The notes below the pieces were generated by a model that had not been told where the DNA came from, searched no databases, and was given only the letters and a program-made list of their open reading frames with translations. Both the position numbers and the translations under genes were made by a program. Positions 1-64,000 of a stretch of 64,000 nt of DNA are shown piece by piece (the stretch's first letter is position 1; each line of letters opens with the position of its first letter). The DNA lies in the NCBI GenBank assembly GCA_030407315.1, contig JALQPE010002267.1, positions 1 to 64,000 on the forward strand. Direction: 5' to 3'. Source of the stretch: Asparagopsis taxiformis. Taxonomy: Eukaryota > Rhodophyta > Florideophyceae > Bonnemaisoniales > Bonnemaisoniaceae.

Positions 1-780
1 AAATTTGGGCTATCTCAAAAACATGCACATGTGAACATGTTTTTGAGATGGGGTGTGCCGTACGGCACAATCGACCGCCCAAATCGTTGATTTTGTTGCA
101 AGATTTGGTGCCCGAAATTTAGAATTTCTGGGCTGGCCAGCAGTGCATCTGAGATGGACATCCACCGGACGGTCATTTCAGGTTGGTCGTGTGCTGCCTA
201 CATCCACGCATTTCAGAAAACTAAGCCAGCGGGTTCACTACTCATACAAAGTGCACGGAATACGAGAACGTGATGGGTGAGTAGTGTTTGTCGTGGAGGA
301 GTAAGGCAGGACCATGATGGAACAGGGGAAACGATGTCACCCTAGCATAACTTAGGGTTTGAAGCCTGGAATCGACCCATCGTTAGGCGCCATTTAGCCT
401 TACAGTTAGTGCTTACAGAAGCCAGTGATGACCCCGCTCGGGCGGGGCGGTTCCGGTGCCTGGGGCCGTTGTGGCCAAATTAGACACCCTGATTTGAATT
501 AAAATTTGGGCTATTCTCAAAAACATGCACATGTGAACATGTTTTTGAGATGGGGGTGTGCCGTACGGCACAATCGACCGCCCAAATCGATGTTTTTTGC
601 AATTTTTTTTTGTGCCCGAAATTGTAGAATTTTGGGCTGGCCAGGAATGCATCTGAGCTGGACATCCACCGGACGTCCATTTCAGGTTGATCGTGTATCG
701 TGCACGTCCAGCCATTACCAGAAGCAAGTTGGCGATGAAGCACGTATAAACCCAATTGTTCTGCTATTTCTAGCATAGAC
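1..780 (+). repeat. Hairpin-bearing repeat cluster, left group (family R1)
   Basis: Two direct copies of one unit start near positions 1 (cut by the window edge) and 487. Each contains an inverted repeat with arms CTCAAAAACATG and CATGTTTTTGAG around a 10-nt loop, then the perfect 14-nt palindrome GTGCCGTACGGCAC, then conserved text including 'gggctggccag' and 'ccaccggacgtccatttcagg'. Between the copies lies a second conserved spacer ('ctagcataacttagg', 'gtgcttacagaagccagtga', 'ggccgttgtggcc') that recurs at 5560-5745 and 5950-6125. Short ORFs here occur in every frame and in every copy, so I do not read them as genes. Confidence 0.85.
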
Positions 781-962
781 CATCGAGTCTAGAGATGTGA
801 GGGAATCGTCCTGGAATCATGCTCCAACCCACTAGGGAATGGACAATCTAGTTTGAAAGCATGGAACGGAAGTGCATTATAGTAGGTTCATAGATTGAAA
901 GTGATAAAGGAGATGATTATATTCTCGATAATTGTTTGCTAAAGTAGTTGTTGTTAAGATAT

Positions 963-2606
963 CTAGCCGTCGGAAAACTGTTCTTCCTCTTCGTCCTCAC
1001 TATGATAGTGAACTAGATATCCAGGTTGTCCCGGCAGAAGAGGCACTATCGGGGCCCCACTCCGTGTGTGCATTACATCCTTGCGAGGTTCTGTCGTCTT
1101 CATCCGCATCATTCCGAGCTGCCCTGTCTTCGGCCTACCATCTTTCTTGACCGGGATGGGAACAACTGTCTTGTGGCGAACATTGACAGGTGCCGGTTGA
1201 CTTTGCCTTGCAGACCGGCGCGGAGCATTGGCGATGACTTCTTCTTCGAATCCCAACCGCCTGATGAAACCAAACGAAACATTGTCGGGAATCGGATACG
1301 ACGCATTCCTGAAATACGTGTGATACCTCGTTGTCGTGTGTGACACAACTCTGTCGACATGCCCTGCCCCGGCATGTTGTACATGGCCGTGACCGATGAA
1401 GACTGAACGTGGCGGAACGATTACCTTCTTCAGCTTCATCGTCTTGGCGTACATATCTAATTCCAGCGCTTTGGAAAAGACGTACTTGTGGGACCCTGGA
1501 CACACCCAGATAGGGAATGGGTCATCTCCGTTGGCAATAACAAAGTAACCCGGAAGTTGATCTTTGCGGTCGCGAGGAGGAACAGGGAAATCATTGTGTG
1601 GGACCTGCCGAGGACACCCCTTTCCCGTTATCAAAAACCGTCCCCCAGATGCCGGCATGACAAGTTTTCTCCCGGTAAAACCGCACTCCTCCAGCCCTGT
1701 CAGCCGGACAAGGATTCCCAACCACACATCCAGCAGGGCTCGCCGCGTCACAAACTTGAACCGGTCGATATGCGTCTCATCGTTCTCGGCATAGTCAACC
1801 AGGCAGTGGCGCGTAGACGTGAAGCGAGCCCTCCCCTCATTCCGGTTCTTCTCGTCTGTTTCATCGTCCCCGTATTGACAATGGGACTCCACAGCTGCCG
1901 GTTCCCAGGGTCCTTGTGCACCTGCTCCCCCTCCCACGTTCCAAAAAGTACCGAAACAATTCCTGGTTAGGAATTTCTTCCATGAGACCCAAGTCAAATG
2001 GGAACTTGTCCGACGCATCTAGGTAGCTTACATCCGCGAAATTGTGCATCACCGTATACCCTCGCTCGTTGATTTCCGTTCGGCAATTGTGGAAGTACGC
2101 CATACCAGTGCCGGCCTCATACGAATCCTTCCAGCTTGTAGACATTCGCGCAACCTGGGCGAAGTCCAGCCTCGAGGGTAGAAACGTCGATGTAGGCTCA
2201 CACATCGCCTTGGCAGCCATCTTCCACGCTGCGAAAAACATCGGATAGACGGGATCGATTCGAATAGCACACGAGCCCGATGTTCTTCCGGAATATGCAG
2301 CCCCTCAAACACAGGGTCCATCGCCACTTGCTTCAAATACCTCACCTCTCTGCCCTCCTCATCGATTTCCACACTCTCCAATAACAACCTGAGCTCAATC
2401 GGGGGCAGACAGCCAACCCTCACCGATGCGATGACATCCGCGGGACGCTGCGCCAGATGATGCCCTTCGGCTCGGTCTTCGAAATCGTCAGGAAGAGACG
2501 GCATACGGTCGTCGAAGAGGAGGTCGTCTTCAGAAGGAGAGTCACGAACGATGTAACCGTCTTCATCGACTTCCACTCCTTCCGGAACAGTGAATGTAAT
2601 TGTCAC
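963..2606 (-). pseudogene. C-terminal part of the ParB/2OG-dioxygenase gene (dioxygenase domain), frame-broken
   Basis: This is the downstream half of the gene that starts at 4889. Three reading-frame segments follow each other on the minus strand: 2606 to about 2251, about 2255 to 1935, and about 1927 to 963. The last carries a double-stranded beta-helix pattern of the Fe(II)/2-oxoglutarate dioxygenase fold: HND at about 1598-1590 (HxD type), a stretch reading GYFVIANGDD and WVCPGSH, then QHAGAG with the distal His near 1376, followed by Arg residues that could bind 2-oxoglutarate. The HxD...H spacing of about 72 residues resembles phytanoyl-CoA-type enzymes more than AlkB. The segments join smoothly if one base is added at the GGG run at 2251-2253 and at the C runs 1927-1931 and 1933-1935. 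The tail is Ser/Glu-rich. The substrate is unknown; neighbours suggest DNA or chromatin, which is inference. Confidence 0.6.
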
Positions 2607-4889
2607 TTCGCGGACCCCCTTGCTTTCGACTTGGCCCTCGTCTGCACCCTGTTTGTCTTCCTCGTCCGAAGCGGTATGGACAGATTCTTGGTTGGAGGGA
2701 GTCGCACCAGCACGTTGGTTATCTTGGGGGACAATCTCAACGGCAGAATCGGGGGAACGGGCGGAGTCTTCGTCAACCTCATCACCGGAAGCAGTGGCTT
2801 GTTGTTGATCGGTGGGTTTATCAACAACGGCCTGCTCTTCTTCCCGGCGGATTGTTGTACCACAACCGGCTCTTCTTCCTCGAGGCGTGTGCTCCCCGTC
2901 GAGCGAAGTCGCTGTGAACGGCGGCGGATGCCATGCGAAGCAGGCTCATGTTCGACATTCCGCTGCTTCTTGTGAGTGAGTCTCACATTGGCAGCAGAAG
3001 GGCGGCGTTTGCGTCGAGCCTTAGTCTTCTTCTTCAATGTCGGATTGAAAAACTCTTTCAAGTTCGTTTCCAAATCCTGTAAACGCGTGGTTCTCCGTCG
3101 CATTCGAACCTCACTGCTCCGGTCGTCCCCTCTATACATTGCAATGGCATTGGTGAGATGCCATTGCAACTCCTTCGGCTGCTTAACCGACCCAATTGCC
3201 ATCTCTGTGCTCAGAAATGACTTGCGCATAATACTCTTTGGGCGCCCAAACGCAGCGTACAGAGAATTTGCTATTGCAGTCACGCGACGGACGTATGTAT
3301 AAAAGTCGTTCACGTCAAAGCGTCCATCCGGACGTCCGCCATGAGCAGGGTTCAAGTACTCCGAAAGACCACGCAAGACGAAGACAAAGTTTTCTTCCAG
3401 CAACTCGCGCACTATCTTGTGGTCCAGGTGCGTTATCCCAATCTCGTTGCGGCGCTCGGAATTGTTCAGCTCACGCAACACGTCGTCGAGAACAGGATGC
3501 TTCAGCGTTGCTATAGCCAAACGCGTCCACCGCCGAGCCGTGTTCGTCGAATTCATCATCCCCATGAACTGCGCCTCGAACAATGTTCGGATGACATCAG
3601 ACTCACGCAAGTCGCCAGCGTTTTCCACGTTGTTTGCAACAGCAATCGTACGGATGAACTGCTGGATGGACGACAAGATTCGAACCAGGGAGCGCTCCGT
3701 CAGTTGCGTCCCAGTCGTATGGTTCGACTCTGCACTCTTGTGGATGATCTCATGAGGCTGGAGATCACTGTCGTCCTTGCGGCGAAGGTAGTACACATCC
3801 AGAGGCTGAGTAACCCAGCGCAAGCGGTTTGCCTCCTGTGGCAGCTTGGTTCTGTGCATACGGGTGAGGCGCGTGAAGTCATCCGCAATGCTATGCATAG
3901 CATTGAGACGATGCAGTCCGTCGATCACGGTCACGTTCGCATTGGCATGGAATTTGCCATTCTGGAACAGACGCGTGTCGGCGGACAGATGCGTGTTCTG
4001 CGACCTCAGCACCGTCACAGTGATACGCGAAGAGCTCACATACCCCACGCCAACATATTGTTGCGCAGGTCCTCCACGTGGTCTTCTTTGACATCGCGAA
4101 GGGTCACGGCCGGTTCCACTAGCTGCCTCACCAACACAGTCGCTCCTTCTCCGACGTAATCCGACGTCACAAACTTGGGCACCATAATTTGCGTCCCCTG
4201 CTGCTCACGAATGCTTTCCGCCACCTCCGGTTCGTCGTCCACCTCGGTTACGTCCTGCGTAGTAGCTTCGGTGACGTTGGAGCGAGCAGGGTGCTTCGTG
4301 CCTCCACTGGAGGCTCTGGCAGAGCGAGCAGGGCGCTTCGTGCCTCCCGAAACCGGGACGGAGCGTGCTGGATGCTTCGTACCCCCGAACCAGTGATTTC
4401 GCCTGCTGGACCGGTACTGGGCATCCGTCCCGAGCTGGCCTGGTTCGTCGCTGCGTTGAAGTTTGACGCTGCAGCAGGGGTACGAATGTCGCTAGAGCCA
4501 TCCTCCGCAGCGGGGCGCATCATCCGAGTATCCCAAGGGTAAAACGCCGCGGCGTATGCTCCACCCATCGTCTCCGGCGGTCCCTCGGCGCCATCAAACA
4601 TGTACGGGAACGGGAGGTCCTTGAACTTGTCCTTAGTCGCAATGTTGCGCACGACGATATAGTCGGCCTCGTCGGTTTCCGGCAGCTTGTGGTTGTGCAG
4701 CGTGCGCGGAAGGCCAACATCGCCACCAGCAGTGCTCACCGAAGCCGTCCCAATATGCACAGCCGCACCGTCCACGTCCGCAAACAAGTCGACATCGACG
4801 CCGCGCTTGAGTCCGCGCGACTCCGCTGACGCGCTCACTTGATCGCCGCAAACCGTTGAAAACAAACTGCTGAAATGCGTATCCGCCAT
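2603..4889 (-). pseudogene. N-terminal part of the ParB/2OG-dioxygenase gene (ParB-like domain), frame-broken
   Basis: The ATG at 4889 opens a low-complexity N-terminus containing a three-fold repeat of the type GGTKHPARS (about 4390-4270). A ParB/sulfiredoxin-like domain follows: LVEPAVTLRDVKEDHVEDLRNN matches the ParB entry strand and helix, and VIDGLHRLNAM (about 3928-3896) matches the ParB box (G-x-HR-x-x-A). After it come a long alpha-helical region and a basic Lys/Arg-rich stretch near 3000. The frame changes three times, each at a G run of the coding strand (plus-strand C runs 4382-4386, 4043-4046 and 2615-2619), each repaired by one extra G. ParB folds act as CTP-dependent clamps or nucleases and are also found with DNA-modifying enzymes. 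The gene is either decaying, miscalled at these runs, or uses frameshifting. Confidence 0.6.
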
Positions 4890-5164
4890 GGTTGTTGAGT
4901 TGGAAAGGAAAAGAGATGGTTGACGTTGACGTATTCGAGTGATGTGGATGGTGGTGTTTCACGTTAAGTTGAAGAATGGTCGTGAACGCCAATCGCTGGA
5001 AATAATAACACAATACAACCGAAATTTTGTTAGGTACACACCTATCGTGACCGCTGGAATGCAAGACAGGCAATCGAGATGTGAGTGTCCGTTCAGAACG
5101 GGCCCGAGTCGGGCTCTCGAAACCTGACGAGGTGGCGTGAAGCAGGCAGTGTCCTTGATGTGTA

Positions 5165-6290
5165 ATGTGTTAAAATTACAGCTGTCAAGCTAGGCGGCTT
5201 TTGGGGCGGCTGCGAGCACCCCTTTATCCGGGGAACACCCTGATTTGAGTTAAAATTTGGGCTATTCTCAAAAACATGCACATGTGAACATGTTTTTGAG
5301 ATGGGGGTGTGCCGTACGGCACAATCGACCCGCCCAAATCGTTGATTTTTGCAAGATTTTTTGTGCCCGAAATTTTAGAATTTCTGGGCTGGCCAGCAGT
5401 GCATCTGAGATGGACATCCACCGGACGTCCATTTCAGGTTGGTCGTGTGCTGCCTACATCCACGCATTGCAGCAACTAGCAGGCGGGTTCACTACTAATA
5501 TAAAGTGCACGGAATATGAGTAACGTGATGGGTGAGTAGTGTTGTTGTGAGGTAGGCGGGACCATGATGAAACACGGAAGAAGATTTCTCCCTAGCATAA
5601 CTTAGGCTTGAAGCCTGCAATCGACCCATCTTTCCGGCGCCATTTAGCCTCACAGTTAGTGCTTACAGAAGCCAGTGATGACCCGCTCGGGGCGGCGGCC
5701 GGTTCCTGGGGCCGTTGTGGCCAAATTAGACACCCTGATTTGAATTAAAATTTGGGCTATTCTCAAAAACATGCACATGTGAACATGTTTTTGAGATGGG
5801 GGGTTGCCGTACGGCACAATCGACCGCCCAAATCGATGTTTTGCAAATTTTTTTGTGCCCGAAATTGTAGAATTTCTGGGCTGGCCAGCAATGCAATCGA
5901 GCTGGACATCCACCGGACGTCCATTTCAGGTTGGTCGTGAGAGAGTGGGGTGGGACCATGATGGAACAAGGACCAAGACCTGTCCCTGGCGTATTGAGCC
6001 TGAAATGACCCTTTGTCAGACGCCATTTAGCTTACAGTTAGTGCTTACAGAAGCCAGTGACAACCCCACTCGGGCGGCGGCCGGTGCCTGGGGCCGTTGT
6101 GGCCAAATTAGACACCCTGATTTGAATTAAAATTTGGGCTATTCTCAAAAACATGCACATGTGAACATGTTTTTGAGATGGGGGTGTGCCGTACGGCACA
6201 ATCGGCCGCCCAAATCAAGGTTTTTTACAATATTTTTGCTGCCCGAAATTCTACAATTTCTGGGCTGGCCCAGTAATGCATTAGCTATGT
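5165..6290 (+). repeat. Hairpin-bearing repeat cluster, right group (R1, three units)
   Basis: Three direct R1 units begin near 5238, 5731 and 6115, with the same hairpin, 14-nt palindrome and spacer text as at 1-780. The third is truncated after 'gggctggccc'. Upstream, 5165-5237 adds an extension ('ttacagctgt...agctaggc...gcgagcacccct') that is absent from the left group but recurs inverted at 11530-11590. Together with the left group these copies bracket the ParB/dioxygenase gene as direct repeats. Confidence 0.85.
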
Positions 6291-6740
6291 GCTCTAAACC
6301 GATTCTAACAAGCAGAAAGAATCCTCTCCTTCATGACGATGCTCTCGAATTGAGTGCAATGCAACGGACTCCCTCCAGGAGAACGACAAAGCATCGTCTT
6401 TTGCAAGACATTTTCGTACGAAAAATAATCGAAACACATATTTGACTTTAACCTAACAGCTATCGCGAGCACCGTACTCAGCTAAATTTCCTCTGTAATT
6501 TCCTTCCTCCAACCAATCAATAGCCGCTTGGTCACAGGCTTAAAAGCCTTCCACTATTTGTCCTATCCATCGAAGAGGGTTCGATCCAGGCCTGATGGGT
6601 GTGGAACCCGAGAACTTGAAAATGGAACATATTGCGACAGAGATGAGATGTCATTCTCTTTCGTTTACTTTTTTCTAACAAGATTCTAAACGTCTACGCA
6701 GCGGAACGAACCCAATGTCGTCCGTCCGTTTTCAGCCCGG
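6291..6740. other. Intergenic, no feature recognised
   Basis: No supported gene. A B-box-like 'ggttcgatcc' occurs near 6587, but I find no A box or cloverleaf around it. Confidence 0.5.
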
Positions 6741-6744
6741 TGAG

Positions 6745-7075
6745 ATGTTTTTCCATTAACGGAGGTGGAGGCGGCTATGGAGGAAGCCTGCGGTTCAGGA
6801 TTCTTTCCATTAACGGAGGTGGAGGTGGCGGCTTTGGAGGAAGCCTGGAGAACATGTGAGATGTCAGTACCCATGGATCACAAGAAAAACATGTAGAGGT
6901 CCAGTTGGATATTGTTGCCATTAACGGAGGCGGAGGAGGCGGCTACGGTGGAAGCCTGGAGAGCATGTGAGATGTCAGTACCCATGGATCACATGAAGAA
7001 CATGTTGAGGTGCGGTTCGGATATTCTTTCCATTAACGGAGGCGGAGGAGGCGGCTACGGTGGAAGCCTGGAGAA
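6745..7075 (+). repeat. Minisatellite encoding a Gly-rich peptide in one frame
   Basis: Four copies of a unit starting 'ccattaacggagg' lie at about 6756, 6810, 6920 and 7030. The last three are spaced about 110 bp and share 'agatgtcagtacccatggatcac'-type text. In one plus-strand frame each copy reads INGGGGGGYGGSLE. No ORF spans the array, so a coding role is unproven. Confidence 0.7.
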
Positions 7076-7370
7076 GAATAGAATAGTCCTATACCCATGG
7101 ATCACAAGTAGACGTAGTTGGGCTCCTTTTCGAAGCCCATTCGTCTCTTGAATAAATTAGCACCCAAATCATATACGATTGCCGAGTTGACACCCCGTAT
7201 GTCTCGTTGGTAGAAATAGCAGGGGTTCCACCACTCAGCTGGCGGGAAGTAGTTACTGATTATATGAGATATGGCTTAGCTCCCGCCAAAACCGATAGCT
7301 CTGGGCTCAGGTTCTCCAAATGTGGTTATACGAATGTGTTCTGACAATGCTAGAAGACGAATATCTGCAT

Positions 7371-7565
7371 CCTGATTTGAATTAAAATTTGGGCTATTCT
7401 CAAAAACATGCACATGTGAACATGTTTTTGAGATGGGGGTGTGCCGTACGGCACAATCGACCGCCCAAATCGATGTTTTTTTGCAATATTTTTGCTGCCC
7501 GAAATTGTAGAATTTCTGGTCTGGCCAGCAATGCATCTGAGCTGGACATCCCCATGTCCAGTGGC
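7371..7565 (+). repeat. R1 repeat copy left of the methyltransferase-SET gene
   Basis: One R1 unit begins 'cctgatttgaatt', carries the CTCAAAAACATG hairpin and GTGCCGTACGGCAC, and ends near 'gctggacatcc'. It faces the inverted copy at 11315-11524, so the gene between them is bounded by inverted repeats of about 200 bp. Confidence 0.85.
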
Positions 7566-7901
7566 CGTCCGGATGTCGCTCACCTGGTAAGCGTGATGCA
7601 CCTGTGACAACCTATGTGACTGCAGTCACAGCCGCCATGGCGGCCGTGCAGTACAACCCTCAAAGACAGGGAATCACAATCTTTTTAAAATTTTTGTCTA
7701 CCACGTATCCGTCACAACTTATTACCTACACCGGTTACGGGTTTCAAGACCTTTCCAGTGCTGTGTACCCGTATACTCTGTTCCGTTCGATATCAACCAG
7801 TGTTCCTCACGAAAGAGTGCAAACGTCACGAGATACGTCGTCAAATTTGACTGTCTCGCCGAGCGGTCGCCATCCTGTACCGAATTTCCACTCATTCCAT
7901 T

Positions 7902-10900
7902 ATGACGAATAAGCGCAGGCGCAACAGCAATCCGATCGTTGACGACGCAACCGTGCCAATTCTGCGCGAACCCGCTAGCCCTTGGGAGGATTCTAGTGAC
8001 ATGGGTACACGTCGAAACGTAGGTCGCGCCGCCCGCGAAACTACTCTCGCTGGCAAAGACTTCCTCCGCCTCTTGCTGGATTTATTCGCCCACTCAAGTT
8101 TCGCAGACTTGACGGACAAGCCGGGAGGTTTCACATACGCGGACCTTGGCGCTTGGGTTGCGCAGGGCACGGAAGAACAATTTGTGGCGCTGCAAGGTCG
8201 ACTCAGCATGTCCTTCAGCGGTCGTTCGAAGAATGCTGGAGTCGAGGCGGATGTTGCCGAAATCGTCATGGCAGAGATGAACGTTGAGCGAGCCAAGCAG
8301 ATTGTTCGTCTGGCATTACCCATTGCCGAGTTTTCAAGACAGGATGAGCGTATCGGGCAATGGGTTGAGCACTGCATCCTTTCTGGGATCGTGCCGCAGA
8401 CCTTCCTTATTGGATGTAACATGCTTCCTTCGCCACTACAGGCGCCGCAGCGCGGGGAACCAAGCGCCTTCGTTCTTGCTCCACCGGAAACGTTCGAGGT
8501 ATTGATGTATTTCCAAGCGTTGTCTATCATCCGAAATCACAACAAGAACCTGCCGCGTCGCCGAATAGGAGATGCGGCCGAAGAGGGGAACGAAGCCGCA
8601 CGCGTCCCAGCCCATCGGAAAAGCACTAATCGAGCTTGTTACGTGGTTCAAGTTTTATACCATGCTTGGACCGATGTGGCCTTCGCCGCAAAGTTTTCCA
8701 GCTTCGAAGAGTTGATGGCGCCGTACATCATTTTCGACAGCAGTGAGCATTGGTTTGACGTGCTCGATGAAGGTCTATTCGCACCGATGGAGCAGAAGCT
8801 AGATCTCTACCACAACAAAGCTCCCCTATCTCATCCTGATGGATATGGTGGAAAAGTAGAGACAAGAACCAGTGCGCAGCACAGTGCATTTAGGGACCTT
8901 GTGAGGAAGTTCTTCGACCGGTTGCAGTTTCTTATCGTCAACCCGGACCTGTACACCTGGCCGGAGTCCGACCGCTGGGGGGCACTGGAAATATACTTGT
9001 CAAGCGGAAATCCGGACAAGCTGCCAGCGTATTTTGACACCCTCGACGAAGACGTTATGGCTGTCCTCCGCCCGGCACCACAAGCCGCGGACGCAGAAAA
9101 GGTCCCCAAGCCGGTTGATGACACTCCCACTCGTCGCAACACAGGAGGGAGAGGTTTGGTTCCGTCGACAAGACACACAACCAGGCTTCAACTTGGACCT
9201 GGGAGGACCAGTCTTACTGCCCAAGGGCCGTCTCCCCCGTCACCGTCACCCCATGCGACAGAAGAGCAGGAAAGTGAAGGGCAGGCTCTCGCAAAGGACT
9301 TTCTTTCGAAAATGAGTCAGTATTGCCGGGTGTACGACGTCCCTTTCGAAGATTTGGTCAGTGCCGACGAGAGCCGAGAACACGTGCCCATCACGGGCAA
9401 CGTTCAGCTCATTCTGACTGATCCGCCCTACAATGTTCGTCGTAAGAGGAACGATTCCAACTCTTCGTACGACAGGCTAACTGCAGAAGATATGCAGGCT
9501 AGCATCGAAGTGTTTGACGAGCTGTTGCGCCCCGGTGGCCACGGCATCGTGTTCTGCTCGGTTTTGCAGTTCTACGAATGGTTCCATTACTTGGAAACGT
9601 ACAAAGGACCGCAGTCAGAAGGCCCAACCGATACTGCTGCCAGTGATGACGGGTCGGATGAAGAAGAGGTTACGTCCATGAATTCGGACTCCGAAGCATC
9701 GCAGCACAGTGGCGAAGAAAGTGCGGATGAGGAGGAGGACGAGGAGGAGGAGGACGTCGTTCGGAATTCAGTTTTCTTCGTTGACGAGGTACCTCTGTTG
9801 TTTGTCCGACTACCTGGGCACCTCTATCAAATGCCGGGGCGGAAGAGGTACCAACGCATGAACATGGCAGAGGTCGCTATCCACTTCTGGAAGCGAGGTG
9901 TTCCGTTCAAGACTGGAAGCGAGATGGTGGCCTATAGGAACCACGGATACATGGACGGCACGTACCCGGCGTGGTGCAACGTCACCATCAATATGCCCGC
10001 CATCGATTCGAATGAGATGGTGTGGCGAACAAGGAGCACAACCGGTGCTACGGTCAGAGTTCGTGCAGAGCAGAAGAGCGTCGCTCTCATGATGGAGTTG
10101 ATCAGCCAGCATTCACAGCCTGGTGATATTGTTGTCGATCCATTCTCTGGCACTTTCGCAACGGGAAAAGCAGCTATGAGCTTGCCTGAGCACCGTGTTT
10201 TCGTCGGCAGTGACATGGACAAATTGTGTGTGGTACGATCGCTTCCAAAGCTGTGTGCAGTCATGTCACGTGTAATTCTTTCAAACAACACTGACATGAG
10301 GGTCACGACAGAAGCGAAACAGAGTGCTGAGAAGTTCTTGGCGTCCCCCTCTGTCACGATGCGTACGCAGAGGGAACGCAGGATCATCGAACCCCCACCT
10401 GGCCTTCCCCTGTACCAGAGGTTCCCGAAATATATTCGGCAGTACCTCTGGCAGCTGTGCCCAGAGTCGATTGCGTCGCGCGAGCACATGGAAAAACCGG
10501 TACATTATTGGCCACCTTCCCTGCGCCGCTGGTTGCAAACTGAAAACCCTCGCGTGATGCGGGCACACGATTGTGTTGCGAAAAAATTGAGCGTTCGACC
10601 ATCGCTGATTAAGCATCCAAATGCAGGAAGAGGGCTCTTCGCTGAACAGACATTTAATGTTGGCGACGAAGTATGTGCATACTACGGAACTGTTGTGTAC
10701 TCTGATATGAGCAAGGAGTCGATGAGGTTCGCGTACGGAGAGGGTCACATGGCGATAACGAAGGAAACATTCTTGATGTATGCCATCAAGCTGTATGCAA
10801 CAGCGGAGGACGACGAAAACATCGAGCATCCAATTTGGATTGTTCCGGCTCCGTTCTGTTCGGCGCAGTTCATCAACGACCCGCGGTATTTGCGAGGTGA

Positions 10901-11099
10901 GGACACTCCGGCGGAAGACACCAGGCGGATGGCCAACGTCGAGTTTGTCGAGAACTACAGCAGCGGTTCGACGGGGAAGAAGCTCAAGGCGAAGGACCTA
11001 GAAAATCCGAAGATCATTGTAGTACGTGCAATCCGCGATATCCGTCCGGGGCAGGAGCTCTACGTTCATTATGGGACAGCGTTTAGAGCATGGAATTAG
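7902..11099 (+). CDS. Fusion of a beta-class DNA methyltransferase and a SET domain
   Basis: An intact 1065-codon gene with an ATG at 7902. Residues 1-400 form an unrecognised alpha-helical N-terminus, followed by a Pro/Ser-rich linker. The methyltransferase spans about 460-790. Motif IV is DPPYN (Asp507), followed by an acidic insert (about 580-630), a QKS box (AEQKSVALMMELI) resembling the HPTQKP element, and motif I DPFSGTFATGKA (Asp746). Motif IV before motif I is the beta-class order, as in CcrM; DPPY favours N6-adenine but N4-cytosine cannot be excluded. The SET domain is at about 897-1062: GRGLF, FINDPR followed by NVEFVE in place of NHSC-PN, then PGQELYVHYG. It would methylate a protein, probably lysine. 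A nuclear chromatin role is inferred. An AATAAA lies 32 bases past the stop. No frame breaks are present, unlike neighbouring element genes, which suggests selection or recent arrival. Confidence 0.85.
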   Translation: MTNKRRRNSNPIVDDATVPILREPASPWEDSSDMGTRRNVGRAARETTLAGKDFLRLLLDLFAHSSFADLTDKPGGFTYADLGAWVAQGTEEQFVALQGRLSMSFSGRSKNAGVEADVAEIVMAEMNVERAKQIVRLALPIAEFSRQDERIGQWVEHCILSGIVPQTFLIGCNMLPSPLQAPQRGEPSAFVLAPPETFEVLMYFQALSIIRNHNKNLPRRRIGDAAEEGNEAARVPAHRKSTNRACYVVQVLYHAWTDVAFAAKFSSFEELMAPYIIFDSSEHWFDVLDEGLFAPMEQKLDLYHNKAPLSHPDGYGGKVETRTSAQHSAFRDLVRKFFDRLQFLIVNPDLYTWPESDRWGALEIYLSSGNPDKLPAYFDTLDEDVMAVLRPAPQAADAEKVPKPVDDTPTRRNTGGRGLVPSTRHTTRLQLGPGRTSLTAQGPSPPSPSPHATEEQESEGQALAKDFLSKMSQYCRVYDVPFEDLVSADESREHVPITGNVQLILTDPPYNVRRKRNDSNSSYDRLTAEDMQASIEVFDELLRPGGHGIVFCSVLQFYEWFHYLETYKGPQSEGPTDTAASDDGSDEEEVTSMNSDSEASQHSGEESADEEEDEEEEDVVRNSVFFVDEVPLLFVRLPGHLYQMPGRKRYQRMNMAEVAIHFWKRGVPFKTGSEMVAYRNHGYMDGTYPAWCNVTINMPAIDSNEMVWRTRSTTGATVRVRAEQKSVALMMELISQHSQPGDIVVDPFSGTFATGKAAMSLPEHRVFVGSDMDKLCVVRSLPKLCAVMSRVILSNNTDMRVTTEAKQSAEKFLASPSVTMRTQRERRIIEPPPGLPLYQRFPKYIRQYLWQLCPESIASREHMEKPVHYWPPSLRRWLQTENPRVMRAHDCVAKKLSVRPSLIKHPNAGRGLFAEQTFNVGDEVCAYYGTVVYSDMSKESMRFAYGEGHMAITKETFLMYAIKLYATAEDDENIEHPIWIVPAPFCSAQFINDPRYLRGEDTPAEDTRRMANVEFVENYSSGSTGKKLKAKDLENPKIIVVRAIRDIRPGQELYVHYGTAFRAWN

Positions 11100-11130
11100 G
11101 GTCACGAAAGATGTTTTCATTTCGACTACA

Positions 11131-11136
11131 AATAAA
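11131..11136 (+). promoter_or_regulatory. Possible polyadenylation signal of the methyltransferase-SET gene
   Basis: An AATAAA hexamer lies 32 bases after the stop codon at 11097-11099. Position is suggestive only. Confidence 0.35.
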
Positions 11137-11314
11137 GCTACGTTCCAGAGTTGAAGTATATCATATAATGCAGCATGTCCAGCCACCATTAGTCCAGGGT
11201 GAAACCTATTGGCAGTACTCGCCTGTCAAAAACCAATCGTTCACACTCTAGGTGCACTTCGTCCGAGCAGTGAACCTGACTGCTTGGATGCTGTTATGCG
11301 TGCAGATGCAAAAT

Positions 11315-11590
11315 ACACGACCAAGTTGAAATGGACGCCCGGTGGATGTCCAGCTCAGTTGCATTGCTGTCCGCCCAGAAATTCTACAATTCAGGGCAGA
11401 AAAAAATATTGCAAAAAACATCGATTTCAGCGGGTCGATTGTGCCGTACGGCACACCCCCATCTCAAAAACATGTTCACATGTGCATGTTTTTGAGAATA
11501 GCCCAAATTTTAATTCAAATCAGGACGTCTTCCGGACATAGGGGTGCTCGCGGCCTAGCTCTACAGCTGTAATTGTACCTCATTAAATAC
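11315..11590 (-). repeat. Inverted R1 repeat copy right of the methyltransferase-SET gene
   Basis: Reading the minus strand from about 11590 gives 'ttacagctgt', 'agctaggc', 'gcgagcacccct', then 'cctgatttgaatt', the hairpin and the 14-nt palindrome. It is the inverse of 5165-5455 over its full length and of 7371-7565 over about 200 bp. No clear target-site duplication is visible outside it. Confidence 0.85.
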
Positions 11591-11757
11591 TGTTGATGAC
11601 TGCCTACCGTATACAATCTGGGCTGTTGGCGTATTATCCGGTACTTGACCTGACCTGAACGTTCATCGCAGACCGTTGTGGTTACCGACACTATACAGCA
11701 ATCTTTTTTGTATCTCGTGCAACTCAATCGTTCCATCGCTTCCGGGAAAGCTTCATT

Positions 11758-14042
11758 ATGCCGCCGCGTATTGCGAAGAAAGCTCCAAAGCCTCCGGGCC
11801 TCCAGAAAACCCGGTCAGCAGCTGCTGTATCGAGTGCCCGACAATCCCGTGCGAAGAAGCGGTCTGGGCCTACCGGCAGCATTGAACCGCGGTCCGGTAG
11901 TCGCAAGACGGACCGGCGCAGAACTGGGGATCCGCAGCGAGAAAGTGAGGAAGGAGGAACGGCGCGGAGAGAGATGGGGCTTGACCGAGGCAAGCGTGCT
12001 CGCAGGGACAGTGAACATCATGATGATGACATGATAGTGGCTCAAAACATGTTGGAATTGCGGCAGAGTGCTATGGCAAAGGTAGTTCCTCCCGGGTTGG
12101 CAGATGCGGAGGTGCTGCAGACGGAGTCCCAGCCGGGGGTTCCGAGACACTGGAGGCTGTGACCCCCACTGCGCCAACTATGCCGAGTACATCAGCCCCA
12201 GCAGGTAATGCAGTCAGGGACCCGAGGATAGCGGCAAGGGATGTTGTTTCTGAGCAACGTTCACAGGATGCCAACTATCATCGGCGGTCAGGTGGTACTG
12301 AGGGGAGAGAGCAGCCGGAGTGCGGGCCTCGTCACAACAGAGTGTCATTGGTGCCAAATATGCGCGTAACGCCCCCGCGACGTCAGGCTATTGCCGATGG
12401 AGGACATCATATTCCCGATAGCGTGGGAGATGGGGGGACGGTGAGGGCAGAGAGGTTGCATCCGCCGGAATCCATCGATTTAATGGCGAGTCGCATCAAT
12501 GCGCAGAAGAAGAAGATCGCGGAGCTGGAAAAAAAAGTGTTTAGCCAGGACATAGCAAACAAGGCGCTCACCACGGAGATTGTTGCGTTGGAGGCTAAGG
12601 TGAAGACTCTGCAGGCGGAAAATGCCAGCCTTACTGCAATTGCGAGAACAGGTAGAATCAGTGATCACGGTGGCGGTAAGTCGAAAATACAGAAAGCCAT
12701 TCCTGTGAAATACCTTGGAGTTCTTAGGGCGGTTGAGGAAAACCTGACAAAGTGGTGCAAGAACGAGACTATGGAGCTGGACCCTATAGCGGAACAAACG
12801 CAGAGACGTTGGACTGGACGTACCATCGAGGTAGAGCCGGTAGAAGGGACACTTTGGAGCGAAAACGGTGTAGGATATATTGCTACCCCTCCGGGCTATA
12901 TCATCAAGAATCTGCAGTGGTATACACCTTCGTACAGGGACGAGAGTGATCTGCTGAATGACTTGGTGCGACACGTACTGCGTCAAAGTCCGTGGTGTGA
13001 TGTGTTTTCCGATGAGGAGCAGCGTGTGTGCTGTCAAGAGGCTGTGGCGGGGAGCAAGGAATTGAAAGTGAAGGTGACGCAGAAACTGTCCGACGTGATG
13101 AGTGCACGGAAGCGTAATGCGAGGGACAGATTGTTCGGTTCGCTGGGGTACACGAAATTAATGTCTAGATGCACGATGCTGACGACGCGAGCTGAGATGG
13201 ACGAGCGAGAGGAACAAAAGCGCGAAGCGTCTGAGAAGCTTTTGAAACGGGAAAGTAACGGTGATTTGGATATGGGGAGGTGGCGAACGGCACCGTTCTC
13301 AGAGCTGCGATACAGCAAAGGCTTGGTTCCTGACAGCTTCGAAATGGAAGTGAATGGTGATGCATGGTTTAACAACCGAGTAGCTGTGAATGTGCTGGAC
13401 ATCTTCAGGGGTTATTCGATACGACCAGAACAAGTAATGGACATAGAGACGAGCATACTAACGCTGGCGCGCCTGGATGCTTGGCTAGTGACTACTGTGG
13501 AGTGTTTGGATGAACCGAAGGGGAAAGGAGGTGCACGGCAGAAGGAGTTTACAAGGCGGTACAGTCAATATGTGGGGGTAGCTTTTCAGCAATTAGTTGG
13601 TATGGTGGTGTACTGCATGTCTTGTCTCCAAGGCTCGCAAGCAAGGGAAGAAACGGACGTTGTCGAGAGCGAACAGCGGACTAGTGCACAGTCACGGCAT
13701 GTGTTTGCAAGCCGTACTGTGACGAGAGAGGCTGTTGAAGTGTGGCAAAGCGGAGAGGGGTCTGGAATTGTTCATGTCGTTGATGATGTAAACCGCTGCT
13801 CATCACTTGTTCTAGTGTCCGAGGATTGGATTCAATCGCATATTACGTCAAACCTCGGTGCTGTAATGGATTGTGTGATTGCGCAAGGACTAATTGGCGC
13901 AGAACTTTTCGTCGTTGACCCATATGCTGGACACCTGAGTGCAAACCTGAATGTCGAAATCAATGCCCCACAGTATGGGGGCATGGAGCGGCGCCATGCA
14001 GCCACTGCTGATAACGGTTTTGGCGTAATGGAGGATGGTTGA
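11758..14042 (+). pseudogene. Coiled-coil protein gene next to the transposase, one frame break
   Basis: I do not recognise the family. The ATG at 11758 opens a basic, disordered N-terminus (Arg/Lys/Ser/Pro). The frame breaks at the G5 run 12135-12139 and is restored by one extra G, giving about 760 residues in all. A classical coiled coil with heptads of Leu, Ile and Val lies at about 12490-12650, directly after DLMASRINAQKKKIAELEKK. A conserved-looking globular part follows from about 12690 to 13640 (VKYLGVLRAVEENLTKWC, TPPGYIIKNLQWYTP). The gene overlaps the 3' end of the transposase tail to tail by about 80 bp, which suggests both belong to one element. A possible role as a DNA-binding accessory protein is inference. 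Confidence 0.55.
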
Positions 14043-17000
14043 AATTAGTGCAGTAAATGTGACGTTGACTAGAAGGTTTATCATGTAGTACATTATCAAT
14101 AGAGTGCTGCGATTTAGATTTATTCTTCTTCATTATCATCTGTGAATGGTAATCAGTGTTGGTGTAGAAGCGGTTGAGATAGAAACGGTGGTCCGACCAG
14201 TGCATTTGTTTCGTAAATGGCTTGACTGGAAAGTTACTTCGTACGATGTGCACGGTGCCAGATATAGTAGATGCAGGAATGAGGTCAAACCAAGGACCAC
14301 CTGCACTGTGGGATGCAGTGTCATTGCTGTCAACGGATCCGTTGTCCGGGTCCCATGTGGACCACTTTAAACAAATGCACCCAAGTGATTTTTCCACAGC
14401 GGTTTTTGGGGCAAAGCAGGTCATATACTGAACGAAAGCGAGTTCTACAGGTTGAAACAGGTTTGGAGACTGCAGGCGTACCAGTGCCAGGACGCGCCCT
14501 ACCCATATGGTTCTGTAGTCATCGGCAGTTCCGGAGATGACGACAAAGGAGTACTGCGATCTCTTTGCGGGGCCGAACGATGAAGTTGCAAAGACGCGCT
14601 GCTGCTTGTGCCTCGACACGTTTGTGGGGCGAAGCATGCCACTGTGCGGGTCAAAGTCGTCGGCATCTGGGACGTACCCTCCCATGACGTAGGCGGACTT
14701 TACCACGGTGACGGAAATGTCCATGTCATGTATTGGAGGGCCTTCTGCCGTGGCGCGCAGTCTAGCGAGGGTGAGGAACGCTTGTGCAGCTGTGTCACCG
14801 AGTTGCTGGAATAGCGTTATGGTGCCAGACGGGAACGAGGAGTTGTGCAGAGGCAAAAGAGTGGCAGGATCGGGCTGTCCGTCGATATCTGCAACGAGGA
14901 GGGTTGCATCGGGCAGCAGGGAGGCAAAGTCGTGCAGTGCAACGGTGAATCCGTCGCGAACGAGTACTGCACCGTCTGTGGGCGATATCATGCGTGGGTT
15001 TCCCAATTGTTCGATGGGGTGTGACCAGTTGGAGTGGCCAAGGAGAATTCCATGTGGCGAATAGTCTCTTCCATGGCTGTGGAGCGCCTTCGAGAGGTTT
15101 TCCTATAACTCTGTTTGAACAGAAGATGCGAGTGTTCGTAGGGCCTGCATCAATGTGTTCCAGGGCGCCATATCTCTGCAAGTCACCGGGAAGATGGTCT
15201 AGAAGATGGAACTTGAAAGTTTTGAGACCTGTGGTGTGGAATGGGCCGAGGGTGGAGAGCATTGATTGTTTGAAATAGGAAATGGAGTTTGGAGGCTTTC
15301 TAGTTCGGCGGCAGTCCAGTGCTTGATGCGACCGCGTTTCATGACCCATGCGACGAGGTCAGAGTATTGCGTGCAGATGGAAGTGAGGGGGGCTGTATCT
15401 ACTTCGTCACAGCATGTGTCAATGAATGCTGCGATGAAAGGGAACACCATGTCGACATGGTGATAGTCTTTGGCTGCGAGCATGCCGCGTATGCCGTCCT
15501 CCGTGAAGAGGCCGTTCAAATTGGTGCCCTTCTCACCCTTGGAGAAGTCGACATGAAGACCGGTGATGTAGTAGTCGCGTTCGATAGCGGACAGAATGCT
15601 GTTTGAGCCGGCGAGGATGGATTTTTTCACCTTCTTGAAGGTGCGAGGTGTCCCGGAATGGGAGGCAGTGGTGGTGAGGTCTGGGGAGCTGAGGCGGTGG
15701 ACAATGCACTGTTTGATGAGCTTTGAGATGCCGAGGTGGAGATTGTGCAGAGGCTCGAAGGAGAAAATGTTGTAGGGGTCTAGGGGACTGTTGGTGGGTA
15801 AAAGAGCGGTCGATTCGAGGACAGAGTGTTGTTCGAGGAGGGAGAGAGCTTCGAGCGGAGCAGTTGTATGCTCCTGAGCGCTCTCTTGGCGTGCAGAGCG
15901 TGTATCATCGAGGGAGCGGGGCTGGTGTGGCGCGCTGGATTCAAGTTGAGTGGCGGGGATGTAGCAGCGGTGGCAGGGATGTGTGGTGGTAGTGCTGTTG
16001 CGAGTGCATGACAGCTCTTTGGCCTCTGGAAAGTCGCAGCAATAATTGGCTAGGATGGGAAAGCATTGGCGGGCAGTTGCAGTGGAGTCTGTGCAGGGGA
16101 ACCCGGAAGAGAACGCGGTGGATAGGGACGAAAACACTTTTTCGAGTGCTTTATGAAGAATATCAATTTTGCGAGCGCGACTAGCAGAACTAGAGGTTGT
16201 CGGCATTTCATCACCGAACAAGGCGTTGGACGAAGGGTTAACAATGTACGGAAGATACCCGACGATGGTGAGGCCGGTACGGATGCAGTGGCGACGGAGG
16301 GGGGCGGAGAAGTTGAGCAGTGTGACGTGTATGGGGTATGCGACGATTGCGGAGCTCTTGAGGCTTGTGCTGCTCTTGTCGGAGTACACTTGGAGGAGGC
16401 CGGCAAAGGAGGAAGCGGTGGGATCAGTTTCCTCTGCCCATACGACCTGTGGATCTTCCGAGAGCTGCACGCGCTGTCTAGTAACCTGGTGCAGCGTTTT
16501 CGCGAATTCTGTGTGTAGGGGATGAGAAAATATTGCGGTGCCGTCTGGGGCGGTCTGTGGGGAGGGGTGGAAGAGAGTATTTTGGTCGTTAGCCAGTGCT
16601 AACTGCCTGCGGAGCATGTCGACTGGGTCGCGGAGGTACAGCTGTGCCGAGTACTTACCAGTTTTGTCTGGAATGATGTGGCTCTTGTAACCTTCGGTGC
16701 GGAAATGTGTTTCGACCATGGAAGCGGTAACGTGGCGACATTCTTCTACGGTGCGAACGGCGCTGTTGAACTTTTCTAGGGAGAATGCGGGGTCTTGTAG
16801 GATGGTGATGACTTCGCTCACGCGGCCAGCGCCGGCCTTGTACTCGAGGGTTGTGAGACTGGCGGCGAGGGATTGCACGAGGAGGTCTGCGCGGGAGGGG
16901 GTTGAGGTTGGTGGCAGTGAAGCGTCACAGGGTGAGTCGCTGGAGGAAGCACGACCAGATTCTGGGTCTGGGGAGCTGGGTTGCGGGGAATCATGGTCGC

Positions 17001-17154
17001 CGTTTCGAGCAGGCTCATGGGTGACGGCAGGGACACGAGCGTTGTTGAAATGTTGGGGAGAGGGGTTGAAACGGTAGCGACACGTTCGCTCATGCAGCGC
17101 GAGCGCATAAGCATCTACGCAGTAGTAGAAGCACCCTTCATACTTGCATTCCAT
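13960..17154 (-). pseudogene. Plavaka/KDZ-like transposase, frame-broken
   Basis: The ATG at 17154 starts a protein with an N-terminal C2HC-type zinc-finger-like segment (Cys and His within the first 25 residues). A disordered linker follows, then blocks typical of large fungal and algal cut-and-paste transposases of the Plavaka/KDZ type: YPIHVTLLNFSAPLRRH then YLPYIVNP, FPILANYCCDFPEAKEL with a CHRC pair, and DPYNIFSFEPLHNLHLGISK. The frame then changes near 15250 (CCC run) to give LKTFKFHLLDHLPGDL. It changes again near 15005 (GGG and CCC runs) to give the C-terminus, which contains WFDLIPASTISGTVHIVR and FYLNRFY. About 1060 residues would result from repaired frames. I cannot place the catalytic acidic triad with certainty. 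The family call rests on motif order from memory, not on an alignment. Confidence 0.6.
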
Positions 17155-17755
17155 GTCGAGTTTTGACGCAAAAGGGAGGATTGCGAGCTGAACAGGGGAG
17201 ACTGTGCCGTCCAGATGCGACCAATTTTATTTTTGTGGTGCTTTCGAGACTTGGAATGTAACGTGTTCGTTCGTAGTTTTGTGGGTAGTAGTTTTGTGCT
17301 CACTCCAGCTGACATCCCAACGGTGGAATTTAACCGAGAGTTCAATCATTTCCAACTGTTACATCACATTGCGTGCTGGCAACGTGTGCATGGAAGGACG
17401 AACGACCACCCTGGGAGATGAATTTTCAATTAATTCATTTGTAATAATAAACTTTTTTATTTCCGAACTTCGTGGAATCTGAATGTGCTTTACAGCGGAT
17501 ATGCCACGGATCATGTAAGGAAAGCAAATGGATTCTCATATATATGATTATATGTTTATATTCGTTGTTCTCGATCCGGATCTCATTGTTCGGGGAATCA
17601 GAGACCATGGCTTGGGCCATACTCAATCTCACTGCCGGCGATGATTTCGAGTATGCACAGCAAGACTTAAGCGGACGCTGAAAGCTGTCCGGTCGACGCC
17701 GCAGGCTCCACTCCGCCCTCATCACCGACTGATATTCTTTGACCGACTTTGCTTT
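17155..17755. other. Intergenic beyond the transposase 5' end, no gene seen
   Basis: AT-rich text with no supported ORF, and no convincing terminal inverted repeat matching the region left of 11758. Confidence 0.4.
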
Positions 17756-17793
17756 GTACGTGCGCGAATCTTGATCAAGATTCGCGCACGTAC
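17756..17793. repeat. Perfect 38-bp palindrome
   Basis: Two 19-nt arms with no loop, centred on TTGATCAA and bounded by GTAC at both ends. It lies between the transposase and the complex repeats. Confidence 0.95.
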
Positions 17794-17810
17794 CTTCGTT
17801 CCATCCTCTA

Positions 17811-18960
17811 CCCTCGAGGGTATGCGTTGAGGGGAGCGTGGGTTTTGAGTCTGACTATTTCCGTTGATGCGATATTTTTCATGGAAGCCTGTTGACTGAT
17901 GGTGTGTATTGAGCGGAGGATGGAAGAGAGGTACGTGAAGTTTTGAAAGTATGCTGTGAGGGAAGGTTGATTTTGAGTCTGACTGTTGTGGTTGATTCCG
18001 ATGTTGTGTAGATGATGCAGGAATGTTGATGACGGAAGGTAAGTTTCATTGAGTGCCAAGATGTGCTTTGCGAAGATATGGACTGCTGACTATGATTATT
18101 ATTCATTGCAAGGTTTTTGGATCATGGTTTGTATTGTGTGTAGGATGGATGAGAGGTACATTTGCGAGTTCTCAGGGTATGTAGCGAGGGAAACGTTGGT
18201 TTTCAATCTGACTGTTGCGATTGAATCCGATGTTGCGTAGGTGATGGAGGAATAGTGATGACGGAAGGTAAGTCACATTGGGCGCCCAGACCGGTTGTGC
18301 GAAGATGCGGAATGCTGACTACTTTTCTTGGCTACACGATTACGTAATTTATGGTTTTTATTGTGTGCAGGATGGAACAGGTAAAGTAAGTGTGCGAGTT
18401 TTGAAAGTAAGCAGCGAGGGAAGGTTGGTTTTGAGTCTGACTATTTCCGTTGATGCGATATTTTTCATTGGAAGCCTATTGAGTCATGGTGTGTATTGTG
18501 TGGAGCGAAGGTAAGTGTGCGAGTTTTGAAAGTATGCTGTGAGGGAAGGTTGCTTTTGAGTCTGACTGTTGTGGTTGATTCCGATGTTGTGTAGATGATG
18601 CAGGAATGTTGATGACAGAAGGTAAGTTTCACTGAGCACCAAGACTTGTTTTGCGAAGATATGGACTGCTGACTTTGATTATTCATTGCAAGGGTTTTGG
18701 ATCATGGTTTGTATTTTGTGTAGGATGGATGATTCACTCATCCTCTCGGAGAGGTAAGTAAGGGAGTTTCTAGGATATCTGTCGTGGTAAGCGTTGCTTT
18801 TGAATCTGACTGTTGGGGTTGATGTTTTGTATGTGATGCAGGAGTGGTGAAGCAGGAACGGCAGGACTGAAGGAGAGTGAAGAAGGGATGTAGGAAGATG
18901 GGGAATGAAGCTGTGAGGTGTTTCTGGTATGTGTATATTTTCGGGCATACGATAGAAGTG
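17811..18960. repeat. Complex degenerate tandem repeats
   Basis: Blocks such as 'tctgactgttgtggttgatt', 'gatgatgcaggaatgttgatga' and 'gaaggtaagttt' recur at about 17975-18060, 18205-18300, 18560-18660 and 18805-18860. A second block ('tttccgttgatgcgatattt') is at about 17855 and 18440. Spacing is near 230 or 355 bp. Short ORFs on either strand repeat with the units and are not treated as genes. Confidence 0.7.
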
Positions 18961-19189
18961 AGAGTGGGTTTCAAGTGGTGTAAGATTTTGCTGACCATGT
19001 TCGTGTTTGATGTCTTGATGATTTAATGGGCTGGGGTGGTGTCGAGGAAAGCGGGGATGGAATTGGGAAGGAGCGGATTTTTTGTAATCTAGGTCGTGAG
19101 GGTTCTTGAAGTATGTGCGGATGGTGGTGCATGGCGTTCGGATGGTAGGGAGAACGCGATAGTGAGGGAGATGGGTGATCGACGATATG

Positions 19190-19390
19190 CTGACAGGTAT
19201 TTTGTATTCTGGCTGGATACGTATTTCGTATTTTGGCTGGATACATATTCCGTATTCTGGCTGGATACGTATTTCGTATTCTGGCAGGATACATATTCCG
19301 TATTCTGGCTGGATACGTATTTCCTATTCTAACCGGGTATTTATTTCCTATTCTGACCAGATATGTATTCCCTATTCTAGAGAGACGTAT
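19190..19390. repeat. 24-bp minisatellite
   Basis: About eight imperfect copies of 'attctggctggatacatatt' plus four bases. The period is divisible by three, so both strands stay open: plus reads repeats of FWLDTYSV, minus reads repeats of ARIRNTYP. Divergence rises towards the right end. Confidence 0.85.
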
Positions 19391-19498
19391 TGTATACGAG
19401 CAGTTTCCTAAATGAGAGAATAAAATACGGTCCGATATGGGCCCTGAATTTACCATCCGCTGTAATTTCTTCCCTCCCGGTTTTCGCTGATATATTGT

Positions 19499-20022
19499 AT
19501 ACTGGATGTCGGGCCCTAGTATTCCGCCATATGTACTAGAGAAAGTGGATGTCGGGCCCTAGTATTCCGCCAAACGTACTAGAGAAAGTGGATGTCGGGC
19601 CCTAGTATTCCGCCAAACGTACTAGAGAAAGTGGATGTCGGGTCCTAGTATTCCGCCATATGTACTAGAGAAAGTGGATGTCGGGTCCTAGTATTCCGCC
19701 ATATGTACTAGAGAAAGTGGATGTCGGGTCCTAGTATTCCGCCATATGTACTAGAGAAAGTGGATGTCGGGTCCTAGTATTCCGCCATATGTACTAGAGA
19801 AAGTGGATGTCGGGTCCTAGTATTCCGCCATATGTACTAGAGAAAGTGGATGTCGGGTCCTAGTATTCCGCCATATGTACTAGAGAAAGTGGATGTCGGG
19901 TCCTAGTATTCCGCCATATGTACTAGAGAAAGTGGATGTCGGGCCCTAGTATTCCGCCATATGTACTAGAGAAAGTGGATGTCGGGCCCTAGTATTCCGC
20001 CATATGTACTAGAGAAAGTGGA
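19499..20022. repeat. Satellite, 43-bp unit, 12 copies
   Basis: The unit contains 'ctagtattccgcca' and 'gtactagagaaagtggatgtc'. Starts of the GTCGGG word fall exactly 43 bp apart from 19508 to 19981. Variants are limited mainly to gggccc/gggtcc and catatg/caaacg, so the array is young or homogenised. Related text (tactagagagactggacgtcc) continues just outside at 20107. Confidence 0.97.
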
Positions 20023-21606
20023 CGTCCGCATCCAAAAAATTTTTATTTTTTTTTGGACGCGGACGTTCATTTGTTCTAGTAAATCTCGGGGCCGACTAGG
20101 ACCCGTACTAGAGAGACTGGACGTCCGCGTCCACTTCCGAAAACACAGACGATGATGCTCGTAGCTACCCGTATCGGGACGTGGAGGGTACGCAAACCAG
20201 CGAGACCGAATCATCGGCATGTCCGCTACGGAGCCTTGGTACGATCCTTCTTGGAACAAGCGACGATTCATACGTTCGACGTAAAGCGCATCTCCGGGAT
20301 GGAGCAGGAAAGTCCTGTCGCTGCATAGCGTATGGGGGACACGGAAGTGACGCATAGGGCGACTCGAAGGGAGACGGGCGTAAGCCGACCAACATTCGTT
20401 TTGAACCTGATGGTTTTGACCCCGGAGGGAGCTCATGAGAAGCATATCGCGACGTAACTCGCTTCTCGGACGATCCGTAAAGTCCCTACGAGGAAGCCGC
20501 GCGAACGGGTAGTGTTCCCAAGGAGCGGCGAGCTCACGCCTAAACGGCAACTCCTGTGAGTCGAAGACCACCAACTCGTCGGCGTTAGCTGGGTAGAATT
20601 CTCCTATGGAGCGCCAGTTGGCAGTTGGCTTAGGTGCCCGAGGAGGGGTATCATGCGATGGAACCGCCGGCGCTGGCGCGGACGCAACAGCGTAAGGGTC
20701 AACTAGGGCGGTGCCCGACGGCCTCACGCCTGCTGATGCATTAACGGGAACAGGACCAGCCCCACTCCGGGTAACTTTGCCAGAGGAGGCGTACGGGTCT
20801 ACAGCCGACTCGACAAGCTGAGCATTAGCTCTTTCGGCCTCTGCCCTTTCGGCTTCTGCCTTTTTGGCTTCCGCACGAGCGGCTTCGCGACGCAACTCTT
20901 CTTCCCTACGCTTACGAGCGTCCGCCAAAATCTGTTGGTTGCGGCGGCCATAGTCCTCGTAGGGATTCGCTGAAGCGTCATGACCAGAAGAGGTACGAGC
21001 CGCCGGGGCGGAAGGACGAGAAGTAATCGGACGCGAACTTGGCGAAGGCCTGACGTTCGGCAGCCTTGTTGGCCTGGGCGTAGCGCCTCCCTCGGCGACG
21101 ACTTCTATCACCTCCTCGGTGTCGGCCGGCATGGCTCCCCTTGGGGACGGGCCGGCAGCCTTCGATGACTCACCTTCGCGTGACGGCGGATTAACCGATG
21201 ACGGTTTGACACTTGCCACTGGGGTGGAAGGCTTCGGGGAAGCAGGCGATTCAGCCGGAACAGAGTCGCGCTCTTGTGCGCTTGCCCTGGTAGGGGGGAC
21301 CGTCTCTTCGGAACGTGCTTGCGCACTCGCAACCTTGCCAGCAGGCGACGCTGGATCAGCGGTGCCTTTGGCGGCAGTCGAACGCGTTCGCGTTTGCGAT
21401 TGAGCCGCGGTGGCTGACGGCACGCGTGGCGCTGAAGTCGACGAAGACTTAGCCGGTGTAGGCGGAACCCCGGTGCGGGAGGAGGAAGCCTGGTGGCGAG
21501 TCGTGGGACGGCGAACGCTGGAGCGTGTGGTAGGACGGTTGGGCGAACCCATATTGTCTCCTTCCTCTTCGGAAGATTCGAATTGAATCGGAACACGAGG
21601 GGTCAT
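19966..21606 (-). CDS. Uncharacterised Pro/Ser/Ala-rich protein, possibly gag-like
   Basis: I do not recognise this protein. The first ATG in frame is at 21606; the frame is open further up to about 21711. Residues 1-230 are disordered and rich in Pro, Ser, Thr and Ala. An Ala/Glu/Arg coiled-coil-like helix is at about 20980-20830. A compact, more ordinary C-terminal region follows from about 20620 (GEFYPANADELVVFD, FRVPHTLCSDRTFLLHPGD, YVERMNRRLFQEGSYQG). The last ~35 codons read through the hairpin at 20021-20067 into the 43-bp satellite, so the natural end may have been replaced. Low-complexity start plus a central helix and no enzyme motif would suit a retroelement gag, but a host repeat-associated gene is equally possible. 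Confidence 0.4.
   Translation of the reverse strand: MTPRVPIQFESSEEEGDNMGSPNRPTTRSSVRRPTTRHQASSSRTGVPPTPAKSSSTSAPRVPSATAAQSQTRTRSTAAKGTADPASPAGKVASAQARSEETVPPTRASAQERDSVPAESPASPKPSTPVASVKPSSVNPPSREGESSKAAGPSPRGAMPADTEEVIEVVAEGGATPRPTRLPNVRPSPSSRPITSRPSAPAARTSSGHDASANPYEDYGRRNQQILADARKRREEELRREAARAEAKKAEAERAEAERANAQLVESAVDPYASSGKVTRSGAGPVPVNASAGVRPSGTALVDPYAVASAPAPAVPSHDTPPRAPKPTANWRSIGEFYPANADELVVFDSQELPFRRELAAPWEHYPFARLPRRDFTDRPRSELRRDMLLMSSLRGQNHQVQNECWSAYARLPSSRPMRHFRVPHTLCSDRTFLLHPGDALYVERMNRRLFQEGSYQGSVADMPMIRSRWFAYPPRPDTGSYEHHRLCFRKWTRTSSLSSTGPSRPRDLLEQMNVRVQKKIKIFWMRTSTFSSTYGGILGPDIHFL
20021..20067. repeat. Inverted repeat at the satellite edge
   Basis: Arms 'gacgtccgcatccaaaaaa' and its near-complement 'ttttttggacgcggacgtt' flank a T-rich loop. 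A third copy of 'ggacgtccgcgtcc' lies at 20119-20132. Confidence 0.85.
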
Positions 21607-22074
21607 CTTAAAAGCCAGTAGAGGCGATGACGGACGTTGATAAAAACCCTGAAGCGGGACGAACAAGTGGCCTATTGGCTTAAGTCTCCGGGAGGGAGCT
21701 GCGCTATTCAACCCAGGAAGGGGGATCGCGAGGCAATGGGCCGAAACGGCGAATGCAAGCCTCGAATTGGCACCGCTCGCGCGATCACGCGGCTAATTAT
21801 TTAGCAGATGGACGCAAAAACCCTTTGAGGGATGATGGAAAGGACGCGAATGCGTGGACGCAGTTGGACACCGAAGGGGTGAATACGCTGTGTTGCGTTA
21901 GGACGATGATGAACCTGAAACAGGTATTGATCCCAATAGGAAACGGTCGGGCGGAACTCGGGAAGAGTCGGATGGACAACACATTTAGTGTGCACGCGCC
22001 GCGCGCGGGAAAATTTTGAATTGCACAATGCAACGGCCACAGCCAAAAATTGTAATTTTATTTGATCAAATTTT

Positions 22075-22900
22075 GTCGGGACGACAAATCTCTCAGGAGG
22101 GGGCCGTGTCGTACCGCCTGGCGGTCCTCGCTGATCGAGCCGTGTCGCTTCCCTATTGGGTACCCACTTACGGGATGTGCCAATCAGAAGGCACCAGCCA
22201 ACTGGCGTGTTTCCTATACTTAGGACCAGCTAAGGCTGACAAATAACCCCACCGGGCCTATCGGCCCCGGCCAAGACCCCACAAGGGGCAAATTTTAACT
22301 TAGGCTGATCAGCCATACATTACAATGTAAGCCTATTGGCAATGACCTCGCGGGTAGGCGAGCGCCAGTAATTGGGTTCTGATTGGTCACTAACTGGATA
22401 TTTATTCCTAACCACTAACCCTAGCTTACAGTAGACTTAGTATAAAACGGCCACTGGAATAGCCAGTAGGCACGGTTTCTAGAGTAACGTAAACTCAAGT
22501 GGAATTACGACCCACAGGAACAGTGTTCGCATACCTATTGTTCAACCCCTCTCCGGGAAAACCTTAGGGTTAGCCAACAGCTCGACGGATTACGTCATCT
22601 TGCTCCATTAATACGCATCTCGCGTGAGCGCTATAATCGCACAACCCCCTCGGGGTACCTACATCTGCTCTAACCGAGGCTTTGATACCTGCTACAATTA
22701 CGATGGAACAGTATACCGGGGAAGGGTAGCGCTCTTACGGGCGTGAGCGCTATAATCGCATCCGGGTAGCGATACCTTCTCTCATACGAGATTACCGGCT
22801 GGGTACGTTATAAGGTTCATCTGCTCTACCATCTCCTCTACCGAGGCTCGGGACACCTGTCGGGTGGTTTGCCGCTCTAGCGGATTTTCTACCTGCTACA
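22075..22900 (+). other. LTR-like regulatory region with internal repeats
   Basis: The stretch begins with TGTCGGGACGACA, has a CCAAT-type ATTGG near 22385, a TATA box at 22441 and no ORF. A 20-bp exact direct repeat containing 'gagcgctataatcgca' occurs at about 22624 and 22740, and 'catctgctcta...ccgaggct' recurs at about 22666 and 22818. This could be a solo LTR or the 5' end of a retroelement. I found no matching second LTR in the window, nor a certain tRNA primer site. Confidence 0.35.
22441..22447 (+). promoter_or_regulatory. TATA box candidate
   Basis: TATAAAA in the sequence 'agtataaaacggcc'. It is not followed by a supported gene, consistent with an LTR promoter. Confidence 0.4.
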
Positions 22901-23279
22901 GTACTGTTGGTTTCTTCGCATCTCAATTGGGTATGTAGGCTAACCGCAGTGCACAACATGGTATGATAGCTGGAATAATCCATGTCTGGGTTGGACGATC
23001 TCGTTTTTATGACGCCTGCTGCCCATTTCTCAAACTTAACAATGCGCTCCATTTTCATGATCTTGAATCCGTCGCTCTGGCATAATGGTCCGCATTTGGG
23101 GAGCGTGTTTGTTATGCGCCCATGCGCAACTATGAATGCTTCTGCATCAGAACATTTTCTTTCTGACCTTATGTCTTCCATAGTGATCGTGTTGCGGTAT
23201 GGCTGAGCTTGACTCTGGTGGTGGGGTGTAGCAAAGCGATTGGTGAGTCGCTCGAAATCTGCTCCTAGATGCAATCTCT

Positions 23280-23965
23280 TTCCTTGGTGTTCTTTGTAGT
23301 ATACGTGGCAATTCCGAAATTGCAATTATTTGCGACTTTCCTCGGAATTCGAATTTTGGCGGACATGAGCGATAACAGCAATGTGCGAGCATTGCTGGCG
23401 CATGCGCGTGCGCATCCGGCACACGTGTGCAGCGAACGAACTGACACACGGCCAACGGACCAACAGGTCCACACACGCGCGACCCACAAGGTCCTTTCCC
23501 ATTCGGGGATGTTACGAACAGTGTTTACACTTTAATGCGATGCCATCGTAGCTAAATTGGTATTGGCATCGTGCCGAGAGGGAAAGGGGACAAGAATCGA
23601 ACGGGAAACTTGCTCTAGTCTACGACTGACTTCTACGTTCCCGTTTTACGTTTTCGCCTAACGAGGCTCCGTTTCCGTCGAGCTGCGCACTCCCTGCCCA
23701 TTGCCACACGTGAGGCTGATCGCGTGTCGTGCCTACGGGTTTGGTTGAGAGCGCCTCTGGTGACGTGCCATCTCGTTTAGCAAACGTGAACCACGCGTGG
23801 AACGTTTCATCGTGAGGCCCGTGTCTACCTGCTAACCTACTCTACCCTATTCTTTTCTACTTTGCTACCAAAATACAGTCAAAAACCAGCGGGTGGCACA
23901 GTTTCGTTGTTTCGTTCGAAAGACACCATGTCATAGCTCGTACCAGCTAAACTTCTAACTACGTC
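23280..23965 (+). repeat. Interspersed repeat family R2, copy 1
   Basis: Diverged but colinear with 47320-47970 in the same orientation. Shared landmarks are 'ggcgcatgcgcg', 'cgtgctctagtct'/'cttgctctagtct', 'cactgccacacgtgaggct'/'cattgccacacgtgaggct', 'gagcgcctctggtgac' and 'cctcgtaccagct'/'agctcgtaccagct'. Neither copy has a long ORF, so it is a non-autonomous element or an element end. Confidence 0.75.
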
Positions 23966-24143
23966 GTTCCACATTCTTCAAAGAAGAAACGCTATGCATC
24001 TCCCTCCAAACAATTCCATAGAACATCGCTTGCTTCCTCGAATGGAAGATCCTGTTGGATGCATGCAGCCTCAAAATATTCCTTGAGCGTGTAGAGGTCA
24101 AGTCCCTGTTCGGGTACTCTACTGAACTTGAAATCTTTCATCA

Positions 24144-24851
24144 TCATTGAAACCTTTTTCTTACTATTAGTGAAGTCATGAGTGCGTGTTTGGCGCTCAC
24201 GACGATCATCTGGGGTTGGGTGCGTTTGCGTTCCCTATTGCGTCGTTGTAATGGTACTTGCGGAGAATCATAACCTGGAAACGCTGGTGCTTCCATAATC
24301 AGGCCGTTACTATGTCTAATAATTCGTCCCTGACCGTTTGTTTGCGACTCGTCCCGTTCCATATTTAGCGCTCGCGGACTGTCAGGTGATGCATCGGAAA
24401 TTTGAACGATGTCGCCTGTCCTATATACCAGTTGTTTCCTGATAACATCATTGCGACAGCTACCAGCTGGTTCTTCTGGTAATGCAATACCAAGAGTTGG
24501 GTCTTCGTCTGTGCTGGATTCCACTATTGCCACTGGTGTCATGTGCTGTGGTGTAAGATTGGTCTGTCGTTGCGTTTGATTCACAACTGGTGCGCTTCTC
24601 CGATCAGCAGTTGTTCTGACTACATATTGCGGGGTACCCACCCTTCTGTTCCTAGGCGGAGTTGTATTACCCACATGGGCCCTGCAGTAGTTTGTGGCGA
24701 TGTTTAGTCCAGCTTCATCGTGCTCAAAAAGGGACTCGAATACTGCTGGGATTACTCTGATTCCAGTTCTGATACGGATTTTGAATCCTAATACTGACAT
24801 CAGATTACGTAGTAGGTGAAAGAATCTGGAATGGTCAAGCATGTTATCCAT
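24144..24851 (-). CDS. Hypothetical protein, 235 codons
   Basis: Not recognised. The ATG at 24851 opens a frame with a hydrophobic first helix and then a polar, Thr/Arg-rich region lacking known motifs. Codon pattern and the absence of flanking genes make it a weak prediction. Together with the small frame at 24891-25163 it could be the remnant of an element gene. Confidence 0.3.
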   Translation of the reverse strand: MDNMLDHSRFFHLLRNLMSVLGFKIRIRTGIRVIPAVFESLFEHDEAGLNIATNYCRAHVGNTTPPRNRRVGTPQYVVRTTADRRSAPVVNQTQRQTNLTPQHMTPVAIVESSTDEDPTLGIALPEEPAGSCRNDVIRKQLVYRTGDIVQISDASPDSPRALNMERDESQTNGQGRIIRHSNGLIMEAPAFPGYDSPQVPLQRRNRERKRTQPQMIVVSAKHALMTSLIVRKRFQ

Positions 24852-24890
24852 CCCGACTAGTTCCGGAGATAATGACTTGGGCAGAATTTC

Positions 24891-25163
24891 TCACGCTGCT
24901 TCTTCATTTTGTGCATGCAAAGCCAACTTGAGGTAGTGGTTCAGATCTCTGAGCGCTTTCTCTTCATTTTTGCTGAAGCTTTCGACGTCTCTGTTGATTT
25001 CTCCGAATTTCGGATGCTTCTGGAGGTCAAAATTTTCTATCAGAAGGTATCCGGTGGCCACGGAGTTCTCCGGTGGCAGTACGTAACCGGGCGGTTCCAT
25101 ATCGCGGCTGAAGCTTTGATAGCTTTTCACACAGTTCCATTCATTAAGGGCACAACCAAGCAT
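24891..25163 (-). CDS. Hypothetical protein, 90 codons
   Basis: Not recognised. A short acidic, helical frame on the same strand as 24144-24851 and separated from it by about 40 bp. An intron or frame break could join the two, but I see no clear splice pair. Confidence 0.25.
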   Translation of the reverse strand: MLGCALNEWNCVKSYQSFSRDMEPPGYVLPPENSVATGYLLIENFDLQKHPKFGEINRDVESFSKNEEKALRDLNHYLKLALHAQNEEAA

Positions 25164-25218
25164 TGCACAAACGGGTGCTCGGGACGGGGCTGAAAGGAGT
25201 TACTCTTGACTTCGAAGT

Positions 25219-25455
25219 GATAGGGTACGGAGGGTGACTCGAAAGTCACAGTGTGATCAAAGGGGTCTTGCTGGTGGAACGTGCTACGCTTCCACGAGCA
25301 TTGGTACCTACAAACCGAGTATCGTAGCGGATGGGTTGGTGATAAAGTACTGAGGGTGACTTGACAGTCACTGTGTGATCAAGTGTGTTTTTGCTGGTGG
25401 AACGTGCTACGCTTCCACAAGCAGGAGTGGATACAAACCTGAGTTTGTAGTGGGT
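25219..25455 (+). repeat. Tandem duplication, ~120-bp unit
   Basis: Two units share 'gctggtggaacgtgctacgc' at about 25269 and 25390, each preceded by a short hairpin of the type GTGACT...AGTCAC. Confidence 0.85.
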
Positions 25456-25460
25456 GATTT

Positions 25461-26206
25461 TCGTGGCTTCGTTGCACGGAAGCCGGGGTCTTCAGTGTAG
25501 GATGAGGGATTCCTCTTTCGTTGTGGGACGAACTAAAAAAATTCATTGATCTGCCGTTTTCGTTGTGCTTGTTCTCTCTAGATTGCCTAAGCGGTTCATA
25601 TACATCTTGAAGTTAGTTTCTGCCCGCGATCTCGCTGAGACAGTCGGTGAGCTTGCAGATACAGTCACGATACTGTGATGTCTCGTCCTGAATGGGGGCT
25701 ATATGGTCGACCGTCGGATGTGAGGATGTCCACATCCGTCGCAAGTTGACAAGGGTGCCACGGGTACACGTGAGAGCCTCTGTGTACGCAAAAATGTTGA
25801 CAACTTGCCACTCTTAACAGTTGGTGGCTTCGTTGAACGGAAGCCGTGGTCTTCAGTGTTGCTTGAGGGGTTCCTCTATCGTTATAGAACGACTAAATTT
25901 TATTCGGGGTACAACTCTTATTTGTTGTGTGCTGCCTTGTTCTTCTTCGTTCTAGTCCTCTCCCCTAATTTGCCTAAGTGGTTGATATACATTCTGAAGT
26001 TAGACTACCTGAGAACTCGCAAAGACAGTTGGTGAGCTCGGGGAGACGGTCACGATACAGTGATGTCTCGTTTCGAGTGAGGCTATATGGTCAACAGTCG
26101 GATGTGGGAATGTCCACATCCGTCGCAAGTTGTCAAGTTGCCACGGATACACGTGTGAGATACTTTGTACGCAACGGTGTTGACAACTTGCTATCATTAA
26201 CAGTTT
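25461..26206 (+). repeat. Tandem duplication, ~360-385-bp unit
   Basis: Two diverged units run from about 25461 and 25822. Both start 'gtggcttcgttg', contain 'gatgtctcgt' and 'gctatatggtc', and hold a hairpin with arms CGGATGTG and CACATCCG, ending near 'ttaacagtt'. No gene is supported. Confidence 0.85.
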
Positions 26207-27460
26207 TTGAGAACGTTTGCCTGGGAGCGAAGATTAGTTCCCAAGTTCAAGCGATATTTTTCATTGTCACCGAACCGCAATTGGCGGTGCCGCTTTGACT
26301 GCAGCGGGTCTGAAATGCCTCGCCCACTTACAGTTAAATTCTCGTACATTTCTAGTGTTCACGCCCTATATCTAGTACACAGTTTTCCTTGCTGATCTTT
26401 AGAAGAGTTTGCATGTATTTCTCTGGACGGGAGCAGAACCTGCAAGTTCAGAATCAAAGTTTGAATGATACGTGGCAATACTTAATACCGGAGCAGTAAA
26501 CATTGCCCGAATTTATGCTATCGAAACATTGAAGCTTTCGCAGATTAACTAGACATCTCGATGTAATCTTGCCATTTTCAGAACGTTACGAACACTACCG
26601 AAAATTGTTTCTAGAACCAATGATCCGCAACAGGAATGTATTATACGTGACAGAAAGTTGTCGCGATGGTCGAGACAGCTATTCGCAGGTACCGATGTCG
26701 AAATTTGCGACAAGAGAAACTGAATCAAACCAGTGTCTCGAGACAGGATGATTTCTCCGAAGTTCGCATGATACGCAAAGTTTCAGGCAAATCTGATCGT
26801 GGACTGAATGTCCAAATACGTATCATTTGTCATCAACGTGCTGGGACGGCTACGATTCGTAGCCGTCCCAGCATGTTATAGCATACGATACGTCAGTGAA
26901 ATGAGGGGGTATTGCGGTCACTGATGGAGACTGCAACTTTTTCCCCTATCTCACAACGGATATTTCTCCGACTCTTTACCGTATTGTGTGTGTAATTTCA
27001 CATACGTGCAATGAATAAAGGCGTAAGCAACAGTAAGGGCGGGGAGGAGAATCATTTTCGGTGCTTCCAGTAAAGTAGTCAGCTAGTCGTTTAGCTACGA
27101 TGCAGCACGTGTGACCAATGAGCAACAGCAAACAAGCGCAGAAGCCTGCACCTGAACGACTACAAGACGTCTGGACCCTCATACAAGCGCCATGCACCAC
27201 ACATCCGTTTGGAAGCAAATGGCGACATGATTGGTCCGCCATCGCCGGTGTATGACAATACAATCACGGCGCAGACCTAAGCGAGCTCAAATAATCGCAA
27301 ATTAGCATCCAATCCATGAATCATTCATGCAGAACAATCCACTGCTACGCATCTCAATTGTACATGCCGCACAGGGGAACAGTAGTGCTGCAACTTTGTC
27401 ATTTGACCGACATCACTTGCGTGCCTCTGCTTCACATTTCACGAATGTCCCGACAATGCC
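26207..27460. other. Intergenic, no gene recognised
   Basis: Apart from the hairpin at 26839-26873, I see no coding or RNA feature before the protease gene at 27461. Confidence 0.5.
26839..26873. repeat. 35-nt perfect hairpin
   Basis: Two 17-nt arms, the left one TGCTGGGACGGCTACGA, separated by a single T. Its role is unknown; it may be a small element remnant. Confidence 0.9.
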
Positions 27461-29314
27461 ATGACGCGTAACGCAATTCCAGCTTCGACTTTCCGTCTCT
27501 TCTTGACGCTGCTCTACATCTACACGCGGCTGCTGTGGCCATGCGGTACGCAAGCCGCTTTGTCGCTCGCCCAGCCGCGGCTTGCTTTTCGACGATGCCC
27601 GTGCGTGGTTGAGCGCACTTTAACCGCTGATGCGACGCGTGCGGCGCGCGTGTTTGTAGTGCAAAATCGATCTACGCACGTAAATGGGCTTTATTTGCCG
27701 ACGTTGCATACTCGAGAGATTGACGTTGTGTCGCGCCAAATGTATGCTTCGCGCGTCGTACTTCACATTTCGGAAATGGGGTTTTTTGCATTGATGTTCA
27801 AGCATGACGGCGTTTCGTACGGCGAACAATGGCAAAACGAGTTTCAGCTACTGCCTGTGTCACGATTCAGTCAATGTCCCTCTGTGCTCGGTACAGCGTT
27901 TGAGGCAAAGGGTCCGGGTAAAGATAGTGCAAAATGGGAAAAGAAAATGCAATCTCATTTTTGGCGTTTCGTGACGCCATCGTTGCAGGTTGCACGCCGC
28001 GAACAAGAACGCATTCCGCGGGAAAAACAGGCGTCGCACACTAGAATAGTCGGTGGTGATCTTGCGTCGAGCGAATCGCAATCGCATCTAGTGTCACTGT
28101 CATTCGGTCTAGAAGGCAAAGCGTGCTCGGGAACGCTTCTGTCGTCGCGATGGGTACTCACAGCCGCGCATTGCAATGTCACGACATCATGGCAAGCGCG
28201 TATTGGCGCGGCGCGTCAAGCAATTGGAGTTCCCACATTGATCAAGCAGGTATTTAATCACGAGTTGTATGTCGACGACATCTCTGGACTTGATTACGAC
28301 GTGGCGGTAGTCGAACTTTTGAACGACGCACCGCCAGGTAGCACGTATGTGTCCGTGAATGACAACAGTGGTCTTCCACAAGTCGGGTCATTTGTGCGCG
28401 TCATTGGGTATGGACAGGAAGCTGAGAATGTTGAGGGGAATTCTAGACTGAGACAGGTGGATGTCCCGACGACATTGTGGTCGACTTGTCGTGCAGTATA
28501 CTCGGAGATTGATGTCCAAGTGAAGGACGAACTGCATGTATGCACTGGATACGAGCATGGCGGCTGTTCATTCTGCCACGGTGATTCCGGTGGGCCGATT
28601 TTACAATATGATGCCGACGGGCAGCCCGTTCAGATGGGAATTATATCATTTCAGTTGGGATGCGGCGAGCCGCGAACCCCTGGCGTGTCGACTCGCACCT
28701 CGGCATATGTGGAATGGATGGCTGCAAAGGGCGCCGTTTTCACACGGTCGTCGACTTCAATCGCGGTGTTCACAGCGGACAGCCCGGTCACATCGGCCGA
28801 GAATCTGGAGGGCGATCTGGAGCGCGAGAAGCGGGTAGAAACACGCGTCATCATCGGATGGTCTCTGTTCGCGGGTGTGACGGTGTTGATCATGGTTTTC
28901 GTCGCGATGCGGTTCAGGAAATTCGCGGCTCAACGACGGGCAAGGAGCGAGGAAACAACGGATGTGGACAGTTTTAGTGTACATACAAGTCAAAGAACGG
29001 ACGAGGTCGATGTGACGTTTTCGGACAGGTTTATGGATGCAATTGATGGCGGCGGCGGTTCAGGTGCGAATATACGGGCGCTTGTTTCGTCGAGAGGGAG
29101 TGCGCATTCTAGTGGGACGATATTTTACAGCGTGGAAAGTCTGGGGATGAGTTTTTGGAATAGGAATGAGCAAGGCGCGAGCGCGGACGGAAGCGAACGT
29201 GGGAGGATTGATGGTGATTCATTTGCAGATGTTAGCTTGGCGGCATTTGCGTCCTCGAGAGGGTCCGATACCGAGCAGAGTTGCAGGACGTTGGGTGATG
29301 TAGATCCTGATTGA
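27461..29314 (+). CDS. Membrane-anchored trypsin-like serine protease (S1 family)
   Basis: 617 residues from the ATG at 27461. A signal peptide ends near residue 33. The N-terminal domain begins with CPC and closes with CPSVL, a pattern shared with the proteases at 31215 and 33128. The S1 domain starts with RIVGG (about 196); the triad is His in LTAAHC (about 235), Asp in YDVAVVEL (about 284) and Ser in CHGDSGGP (about 376). A transmembrane helix lies at about 467-489 (VIIGWSLFAGVTVLIMVFVA), followed by a ~128-residue Ser-rich cytoplasmic tail. It is probably a type I cell-surface protease with extracellular activity. The substrate is unknown. It heads a cluster of four related genes. Confidence 0.85.
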   Translation: MTRNAIPASTFRLFLTLLYIYTRLLWPCGTQAALSLAQPRLAFRRCPCVVERTLTADATRAARVFVVQNRSTHVNGLYLPTLHTREIDVVSRQMYASRVVLHISEMGFFALMFKHDGVSYGEQWQNEFQLLPVSRFSQCPSVLGTAFEAKGPGKDSAKWEKKMQSHFWRFVTPSLQVARREQERIPREKQASHTRIVGGDLASSESQSHLVSLSFGLEGKACSGTLLSSRWVLTAAHCNVTTSWQARIGAARQAIGVPTLIKQVFNHELYVDDISGLDYDVAVVELLNDAPPGSTYVSVNDNSGLPQVGSFVRVIGYGQEAENVEGNSRLRQVDVPTTLWSTCRAVYSEIDVQVKDELHVCTGYEHGGCSFCHGDSGGPILQYDADGQPVQMGIISFQLGCGEPRTPGVSTRTSAYVEWMAAKGAVFTRSSTSIAVFTADSPVTSAENLEGDLEREKRVETRVIIGWSLFAGVTVLIMVFVAMRFRKFAAQRRARSEETTDVDSFSVHTSQRTDEVDVTFSDRFMDAIDGGGGSGANIRALVSSRGSAHSSGTIFYSVESLGMSFWNRNEQGASADGSERGRIDGDSFADVSLAAFASSRGSDTEQSCRTLGDVDPD

Positions 29315-29677
29315 GAATCTGGATTGCAGCAGGTAGCGCAGGTGGGATTTGCGCTTATTTTTCGGGTGTACAGTATGTGGTAGATGAGTGATGTACATGT
29401 GTGAGGAAACAAGGCCAGAGACCAGGGGTCAATTTTATTCTAAATCAACAGTATGTGATTGTGTGTGTGTGCGAGCAATCAGGTGTGGCACACGTAATAT
29501 TTTTAAAATTATACATATCGAAACATGACATGAGCTCAGCATTGCAAGACGTAGCGTTGCTGACGTGGATTGGGAGCACTAACTTGATAAACGGCTCTTC
29601 AACTGCGTGAAAATTGAGTAAAATAGCGCATACCAATTGGCTTTCCGTCATGCTAACAAACATGTCCAAACAATCAA
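29315..29677. other. Intergenic, no feature recognised
   Basis: AT-rich 363 bp between two convergent genes; nothing supported. Confidence 0.5.
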
Positions 29678-30418
29678 TCAAATATTAGGCTCAATCCTAT
29701 CCTCAGAAACTTGTCTCACCCCAATACTCGCACTATTCATCTCCGAACCATTAGCACCGAGAGCATCACCTTGAATCTCCCTTTCAGCGAGACCGCCCGC
29801 CTCCACACTCACCATATCCCCCTCTGTGCTACATTCCGACACACCATTCTTCACACCCATTTCAATTTTTTCCTTAATCGCTTTCTGCACCTGCTCCCTC
29901 TTCGCGATCAGCATATTTCTCTCCCGTTCCTTCTCCTTGTCGTTTACCTGCGCCTTGCGCTTCCTCTTCTTCTCCGCCTCCAATTCCTGCGCAATCCTAC
30001 GCTTCGTACTCACAGACAGCATCATCCCGACCGGCTCCGGCTCCTCCTCCTCTTCGTCGAGCGGTTGCGGCAGCTCCGACATCTCCATCTGCCGCCGCTT
30101 CCGTCTGCTGCGAATGCTGAACAGAATGGCCACGACGCCCACGAAGACGAGCACCCCGCCGATGATGACGATGATTCGCGGCAACCATACGCTGGACAAC
30201 ATGCGAATCTCGACCGGAAACGCGCCGCGTGCTCCCTCATCGCCTTGTGTGTGTATCGGCGCCCCGCGCACCCCAAGCGCCGCGCTTAGCGTGCCCAACG
30301 TGAACGCTTGTTGCACACTCATGGCAATTCGTCGTGGCGTTGCGTGTCGCCACCGCGCGCCGCGAATGAAGGATCGATGTTTAATAGGTTTTGGTAATGC
30401 ACAAGGTTGCTCTCGCAT
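29678..30418 (-). CDS. Single-pass membrane protein with a protease-cluster tail
   Basis: 246 residues from the ATG at 30418. A hydrophobic, signal-like start near residue 33 and a strong transmembrane helix at about 80-102 (PRIIVIIGGVLVFVGVVAIL) are followed by a basic stop-transfer patch and a charged, helical cytoplasmic tail. The last residues read SEDRIEPN, identical to an eight-residue motif near the end of the pseudoprotease at 33128-34762. No protease domain is present. I infer a shortened relative that keeps only the membrane anchor and tail, perhaps a signalling or sorting partner for its neighbours. No other family recognised. Confidence 0.65.
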   Translation of the reverse strand: MREQPCALPKPIKHRSFIRGARWRHATPRRIAMSVQQAFTLGTLSAALGVRGAPIHTQGDEGARGAFPVEIRMLSSVWLPRIIVIIGGVLVFVGVVAILFSIRSRRKRRQMEMSELPQPLDEEEEEPEPVGMMLSVSTKRRIAQELEAEKKRKRKAQVNDKEKERERNMLIAKREQVQKAIKEKIEMGVKNGVSECSTEGDMVSVEAGGLAEREIQGDALGANGSEMNSASIGVRQVSEDRIEPNI

Positions 30419-31214
30419 GACCGCCGATAGTGTCTTCGTTAATCATGGTATGGACACTAGCATTTCATAGTTGACCGCTTGCTACGAGATTTTGTTTCGC
30501 CTTCAAGTGCAGAATGGCTGTAAGCATTGACGGTACGTACCATTCACACGGCTCGTATTGCGGCATGTCCACCGCCTTGGAAGCATATTGTACGCAGGAG
30601 ACCGCCGGAAGTTTTATTTTTATCATACGGATTGGTCCGTGTTGAGTGCTTGGGTCTGGTCCGAATGGGCAATGGGCACAGAAATCTTGTCTCGCCAACC
30701 CGTTGTTGCTCCCAACTAAATTTAACTGCCAACAAACGCACCGGCCTTCGTTCGTTGTGACACGACCTCTTCACTGTGCGTCTTCATGCTGGTCGCGCTC
30801 ATCGTCTTCAATGTCATCCGTGTCACTGTGCGGCACACGATACCACGTATCGCGCAGTGTACCCGTCCAACTTGATGTTTGTCCATGCTTCAGCATGCCA
30901 ATCACATCGCGCTCCACAGATCAACCATCCGTGCCGTGCACTGGAGAAAACTCAACATCTTTTATACTCGTACATACCATAATCTATTGGTATCCTGCAA
31001 TCCTAATCACACATGTTCTATGTCTAGTGTGTGTACACATGTCCTTCGTTACATGCGTGTGTTATTCCGAAAATAGTACTCGAGCTGAGCCTAACGCCAG
31101 TCACCTAAAATATCCATCCAACATGCTAGTGATAACCAGTCGAAAACAAACGTCTATCACCGAGTCGCGACAGACCACCTCTAGTGCCAAAATCCAGTCA
31201 TTGTCCAACCCCTT
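30419..31214. other. Intergenic, no feature recognised
   Basis: 796 bp between two minus-strand genes. One plus-strand frame is open but reads antisense into the neighbouring protease and has no features of a gene. Confidence 0.5.
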
Positions 31215-32630
31215 CTACACGGAGCCAGCTTCACCAGCAACCGTCTCCACATTGGATGCAGCCTTAGTCGCTGCCTGATCTTGTCTTCTTGCCTTGACAA
31301 CCATCACTCCGAGCACAATCAACCCGAGCACACAGATCCCGAGAACAACCAAAATTACAACGAAAACTGCCACTGGTATTGAAAACGAGCTGTCATTGTC
31401 TTCTACAACACTATTGCTTTCTACCTCACTTTCCGGATCCGGTGATACTCCTAACAATCCAGCTGCCGCTTCCGCACTTCCTGCCCCAAATTGAGGTACG
31501 ATTGAAGTCGACGTATTAAACACAGCACCACTACTCCTCATCCATTCGATATAACTCGATACGCGCACATAAACACCCGGAAGACCACGCAATCCACACT
31601 CGTACCCAAACGATACCAGCCCTACCACCACCGGGTGGTTGTCCGCGTCGAATTGCACTGCAGGTCCGCCGGAATCGCCGCTGCATGAGTCGCCTTGGCA
31701 AAACTCCTGGTCGTATCCGGCGCAAAAATGCAGCGATTCGTCTTCAAGCGCTGCCATGAACGACAGCAATCTTCTACACTTTTCGAAATTCACAACTGGC
31801 AGATCAATTTGTCTCAACGATACGTTTTCAACGTCATCGTCTTGCTTTAGTCCATAGCCAGATATTCTCGAAAAGCTGCCCGGAAGCGGCATGTTGGCAT
31901 CGGCATTGATGCGGACAAATATCGCCCCTGCCGGTGCATCTTTCTCAAGCTCGATGAGCGCGATGTCGCCTTCTTCCTCAATGAATTCACCGGTGTACAG
32001 CTCGTTGTTGAACACGGCTTTCACCCGTCTGACAAACCCGCGGCTGGCATTGAGGGTGAAAATACGGATGATGTCTTCTTCCGTAGCCCTGCAGTGCGCG
32101 GCGGTAAGCACCCAGCGCGCGGACAGCAGCACTCCAGAGCAGACAAATTGATTAATAGAGGTGCTGATGGACACCATGTAACGCGATGTGTTGCGAAATG
32201 CCTGGACGCCGCCAAATATACGCGGGCTGCCCGAATCAGAGCTGGCTTTGGGCTGTTCCAGAACGACTGGACAGCTGAAATTTGGCTGCAACATCTGCGT
32301 GTCGGAAACGAGAGTTAGTGATACATCGGATTGGTGTTGCGACAGCAAGGACACGGATGTGTTGCTGTGATGTGGTAGACGAATTGGATTGCGGTTCTGT
32401 GGACGGGAGGACGATGCCAACCTGTGATGGGGAATTATGGTTTGTGTGGTTGCAAGGGAGGATTGCTGATGGTGGTGGGATACTGCGATCTGTGCATCAG
32501 GGGGCAGGGTACCGGATATGTGCAGGAGGCAAGGGCATTGGTGGATGGAGAGTTGGGAAGGGTTGATGGCCTCACTGTGGAGAAGGAGAAGAGAAAAAAG
32601 GGTTGTGGTTGGAATGGTGAGTGATTTCAT
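31215..32630 (-). CDS. Membrane-anchored trypsin-like serine protease (S1 family)
   Basis: I prefer the ATG at 32630 because a signal peptide (MKSLTIPTTTLFSLLLLHSEA) follows at once; the frame is open to 32750. This gives 471 residues. The CPC-to-CPVVL N-terminal domain precedes an S1 domain that starts RIFGG. The full triad is present: TAAHC, GDIALIEL and CSGDSGGP, with Cys pairs as expected. A transmembrane helix (VAVFVVILVVLGICVLGLIVLG) sits close to the C-terminus with a short tail. It is an intact relative of the gene at 27461 on the opposite strand and a likely active cell-surface protease. Confidence 0.85.
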   Translation of the reverse strand: MKSLTIPTTTLFSLLLLHSEAINPSQLSIHQCPCLLHISGTLPPDAQIAVSHHHQQSSLATTQTIIPHHRLASSSRPQNRNPIRLPHHSNTSVSLLSQHQSDVSLTLVSDTQMLQPNFSCPVVLEQPKASSDSGSPRIFGGVQAFRNTSRYMVSISTSINQFVCSGVLLSARWVLTAAHCRATEEDIIRIFTLNASRGFVRRVKAVFNNELYTGEFIEEEGDIALIELEKDAPAGAIFVRINADANMPLPGSFSRISGYGLKQDDDVENVSLRQIDLPVVNFEKCRRLLSFMAALEDESLHFCAGYDQEFCQGDSCSGDSGGPAVQFDADNHPVVVGLVSFGYECGLRGLPGVYVRVSSYIEWMRSSGAVFNTSTSIVPQFGAGSAEAAAGLLGVSPDPESEVESNSVVEDNDSSFSIPVAVFVVILVVLGICVLGLIVLGVMVVKARRQDQAATKAASNVETVAGEAGSV

Positions 32631-33127
32631 GGTGGATGTGCACAATGTTGACGTGGTGGTGGTGTGAGATGTGCAGTTTGTGGTAGAAGATATTGAATGG
32701 CGGACATGTGGGTAATTTGTATAATGATGAGCGAGATGTTGAAATCGCATCTGCTAGTAGATATCTAGTCGTTCTAATAATGTCGAGACTGTAGTAAGTT
32801 GAGGGAGTGGGGGTGCGTAAATTTGAGCACGAGGGGACGAAACTAAAGTGCGTATGATGATCATGTAGTCACGGAGCGTTGGAGCAATCGGCGCCGCACC
32901 GGCAACGGCCGTCTTGGAATCGGTCAAGCAATGCGTTGCAATGCAATGCCCCCCTGTAAATAAATCAGCCATCGTCTTCCACTCGCTCGTTCCATCCAAC
33001 ATAACACGCATCATGATGGTGCTGTCGCTGTCGGCTTGCCTTAAGTTTAGCAGTCATCTCAACTAGTCGAATATATATCTCTTCAGGTTAATCGCATACT
33101 CGCTTACATCAACAAGCATGGCCGCGT
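32631..33127. other. Intergenic, no feature recognised
   Basis: 497 bp upstream of one minus-strand protease gene and downstream of the next. No gene or clear element. Confidence 0.5.
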
Positions 33128-34762
33128 TCACTTGCGCCTGTTAGGCTGCACAACGTTTGGCTCGATTCTATCCTCTGATATTCTTTCGGGCTCCTCCACT
33201 CGCTGCATCGAATTATCAGCCTGTTCACGCTCCCCGTCCTCCATCTGTTCAATGAGCTGCAAAACTGTTTTGAGCTCTTCCTGCCCCAACGATGACAACT
33301 GACTAGGTTGCGAACGAATCTCGTTGTCAAGTGTAATTTCATCTGCACTATCAGCGTGATTGCCACGCCTCTTACGTCTTCTAGCGGCAAAAAGAAAGGC
33401 AACGAGAAATATAACAGCGGCAAAGAGCGCAACGCCACCACCAATGAGTGGAATCGGATTTCTAGACTCACGATCCGCGTCTTGTATTATCGCCACCTCA
33501 TCGGTACCGTTTGCAAACACAACCTGCGTGGAGGTGGATTCCCGTGGGAATACACCCATGCTTTGTATCCACGGAAGGATGGCCCTTGGATGCAAAAATA
33601 TAGACGGCAAATTATTACTGCAAAATTGCCTTGCAGATACACCGATTTGCACAATCCCTTCACCGCTTTCGCTGTACTGCACCAGTGCCGCATATACCGG
33701 TGCGATCTTTTGCTCGCATCCCGTGCACTCGTTCTCCTCAACATATCCAGCGCACACAAAACTATCTCCATTCGAAATCGCCAATTCCAGTTCATCCGGC
33801 ACCACAGCGCTTGTTCTTTGCGCACATTCCTCATTCAGATACACCGGCAAATCGATGAAATACTTGTTACCGGTGAAGGAAAGTCCGATTTCGCGACTGA
33901 ACGAACCCGCCGTCAGCGGCCCTATACCCGTGTGCAGTGATACCGTCTCGGCGCCGATTGGTGCTAACCGTGTTAATTCAACCAATGCTGCGTCGTTCAA
34001 CAGGTCTGTTGTAGAATTGTGCAAAACTACGTTTCGGACAGACCGTATCAAGTTTTCAGTTCCAGACGTGCTTCGAAATTCTACCTCGGAGAAAGTTGAC
34101 ATAGGACAACTTGCAGCAGTGAGCACCCATCTCGAAGTTATAAGCGATCCCAGGCAGTATGTCATATTCGATCTGCCGATACCGACGATCGGCGAGTATC
34201 GCTCGAAACCCTCTTGGCGAACAGACATCGCTTCTCCCAACTGCTGATCATTCCCGTTCGCTTCTTTAAAATTACTGTCTGCAGCTCGAGACGCCAATGT
34301 AGGCACCAACGATGAATTGGGAAATGGCTCCAGTACTATTGGACACACTTCAAAGGATTGGTGTTCACTAGATGTCGTGGAGAAGCGCACACTGTTTCGT
34401 GCGTTGAACAGGCTATACTGAGCCTTTGCAACAACAACAAAGGCACCGTTTCGAGAAACTGAGAATGTATCGTTATGCAGGAAGCGTTTCACATCATTCC
34501 GATCAGCACGGTCTGGAAGGAGATACGGTGTAACTGTGCGCACCAGATGTGTAGTGTTACGACTATTCGACGTGACGAAGAGCTGTAACGGAGACACGGG
34601 CGCAGATTTCTGCAACGTCAGAAGAGAAAAACTTACCGTGCAGGGGCAAGTTATCGGGGACGATGAGAGCAACCCGTCAGAGGAGTACATCATTTGCGCC
34701 GAGCACAGGGGTGTAAGCAACAGAGGAAGCAGCACGGACATAGTTGTCGCGTGTGGAGACAT
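33128..34762 (-). CDS. Catalytically dead serine protease homologue, membrane-anchored
   Basis: The start at ATG 34762 is chosen because a signal peptide follows (MSVLLPLLLTPLCSA); 544 residues. It has the shared CPC...CPIVL N-terminal domain and an S1 fold, but the catalytic His is replaced (TAASC instead of TAAHC) and the GDSGGP loop reads EQKIAP, so the nucleophile Ser is gone. The Asp strand (NDAALVEL) is kept. A transmembrane helix (GGVALFAAVIFLVAFLFA) and an acidic tail ending with SEDRIEPN follow. The frame is long and unbroken, which argues for a functional non-enzymatic role such as binding or regulating the active neighbours, rather than decay. Confidence 0.8.
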   Translation of the reverse strand: MSPHATTMSVLLPLLLTPLCSAQMMYSSDGLLSSSPITCPCTVSFSLLTLQKSAPVSPLQLFVTSNSRNTTHLVRTVTPYLLPDRADRNDVKRFLHNDTFSVSRNGAFVVVAKAQYSLFNARNSVRFSTTSSEHQSFEVCPIVLEPFPNSSLVPTLASRAADSNFKEANGNDQQLGEAMSVRQEGFERYSPIVGIGRSNMTYCLGSLITSRWVLTAASCPMSTFSEVEFRSTSGTENLIRSVRNVVLHNSTTDLLNDAALVELTRLAPIGAETVSLHTGIGPLTAGSFSREIGLSFTGNKYFIDLPVYLNEECAQRTSAVVPDELELAISNGDSFVCAGYVEENECTGCEQKIAPVYAALVQYSESGEGIVQIGVSARQFCSNNLPSIFLHPRAILPWIQSMGVFPRESTSTQVVFANGTDEVAIIQDADRESRNPIPLIGGGVALFAAVIFLVAFLFAARRRKRRGNHADSADEITLDNEIRSQPSQLSSLGQEELKTVLQLIEQMEDGEREQADNSMQRVEEPERISEDRIEPNVVQPNRRK

Positions 34763-35948
34763 GATGGAAGGGTCGGCTCGCGTGCAGCACCAGCACGGGA
34801 CGGATTTGGGGTGTGGACAAACATTATTGCAGGACGATGATGGTGATTGTATGGAACTGAAACAGAGGAAAGGCGTTTGTGACACGAATTACAGCTGCTT
34901 TCATCCAAAGAGATACAGGTGTAGATGAAATGTCCATTGAAGGCTGCCGGTCGGTCCGGGCTGTGGGTGGCAAGAGACGAGGAGATTCATGACCGACAGG
35001 GCAATCTGCCTCTGCTGACATCCTGCTCTGTAGGTCGTGTTGGCTGCCGGTTGGTTATACAGATGGCGTACGAAGAGTGTGGGCATTGATCATTACTGGT
35101 GCTGAATCTTGCCATGCATTGTCATGTATGAAGTTATTGTACAAGTGCTGAAGAACGTATGGTATGGTAGGCTTTAATGATCATACAACATGGACTTGAG
35201 TGCAACGTGCGGCGTGGCGTTGACTGTCGGTTGATTGTTGAACGGCAAAAAGATGGTAATAAACTGTATGCTATCTCGTCGACCGAGTGCGACATAGCGC
35301 TGCAGATGATGTTGTCGGCTTCGGACTAGAGGTAGACAGGTGTGTTGTGCTCGACCAAGTCCACATTGCTGCCCCCGTTGGCTGTAATTTGAATTCACAC
35401 TCACTCACCGTTTTATTTCGTCTGTCCCAAGTTATTTCACTGCAAATAACATCGCAACGGCTCGTTTCATCGCGCTGCACGGTGAAGGTACGCCAAGGAG
35501 TCTATGCTGTCCATAGCTCACCCCACGCAGTCCGCCCGCCACCACTTCTGCCCAACAAGTCTGCAGTGGCCCTTGTAATCCCCGAAACTGTCCTGCTTTC
35601 CCCAACGTCCACCATTTGAAAAGACTCGTCACAATGCACCCGTGCAATTTCATGCCATGCCATGGATGCCCCATTCATGCGACCCATGTCACGGTCTGTA
35701 TGCGTACAGTACTGCAGGATTAATTGGACAAATGACACCAATTAACAATACAATCTATCAATTCCATCATGCAATTTCCAACGCCACCAAGCCAATCTAC
35801 TACAACCACATTGATCCAAACCGTCATCGTTTTTCATTTCACCTTGCGCAATTTGTAATCCCTAGCTGTTCGTGCCGCGCTGCGCATTTCGAAAACGACT
35901 CTCGCCACTCTTCAACCAGCATCGATCGATTACGAAGCGCGTGCCAGT
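34763..35948. other. Intergenic, no gene recognised
   Basis: About 1.2 kb separating the protease cluster from the gene island. Short frames only, with no motif. Confidence 0.5.
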
Positions 35949-36120
35949 CATGACGGAAGAGCCGCGCAACATCAAACTGCCGCGTCTCAACACACCGGGA
36001 AACTCACGTGTACTCAACTTGGTCACGACACCGCTCGGCATCCCAGCCGTGCTTTTCGGCACATTGGCATTAGCATGTTACATATTCACACCGGATACAC
36101 CTGTCGCGAAGGACAAGTAA
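35949..36120 (+). CDS. Small single-pass membrane protein, 56 residues
   Basis: The ATG at 35949 gives MTEEPRNIKLPRL, then a hydrophobic helix around VTTPLGIPAVLFGTLALAC and a short polar end. The size and layout resemble small accessory subunits of mitochondrial or plastid complexes, but I do not recognise a family. The reading frame stays open upstream to 35872. Confidence 0.4.
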
Positions 36121-36495
36121 CCTCCAAGCATTTCCATGCCGTTCATTTTATTCTTCGCGACGCGATCGTATCCGAACATGCGATACCGAACTGCGCATGA
36201 TTGTTCATGTTTCAATTCGTGCTGCTTTGATGGGCGATTTAGACAAACAGTCTGTCTGCAGTTGGTTCGTCGCCATTCCTTGGGCACACACATGAACTCA
36301 ACGACCGTCTGCTTGGGACGTGTCCCTGACTCGGATTGACGCTCGAGATTACTGTAGCTTCTAAGTGTGTCCCTGTAGATATCATTGTTTGCTCTAGTCA
36401 GATGTCTTAAACAAGTTTGTTCATGAGTACTATGTAATTTGCAATAATCACACTTAGCCGCATCACGTGTTAATACCCAATAACGCTTCTGAAAA
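36121..36495. other. Short intergenic, no feature recognised
   Basis: 375 bp between the small membrane protein and the 3' end of the next minus-strand gene. Confidence 0.4.
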
Positions 36496-37860
36496 CTATT
36501 CCATACCATCGTCCTGTTGTCTACCTGGCAGATCGCCACCAACAGCCACAATCTCCTCCTCGGCGTCTGCATATTCATTGCGATTGAATTGATACGAAAG
36601 CGAACTGTCACTTCCATGTCCATCATTATCCTTGCCGGCAACTTTAGGCCGTTTAGGATTTGACGGCGAAACAACCATAGAGTCACCATCAAAATGTTTA
36701 TCACCGCCCCCCGTAGCTATAACCTCCTCCGATTCATACATGCCTTTCCGTAATGCTGCATCGCCTCTGCGAGGATTTCCACCACCAGACGCGATGACTT
36801 CCTCCTGAACATCATCCATTTGCGCACTAGAAAACCGACCATTGCCACTGTTCACACCGTTGGACAAATTATTACCATTGCCCACATCGTCATCATCGTC
36901 TTCGATGATTTGAACCTCACTATCCGGAGATTGAACTTTACGCACAGTTTGAGATGGCCGTGTTCTAGTTTGCGCTGCACGGTTATCCTTTTGGTCTGCT
37001 ACAAACGGTGAGCTACTTGCACGGTTATTGTGCAATCGTGACGCGTTTCGTTCACTACCACTGGCCGGCGCATTTTTCACCGATTTGCCCTTCACGGAGC
37101 CCACTTTCACCGGGCTGTCGCGCCTGATAAACTCCGGATGGAATGTCAAATCTTCAGCGTCCGGAGACTGTCTCTGTCTCTTGTTGGGCTTTTTCGGCGG
37201 CGTCACCTCTGGCGTTTCCAATTCAGCCAGACTAGCGGCTGCTGGCGGCGGGTGATACTCCGGCTCCATATCCGGTAAATAACGTGGACGACTCTGGCCA
37301 CATTTCGCGCGTTCTTCAAGCGGGATCACTGTAGCGGTCTCCATCCAGACAGTCAGCAACTCTGTGACAGACATCTGCCACTGCACCTCGCGGCACCGTT
37401 CGCGGAGGTGATTAATAGCGCGAGCAACGGGGCCGGTCGCGCGGCCTCCGCAGTACTCTAGCAGACGATGGCCGTATGTGACGCCGCGACGCGTCGTGCA
37501 ATAGCTGCGGAACACATGCACAACGAGCTCGGGTAGTTGGCGCACGCGGAGATGCACGATGGGGAGACATGTCTCCACGTGGCGACGCACGTACAAGTCG
37601 CTTAAATCGTCGCATGAAAAGAGAGAGGTACGCTGGATGGCGTACACTTCCTCGCGAACGATTTCATTCACCGAACGCAGCTCCTGCGCAAAGCGCGCCG
37701 CGCTGCGCGCGCCGATGTGTCGCGCGCGGATAGCGGCATCCACCTTGTCGGCGAAACGCTCGAGAAAGTTGACGAGGCGCGGTGTTAGTTTGACAGAACA
37801 TTGTTGTGATAGAGAAGAGACAACGCTCGGGCCTACTACGTCCATCCATGATTGAGTCAT
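36496..37860 (-). CDS. Unknown protein with a SUMO-interacting-type motif
   Basis: Family not recognised. The first ATG in frame is at 37860, giving 454 residues. Residues 1-190 are a folded, helical, Cys/His/Arg-containing region. The rest is disordered and basic, with PPKKPNKRQRQSPD resembling a nuclear localisation signal. VQIIEDDDDD at about residue 320 is a textbook SUMO-interacting motif (hydrophobic core plus acid run). Three copies of a motif of the type EEVIA(S/T)GGG or EEIVAVGGD are spaced along the last 100 residues. A nuclear, scaffold-like role is inferred. It is divergent from the HIBCH-like gene, with 221 bp between the start codons. Confidence 0.65.
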   Translation of the reverse strand: MTQSWMDVVGPSVVSSLSQQCSVKLTPRLVNFLERFADKVDAAIRARHIGARSAARFAQELRSVNEIVREEVYAIQRTSLFSCDDLSDLYVRRHVETCLPIVHLRVRQLPELVVHVFRSYCTTRRGVTYGHRLLEYCGGRATGPVARAINHLRERCREVQWQMSVTELLTVWMETATVIPLEERAKCGQSRPRYLPDMEPEYHPPPAAASLAELETPEVTPPKKPNKRQRQSPDAEDLTFHPEFIRRDSPVKVGSVKGKSVKNAPASGSERNASRLHNNRASSSPFVADQKDNRAAQTRTRPSQTVRKVQSPDSEVQIIEDDDDDVGNGNNLSNGVNSGNGRFSSAQMDDVQEEVIASGGGNPRRGDAALRKGMYESEEVIATGGGDKHFDGDSMVVSPSNPKRPKVAGKDNDGHGSDSSLSYQFNRNEYADAEEEIVAVGGDLPGRQQDDGME

Positions 37861-38081
37861 TGTGTGTGCGATGAAGATTGCAGTTACTGTGACGCACAAT
37901 GGCGGATCATTAAAAGATCCGGTCTGTTTCTGGACGACAGATTAAAACTTGGCATCATATGTTGCAAGAAAAATTGTCGGTATACAGTCGTAGACACGTG
38001 TGTCGTGCGATACTTGATTTAACAGTTGCCATCATCTCTCCACGCTAAACCGCCGACCTCGCTTGATGCATCTCCCGCAAA

Positions 38082-39149
38082 ATGACGTCCAAGCCCATCA
38101 CCCATGACAAACTAACCGCCGCTCATATCACTCTAACCCATCTGCAAACGAGTCACATCAATGTGCTGCATGCAACGCTCTCCAATACCAAGCGGCTGAA
38201 TGCATTATCGCGCATATCGTTCAATGCATTGAACTACATAGTCGACCTGGCCATCTCGCTGCAACCGTGCTACTTGCTCATATCGTCCTCTGCGCGCGTG
38301 TTCAGTGCCGGCGGTGATGTGGTCGCCGTGCAAAAAGTCATAACGTCCACCACCATATCTCCGGCCGTACGCATCGAAGAAGGCGTGCAAATTCTCGTTA
38401 CCGAATACAAATTTATGGAGCGTCTTGCGGCACTTGACCGTAACGTCGTCACCATTTCATTCGCAGATGGAAAGGCCATTGGTGCCGGCGCCGGTCTCTT
38501 CACGCTTTGCAACGTTCGTCTGGTGACCGAGTCGGCCGCGCTGTCCATGCCGGAGGGCAAGATTGGTCTTGTACCCGATTGTGCTGTCAGCAGAATCTAT
38601 GCCTCGCTGCCGGGTGGTATGGGGATGTATCTGGCTATGACGGGGGCCATGCTTTCAGCTGCGGACATGGTCGAGCTTGGGGTGGCTGATGCGGGAGCAA
38701 GCGATGTGCAGTCGTTTCTGGACGCTTTATCCACTGTGCAGCAAGTGTCAATTGAGGAAGCGATGCGCGTTGCAAGGGCGTCGCAGGTGGAGATGGCGGT
38801 CGGGAAGGAGAGCATTTGCTCGGCGGATGGATTGTTCCGACGCGGTGTGGATGATTGTTTTCTCAGGATGAGCTTTGATGAAATTGTAGACGCCGTGAAG
38901 ACGCACGCGGAAATGAATGAAGCGTGGGCAGTCGGAGCTATGCGCGCAATGAACACGGCTGCACCGCAGGCGAGTCGAAAGATTTTCAAAATGATGCGCG
39001 AAGCATATGAGGCGCGTGATGAAACGGTTGCGGAGGCGTTGGCGCGCGAAACGGAGTATATGACGGAGCTGATAGCCGCTTACGAATTCCGAGAGGGCGT
39101 CCGTGCTCTGCTTATCGACAAGGATGGCGCTCCACAATGGAAATCGTGA
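38082..39149 (+). CDS. 3-hydroxyisobutyryl-CoA hydrolase-like (crotonase fold)
   Basis: 355 residues from the ATG at 38082. Crotonase-fold motifs are in order: FSAGGDV (oxyanion loop), GKAIGAGAGLF (second oxyanion hairpin) and MPEGKIGLVPD, where Glu and Asp match the catalytic pair of HIBCH. LPGGMGMYLAMTG and an extended C-terminal helical region also fit HIBCH rather than a plain enoyl-CoA hydratase. HIBCH hydrolyses 3-hydroxyisobutyryl-CoA in mitochondrial valine breakdown; some relatives are peroxisomal. No clear targeting peptide is visible. An enoyl-CoA hydratase remains the alternative. Confidence 0.8.
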   Translation: MTSKPITHDKLTAAHITLTHLQTSHINVLHATLSNTKRLNALSRISFNALNYIVDLAISLQPCYLLISSSARVFSAGGDVVAVQKVITSTTISPAVRIEEGVQILVTEYKFMERLAALDRNVVTISFADGKAIGAGAGLFTLCNVRLVTESAALSMPEGKIGLVPDCAVSRIYASLPGGMGMYLAMTGAMLSAADMVELGVADAGASDVQSFLDALSTVQQVSIEEAMRVARASQVEMAVGKESICSADGLFRRGVDDCFLRMSFDEIVDAVKTHAEMNEAWAVGAMRAMNTAAPQASRKIFKMMREAYEARDETVAEALARETEYMTELIAAYEFREGVRALLIDKDGAPQWKS

Positions 39150-39297
39150 TTTTTTTGAAATTTTGGACCTCACCATTCCATACATTTCAACTCCCAGTCA
39201 TTGACTGTCTCAGTTGTCCGCCGCTTCGTCCACATGTTCCATAAAGCGCTGCCGAGCTGAGACACTTATCCGTTCTGTCGCTCATGACATTCCTGCA

Positions 39298-40887
39298 ATG
39301 GATCACGTACTCGCCTTACGACCCATCATTGTTTCTTCCCGCATCTATGTCCAGGAAACACTTCCACTCGCACGTGATGCGTTAGAAGCTACACTCGAAG
39401 CCTCCCACCTCACGATTCGCCTTGTCTTCCGTCTAACTCGTCCGTTCCTCCTCCTTTTTACATCCCTGCTTCGTCTCGCAGCACCCATTCTCCGTCGACT
39501 CTCCCTCCATCTCTGGACCATCATCTGCCTCCAGCCGACGCACATCCTCGCCGCCGAGGCCCTTTTCGCCTTTGTATTGCTCCTTCTAATCCTAATAGAA
39601 CGCCGCTATGGCTTTCTCCGCCGCCTCCATGCAGCCACCCTTGGCATGGCTACAATCGTTCTGCGCAGGTACCGAAAAATGCTATCAAACGTCCGAGCAA
39701 AGTCTCGTCTTGCCGCAGCTGCTCTTCCACACCTCCTTTTCCTCACTATTGCAACACTCGTGCAATACCTCGCCGGCCATTATCTAATCCCTATAACACA
39801 AGGACCAGGAATGGTCATTCTAACCGTTGCAATCCCCGCTTGGCACACAATCCTTCTGCTCTACTCTGTGGACATCGAACCGCCAGCAACTCCACAAATT
39901 GAACCAGCTCCAGTCACACCATCTCCGACTATGGTTACAACCCCCACAACGCCTCTCTCATCCACTCCGCGTCCACGCCGACGCCGACGCCAGAAATCAT
40001 CCGATATGCGTCGCGCAGCGCAAGTCGCTGCTGAAATCGAAAACGACGGCAACACAACAAACATACCACGAACTCGTTTTGCAATCGAAGCCGCCCCGTC
40101 CCCTTCCACCCCGCCGGTGTCGAAACAAGTTGACGATGAAGATGACAGCGCCATCCGCGAAAAGGAGGAGCTAGATGTGCTACGTTTCTGGGTACTATTT
40201 GGCATCACGTGGACAGTCCGATCCGTCGTGTGGTTTTTCACACCAGCCCTATTGTCCCATTTCATGGCGCGGTTTGATACGCTGCTCTTCTGGTGGTTCC
40301 TATGGCTACAGATCGGTGCAACGTCTGGCTCACGCCTCATCTATCGCTTGATATCAAAGGTAGCGCGACGACGCTGGAGGCTCGATGCGCGGAAGAAGAG
40401 GGAGGCACGATTGGAACAACTCGGACTAATTATGCGAATGCTAGTGAGTGCTCGTGTTGTTACAGGTGATCGTGCTGCAAGTTTGACGAATAACTTTGCG
40501 GAATCAGGCTTTGCGTTGATCGGTGTTGTTTTTCTCGTTACACCTCGCGTCGCTACATTTCTGGGCACATTGCTCATTGGCTTGTTGGTCCCGTGCTATC
40601 TCAGCACTAGTATGCTGGAGACAGGCGCAGATGGATTGTCAAGACATAATTGGTTGAGTTACTGGGCAGTCATCGCACTTTTGGACGCCCTGTTGACATT
40701 GTGGTCTGATTTTATCTCATGGCTACCGCTGTGGTATCACGCGAAAATGGTTCTCATTCTATGGTTACAGTTGCCCTATTATAGAGGCTGCGTCGTTCTG
40801 TTGGACTACTTTATGGGTCATGTCGGAAGCGCTCTCTCCACCGTGCGGAAACAAGCAGTTACACCACGGAAAAGAAAACGTGCATAG
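39298..40887 (+). CDS. Multi-pass membrane protein with a TB2/DP1/HVA22 (REEP-like) domain
   Basis: The first ATG in frame is at 39298, giving 529 residues. The N-terminal half has several hydrophobic helices (IRLVFRLTRPFLLLF, EALFAFVLLLLILIE, LTVAIPAWHTILLLY). A Pro/Thr- and Arg-rich polar linker follows at about 220-310, then a second membrane block. The C-terminal LSYWAVIALLDALL ... WLPLWYHAKMVLILWLQLPYYRG matches the TB2/DP1/HVA22 signature of ER-shaping hairpin proteins (Yop1, REEP). The protein is over twice the usual family size because of the N-terminal extension. A role in ER or vesicle membrane curvature is inferred. Confidence 0.7.
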   Translation: MDHVLALRPIIVSSRIYVQETLPLARDALEATLEASHLTIRLVFRLTRPFLLLFTSLLRLAAPILRRLSLHLWTIICLQPTHILAAEALFAFVLLLLILIERRYGFLRRLHAATLGMATIVLRRYRKMLSNVRAKSRLAAAALPHLLFLTIATLVQYLAGHYLIPITQGPGMVILTVAIPAWHTILLLYSVDIEPPATPQIEPAPVTPSPTMVTTPTTPLSSTPRPRRRRRQKSSDMRRAAQVAAEIENDGNTTNIPRTRFAIEAAPSPSTPPVSKQVDDEDDSAIREKEELDVLRFWVLFGITWTVRSVVWFFTPALLSHFMARFDTLLFWWFLWLQIGATSGSRLIYRLISKVARRRWRLDARKKREARLEQLGLIMRMLVSARVVTGDRAASLTNNFAESGFALIGVVFLVTPRVATFLGTLLIGLLVPCYLSTSMLETGADGLSRHNWLSYWAVIALLDALLTLWSDFISWLPLWYHAKMVLILWLQLPYYRGCVVLLDYFMGHVGSALSTVRKQAVTPRKRKRA

Positions 40888-40992
40888 GTTTTGTAGCAAA
40901 CTATGTACATAGAATGGATATCGAAATGACTTGTAAAACATGCACTATATATTTTCTGTGTAGCAATGTTGCGAGAACTTGCTTGTTCCCGT

Positions 40993-41730
40993 TCATACGT
41001 CGTCATCATCATCATCCAAGTTTTCTATAAAAGCCTCAACAGCTGGCGTAATTCGCTGCAGATCCTTGCCTTTCAACACTGCAAATCCGTCCTCCATTTC
41101 CATCGCAACAAGTAACACAGGCTCAGTAGGTTTCACTACAACAAACTCCATACCGTCATGTAGAAACTGTGACAAAACCTCCACTTCCTGCTCATCATCT
41201 TCCAGATCTCCCTCTTCCTGCCCCTCAAACCCTTCCTCCTCTTCTTCCTCATCATCATCAAGTCTATTACTATCATCGACAGTCAGCACATAGGCCGATC
41301 TAAGCAACTTGAGGTCATCCTCCGCCAGCACCGCACGCGCATTATCGAAAAGCAAATCGATTACTTCAGAGTCCTCCACAGCCTCCAATTGTCCGGACGA
41401 CTCGTCGATTCGCGCGAAAATCACAGGGTCATGAATTGGATAACACAGCACATAATTCTCACCCTCATGCTCCATGTAGTGCTCCACACCACATGACAGG
41501 GTCCGTCCGTCCTGATCGGTCAATAGCAATTGCTCCTCCTCCGAATCTTCATCCGGATCCGGTGCATCTTCAAAGCATGTAGGCGTCATGCGACGCACGG
41601 GTGATACACATCGTGTCGAAACGCGCGGCTGGAAACGCGCCGTTCGTTGCGGTTGCAATTGCTGTCGACCACTTGTACGCCATGGACTCGTCGAAACCGC
41701 TAGTGGAATCACAAAGGCAGCTAGCGACAT
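40993..41730 (-). CDS. DUF3727/DUF1292-type protein, probably plastid-targeted
   Basis: 245 residues from the ATG at 41730. The first ~45 residues are Ser/Thr/Arg/Gln-rich with almost no acids, as in a plastid transit peptide. A DUF1292-like part (LLLTDQDGRTLSCGVEHYMEHEGENYVLCYPIHDPV) and a DUF3727-like part follow, the latter interrupted by a long Asp/Glu run and ending in a poly-Asp tail. Cyanobacterial and plastid proteins share this pairing; their molecular function is not known to me. It is divergent from OGG1, with 268 bp between starts. Confidence 0.7.
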   Translation of the reverse strand: MSLAAFVIPLAVSTSPWRTSGRQQLQPQRTARFQPRVSTRCVSPVRRMTPTCFEDAPDPDEDSEEEQLLLTDQDGRTLSCGVEHYMEHEGENYVLCYPIHDPVIFARIDESSGQLEAVEDSEVIDLLFDNARAVLAEDDLKLLRSAYVLTVDDSNRLDDDEEEEEEGFEGQEEGDLEDDEQEVEVLSQFLHDGMEFVVVKPTEPVLLVAMEMEDGFAVLKGKDLQRITPAVEAFIENLDDDDDDV

Positions 41731-41998
41731 TGTGCGAGTTGGTTCCGAACTAATCGATTGCTTGCCTGGCGTAAAGAGCGATGCGGGGATTGACCGAACG
41801 AAGTAGTCGTGGAGATCAGCACGAAATCTAAAGGGTACATGAAGATATCTGTGCTGGTGCGTGATTGGTTGGCGATGTTAAAATTAATATCTTTTGTGTC
41901 TCAACGTGATGCTTGAATAAATTATCCAAACATCTCAGCCGCTCTGCTTCCCGCGATCGCTACGACTGGCCTTCAAGTGTTGACGTTATTCCAGACCG

Positions 41999-43429
41999 AT
42001 GCTATCCATAGATTCAGCATTTGTACCCGTGCTACTCCGTCTTCCACTACGTCATCCACAGCGCCGCCGTTTGCGAGCTTGTCCCAAGACTTTAGCATAC
42101 GCCTCTTCATCACCTGCATCCACCGAAAACGACGTATGGCGACACTTTGTCCCGACTGATGGTTTGCTCCGCCTCCAGCTCACGCTTTTCTCCGGCCAAG
42201 CTTTTCGATGGCGCGATTGTGGAATCCATCAGCATTTTGTGAGCGAATCTTCTGCCCGCATTATATGTCGAGAGTGGGCCGGAGTAATCGGTACGCGATT
42301 GTATGTCCTGCGCCAGAGTGAACAACCTCCTCCTACGAATGATTTTGTTTGGTGGCGGGTAGCCGGAGCAATAAATCTTTCCAAGTCTGGTGTGAATTCC
42401 AAACGCAGTAATGAAAATGAAGATGAAGCAGTTCTTCACGATTACTTTCGTCTATCCCATGATACAACCGCACTCATGAAGTCGTTCTGCGCCGCGGACA
42501 CCAATTTTAACAGCGTGTTTCCCTTCTATTGCGGTCTACGCACGTTGCGTACTCCGCCTGTGGAATGTTTATTCTCGTTCATTTGCTCATCAAACAACAA
42601 CATTAAACGCATCTCAACCATGGTCACCCATCTATCAATGGCGCACGGAACATTGATCGCGACGCATGCAGACCATGATTACTACACATTTCCAACCGTC
42701 GAACAACTCTCAAACAACTGTTCAGAGGAAGAGCTCCGTGAAGCAGGCTTTGGCTATCGCGCACGCTACATTCCAGGGACCGCCACGATGCTACATCGTC
42801 TCGCTGAAGAAAAACAACTCTCAGCGGAAGAGCTTCTCCATTCATGGCGATCCCTTGCACGCAAACAGGTCGCCGAGCAACTTGTACGTTTCCCCGGAAT
42901 CGGTCGAAAAGTCGCCGGATGTATCGCACTGCTGTCTCTTGACCAGCTAGGCGAAATTCCAGTCGATACGCATGTGTGGAAAATTGCAATTCGCTATATG
43001 CCTGAGCTCGAGCAAAAGTCGCTTACGGACCGCGTGTATGAGCGTGTGGGCAATTTCTTTCGGGAGAGGTTTGGTGAGGAATATGCCGGATTGGCACACA
43101 ACGTGTTATTCGTGGGCGAACTCAGCGACTTTAAGAAGTTGAACAAGCGTGAAGTAAAAGGGAAGAAAAGAGGGAAGAAGAGCAAGGCTGAGTTGAAAGG
43201 CGCAAAGGAGGAAGCGTTCACTGCGGTGCATCCAAAGGCGGAGACCAATTTGTTAGCGAAGAAGGAAGAAACGATAGTCAAAAATGAACCTATTGAAGCA
43301 GTAGAGGAAAGGACGAAGTGGGCAGATATATCAGATTTTACAAGGAAACGAAAACTGCGCGTAAATACGCGTGCCCGCAAATCCCCGCGGAAATCGACCA
43401 AGGATGGCAACGGTCCGGAGAATAGTTGA
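41999..43429 (+). CDS. OGG1: 8-oxoguanine DNA glycosylase/AP lyase
   Basis: 476 residues from the ATG at 41999. It excises 8-oxoguanine opposite cytosine in base excision repair. The N-terminal lobe has LTLFSGQAFRWRD, matching the OGG N-domain. The helix-hairpin-helix region shows FPGIGRKVAGCIALLSLD with the catalytic Lys, followed by PVDTHVWKIA with the catalytic Asp. LAHNVLFVGELSDF matches the end of the family core. Beyond it lies a ~100-residue Lys-rich tail with several possible nuclear localisation signals, longer than in human OGG1. The N-terminus (SIDSAFVPVLLRLPLRHPQRRRLR) could also target mitochondria or plastid. Confidence 0.92.
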   Translation: MLSIDSAFVPVLLRLPLRHPQRRRLRACPKTLAYASSSPASTENDVWRHFVPTDGLLRLQLTLFSGQAFRWRDCGIHQHFVSESSARIICREWAGVIGTRLYVLRQSEQPPPTNDFVWWRVAGAINLSKSGVNSKRSNENEDEAVLHDYFRLSHDTTALMKSFCAADTNFNSVFPFYCGLRTLRTPPVECLFSFICSSNNNIKRISTMVTHLSMAHGTLIATHADHDYYTFPTVEQLSNNCSEEELREAGFGYRARYIPGTATMLHRLAEEKQLSAEELLHSWRSLARKQVAEQLVRFPGIGRKVAGCIALLSLDQLGEIPVDTHVWKIAIRYMPELEQKSLTDRVYERVGNFFRERFGEEYAGLAHNVLFVGELSDFKKLNKREVKGKKRGKKSKAELKGAKEEAFTAVHPKAETNLLAKKEETIVKNEPIEAVEERTKWADISDFTRKRKLRVNTRARKSPRKSTKDGNGPENS

Positions 43430-43787
43430 ACTGCTTTTCAGATTTGACGCACCGCAAACTGTGACAGCGTGTGATGCTGTGAAGTTGATCACATTGTAGT
43501 GTTGCAGCTGAAGGAAGCGCAAGCAAAGAGATTTAATGTACACAGTGTCCACATAAATGGACGACAATTTCACAACAATACTTGCCTCCACCACTCAAAG
43601 ATGCCCTCGGCATACTCTACAAGATGCGCAGTAGCTAGAGAGCATTACCCAATGGTTTGTGAATGGTTTACGGAGATTGTGGGCGGTGTGGGGCTGATGC
43701 GTATTAGATTGAAGCGACGGCACGTAAAGTTGCATGCAAAGGGTAAATTACAAGGCGGAGGCAGTGCGGAGGAGAAAGTGTCATCGG
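43430..43787. other. Intergenic between convergent genes
   Basis: 358 bp between the 3' ends of OGG1 and the F-box gene; nothing recognised. Confidence 0.4.
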
Positions 43788-44705
43788 TCATCTGTTCCTG
43801 GCGGCAGATATTTCAATCGAGTAAATTCGCAAGTCGGCAGTACATGCCGGAAGGTAGCGAAGTTGAAACTCAATAATGCCATCGACACGCGGGATGAAGC
43901 GTTTCGGAACATGGATGTACAAGCCACACGGTGAATCGCTCTGACCATGTGCTCTTACTTCGACTTGGGCAATCTTGAGATTGGGAGCAAGCAACGGCAA
44001 TTTAGCATCTCGGGTGCTTTCGGCAGCCGATGCACGAACGCAATGGAGAGAGAGATAGACCGAGCCCGACGATTTGGGAGTTCGAGCAATCGGTTGACAG
44101 CGAATACCTAGTCGAATTCCACACGGTGGACACTCATGCAATTGAGAACGAATAGTGAGCGCGTTGCGAAAGTTTGCAGCGAAATAACGAAGGGCTGTAT
44201 TTTCATACAACAAGCAATCGCCCAGTCTGGTAACAAAGTTTTCGCCCTGGGGCAGACATTCCACTCGAACGCCTTGTCTAGTGTTGATCCTTGCCGACAG
44301 CATGGCCTTGAGGGTGCGGAAGGAGATAATACAGTCTGGTCTTCCGCAGCCACTACCGCGCTCGCCACTCCTGATGTATTCGGGCGCATAAGCTCTACCC
44401 CTACTGAGACGAATACTGGCAAAGGAATCGCGGGCCGACCGGAGCGCCTGCGAATCGGTGGGCAAATGGGCGGGGCTGAGACGCACGCCATAGAGGGCGG
44501 CGAGAAAATCAGGCCCCTCGCAGAGTAGCTTCCATGCCTTTGAAACGCAGGCAACTGTGAAGAGCGAGTCGTCGTCGAGGTGACGACAGATGCGTACCAC
44601 AATGTCCAACGGCAGACGCGCGAGGTCGAAGCGCGATTTGGCGACTGGCGGCGTGACTGGGTGCACGGCAACGGTATGGGGACTGTGTATGGCGCACAGA
44701 ATCAT
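43788..44705 (-). CDS. F-box protein
   Basis: 305 residues from the ATG at 44705. Residues 28-75 form an F-box: LARLPLDIVVRICRHLDDDSL then VACVSKAWKLLCEGPDF. It would bind SKP1 and place the rest of the chain as substrate receptor of an SCF ubiquitin ligase. The C-terminal ~220 residues contain many Cys and alternating beta-like strands (GIRLGIRCQPIA, YIHVPKRFIPRVDG) but no WD40, Kelch or LRR pattern I can identify. Specificity is unknown. Confidence 0.75.
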   Translation of the reverse strand: MILCAIHSPHTVAVHPVTPPVAKSRFDLARLPLDIVVRICRHLDDDSLFTVACVSKAWKLLCEGPDFLAALYGVRLSPAHLPTDSQALRSARDSFASIRLSRGRAYAPEYIRSGERGSGCGRPDCIISFRTLKAMLSARINTRQGVRVECLPQGENFVTRLGDCLLYENTALRYFAANFRNALTIRSQLHECPPCGIRLGIRCQPIARTPKSSGSVYLSLHCVRASAAESTRDAKLPLLAPNLKIAQVEVRAHGQSDSPCGLYIHVPKRFIPRVDGIIEFQLRYLPACTADLRIYSIEISAARNR

Positions 44706-47319
44706 TGCGAGCTGATGCTGGTGCTATCGAAACATGATTGCCGAACGCGCGCGGCAATGATGGATGCGACAGACGGTGATAAAGACTGGCGCGTCATGGA
44801 GCGCTGGAGGTATGACGGCGCGGACGCGGTGTCTGACATGTCGTCAACTCGAAGCATCGCAAAAAGACTGTAAGCTGTGCTGGTAAACGTGTCTGAAATT
44901 TTCTAACGCGACATCAATGGTCTACGAGCTCAGCTCGACAGCGTAAACGTCGCGGTGGATCTATCGTTGATTTCGCATTTGCTGTGCCGCTTTCATTGGA
45001 AGCGTGATTTGCGCGCGCGTGGAACAAGTTATGTTGGTCGCACCCGACAAGTTTACGCTACGACGGTGCAGTTGTCACGCACATAACGCGCCCCTTTATG
45101 TTGGATACAGTTACATAAACGACGCTGACAGCATGGAGTTTGACATTGCTTGACGCAGATGCTGCAGTGGCGGGTGAGGCGAGCTCATCCTTGCAAGCGA
45201 CCCGTTTGAGATTTAGGGTCACGCACAGCCACTACAGTTTCTCCCGTGTATGCAGCATGGTACTCACCTAACGTGTCCAAGACCCATTTTGTGCAACATC
45301 TTGCATGCTAGATCAGCGTCGGTTAGTCGACGGTTAGCCCTGATCACATCCGTTGTACGGGTGGCAACGTAGATACTACTCTAGGTCATCCACTTTCTCT
45401 CGTCGACGACAGCTAACGGGGCAAGCATCGTATATATGGCTGCGCTCTGTGTACATGTCAACTGTGCGTAACATACATCAACGCTTGCTCGGTCCTTTTT
45501 CTCAACACCGACGTTTCAAAAATAGGCGAAGCGTGGCGGCTAATGGAAGGCAGGCGCATGTGTGGCACAAGCCTTGCGTTTAGGGCAGATACGGCCCAAA
45601 CGACTTGAAATTGCGCTTATTATCGATATCAACCTGTCCTTGACCGACCGGTGAGAAACGGTACGGCGTGTCTAGACATCTCCTTTCGATGAGTGAAAGC
45701 CATTTCTACAAGCGATAAGTAAGGTCGTGCACATCAATTTGCTACATATGGTGCATCGTAGTGAGGATTCTGTACTCGCCCCCACCCTCCCCCCCTCACC
45801 CCCGAGTGCTGTCAACGACATGCACTATATCGTAGAAACAAACTTTCAAGCTGTGTAATGTTTCCACAGTTGCCCAACAAATCTGTTACCTCATCAATTC
45901 CATCAGTAGGAACCGATATCAAATTGTTCAATTTACCACAGCAATTCAGGTCTGGATTATAGAATTACGGTAAATTTTTGCGTCTCGCGCCACCACAGAC
46001 ACCAGCAGATGTTCTCAAAATTGTTTGCTTCTCAAGGCTTTGACTATTTCTGTCTGTGGCGTGTCACCCCATCAGCTGACTCACAGTAGACCGTAGCTAT
46101 GATGTACAGCGGCCTGTGAACAAACTGCCGAGATAACTGTAATGCGCTCTTTGTAATTAAATAAAATATTACAGTAATTCGGCGACTGTCTGGAACACTA
46201 CAGCTTATACTCTGACATAACTATCAGCAGGGAACCCTACGACGACCATGCCGTACATACCTTGCAACGTTCCATGGTATGTATATCCCATAGACTCCGT
46301 CCTCCCCTATAGAGTGACTAGCCGCCCTCAGAATTTTTCAACTTAGGGAATACTGCAATTACACCTGATGTCTCTTCTTTGTACCTTTCAACGGCTCCAA
46401 ACACTCCTAATCACTGTTAATCTGTCATCCAGGCTCCCAGCCAAGCACAGTGAGTCTAAAGGGAACCAAATCTTACTAGAAGGGGCCAGCGAAACATACT
46501 CCAAGCTCAAGGTTCTCAAGTCCGCCAAAACAATAAAAGAAGCTAAAATAATCGAACCCAAGCCATCCAGTCGAGGGTTTTTTCTGTCTATGGAGGGCTC
46601 TGAAGGCTCTCATCAGGTTCTCCTGGAGAAAAGATATATCAAGCCCTGATGAACCAAAATATGTCATCAGGGTCCAGAAGCGCGCCAAGCGTAATGGCCC
46701 ACAGTCACAGACGAAGCGCAATCTGCAGAAAAGGTGAGTACCACTCAAGCAGCCAACTTCCGGGTGCTTAAAAATCCCAAGGGTCGAAAATACCCTTTGT
46801 CTACTTATGGCTGCCAGTATCAGCAACGGCCGACAAAAACGACCCAGCACATTACAGAATAAACAAAACAATAAATAGCTAAACAAAAGTAAAGTACAAG
46901 GTCTCGAATATATAGAATGCTGTGAAAAGACTGTTTTTGAGATCCCAGAGAATAGATCCGGACCAACTCAAAAGTGTAACACATGTAAGGCAAGTTTCAC
47001 TAGAAACTGAAACAAACATAACTTAATAACATACATAAAGAGTATTGGAATGCATATTTCGCTTCCAAGCAGCTTCTCTGATTCCAATATCTCTTTAAAA
47101 GGTCTCCGACTATTTTAATGTGTTGCAGAAATTAGCTGAGGTTATTCAACAAGAAACTAACAACTTCAGTAGCATACCATCCAAAAATTCTAAAACATTG
47201 ATATACAAAGCTTGAAGGACGTAAGGATACCTTCTATTAGATTGATAGAAAAGAAAAAACAGTAATAGCCTGGAGAGAAAAGAAAGGATAATAATGATAT
47301 GAGGAATAGATAAGATTGT
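44706..47319. other. Gene-poor region, no supported gene
   Basis: About 2.6 kb, becoming AT-richer to the right. Frames at 45353-45583 and 46368-46886 are short and overlap in opposite strands. A small hairpin (CCCTGATGA / TCATCAGGG) lies at 46646-46674, and a G-run tract at 45779-45803. Confidence 0.5.
45779..45803 (-). other. G-quadruplex-type tract
   Basis: On the minus strand four G runs (5, 7, 3 and 5 long) are separated by one to four bases, satisfying the usual G3+ quadruplex pattern. Confidence 0.7.
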
Positions 47320-47970
47320 AGTATACGTAGCAATTTCAAAATTGCCATTATTCACGACTCTTCGCAAAATTCGAATTTCGGTGAACACGACCGGTGACAG
47401 AAATGTATGATCCTTTATGGCGCATGCGCGCACGCGACCGGCACAAGTGTGTTGAAAACGAAACTGAACGCGGCTAACAGACCAAAGGGTACATTCGTGC
47501 GACCTACAAGTTATTTTCCGATTCAGGACCGTCACTAGTATTGTTTACATCGTAGTGCAGCGCAATTGTGGCTATAGATATTGGTGTCGTACCGGGAGGT
47601 AGAAAGGACAGACAACTAACAAGGAACGTGCTCTAGTCTCCAACTGACTTCCTAAGTTTACGTTCTACGTTCCACCTAACTAGGCTATCGTTTCTGTCGA
47701 ACTTCACACTCTCTACACACTGCCACACGTGAGGCTTATAGCGTATAGTGCCAAAGGTCTTGATCAAGAGCGCCTCTGGTGACTTGATACCCTCATTTAA
47801 GGAAAGTGATCCTTGCGTGTAATGTTCCATTGAGACGCTCGTATCTTCCAGCTAAACTGCTGTACCTTTTCCTTAGTTACCAAGACATGGAGACACCAGC
47901 GGTTGGCACTGTGTGTTTTTTTCGTGCGTAAGAAAGCGTTTCCATACCTCGTACCAGCTACTTTATCGAC
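47320..47970 (+). repeat. Interspersed repeat family R2, copy 2
   Basis: Colinear with 23280-23965 (see there). It is more AT-rich and carries indels, so it is probably the older copy. Confidence 0.75.
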
Positions 47971-48760
47971 AACATACCACAACCACAATCTTTCATTTTA
48001 ATTTTGACCATTTTTCGACAGGATATTCATTCGCCGCGTAAATAAAATACCGGACGCAAGATTATATACAAATTCTGAAGCCAGATATGACTACTATTCA
48101 TCTAATAAGGGGCTCAAGGTCGAGAAAATAGTTCTTGAAGAGCGGAAAAGAAGTTATGATTCCATTGGAAGACAAAAAATGCTTTGGGATGGATTAGGTG
48201 AAGAATGATTCAACCCCAGGCATAAAAATACATTGAAGTGTATTTTCATTGAATCACATGAAAAGGACGAAGTAATGATGAGCTCACTATAACATGAAGA
48301 ATGCAGAAAAAATGGATGAAGGATGCGTGAGATATTCAGCTACATGTAAATTATCTAAGAGAGGTTTGCGAAGTAATTCACTACCCTTTTTTCTTTTGCC
48401 AAGTTTACTTCATTGGAGATCTCGAAGAGACTCATTATTTCTACTTTTATTCCCTCCTGGAAATATGTACCTCCTGCAAAACATGTTTCAGAACTTGAAT
48501 ATCTCATCATTTTAGTTTTTCTCATGATTGTATCGGAATCACAAACTGCATTAGCTATCAAAATGAACCGCACTGCTTCTCTATCTGCTTAGAAATGGTG
48601 AAAACACTTCCATACTGAGATGACGTAAAGTGAAAGATAATTGAAGCTAATCATCACTTCATTCCTAAGTGCAAGTATCGAACGAGATGGTAAGACCTCC
48701 AGAGCGAGATACTGTGCACATAGAGAGAGCTCGTCCGCAGGTATACTATCACATACTTTC
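47971..48760. other. AT-rich intergenic, no gene recognised
   Basis: About 790 bp without a supported ORF or RNA feature. Confidence 0.5.
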
Positions 48761-49121
48761 TAGTGTCTATCGGACAAGCAAATTTCATCATATGAGGTCA
48801 CCCTTGGCCTCATATGAGGCCGAGAAAATTGGCCAAAAATTACGAAAAAACAGCCTTTGTTCATTCGGTTCGACTTCAAAAAATTTTTTTGCAACTTTTC
48901 TGCGTTTAATGGCGTTCAGGAAGCCATAAAGACAGAAGAACCGATGATGTGATCTAGCGGCTGCAAAGTTTGACTTTCTCAAAGTGTTCAGCCCTACCAA
49001 ACCATGAAACTCGCTGAGGCGTCTTTCCGACAAAAAAGTTTTCCATCTCAGAAGAAATTTATATTACTATTAGGGTGGTAAAAAGTGGCCTCATATGAGG
49101 CCACTTGTCCGATAGACACTA
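48761..49121. mobile_element. MITE-like element with 16-bp terminal inverted repeats and TA flanks
   Basis: GTGTCTATCGGACAAG at 48763-48778 and its exact complement at 49104-49119 are each flanked by TA (48761-48762 and 49120-49121), inside a CTAG on both sides. Next to the ends lie copies of CTCATATGAGG (about 48791-48818 and 49089-49103), itself a palindrome, making subterminal repeats. The 357-bp body has no ORF of note. TA target duplication suggests mobilisation by a Tc1/mariner-type transposase, which is inference. Confidence 0.85.
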
Positions 49122-50684
49122 GCATGCAGAGCTACAGTTATCGCAGAGAAAGTCAAAACAACCAAGAACCAAGAAAATCATCAACACCAACAATCAAATT
49201 GAGAAACAAATTTTTTTGAAGTTCTGTCATCAAAGACGTTCGAGCTACCGGTAAGGCAAAACTTTGAGAATAATTTCCCAGAATTCTTCCGAGGTAGAGA
49301 ACAAACTCTTTTAGGGGAACAGGTCCACGTTCTCTAGACTAAGGCTGCACACAGACCTCCAATCGAAACTTGTTTATATTCATCTCTTTCGCTTGCCCTG
49401 GAGGCGTCGAAATTATACGCGAATTACTAGCCGACCGCAAAGACAGATAGTTTGCACCGCACAGCCGAAAACACCCTAGCACCGCATCTGTATATCATGG
49501 GATCACTTTGCAAATTTTTTCCAAGACAGGCCCAATAGAGTAGATTTGAACATATAGACAATTGCCTACGTTTGTGTCGCTCCTGAACATTGGTGGACTA
49601 CATTCAATCCTTCGGGGTATGATTTTGTATCGGACCCTCCTCATCCCATATTCCACCCAATAAGGGAAAGGCGATTGCAGCGAGCGCACAGTTGCACACG
49701 TGGCAGATGCGATTGAGGGGACAGAAAGTGTATTCCAAGATGAGCTCAATTTTAGAAATACTCGCGGACCGGAGCTAGTGGAATTGTGTTGTTTGTATAT
49801 TCACTACTGACGTTAGCCATCGCGGTCCCATTGAGATGTATGACCTGTGTCCGTAATTTGCACCGCAACTGTTGATGGGAAGCTTCCTGGAGAGCTCTTC
49901 CAAGACAAATGGCACCTAAATATAGAGAGGCGGATGGACCAAATCGAGTTGTAGTATAGGTTTTGCGTCGAGCATTTTCCATATGTCGCACTCGCTGGAT
50001 GCACTCATCGGAGGGCCACCGGTATGCAAGCGTTAATGGTTGATCGTCGCTGTCACAAAGTTAGCCGCGGCATTCACAACGCATTACAGTCAGGTTTCAT
50101 ATGCAATATCTCGTGAGTTCGTTCGAGGATATATCTCACGTAGCGTTGTTCGTCATAATGCAATGCAGATGCAGATCACGGCAACGACGGCGATGAAATG
50201 GGAAAGTTTGAATTCACAATCGCTGTGTCCACCAGCCGTGTCGGCAGGGGCAGTCGTCGACCAATTGGGAGGCGAATTTTTCGGCCACGTGCACTTTGTT
50301 GTGGAACGACAAGTCGCCTTTCTGCGACCACGCGCGCACATTGTTGTCGGTGTACGCCTGCGGAAAACTGGCAACGTGGGGAACGAACAAGGCTATTGAT
50401 GGCGACCACAAACATCAGTGCTGAAGGTCGGCAGATTGCGGAACAATGTCATAAATCGGATTGGGTTGTCACGGAACTGGAGGACTGCAATTTGTTTTGA
50501 TTTGTAGAATCGTGTGACAAGATTGCATCGCCAAAATATCAAAATCATCCCTCCAAAATTACAACGCTCGACGCAACTCGCTTGTCGCTTGCACCAGTTT
50601 GCCCTGTCCACCTCCTCTTGTAGCCTACACCTTGTCGGCACACAACTTGTCAACCGGAATCGCCGACACTCGTTCCTGACCCTG
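49122..50684. other. Gene-poor region upstream of NOSIP
   Basis: About 1.5 kb. Several frames overlap at 50040-50500 on both strands, which points to chance. No motif recognised. The 5' UTR and promoter of the NOSIP gene must lie at the right end. Confidence 0.45.
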
Positions 50685-51554
50685 ATGACCAAGCATTCCA
50701 AGAATAACACCAATGGTGCAGTCTTCACCTATCATGAACGCAAACGGATGGACCATGGCTCCGAGCATCTGCGTTTGCCCGGTGATGCGATGAAACAATG
50801 GGACAAATGCGCCCTCGGATTAGCCTCTGCCAATGCCCCTGTTATTACTCCAGAAGGCGTCTTGTACGACAAGGAAGCCATTTACAAAAACTTACTCGAA
50901 CAGAAGCAAACTGCTAAGCAGCAAAGAAACGCGAGTGAATCGGCGCAACGCAGACGCATCAGAGAGCAGTCGGACAAACTAGCACAGCAAAGAGAAGATA
51001 GAGAGCTGCAGTTTGAGAAACAACAACAGGCTCTTGTACATATTGACCCTGTTCCAACATCTCCACAGCTTGCGCCGACACCCCCAGATACGCTAAAGTC
51101 CAACTTTTGGCTGCCCGACAGTGATGTACCGGTTGAGAAATCACTCGAGATTAGGAAAGTTTCTTTACGTACAAGATGTCCAATCTCGAAAAAACCGCTG
51201 CGTTCAAAGGACCTTATTGCTCTGAAACCTACCGCGAACAAGTTTCGAACGCACGATTCTACGCAAAAGTCTACGAGTCAGCGGCGAACGACCGGTTTGT
51301 ATATGTGTCCCGTGTGTCAAACGACGCTCATTAATGCGGTAAAACCAGTTGCGCTGCGCACTGGAACTGTGTTGTGTTTGCGCTGTGTGAACGACTTTGT
51401 GAAGAAGGAGAAACGCGACCCCGTCACGTCGACGCCTATTGACATGCAGCATGATGTGATTCCAATACAGAATGCTGGGACTGCGTTTGCTGGTAGTGTA
51501 CCGGATGATCCGTCATCCCGACAGGCCTCTTTGTACAGGCCGTCTGCGAGATAA
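50685..51554 (+). CDS. NOSIP: NOSIP-type U-box protein
   Basis: The ATG at 50685 gives 289 residues and the typical family start MTKHSKNNTNGAVFTYHE. The upstream frame is open but lacks similarity. The first half of a split U-box follows (CALGLASANAPVITPEGVLYDKEAI), then a charged helical segment rich in Gln and Arg, then FWLPDSDVP, TRCPISKKPLRSKDLIAL, and the second half with CPVCQTTL and LRTGTVLCLRCVNDFVKKEKRDPVT. The family comprises nuclear U-box E3 ubiquitin ligases; human NOSIP was named for nitric oxide synthase binding and is also found with spliceosomes. In an alga a general splicing or ubiquitin role is more likely. Confidence 0.88.
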   Translation: MTKHSKNNTNGAVFTYHERKRMDHGSEHLRLPGDAMKQWDKCALGLASANAPVITPEGVLYDKEAIYKNLLEQKQTAKQQRNASESAQRRRIREQSDKLAQQREDRELQFEKQQQALVHIDPVPTSPQLAPTPPDTLKSNFWLPDSDVPVEKSLEIRKVSLRTRCPISKKPLRSKDLIALKPTANKFRTHDSTQKSTSQRRTTGLYMCPVCQTTLINAVKPVALRTGTVLCLRCVNDFVKKEKRDPVTSTPIDMQHDVIPIQNAGTAFAGSVPDDPSSRQASLYRPSAR

Positions 51555-51690
51555 GACGTTTAACAACAATTCTGATAGCGCACAACCCAGTCCAAACGTT
51601 TGGATGGACCGAGAGTAAGTGAGTTTTTAACATTAGGCCTATTTGCAAGCAAGACTGATTATGTACCATCAAGTGCACATGTAAAGAAGC

Positions 51691-52941
51691 TCATCCGAGA
51701 GGTTCTCTACTAGATGAACCAGCCTTACCGACGACTTGGATTACTGCCGTCGATTGTTCAAGAGTCCCATTGGTGGATACCCGTAAATGATTTAACTCAT
51801 CATTGATGACATCTTCGATCGTCTTGCCGCTCTTCATGATACTACTGACGGCAAGATCTAGAGACTCTCGACTCATAATGTTTTGAAGAACATCAAACAC
51901 CCTGTTGCTGTCTCCAACTTGGTTCTTAAGCGCTTCTATTTCTTGCTTCAGATTTGTCCACGCATCTTGCATGTCCAAAATTTCGCTGTTCAACGACGAT
52001 CTGTCCATTGTAACCTGTCTACATAATTTCTCCAGAGCTTCTACTTTTGCGCGCTCCCTTCGTTCCAGAGAGCGACTGTCATCGATTGAAATTTCCAAGC
52101 GACGATACTCAGCTTCCATGGCATTTATGCTCACATTGGTGGCATTATTGGTTTTGCGCACGGCGGCATTTTTGGCCTGCATCAGCTTTGCCTCTGCTTG
52201 TGCCTCGGCAATTTGAACTTTTTGAGAATCGTAGATCTCTTGACTATCATCAAGCAACACCTCACCCTCTCGAATCACATTGCGATACAAGGCAAGTTTC
52301 TTCTGCAGCTCCTCGTGCTCTTTGCGTGCGGCGTCCAATTGCTCTCGCAGCGAGCCGAGCTCCTCGGACAGATCGCTGTGTTTTCGCAACACCTCACGAC
52401 GCCTTGCCTCTGCCAATCTAGTTTCGAGTTGTTTTCTATGCACCTGCTGTTGGAAATGCTCCTCGCGCATTTCGTAGCGCTCGCGTAGATCGGCCAGTTT
52501 CTGCTGCAGATTATTTACATATAAATCGCGCTGTTCTCTGCTTGTGCTTTGGCGAGCCAGTTTCTTGTTGATATCCATCATCGCCACGTTGAATCGATGC
52601 ACAATCTCCTCCCTCATTCTCTTCTCCTCCATGACGCGCTGCTCCGACTCCTCGTCGATGATCTTGTTCTGGCGGGCGAGCTCCCTGCTGAGAGCCTCCA
52701 GCTTGTCACGCGCGGCGAGAGATCTCTCGTACTCTGCATGGAGTGCAATGTACTCAGAGTCGAGCAGCAAGGCGCGCGTCCTCGTGCTGGACAGGTCACA
52801 TCTAAGGTCGCGCTGGTCCTGGAGCGCGACGATGATTTTCCTCAATGTGGCCTGGATGCGGGCTGTGATGGCCTGTTCATTGTTTGTACCGCGACTAGAG
52901 TGGCTATCGGCTCCAGCTGCGCGTCTCGCTCGTCGTGGCAT
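51691..52941 (-). CDS. Taxilin-family coiled-coil protein
   Basis: The ATG at 52941 gives MPRRARRAAG and 416 residues; the frame is open further but adds no recognisable sequence. Almost the whole chain from residue 20 to 360 is coiled coil. The taxilin hallmarks are present in order: DKLEALSRELARQNKIIDEE, FNVAMMDINKKLARQ, LQQKLADLRERYEMREEHFQQ and LEEL-type heptads, then LDDSQEIYDSQK. Taxilins bind syntaxins and ribosome-associated complexes and act in vesicle traffic. The C-terminal 60 residues are less structured. Tail-to-head with kynureninase on the same strand, 326 bp apart. Confidence 0.78.
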   Translation of the reverse strand: MPRRARRAAGADSHSSRGTNNEQAITARIQATLRKIIVALQDQRDLRCDLSSTRTRALLLDSEYIALHAEYERSLAARDKLEALSRELARQNKIIDEESEQRVMEEKRMREEIVHRFNVAMMDINKKLARQSTSREQRDLYVNNLQQKLADLRERYEMREEHFQQQVHRKQLETRLAEARRREVLRKHSDLSEELGSLREQLDAARKEHEELQKKLALYRNVIREGEVLLDDSQEIYDSQKVQIAEAQAEAKLMQAKNAAVRKTNNATNVSINAMEAEYRRLEISIDDSRSLERRERAKVEALEKLCRQVTMDRSSLNSEILDMQDAWTNLKQEIEALKNQVGDSNRVFDVLQNIMSRESLDLAVSSIMKSGKTIEDVINDELNHLRVSTNGTLEQSTAVIQVVGKAGSSSREPLG

Positions 52942-53267
52942 AGAATTGCGGTGTGAGATACGATGAAGTTTGCGTGCACAGGCGGACAACCTGACAGTTT
53001 GCGTAAGCTTGTTGTCATGCCCTTCGTGTTGCGGGTTGGTGTTTAGATATGCGTGGGCGCGCACGAGAGACAGAGATGGGAGACGAACGGGTGCGGGCGC
53101 ACAATTTTGGTCGGAGCGAATGGGGGATTAAGGCATTCGTGACGAAATTGCTGCTCCCTTCCGGTGCAATGCTATTTTACGCAAGTTTGGGCACAGTATC
53201 TACGCAACCCCAGACAGTATCAAATGGGCGGCGCAGACGCATAAAATACTCCAATAAAAAATACTAT

Positions 53268-54530
53268 TCAATTCGAGCTGAGCCGCATCTCCGATCGCAC
53301 AACCCTTTCCAGCGTAGCGGCGAACAACTCGACGTCGTTGAACGAACTATACAACGGAGCCGGCGCGACGCGCAGCACATCTGGTTCTCGCACGTCGCAC
53401 ACGATTCCGTTCCTCAACAACTCCTCGTTCACTTTCTTCAGTGCGCCGCGCACGTGTCGCAATCGCAGGCTCAATTGGCACCCCCTCCATTCCGCCTCTC
53501 TCGGAGTGATGATCTGCACATCATCGCCCAGCTTTTCCTCCAGCAACTTCTCTAGCAATCCTGTTAGTCGGATGCTCTTTTCCCTCAGTACCTTCATCCC
53601 GCCCGCGCGTTGAAACAATCTCAACGACGCCACCACCGGCACAATGGCCATCACCGGCGGGTTGGACAGCTGGAATCCTAGTGCGCCGCGTTGCGGCACA
53701 AAATCCCTCGGCATCTGAAACCGCGTGGCTTGATCGTGCCCCCACCATCCGGCGTGTCGTGGCAGATTGGAATCAGCATGTCGGTCGTGCAGGAATAATC
53801 CAGCAACAGCGCCCGGTCCGCTGTTGAGGTATTTGTACGTACACCATACAGAAAAGTCGACGTCCCAGTCGTGCAAATGTAATGGAATGTTGCCAACTGC
53901 ATGTGCAAGGTCAAATCCGACAGGAATGTTATGCCGTCGACACAGCTGTGCAATATCTCGCATTGGAAATACCTGACCTGTATAGTACTGCACACCGGGT
54001 AGCATGACGAGTGCCAATGTGTCTTGTTTTATCAATGTGGCAATTGTTTCGATAATGTCCTCGTTGCGCAGAAGATGCTCTGAGGGGCGTGGACCTAATC
54101 GTACGATGCAGTTTGAGGGCTCAAGGTTTCTCGAAGCGATGTGCGTCTGTACGGCATATTCATCGGATGGAAATGCGTGGTCTTCTATGACAATTTTACA
54201 TCTCTTACCTACTGGACGATAGAAGGCGGTAAGCATGAGATGTAAATTGACGGTTAACGAGTTCATGCATGCGACTTCATGGTCATAAATGGCTCCTACG
54301 AGAAGTTTAGACAGTTTTGCGGGCTCATTTTCAATAGTTGCCCAGGGTTGATCGCCAGTGAAGTGGCCCTCTACGGCGGAGTTTGCCCATTTATCGAGAT
54401 GGTCGTTGAGAAGTTGTCGAGCAGAATGCGGCAGCGGTCCCAGAGAGTTGCCGCACAAGTATATTTTTGCTGGCAGACTGAAATTGGACCTGAAATGGTG
54501 CAAGGGATCTGTGGAATCAAGCGTGGACAT
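53268..54530 (-). CDS. KYNU: Kynureninase
   Basis: The first ATG in frame is at 54530, giving 420 residues, the usual family length. It is a PLP enzyme that cleaves kynurenine or 3-hydroxykynurenine to anthranilate or 3-hydroxyanthranilate plus alanine, in tryptophan breakdown and the de novo NAD route. Visible motifs are YLCGNSLGPLP at the start, the substrate region NSLTVNLHLML, GFDLAHAVGNIPL (Asp for the PLP pyridine nitrogen), and CTYKYLNSGPGA with the Schiff-base Lys, then HAGWWGHD and GFQLSNPPV. The domain is complete and unbroken. Confidence 0.93.
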   Translation of the reverse strand: MSTLDSTDPLHHFRSNFSLPAKIYLCGNSLGPLPHSARQLLNDHLDKWANSAVEGHFTGDQPWATIENEPAKLSKLLVGAIYDHEVACMNSLTVNLHLMLTAFYRPVGKRCKIVIEDHAFPSDEYAVQTHIASRNLEPSNCIVRLGPRPSEHLLRNEDIIETIATLIKQDTLALVMLPGVQYYTGQVFPMRDIAQLCRRHNIPVGFDLAHAVGNIPLHLHDWDVDFSVWCTYKYLNSGPGAVAGLFLHDRHADSNLPRHAGWWGHDQATRFQMPRDFVPQRGALGFQLSNPPVMAIVPVVASLRLFQRAGGMKVLREKSIRLTGLLEKLLEEKLGDDVQIITPREAEWRGCQLSLRLRHVRGALKKVNEELLRNGIVCDVREPDVLRVAPAPLYSSFNDVELFAATLERVVRSEMRLSSN

Positions 54531-54961
54531 TATTGTAGCGAAGAGTGCGTCCAACTGAGCTGAGACTTGAGGAGGACGTGCATCAGTAATCAATAGTCAC
54601 CGACTGTCGAACGAGGTGCAGTGTGAGTGGCTGTGGATGTGTACACTTATCACATGTCTGACCAGCAATGCAATTTAATTAATGCCATCCCAAATGTTTT
54701 CCTAGAAATTTAATTGAGCGCCACCAAACTATCCGCCACCCACACATTTCACTGTATCTGAAAAATCACCTGCGCACTACAACGTCATTGGGCCGTGTCT
54801 CACAACCCGTCATCCGCCACCCAACAACATCCGTTCAACTTGAAAGTTGTGAGTCACAACCATCATCTTCACCCATCGCCAACTCGTTCATGACACCGCC
54901 TATCCACCCATCCTTCTCATTTCCCGATTTCGCTTTCCCCTTGCGCAGAAGCACCATCACG

Positions 54962-55816
54962 ATGGGCAATTTCCTCTCAAGTCCCGTCAAGGTGCTCAAT
55001 TTCGCCAGTTCCAGCATCGCACGCGACACATCCGCATCCGCCGACATCGCCGCCCAGCTCAAGAAGCGCATCCAGTTGCTCTATGTAAACTTCATATCCG
55101 CATCCGGCGTCGACTACGACGCAATGCGCAATAGCGCCGACTTTGCCGCCTTTGTGTCCGAGACGCGCCGTCTGCCGTCGCTGGATGTGCTCGACGCGCT
55201 ACCGGACGACGCGCACAAAATTGCCTTTTTCGTCAATTTGTACAACGCGTGCACATTGCATGCCGTCACAACGGTCGGCGCGCCGCCGAACAGCTCCGTG
55301 CTTCGGCTGCTCTTCGCGATGATGGTCGGCTATGCGGTCGGTCCGTATCAACTGTCGCTCAACGACATGGAGAACGGCATTCTACGCGCCAATCGTGGCG
55401 TGTCCATACTGCCGTCGCCGTTCTCCAAACGCGACCCGCGATTAGCGCTCGCCGTGGACACGCTCGATGCGCGCATTCACTTTGTGCTCAATTGCGCCGC
55501 GAACAGTTGCCCGCCCGTGCTGTTCCTCACGGCGGACAATTTGGAGGATTCGTTGCAGATTGCTACGCGTGGCTTTCTAGCGAACCGGGATAACTTTAGT
55601 GTAGATGGCAAACAGATCGAGCTTTCGCAGATTTTCAATTGGTACAAACGTGACTTTGCGCCAGACGGCTCAGATCGAGCGCTGTTGCAATTCGTACTCA
55701 AGAATGCTGATCCGACGCAGCAGTCCACCATCGCTCTCGCGAGATTACTAGAGCCAAAGGATGGTCAATTTTGCGTCACGTGGAAACCATACGATTGGAG
55801 CTTGAACAGTTCATAA
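54962..55816 (+). CDS. DUF547-domain protein, probably N-myristoylated
   Basis: Two in-frame ATGs exist at 54890 and 54962. I prefer the second because it gives MGNFLSSPVK, a good N-myristoylation signal (Gly2, Ser6), and 284 residues. A DUF547 domain fills most of the chain: YVNFISASGVDYDAM, HKIAFFVNLYNACTLHAV, PRLALAVDTLDARIHFVLNCAANSCPPV and FNWYKRDF. The family is widespread in plants, algae and bacteria. Conserved Cys and His resemble those of papain-like folds, but no activity is established to my knowledge. Membrane attachment is inferred from the N-terminus. Confidence 0.8.
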   Translation: MGNFLSSPVKVLNFASSSIARDTSASADIAAQLKKRIQLLYVNFISASGVDYDAMRNSADFAAFVSETRRLPSLDVLDALPDDAHKIAFFVNLYNACTLHAVTTVGAPPNSSVLRLLFAMMVGYAVGPYQLSLNDMENGILRANRGVSILPSPFSKRDPRLALAVDTLDARIHFVLNCAANSCPPVLFLTADNLEDSLQIATRGFLANRDNFSVDGKQIELSQIFNWYKRDFAPDGSDRALLQFVLKNADPTQQSTIALARLLEPKDGQFCVTWKPYDWSLNSS

Positions 55817-56126
55817 AGTGGGGCGATGCTCCGCGCGTAGACTCGATTCGTATTTATGCCAATAGACGACAATTTGTCGTTTGAGGGCTGCAAATTAAAA
55901 TTCCATTTTTTTTTGGCATCCATCACTCTGGGTGCATCTGACTCTCTGAATCGCTCTACCGGCAACCGTCAGGTGGTATCTGTGCGCTGCTTTTACGCCG
56001 ATATCTCTCGTTGCCCATCGTCCCCAATCCGCTTCTCCCGACCGAAGCCCAATCTTGAGTGCGCGTCTAGCCGCATCGCCCATCGCTACCTCCAAAGATC
56101 CGTCCTAGTTCGCGCCCGCATGCACA

Positions 56127-57891
56127 ATGGGTTTCTCCGATAGACCGTTGAGCTCATCGCCATGGACGGTACGCAACAATACGCTCCCAATTTGCGCTGC
56201 ATCATCGCACAATAGCTAACCACCCATTTTCAATCGCATGTGACGCCCCATTCATAGGTCGTTCTCCAGGGAACCCGTCTCAAGTACGAGGATGCAACCT
56301 TGCTCGATAAGCTTGAATACGCGCTTCGAATTGGAGCGTCCTCCGTTGAGCGCCATTTAAGCCAACCGGATGTCGTCAAAAATTTAGCGGTATGCAACAC
56401 GCGCCCACTTACAAATTCAATACCATCGCATTGTCCATTCATCTTCATCGCGTACTGACCGTCCCAATTCAACTCCGCCTGGCGCAGTCCGCGCTCGCAG
56501 ATACTGTGGCAAGTATTTCCAACGAAGATTCGCTCATTCGTGCCGGAAAACTTTTCGGCACCGTTGTTGAGTTTGTCTCCCCAACGAGCAACGAGTCGTT
56601 CTGTACCAATTTTCTGCAAGGCCTTTCCACCGACCTTTTCGCTCCATTCGTTGCCGTTTTGGCCAGTGAAAAGGATGTCTCCTCTTGGTTTGCAGGTGCA
56701 CTCGGTCGTATCCTTGGCCAAAAGTGTGTAATTGCTTTTGCAGACTCCATAGGTAGTTCTGATCTGCTAGAAGAACAGCGTGTCAAGTATGTCACATACC
56801 TGTCGTCCACACTTGCTTCTATTACCGAGGATTGCGTAACGGCAAATATGGAGGGTGATGAAGAGGAAGAAACAGAGCATGTTGGGCCCTTGCCCACTGC
56901 TCCTGTCCCGTCTCTTTCCTCCAGCCTCTCCGTACCTGATTCAGCTGCTTCATCTCTTGGTTACATTCCCACTGTATCCGGCATCTCCGGTGGTATGCCC
57001 TCACCGGGTTACGTTACCTCTGGTGACGAGCAACTCGGCCGCATTCTGTCCGGTCTTGCCATTTTCCTTTCCACCGATGACAACCGTTTTCTGTTCTGCA
57101 AAACGCCATCTTCAGCGCCCGATGGAGGATACGGGCCGTCCAAGCTCGCCGGTTTGTTGGACAAGAACGTCGGTCTACCTGTGCAAGTTTACTATCAGAC
57201 AGTGTTTTGTCTATGGCTACTTTCGTTTGCCAGTCAACAAAACTCAACCTCCTCGGTCACCGAGTGCGTTTCAAATGCTCTCGAGGAAGCTGCAGTGCCT
57301 CGTCGTTTGACTGCAGTTCTGCGTGAAGTGTGGGCAGAGAAAGTTGTTCGCATTTCTCTGGCGACTCTACGCAACATAATGCAGATGTCGATAACTCTGC
57401 GAAAGGAAATGATCGGCGCCGGTCTCGTCGGAGCGTTGCAGTCGTTGTGCTTCAGAAGATGGAACGACGAGGACATTCGTGACGATCTCGGCGTTTTAGC
57501 CGAAGCGCTGGAATCTGAACTGGCGTCGATGAGCAACTTTGATGTGTACCGCGCCGAAGTGTTGTCCGGTGCTCTGGAATGGACGCCGGCGCACAACGAT
57601 GAGATGTTCTGGAGAGAAAATGTGGAGAAGCTTGAACGCAACCAACAGGAGGTGTTGCGATGCATGGTTCGTCTGCTACATGAATCGTCGAATACCATTG
57701 TTCTGGCGGTGGCGTGCAATGATCTAGCACAGTTTATCAAATTCCATCCGCGAGGTCGTGCGATCGCGCAATCGCTCGGCGTCAAGGCGCGCCTCATGGA
57801 ACTGATGGTGTCGGGAGAAGGTGACGTTCGTCGCTACGCGCTCAACTGTGTACAAGTACTAATGATACGTTGGAATCGACAGGAGTCATAG
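56127..57891 (+). CDS. VMA13: V-type proton ATPase subunit H, three exons
   Basis: Subunit H caps the V1 sector and couples or silences ATP hydrolysis when V1 and Vo separate. Exon 3 (56488-57891) holds the conserved armadillo-type core, including FCLWLLSF and, near the end, FDVYRAEVLSGALEWTPAHNDEMFWREN, FHPRGR and YALNCVQVLM, all diagnostic. I place exon 1 at 56127-56168 (MGFSDRPLSSSPWT) and exon 2 at 56258-56389 (starting VVLQGTRLKYEDATLL). They are joined by introns 56169-56257 (GTACGC...CATAG) and 56390-56487 (GTATGC...GCGCAG, with CTGAC as a branch-site candidate). Both introns are phase 0. The product is 525 residues, and PWxxxL matches the family's N-terminal IPW segment. Confidence 0.88.
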
Positions 57892-58100
57892 AGATACGGT
57901 TTTTCGCGTTTCAACTTGCAGTCGGCAAGCGGCAATGGAAAGTACACAGCAGTTTTAAGTGGCCTAACGTAAAGGTAAACATCTGCACGTCGAGAAAAGC
58001 TTGTGTGCAGAGAACAGTTGGGGTCAATTAGTATTAGTATGTACGCGTGTAAAATTCATTCATGCAGTTGGTTGTGTGTAGGATTAGATCGATCGAGCGC

Positions 58101-59849
58101 TCATGAATGCTTCTCTGTCGTCGTCGATCTGCGACGTATTCTCGAAACGGTGGTCCATCCGTTCTCCGAGTTGACCTGAGAGGACGGCTCATTCACATGC
58201 TCGTGCACGTCTGGTACACCATTGATATCCGCCTTGATGGGTGATGTATCATCCTGTTGAACGGGCTTGACAGCACTGTCAGCCTTTGCCTTCTTACTTC
58301 GACGTTTGCGCGAAGCACTCTTCGTCTTTGGCTGATCATTCACTGCCGCATGCTCAGCGGTTGTACCGTTCATTCTGCGCTCGACAGGCGGCTCTTCTCG
58401 ATGGCCGTTCGGAGTGTGACTAGGCGTCTCGTCAGCCACTACCGGCTTGGCGGTCTTTGGATGCGAAACAGAATCATCCTTCTGTTTTCTGGCATAGATC
58501 TCCTCAATAATCTTGTCCGGAGAAGCACTGGAAGCACCGATAAAGGCTCCAATAGCACCCAAATAACCGTCGTGCTTGAGGAAAAGTGCTTGCATTTCTC
58601 CTTGCGACCAAAAGTCCACAGCATAAGAAATATCGGTGAGTGTGTACGGGTGGTTGCGAATAAAGTTGCCACCAAAGTAAATTCGGTGCAGATTGTGCAC
58701 ACGTGCATTGAGATAAGCGATCTGGCCGATATTGTACGACACCATTCGAAGAAGTGAAAGTGCAATGTCCTGCGGGCGGTACTGAGCACCAATATAAGTG
58801 GAGACGGTCGGTTTGCACAGACCATCGCTCAAACCGAGCAGCTGCAGTACGGTGCCGATCAGAGGGACAGCGAGTAGAACGGCGATCCACAGTTCCAAGG
58901 TTCCAGAAATGGCACGAATAAGACGATCGTTGAGCATGGAAAGTGACGACGTCTGGGTGCGAGAGTAATCCTTGCGCATCGTAGACTTGCCGAAAGAGGC
59001 GGCAATAACACTGGAGTCGAGGCCCAAATTAGCATACGAGCCGCCATAAATGTCGCCGACAAGCATGTCGACATTCTTGTTGTCGCCTTCTTTGGTGAGC
59101 TCAATGACTTGGTCAAAGGTGGAGCAATCGAGCAGCATACGAGCGAGTCCCCAAAAGGTGCCGCCACCGAGGGAGGACCCACTGACACGTTCGAAAACTG
59201 CATGATCGGTAACTTTCACAATCGAAACACCGCTTCCAATGTTGACGAGCAGATAGGGGAAGGGGTGATTGTTAGTTTTAACAAAATTGCGCGAAGCTGC
59301 GAGCGGACTCATGGGCGGTGTGACACGCTGTTGCTGGGCGGACACCACATAAACCTCTTTCTGAACGGTGGTGAGGAGAAAGTTGAGGCCGGCAACGGTG
59401 CATGCCATTTCGTCGAGATGGGCGAGTTTGACGCCGATTTGATGGCTGAAAGTGGCGTCGAATTTGAATGAGCCGCCGCCGGTGGCACGAATGAGGGTGT
59501 GGCTTTGGTTTTGATCTGCGGTGTTGACCCAGTGCTGACGGATGAATCGGAGGAGTTCGTGGATGTTGCGTGTTTCAAATGCGAAAAAGTGGAGCGTGCC
59601 GCGCAACTGGGGAACGTGCACGGAGAGAGCGGTGGTGGGCATCGCGGAGACACGGTGGATGACGAGGGGCGGGGAGGTAGTGTGGGTGCCATAGGGCTGG
59701 AGATAGAGGAGTTTGGCGAGACTGCCGCCGATATCGAGGGCGAGCGCATTGGATTCGGCGAGGAGATTGACGCGGGACAGAACGGCGAGAGCGGTGTCGA
59801 CTTGGACGAGCTCTTGATCGCGGGAATGGGAGGGCAGAGGTTGAGACAT
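58101..59849 (-). CDS. PANK: Pantothenate kinase (type II, eukaryotic)
   Basis: The ATG at 59849 gives MSQPLPSHSR and 582 residues. It phosphorylates pantothenate, the first step of CoA synthesis. Motifs: ALDIGGSLAKLLYL (phosphate loop), RATGGGSFKF, LDEMACTVAGLNFLL, YLLVNIGSGVSIVKV, RVSGSSLGGGTFWGL, GDIYGGSYANLGL, and RIYFGGNFIRNHPYTL, FWSQGEMQALFLKHDGYLGAIGAF near the end. Between MRKDYS and ALSLLRMVSYNIGQIA lies an insert of about 60 residues with a hydrophobic helix (LWIAVLLAVPLIGTVLQLLGL) that animal PANKs lack at this point. A C-terminal extension of ~150 residues is basic and disordered. Head-to-head with NDUFAF7. Confidence 0.9.
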   Translation of the reverse strand: MSQPLPSHSRDQELVQVDTALAVLSRVNLLAESNALALDIGGSLAKLLYLQPYGTHTTSPPLVIHRVSAMPTTALSVHVPQLRGTLHFFAFETRNIHELLRFIRQHWVNTADQNQSHTLIRATGGGSFKFDATFSHQIGVKLAHLDEMACTVAGLNFLLTTVQKEVYVVSAQQQRVTPPMSPLAASRNFVKTNNHPFPYLLVNIGSGVSIVKVTDHAVFERVSGSSLGGGTFWGLARMLLDCSTFDQVIELTKEGDNKNVDMLVGDIYGGSYANLGLDSSVIAASFGKSTMRKDYSRTQTSSLSMLNDRLIRAISGTLELWIAVLLAVPLIGTVLQLLGLSDGLCKPTVSTYIGAQYRPQDIALSLLRMVSYNIGQIAYLNARVHNLHRIYFGGNFIRNHPYTLTDISYAVDFWSQGEMQALFLKHDGYLGAIGAFIGASSASPDKIIEEIYARKQKDDSVSHPKTAKPVVADETPSHTPNGHREEPPVERRMNGTTAEHAAVNDQPKTKSASRKRRSKKAKADSAVKPVQQDDTSPIKADINGVPDVHEHVNEPSSQVNSENGWTTVSRIRRRSTTTEKHS

Positions 59850-60172
59850 ATTGACGGGAGCGAGGTGGAGATTGAGTGATTGGCGCGGCAATGGGCGGCA
59901 AGTTAAAGGGGTTAGCGGTAGTAGAGCGGGATGTATGTTGAGGTTTGGTGGGAATGTTATTATGAAGGGCGAGTGAATGAGGTGAAAGGTCCAAGTGGCA
60001 AACACGGATTGGACAAGGTAATGATTGCGTGTTGTGCGTATGAAATGATACGTAATACTGTAATGAATTGGCGAGCGTATGTCGTTGCAACGAATAGACA
60101 AACGGGCACAAAGTGGAAGCGACGGCAGCGTGGCGCGGGCGCGGCGCGGCGCCAATCAGCGTCATCATCGAC
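59850..60172. promoter_or_regulatory. Shared divergent promoter region, PANK / NDUFAF7
   Basis: 323 bp separate the two start codons, so both promoters must overlap here. I see no clear TATA box. Confidence 0.5.
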
Positions 60173-61393
60173 ATGCAATGCAACTCAGCGCGCTGGCGGC
60201 AACTATGGCACGCGGCAAGCAATGTGCTGCGTCGATGTCACACGGGCACATCATCATCAGCGGGTGCAACAGCGCTGGAGGCGCAGCTAGTGAAGCGCAT
60301 CCGTTTCAACGGGCCGATGACGGTAGCATCGTACATGCGCGAATGTCTGACACATCCGCAGCACGGCTACTACACGACGCGACCGACGATCTTCGGGGCG
60401 TCTGGGGACTTTATCACGGCGCCACAAATCTCGCCTGTATTCGGCGAACTGATCGGGGTATGGATCGCGCACCAACTGCAACAACAGGACGCGCGCCCGT
60501 TCCGTCTGGCCGAACTAGGACCTGGCGACGGACGATTACTATGCGACATTATGCGCACATTAACACGTCTCTCCGCACGACCGGTCGGCATCTCGCTACT
60601 CGAAGCGAGCGCGCCACTACGCAAACAACAAGCGCAAGTACTGGCGGCTCACGACCTGCCCGTCAAGTGGTGCTCGTCAATCGACGCCATGCTATCGGAT
60701 GACACGCGACACATGATCGTTGCGCAGGAATTTCTCGACGCGCTACCGGTACACGTGTTCCAACGGGAGAGCGTGGACGCGCCGTGGCGCGAACGACTCG
60801 TGGACGTGGACCGAAGCGATGCGTTGCAATTTGTGGCGGCCAAGTCGTCGACGAGCGCGATAGCGCTGTTGGATTCGGTGCGATGCGCGGGGCGTGTGGC
60901 GGAGATTTGTGCCGACGCGTTGGCGATCGTCGAGACGATCGGTATGCATGTCGGTCGACATGGCGGCGCGTTTCTCGTCGTCGATTATGGCCGCGAAATG
61001 ATCCAACATGACACTTTGCGTGGCGTCGCCGCGCATCGTGTCGTGCATGCGTTATGGCGGGCGGGCGAGATCGACGTCACGGCAGATGTGAATTTCGGCC
61101 ATTTGCGGCAGATTGCGCAACGTAACAAGACGATTCGATTTGTGGGCAGCGTGAGTCAACGACAGTTTCTGCTACGCATGGGCGCGGCGCAACGGTTTCG
61201 ACGATTGGCGTATAGTGTTGTGCAGCGTGCGCGTGACGACACTTGGACAGACGATAAAATCGATGCGCATTTAGCGCAGTTGCAGGCCGATTATGATCGA
61301 TTGGTTGCCACCGATGGCGACGCTATGGGCCAATTGTATCGTGTAGCGGCAATTTGTCCCAAATATATCCAAAATATTGCCGGGTTTTCCTGA
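60173..61393 (+). CDS. NDUFAF7: Protein arginine methyltransferase NDUFAF7 (MidA family), mitochondrial
   Basis: The ATG at 60173 gives 406 residues. MQCNSARWRQLWHAASNVLRR is a good mitochondrial presequence. The family methylates an Arg of complex I subunit NDUFS2 early in assembly. Motifs: PMTVASYMRECLTHPQHGYY, GDFITAPQISPVFGELIG, LAELGPGDGRLLCDIMR (SAM-binding loop), EFLDALPVHVFQ, FLVVDYGR and a C-terminal region with FVGSVSQRQFLLRMGA, all in the usual order. Length is normal. The gene is intronless and 170 bp upstream of the sterol reductase on the same strand. Confidence 0.9.
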   Translation: MQCNSARWRQLWHAASNVLRRCHTGTSSSAGATALEAQLVKRIRFNGPMTVASYMRECLTHPQHGYYTTRPTIFGASGDFITAPQISPVFGELIGVWIAHQLQQQDARPFRLAELGPGDGRLLCDIMRTLTRLSARPVGISLLEASAPLRKQQAQVLAAHDLPVKWCSSIDAMLSDDTRHMIVAQEFLDALPVHVFQRESVDAPWRERLVDVDRSDALQFVAAKSSTSAIALLDSVRCAGRVAEICADALAIVETIGMHVGRHGGAFLVVDYGREMIQHDTLRGVAAHRVVHALWRAGEIDVTADVNFGHLRQIAQRNKTIRFVGSVSQRQFLLRMGAAQRFRRLAYSVVQRARDDTWTDDKIDAHLAQLQADYDRLVATDGDAMGQLYRVAAICPKYIQNIAGFS

Positions 61394-61563
61394 AAATAAA
61401 CTCGACACGCGCATCGCTCGCAAGAGGCGCCAGCCGTTGCACGCACCGTAGCATTGCATCGAGTCATCACTCAAGCCGCCACCCATCCCATCCCATCCAT
61501 TCATTATAATGCGCCCAATTTCCCCATCACCATGCCCGACCAACGATCCGCACCGTCCCCACC

Positions 61564-63258
61564 ATGCGTCGCAAACCCCTCTCCTCCCCCGATCCCCATC
61601 CATGGTGGACCCCGACCGACGCCGCCCCGCGCCCGCGCAAGGCCCATCCGCGCGCGCCCTTCTCCGCCATGGACTTTGCCATGCAGTTCCGCTGGATCCT
61701 CATCATCCCCCTCGTGCTCCCGCTCTCCTTCCTCTGGGCTCGATTCCACCAATTCCGCGTCTGGTTGGACGCCCTTCGTCGCGGCCCCGCCACAATCGCC
61801 AAGCACAATCAGCGTGTCCAGCGCGTCTGTCGCCAAATCGCCGCCCGCGATCCCGATTCCGACGCCCTCATCTGCACCGCCCGCCCCTCCTTCTGGTCCG
61901 TCACCACCCGCGATTCCGCGTACAAGCGCCGCGCTTTCCCCGTCGATCTCGCCGATCTCGCCGACATCGTGCACGTCGATCTCGACGCCATGACCGTGCG
62001 CATGGAGCCCTACGTGGATATGGGCCATGTCACCGCAACCTTGCTCAAATTGGGCGTCTGTCTACCCGTCGTGCCCGAGTATGATGATCTCACCGTTGGC
62101 GGACTCGTGTGCGGATACGGCATCGAGGGCTCCAGTCACAAGTATGGGCTCTTCTACGATCAAGTGCTGTCTATGGAAGTCGTGCTTGCGGACGGTTCCT
62201 TGGTGCGCGCGACCAGGGATAATGAACATAGAGATTTGTTCTTTGCTTTGCCATGGTCGTATGGCGCGATTGGAATGTTGGTCGGTGTGGAAATGAATCT
62301 GATTCGTGTCAAGCCATATATGAAAGTCACTTATTACCCCGTCGCGGGTACTATACAGCAGATGTGCCAAAGTTGGCAGCGCTTTCTCGTGCCCACCGAC
62401 CGTCCGTGGGCAGAGTATGTCGAGGGGATTATTTACAGCTCCGATCGTGGCGTTATTATGACTGCTGATTATGCGGATGAAGCCGAAGCGCTGGCGTCCG
62501 GAAAGCTGAATGATATGGGTTGGTGGTTTAAACCCTGGTTTCACAAGCATGTGAAGGAGGCCGTCCTGGATCGCACAGTTGACGGCGCTCCCGTTGTTGA
62601 ATATGTCCCGACGCGAGCGTATTATCATCGTCACACCAGAAGTCTGTACTGGGAAGCTGATTTGCTGGTGCCGATGGGCAATCATCCGATGTTTCGCTGG
62701 TTGCTCGGCTGGTTGATGCCGCCGCGCGTCAGTTTTCTAAAGCTCACCATGGTGCCCAAAATGGTGGAGTATTACAACTCACGATTCGTCGCTCAAGATA
62801 TTCTGGTGCCATTGCACAAGACGGCCGATTGTATGGAGTTTCTTCATGATGAGTACGATATCTACCCGTTGTGGCTGTGTCCACATCGCATATTTAAGAC
62901 GCGCATGGGCACCATGCTCGATTGTGAGCAGGGGTACGACGAGGAACCGCTGGCTCAGGGTGACACGCCCGAGGCGCAGATGTACACCGACCTGGGCATT
63001 TGGTACACACCGGGGCACATTTTGCACGGAGAACAGTTTGATGCGGCGCAAGCGAGTGATAACATGGAAAAATGGCTTATCGATAACAATGGATATCAAA
63101 CGTTGTATGCGATTACAGAACTTACAGAAAAGAATTTCTGGACCATGTTTGATAAGACGTTGTATCAGAAGTGTCGCGAAAAGTATGGTGCCATTGGCAA
63201 GTTTATGGATGTGTACTATAAAGTTGGCAAGAGAAAGTTGGAAAAGAAGAGCAAGTAA
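61564..63258 (+). CDS. DHCR24: Delta(24)-sterol reductase (DHCR24/DWF1 family)
   Basis: 564 residues from the ATG at 61564; a second ATG at 61669 would give 529 and place the membrane anchor (FRWILIIPLVLPLSFLW) directly at the N-terminus, as in relatives. It reduces the C24 double bond of the sterol side chain using FAD and NADPH in the ER, the step giving cholesterol, the main sterol of many red algae. The FAD-binding (PF01565-type) region shows DLTVGGLVCGYGIEGSSHKYG and EVVLADGSLVRATRDNEH then DLFFALPWSYGAIGML. The C-terminal part has YDIYPLWLCPHR and GIWYTPGHILHGEQFD, all family hallmarks. Complete and unbroken. Confidence 0.93.
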   Translation: MRRKPLSSPDPHPWWTPTDAAPRPRKAHPRAPFSAMDFAMQFRWILIIPLVLPLSFLWARFHQFRVWLDALRRGPATIAKHNQRVQRVCRQIAARDPDSDALICTARPSFWSVTTRDSAYKRRAFPVDLADLADIVHVDLDAMTVRMEPYVDMGHVTATLLKLGVCLPVVPEYDDLTVGGLVCGYGIEGSSHKYGLFYDQVLSMEVVLADGSLVRATRDNEHRDLFFALPWSYGAIGMLVGVEMNLIRVKPYMKVTYYPVAGTIQQMCQSWQRFLVPTDRPWAEYVEGIIYSSDRGVIMTADYADEAEALASGKLNDMGWWFKPWFHKHVKEAVLDRTVDGAPVVEYVPTRAYYHRHTRSLYWEADLLVPMGNHPMFRWLLGWLMPPRVSFLKLTMVPKMVEYYNSRFVAQDILVPLHKTADCMEFLHDEYDIYPLWLCPHRIFKTRMGTMLDCEQGYDEEPLAQGDTPEAQMYTDLGIWYTPGHILHGEQFDAAQASDNMEKWLIDNNGYQTLYAITELTEKNFWTMFDKTLYQKCREKYGAIGKFMDVYYKVGKRKLEKKSK

Positions 63259-63614
63259 AGAGCAGGTGCATAGAAGAGCATGATTCGCTTTTATATATCC
63301 ATGTAGTTTTTGGCTTGCCACATCACATCCTCGAATGCGGCACGTCTCTTCCACGATAAAGACTTCCAGCCGCCCACAGTATATATCTAACCAGTTAAGC
63401 AATTAGGATCTACTCTCTTTTCTGCATGCCCGAGACATCTCAAGCTCTATTGATCTACTACAGATAGACACACAAGACGTTTGCAGCGAGGCAGAACCAT
63501 TTTCTCTCCAAAAACCTGTCGGCTCTTACATAGACATTCGAAACCTTGCGCTATACAGATTATGCCGTCGGCCGACCCCACATGACAACATCATCATCAT
63601 ACCGATTGATTGCA
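63259..63614. other. Intergenic between convergent genes
   Basis: 356 bp between the sterol reductase and the PP2A subunit; nothing recognised. Confidence 0.4.
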
Positions 63615-64000
63615 TTAAGAAGGGCATGTGCCAAGCTTTTGCAGAGCTTGCTGCGCAAAGTAATTCACATCCTTGTCCTTTTCGGCTGCGTCCACAAGCG
63701 TGAGCAGGCACGGTCGAATCTTCGATTCACGAACATCTTGTCGCACGTACGGAATAACACGGTTCAGAGTCTTTGCTGAGCAGAATCTGACATTGGGCAC
63801 TGGATCTCTACACGCTCTCTCGGTAACAATCGGCAAGAACGACTCTTCCACTACTTCTGTGCCCACCACTTCGGACAAGACGCCGATCGCGTGCAAAGAC
63901 GTCATTCGAAGAAGGTAATTGTTGGAGCGGTCAAACATGCCGAGCACCTGTGGCACGATATGATCTTTGGCCCATGCAAGTCCAAACACTTCTGTCAAGG
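63615..64000 (-). CDS. PPP2R1A: PP2A 65-kDa scaffold subunit A, C-terminal part
   Basis: Only the last ~127 residues are in the window; the gene continues beyond 64000. The HEAT-repeat text matches the C-terminus of PP2A-A closely: FGLAWAKDHIVPQVLGMFD, LRMTSLHAIGVLSEVVG, DPVPNVRFCSAKTLNRVIP and DVNYFAQQALQKL. The subunit holds the catalytic C and regulatory B subunits together; the last repeats, present here, bind the catalytic subunit. Confidence 0.9.
   Translation of the reverse strand, partial: LTEVFGLAWAKDHIVPQVLGMFDRSNNYLLRMTSLHAIGVLSEVVGTEVVEESFLPIVTERACRDPVPNVRFCSAKTLNRVIPYVRQDVRESKIRPCLLTLVDAAEKDKDVNYFAQQALQKLGTCPS

Follow-up and report, generated by a model that had tools for sequence, protein, structure and literature searches.

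A beta-class-like DNA methyltransferase joined to a SET domain in the cargo gene of a high-copy DNA transposon with a Plavaka transposase

Introduction

Transposons carrying SET, TET/JBP, or DNMT genes are already known (PMC12730594; PMC5890265). The HarbingerS and MuDR transposons of Phytophthora bear SET genes (Kojima and Jurka, cited in PMC12730594), and retrotransposons of dinoflagellates and charophytes bear DNMT genes and could, according to the account given there, self-methylate (PMC5890265). Plavaka elements are described as having termini TGT..ACA (PlavakaA) or CATCA..TGATG (PlavakaB), with target duplications of 2 bp, or of 2 or 3 bp in PlavakaB (PMC12730594). A double writer, with a DNA methyltransferase and a SET domain fused in one protein, was not found in the literature searched, which covers the field in part.

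The gene considered here lies in the window (the whole 64,000-nt stretch analysed, positions 1-64000 of contig C2141), and had been predicted from the letters of that stretch to encode such a fusion.

Results

The fused gene and its family

The features of the gene are as follows.

7902..11099, + strand: fused DNA methyltransferase-SET gene, 1065 aa from ATG in a single uninterrupted frame
8013..9071, + strand: N-terminal conserved, mostly helical region (residues 38-390; helices in the 8-sequence model)
9402..10223, + strand: predicted beta-class N6_N4 methyltransferase domain (residues 501-774)
9420..9434, + strand: motif IV, DPPYN (Asp507), from the sequence and the family alignment
10137..10151, + strand: motif I, DPFSG (Asp746); D746, G750, and T751 invariant in 24/24 members
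10626..11075, + strand: SET domain (residues 909-1058; PF00856, E 1e-6)
10872..10886, + strand: INDPR, variant SET motif; N-D in 22/24 members
11070..11072, + strand: Tyr1057, from the sequence and the family alignment

The open reading frame is real, as originally proposed: the gene frame has no internal stop, and the two other forward frames across 7902-11099 have 29 and 42. A stop-free frame of full length occurs at 42 further places in the same genome (43 including the window), which makes a sequencing-error fusion of two genes very unlikely. The stretch between the two domains also has conserved residues (P842 and W870 in all 24 family members, P832 in at least 90% of them).

The family has 24 members (numbered up to P0024), all with a PF01555 match and 21 with SET recognised by Pfam; judged from these sequences, the pairing is common to a deep family, not to the window alone. 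Mean pairwise identity, over seven of the first eight members (the near-identical P0002 being left out), is 37% in each catalytic domain, 25% in the N-terminal part, 17% in the linker preceding the methyltransferase, and 23% between the domains. A search with the family alignment (A1) returned only P0002. Among prokaryote genomes, the one pattern tried, a thin test, hit 56 stretches, none of which encodes a relative.

The order of motifs in the DNA methyltransferase half is that of the original prediction, with DPPYN (motif IV) ahead of DPFSG (motif I), the latter presumably binding AdoMet. This order, a DPPY/F/W motif IV, and a D-x-F-x-G motif I are those of the beta class. Pfam N6_N4_Mtase matches residues 501-774 with 57 bits (cut-off 26.7), and this half finds its profile matches among DNA methyltransferases of bacteria and phages. 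From DPPY and the matches to CcrM and M1.HpyAVI, the target base is most likely N6-adenine; N4-cytosine may be the alternative. No target-recognition domain was recognised in the fused protein.

The SET domain follows in the same frame, again as predicted, with GRGLF at 909-913, FINDPR (N992-D993), YVHYG ending at Y1057-G1058, and a Pfam SET match over residues 909-1058 (29.5 bits, cut-off 22.4). Pfam matched the SET core alone, and no named KMT family fits. The usual form of the central SET motif is RFINHxCxPN. The deviation from it noted originally does exist (IND in place of the N-H pair), but is not peculiar to this copy, being found in 22 of the 24 members; such a family-wide replacement could weaken AdoMet binding. 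Tyr1057, placed from the usual SET motifs, we take to be the expected catalytic tyrosine.

Both folds on which the original prediction had been made to depend, a Rossmann methyltransferase and a SET fold, are predicted and match solved structures. The model used for both domains has a mean pLDDT of 86.2, and replaced an 8-sequence model with an overall pLDDT of 54. The predicted SET fold, with GxG, YxG, and a terminal Tyr, matches SUV420H1, SET8, EZH2, and MLL1. In the 8-sequence model, the N-terminal helices have pLDDT mostly of 60-90, with dips below 50. This barely probed region showed no known fold among the matches listed; it possibly supplies targeting.

One or both halves might by now be non-catalytic, acting as AdoMet-binding or DNA-binding scaffolds. 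Motif IV is DPPY in 19 members, DPPF in one, and non-canonical in four (DPPQ, YPPY, APPQ, and DPPL), and SET is missing or degenerate by alignment in two (P0021 and P0023) and undetected by Pfam in three; catalysis is thus not kept in every lineage, and the IND variant points the same way. However, in the window copy DPPY, motif I, and the EQK motif are intact, as are GxG, YxG, and the terminal Tyr; 20 of the 24 members have DPPY or DPPF, and the Asp, Gly, and Thr of motif I are invariant. A scaffold role seems very improbable.

The transposon carrying the gene

The gene is, in this genome, the central cargo of a DNA transposon of about 23 kb with a Plavaka transposase. The window copy, cut by the start of the contig, has these further features:

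1..20151, strand not applicable: transposon copy, aligning collinearly with C503 and C632 and cut off at its other end by the start of contig C2141
966..4048, - strand: second accessory module (ORFs 2606-4048 and 966-2018), from the sequence by eye
12159..14042, + strand: ORF for a coiled-coil protein, 627 aa; same ORF in copy C632
15199..17154, - strand: Plavaka transposase ORF, 651 aa (PF18759, E 6.4e-25, 88.5 bits, cut-off 26.3)
17899..20026, strand not applicable: subterminal tandem repeats inside the transposon end (units of 229, 24, and 43 bp), from a repeat scan
20118..20151, - strand: transposon terminus, 34 bp terminal inverted repeat, where homology with two other insertions ends

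Two copies have near-identical flanks of more than 13 kb, outside which their sequences differ; in another (C476), the sequence retrieved to the right of it is unlike other copies. Genome-wide (141.5 Mb), counts of 27-mers taken from four modules are 993, 967, 1014, and 938, for a copy number of about 1000 and at most about 16% of the genome; termini number 2632, and reversed controls gave zero for both kinds of count. The original interpretation therefore holds as to the fusion of a beta-class methyltransferase with SET, but not as to a captured host gene: copy number and transposon structure rule out a single-copy locus, whether a host gene or a horizontally captured bacterial one.

Plavaka is the sole Pfam family matched by the transposase ORF, and PF18759 is also found in copy C632 (E 1.5e-22). 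TA stands on both sides of the two copies read at both ends (C503 and C436), a 2 bp target duplication as in Plavaka; over 35 ends from 30 terminus loci (33 distinct ends, since L134 and L135 overlap) the adjoining dinucleotide varies, with TA at 4 of 35. The termini are CGTCTGTG..CACAGACG, unlike either described type, so that this is an element with a Plavaka transposase that is neither PlavakaA nor PlavakaB.

An endogenous virus was also considered and rejected: the element has a transposase and terminal inverted repeats, and matches in IMG/VR never reach the SET part. The single fused protein as query had no match there; the family alignment had 77 loci, all within query residues 497-813 and mostly spanning about 50-90 residues of the methyltransferase domain. 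Among the 50 BFVD matches listed, those with names are DNA methyltransferases or SET proteins, together with one lysine methyltransferase, a pair of phaeovirus proteins designated by gene number only, and one ParB/Sulfiredoxin.

The 12159..14042 ORF had coiled-coil matches alone, below Pfam cut-offs. By eye, the ORFs at 2606-4048 and 966-2018 look ParB-like and 2-oxoglutarate-dioxygenase-like (PHND..PGSH..GHVQH). No fitting family was found for these in Pfam, PHROGs, or NCBIfam, their sole Pfam match being Glyco_transf_4 (E 0.043, below cut-off and a poor fit), and a PDB search with two L101 ORFs had no match.

Another possible function is protection or recognition. The DNA half would mark transposon ends or replicated copies, distinguishing self from non-self for a transposase or nuclease, and the SET half would act on the transposase or another element protein, not on histones. 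In bacteria and phages, self-marking is the main use of beta-class enzymes, and the DNA half has its profile matches among DNA methyltransferases of those sources; yet no restriction-type nuclease was recognised in the ORFs scanned. We consider this function rather improbable.

The methyltransferase-SET segment of the window copy has the opposite orientation to that in 17 of the 20 copies compared, and is bounded by repeats found by repeat comparison:

5208..6281, strand not applicable: ~180 bp repeat array at the left boundary of the inverted segment
7368..7551, strand not applicable: further ~180 bp repeat copy just upstream of the gene
11266..11555, strand not applicable: inverted ~180 bp repeat copy at the right edge of the inverted segment

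The short flanking repeats, candidates for the ends of the element, were ruled out as such, being internal repeats around this segment. A scan of the window alone found no inverted repeats between 1-7900 and 11100-30000.

In the host genome, an exon-by-exon search found no C5-DNA-methyltransferase domain (the control matched in 10 of 14 genomes). In the MT-A70 search the control was silent. Light-harvesting proteins had 10 matches in the host genome, which points to a photosynthetic host; the long frames free of introns might suit a red alga. Searches for elicitin and Fungal_trans gave no hit, and the controls of both were silent as well.

Discussion

Direct support exists for the fused frame, both folds (as predictions), family conservation, the transposon structure, and the copy number. 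The reading that we favour, by a little over an even chance, is of an element that writes twice, marking both its own DNA and its chromatin and so evading or tuning silencing. One protein would combine a helical N-terminal region, probably for targeting, a beta-class amino-methyltransferase, and a C-terminal SET lysine methyltransferase; the element would methylate its own DNA and a lysine of nearby nucleosomes, and marked copies would stay expressible, or recognisable to the element's own machinery, despite host silencing. Here we infer expression, enzymatic activity, substrates, base specificity, and the direction of the effect.

That direction might also be the reverse. By methylating its own DNA and chromatin the element could silence itself, holding to a tolerable copy number and escaping stronger host responses. 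DNMT retrotransposons that could self-methylate are described, as far as that account goes (PMC5890265), and the very high copy number suggests host tolerance. Against this, the top-scoring gene copies are nearly identical codon by codon (a sample biased to top scores), and 65 of 140 presumed element SET copies lie in frames of at least 1060 aa, which suggests recent expression and not a long shut-down; the argument is weak, and self-limitation appears unlikely.

A broader version of the double-writer reading is possible, and we hold it doubtful: that a selfish transposon is its host's main DNA-methylation writer, placing a bacterial-type amino-methyl mark on the DNA and a lysine mark on the nucleosomes of its many copies, in a host where no C5-DNA-methyltransferase domain was found, with the enzyme gene flipping between inverted repeats.

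If active, the fused protein would offer a natural case of DNA and lysine methylation coupled by construction, and would let one test directly whether mobile elements can write their own epigenetic state. It would also give the disputed bacterial-type 6mA/4mC of eukaryotes a defined target, the predicted mark being concentrated on an easily recognised repeat.

Among single enzymes, CcrM, M1.HpyAVI, and M.BceJIV are beta-class N6-adenine DNA methyltransferases, to which the fused protein adds SET and an N-terminal part of about 450 residues; it differs from them also in an acidic insert, about 50 residues long, that follows motif IV and in its lack of a recognised target-recognition domain. With SUV420H, SET8, MLL, and EZH2 it shares the SET fold, GxG, YxG, and the terminal Tyr, but has IND for the N-H motif and, by Pfam, the SET core alone. 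The N4CMT of bdelloid rotifers, as outlined in PMC8885841, has SPPY and a chromodomain reader; here there is DPPY and a putative SET writer, borne on a transposon, and no chromodomain by Pfam.

Among mobile elements, HarbingerS and MuDR of Phytophthora are likewise DNA transposons with a SET histone methyltransferase gene, but have other transposases (Harbinger in HarbingerS, Plavaka here), and the relevant passages of PMC12730594 mention no DNA methyltransferase fusion. The giant Plavaka repeats of Amoebidium are described with tyrosine recombinases in the relevant part of PMC11244446, the main text of which does not use the term "SET domain." The DNMT retrotransposons are likewise mobile elements encoding their own DNA methyltransferase; as presented in PMC5890265, these are C5-cytosine enzymes with no SET mentioned, whereas the present element is a DNA transposon with a fused SET. 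Fungal transposons bearing TET/JBP, Plavaka among them, likewise join a Plavaka-family transposase to an epigenetic enzyme, in their case an eraser by the description in PMC12730594; the present element has predicted writers, and termini of another kind. Single epigenetic enzymes in transposons are familiar; here a putative DNA writer and a putative protein writer are joined in one transposon polypeptide, in about a thousand copies.

The methyltransferase-SET gene and its protein family

The gene at 7902-11099 (+) begins with ATG and runs for 1065 codons without a stop, the remaining two forward frames having 29 and 42. Pfam recognizes two domains in its product:

Residues 501-774: N6_N4_Mtase (E 3.4e-15, 57 bits, cut-off 26.7)
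Residues 909-1058: SET (E 1e-6, 29.5 bits, cut-off 22.4)

Asp507 and Asp746, which the original prediction named as the first residues of DPPYN and DPFSG, are indeed found there. By sequence, the closest solved structures to the DNA half are the M1.HpyAVI enzyme, CcrM, and M.BceJIV. For the SET half, the window protein alone retrieves SET8 and MLL structures only at E 0.26 and above; with the family profile as query, EZH2, MLL, and vSET structures appear at E about 3e-4 to 1e-2.

Two protein searches yielded 23 further family members, and a third, with the alignment as query, returned P0002 alone; the resulting 24 are a lower bound, one search having scored only the 7994 candidates with most shared words. 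P0002 (a cluster of 13 sequences) is 98% identical to the window protein, and the others 23-37%. A 23-member tree puts the window protein on a long branch that has no close partner with good support. The source catalogues probably favor intron-free frames, so the uninterrupted frames of the members prove little.

Pfam finds PF01555 in all 24 members and PF00856 in 21. Motif IV is DPPY in 19, DPPF in one, and non-canonical in four (DPPQ, YPPY, APPQ, DPPL), while the Asp, Gly, and Thr of motif I are invariant. Textbook SET domains have N-H where 22 of the 24 aligned members have an N-D pair. In the alignment SET is missing from P0021 and degenerate in P0023, and P0005 ends inside it. Among P0004, P0005, P0006, P0007, P0021, and P0023, some lack a canonical motif IV yet keep the SET residues, while others keep DPPY with SET lost or degraded; since members differ in which half is degraded, either activity may be lost without the other. 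Mean pairwise identity, from seven of the first eight members (the near-duplicate P0002 left out), reaches 37% in both the methyltransferase and the SET domain, against 25% for the N-terminal part; the pre-methyltransferase linker stands at 17% and the stretch separating the two domains at 23%. Both halves of the window protein, as judged from sequence, retain the residues that methyl transfer is expected to need, the SET N-D pair excepted.

The gene is carried by a transposon

The host assembly comprises 141.5 Mb in 3156 contigs, with the window at C2141:1-64000. Ten matches to light-harvesting proteins indicate a photosynthetic host, and the long intron-free frames would be in keeping with a red alga. 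The window protein is encoded in at least 43 places, the window included (43 of 4132 candidates scored), all full length, stop-free, and with a printed identity of 100%. Compared with the window gene, nineteen other copies fetched as loci, top-scoring ones only, carry 2-4 synonymous and 2 non-synonymous codon differences.

Two other copies, C503 and C632, have flanks matching at 99.4-99.8% across >13 kb, and further out at 94-98% in the main stretches. On the transposase side, three insertions lose homology at one shared element base: the window copy (at 20151), C632, and C503. On the opposite side, homology ends in C503 and another copy, C436. At its ends the element has a 34-bp inverted repeat whose arms differ at 2 positions, CGTCTGTG...; summed stretches give the C503 copy a length of about 23.15 kb. 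C503 and C436, both with two ends read, have TA on each side. At 30 other terminus loci the adjacent dinucleotide varies (TA at 4 of 35 ends, 33 distinct), and at the window end it is AT; thus either TA is no strict requirement at the target or there are further subfamilies. In a further copy, C476, a stretch fetched beyond the right side did not match the other copies.

Outside the transposon, window 21232-22671 is 86% similar to DNA adjoining the C503 insertion, placing another repeat family near both, a hint of nested or preferred insertion. Three related trypsin-family genes (PF00089) also lie in a row beside the transposon (window 27461-29311, 31218-32750, and 33131-34885).

Genes of the element

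7902-11099 (+): methyltransferase-SET gene
Window and C632: Plavaka transposase (PF18759, E 6.4e-25 and 1.5e-22, respectively)
627 aa: coiled-coil protein
Window 966-2018 (-) and L101:4593-5567 (a fetched locus): 2-oxoglutarate-dioxygenase-like ORF, by eye (PHND, PGSH, GHVQHAG, RYH)
Window 2606-4048 (-) and L101:2055-3056: ParB-like ORFs, by eye (ParB-like stretch VTVIDGLHRLNAM)

The last two make up an accessory module, which the copies seen carry broken up across several overlapping frames. Its ORFs have no fitting family match in Pfam, PHROGs, or NCBIfam, and the two L101 ORFs match no PDB chain.

Inverted segment

The window segment with the methyltransferase-SET gene is inverted relative to C632 and C503: window 11316-17151 corresponds to their left flank reversed and 460-6280 to their right flank reversed; 5728-7901 and 11097-11524 keep the forward orientation. 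The break points fall inside inverted arrays of a ~180-bp repeat, which bound the segment:

5208-6281, 7368-7551, and 11266-11555 (both orientations): ~180-bp repeat arrays with internal palindromes

Recombination between these repeats would explain the inversion, whether by chance or as a regulated event; an assembly error is a possible alternative. Among 20 fetched loci, the gene-adjacent arrangement is of the window type in three (L078, which is the window itself; L082; and L084; in L082 it is seen for only ~270 bases past the repeat) and of the other type in 17.

Copy number

Genome-wide pattern counts (≤2 mismatches; reversed-pattern controls all 0) were 993 for methyltransferase motif IV (490+503), 967 for SET (476+491), 1014 for the transposase (471+543), 938 for the dioxygenase-like ORF (457+481), and 2632 for the terminus (1303+1329). 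The nearly equal module counts suggest that the modules move together. At 23 kb each, about 1000 copies would amount to no more than ~23 Mb (~16% of the assembly), an upper estimate because many copies are incomplete. Of 1661 candidates in a SET search, 150 were scored: 10 stronger matches, presumably SETs of the host, and 140 with scores resembling that of the element SET; 65 of these 140, assigned by score, sit in open frames of ≥1060 aa.

Possible function

The most likely role of the window protein is as a double writer serving the element. Its DPPY motif, together with the closest structural matches, favors N6-adenine over N4-cytosine as the likely DNA target, but PMC8885841 cautions that either specificity has arisen repeatedly in this methyltransferase domain. 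The marks might be permissive, or, as the main rival, the element might write a self-limiting mark. A permissive effect is favored because eukaryotic 6mA, according to PMC12695648, is found downstream of start sites between nucleosomes that carry H3K4me3 and is linked to transcriptional activation, and because roughly half of the SET copies sampled lie in full-length frames. Should the dioxygenase-like identity be correct, a possible eraser would lie close to the writer in the element. The C5-DNA-methyltransferase domain (PF00145) was not found in the host genome (control positive in 10 of 14); searches for MT-A70, elicitin, and Fungal_trans, each with a silent control, carry no weight either way.

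Comparison with known systems

In the literature searched, of partial coverage, no description of a DNA methyltransferase-SET fusion, and so of this protein architecture, was found. Precedents already on record are SET genes borne by HarbingerS and MuDR transposons, TET/JBP genes carried by 11 transposon lineages, Plavaka among them (PMC12730594), DNMTs in retrotransposons (PMC5890265), Plavaka giant repeats in Amoebidium (PMC11244446), and, in rotifers, N4CMT with a chromodomain (PMC8885841).
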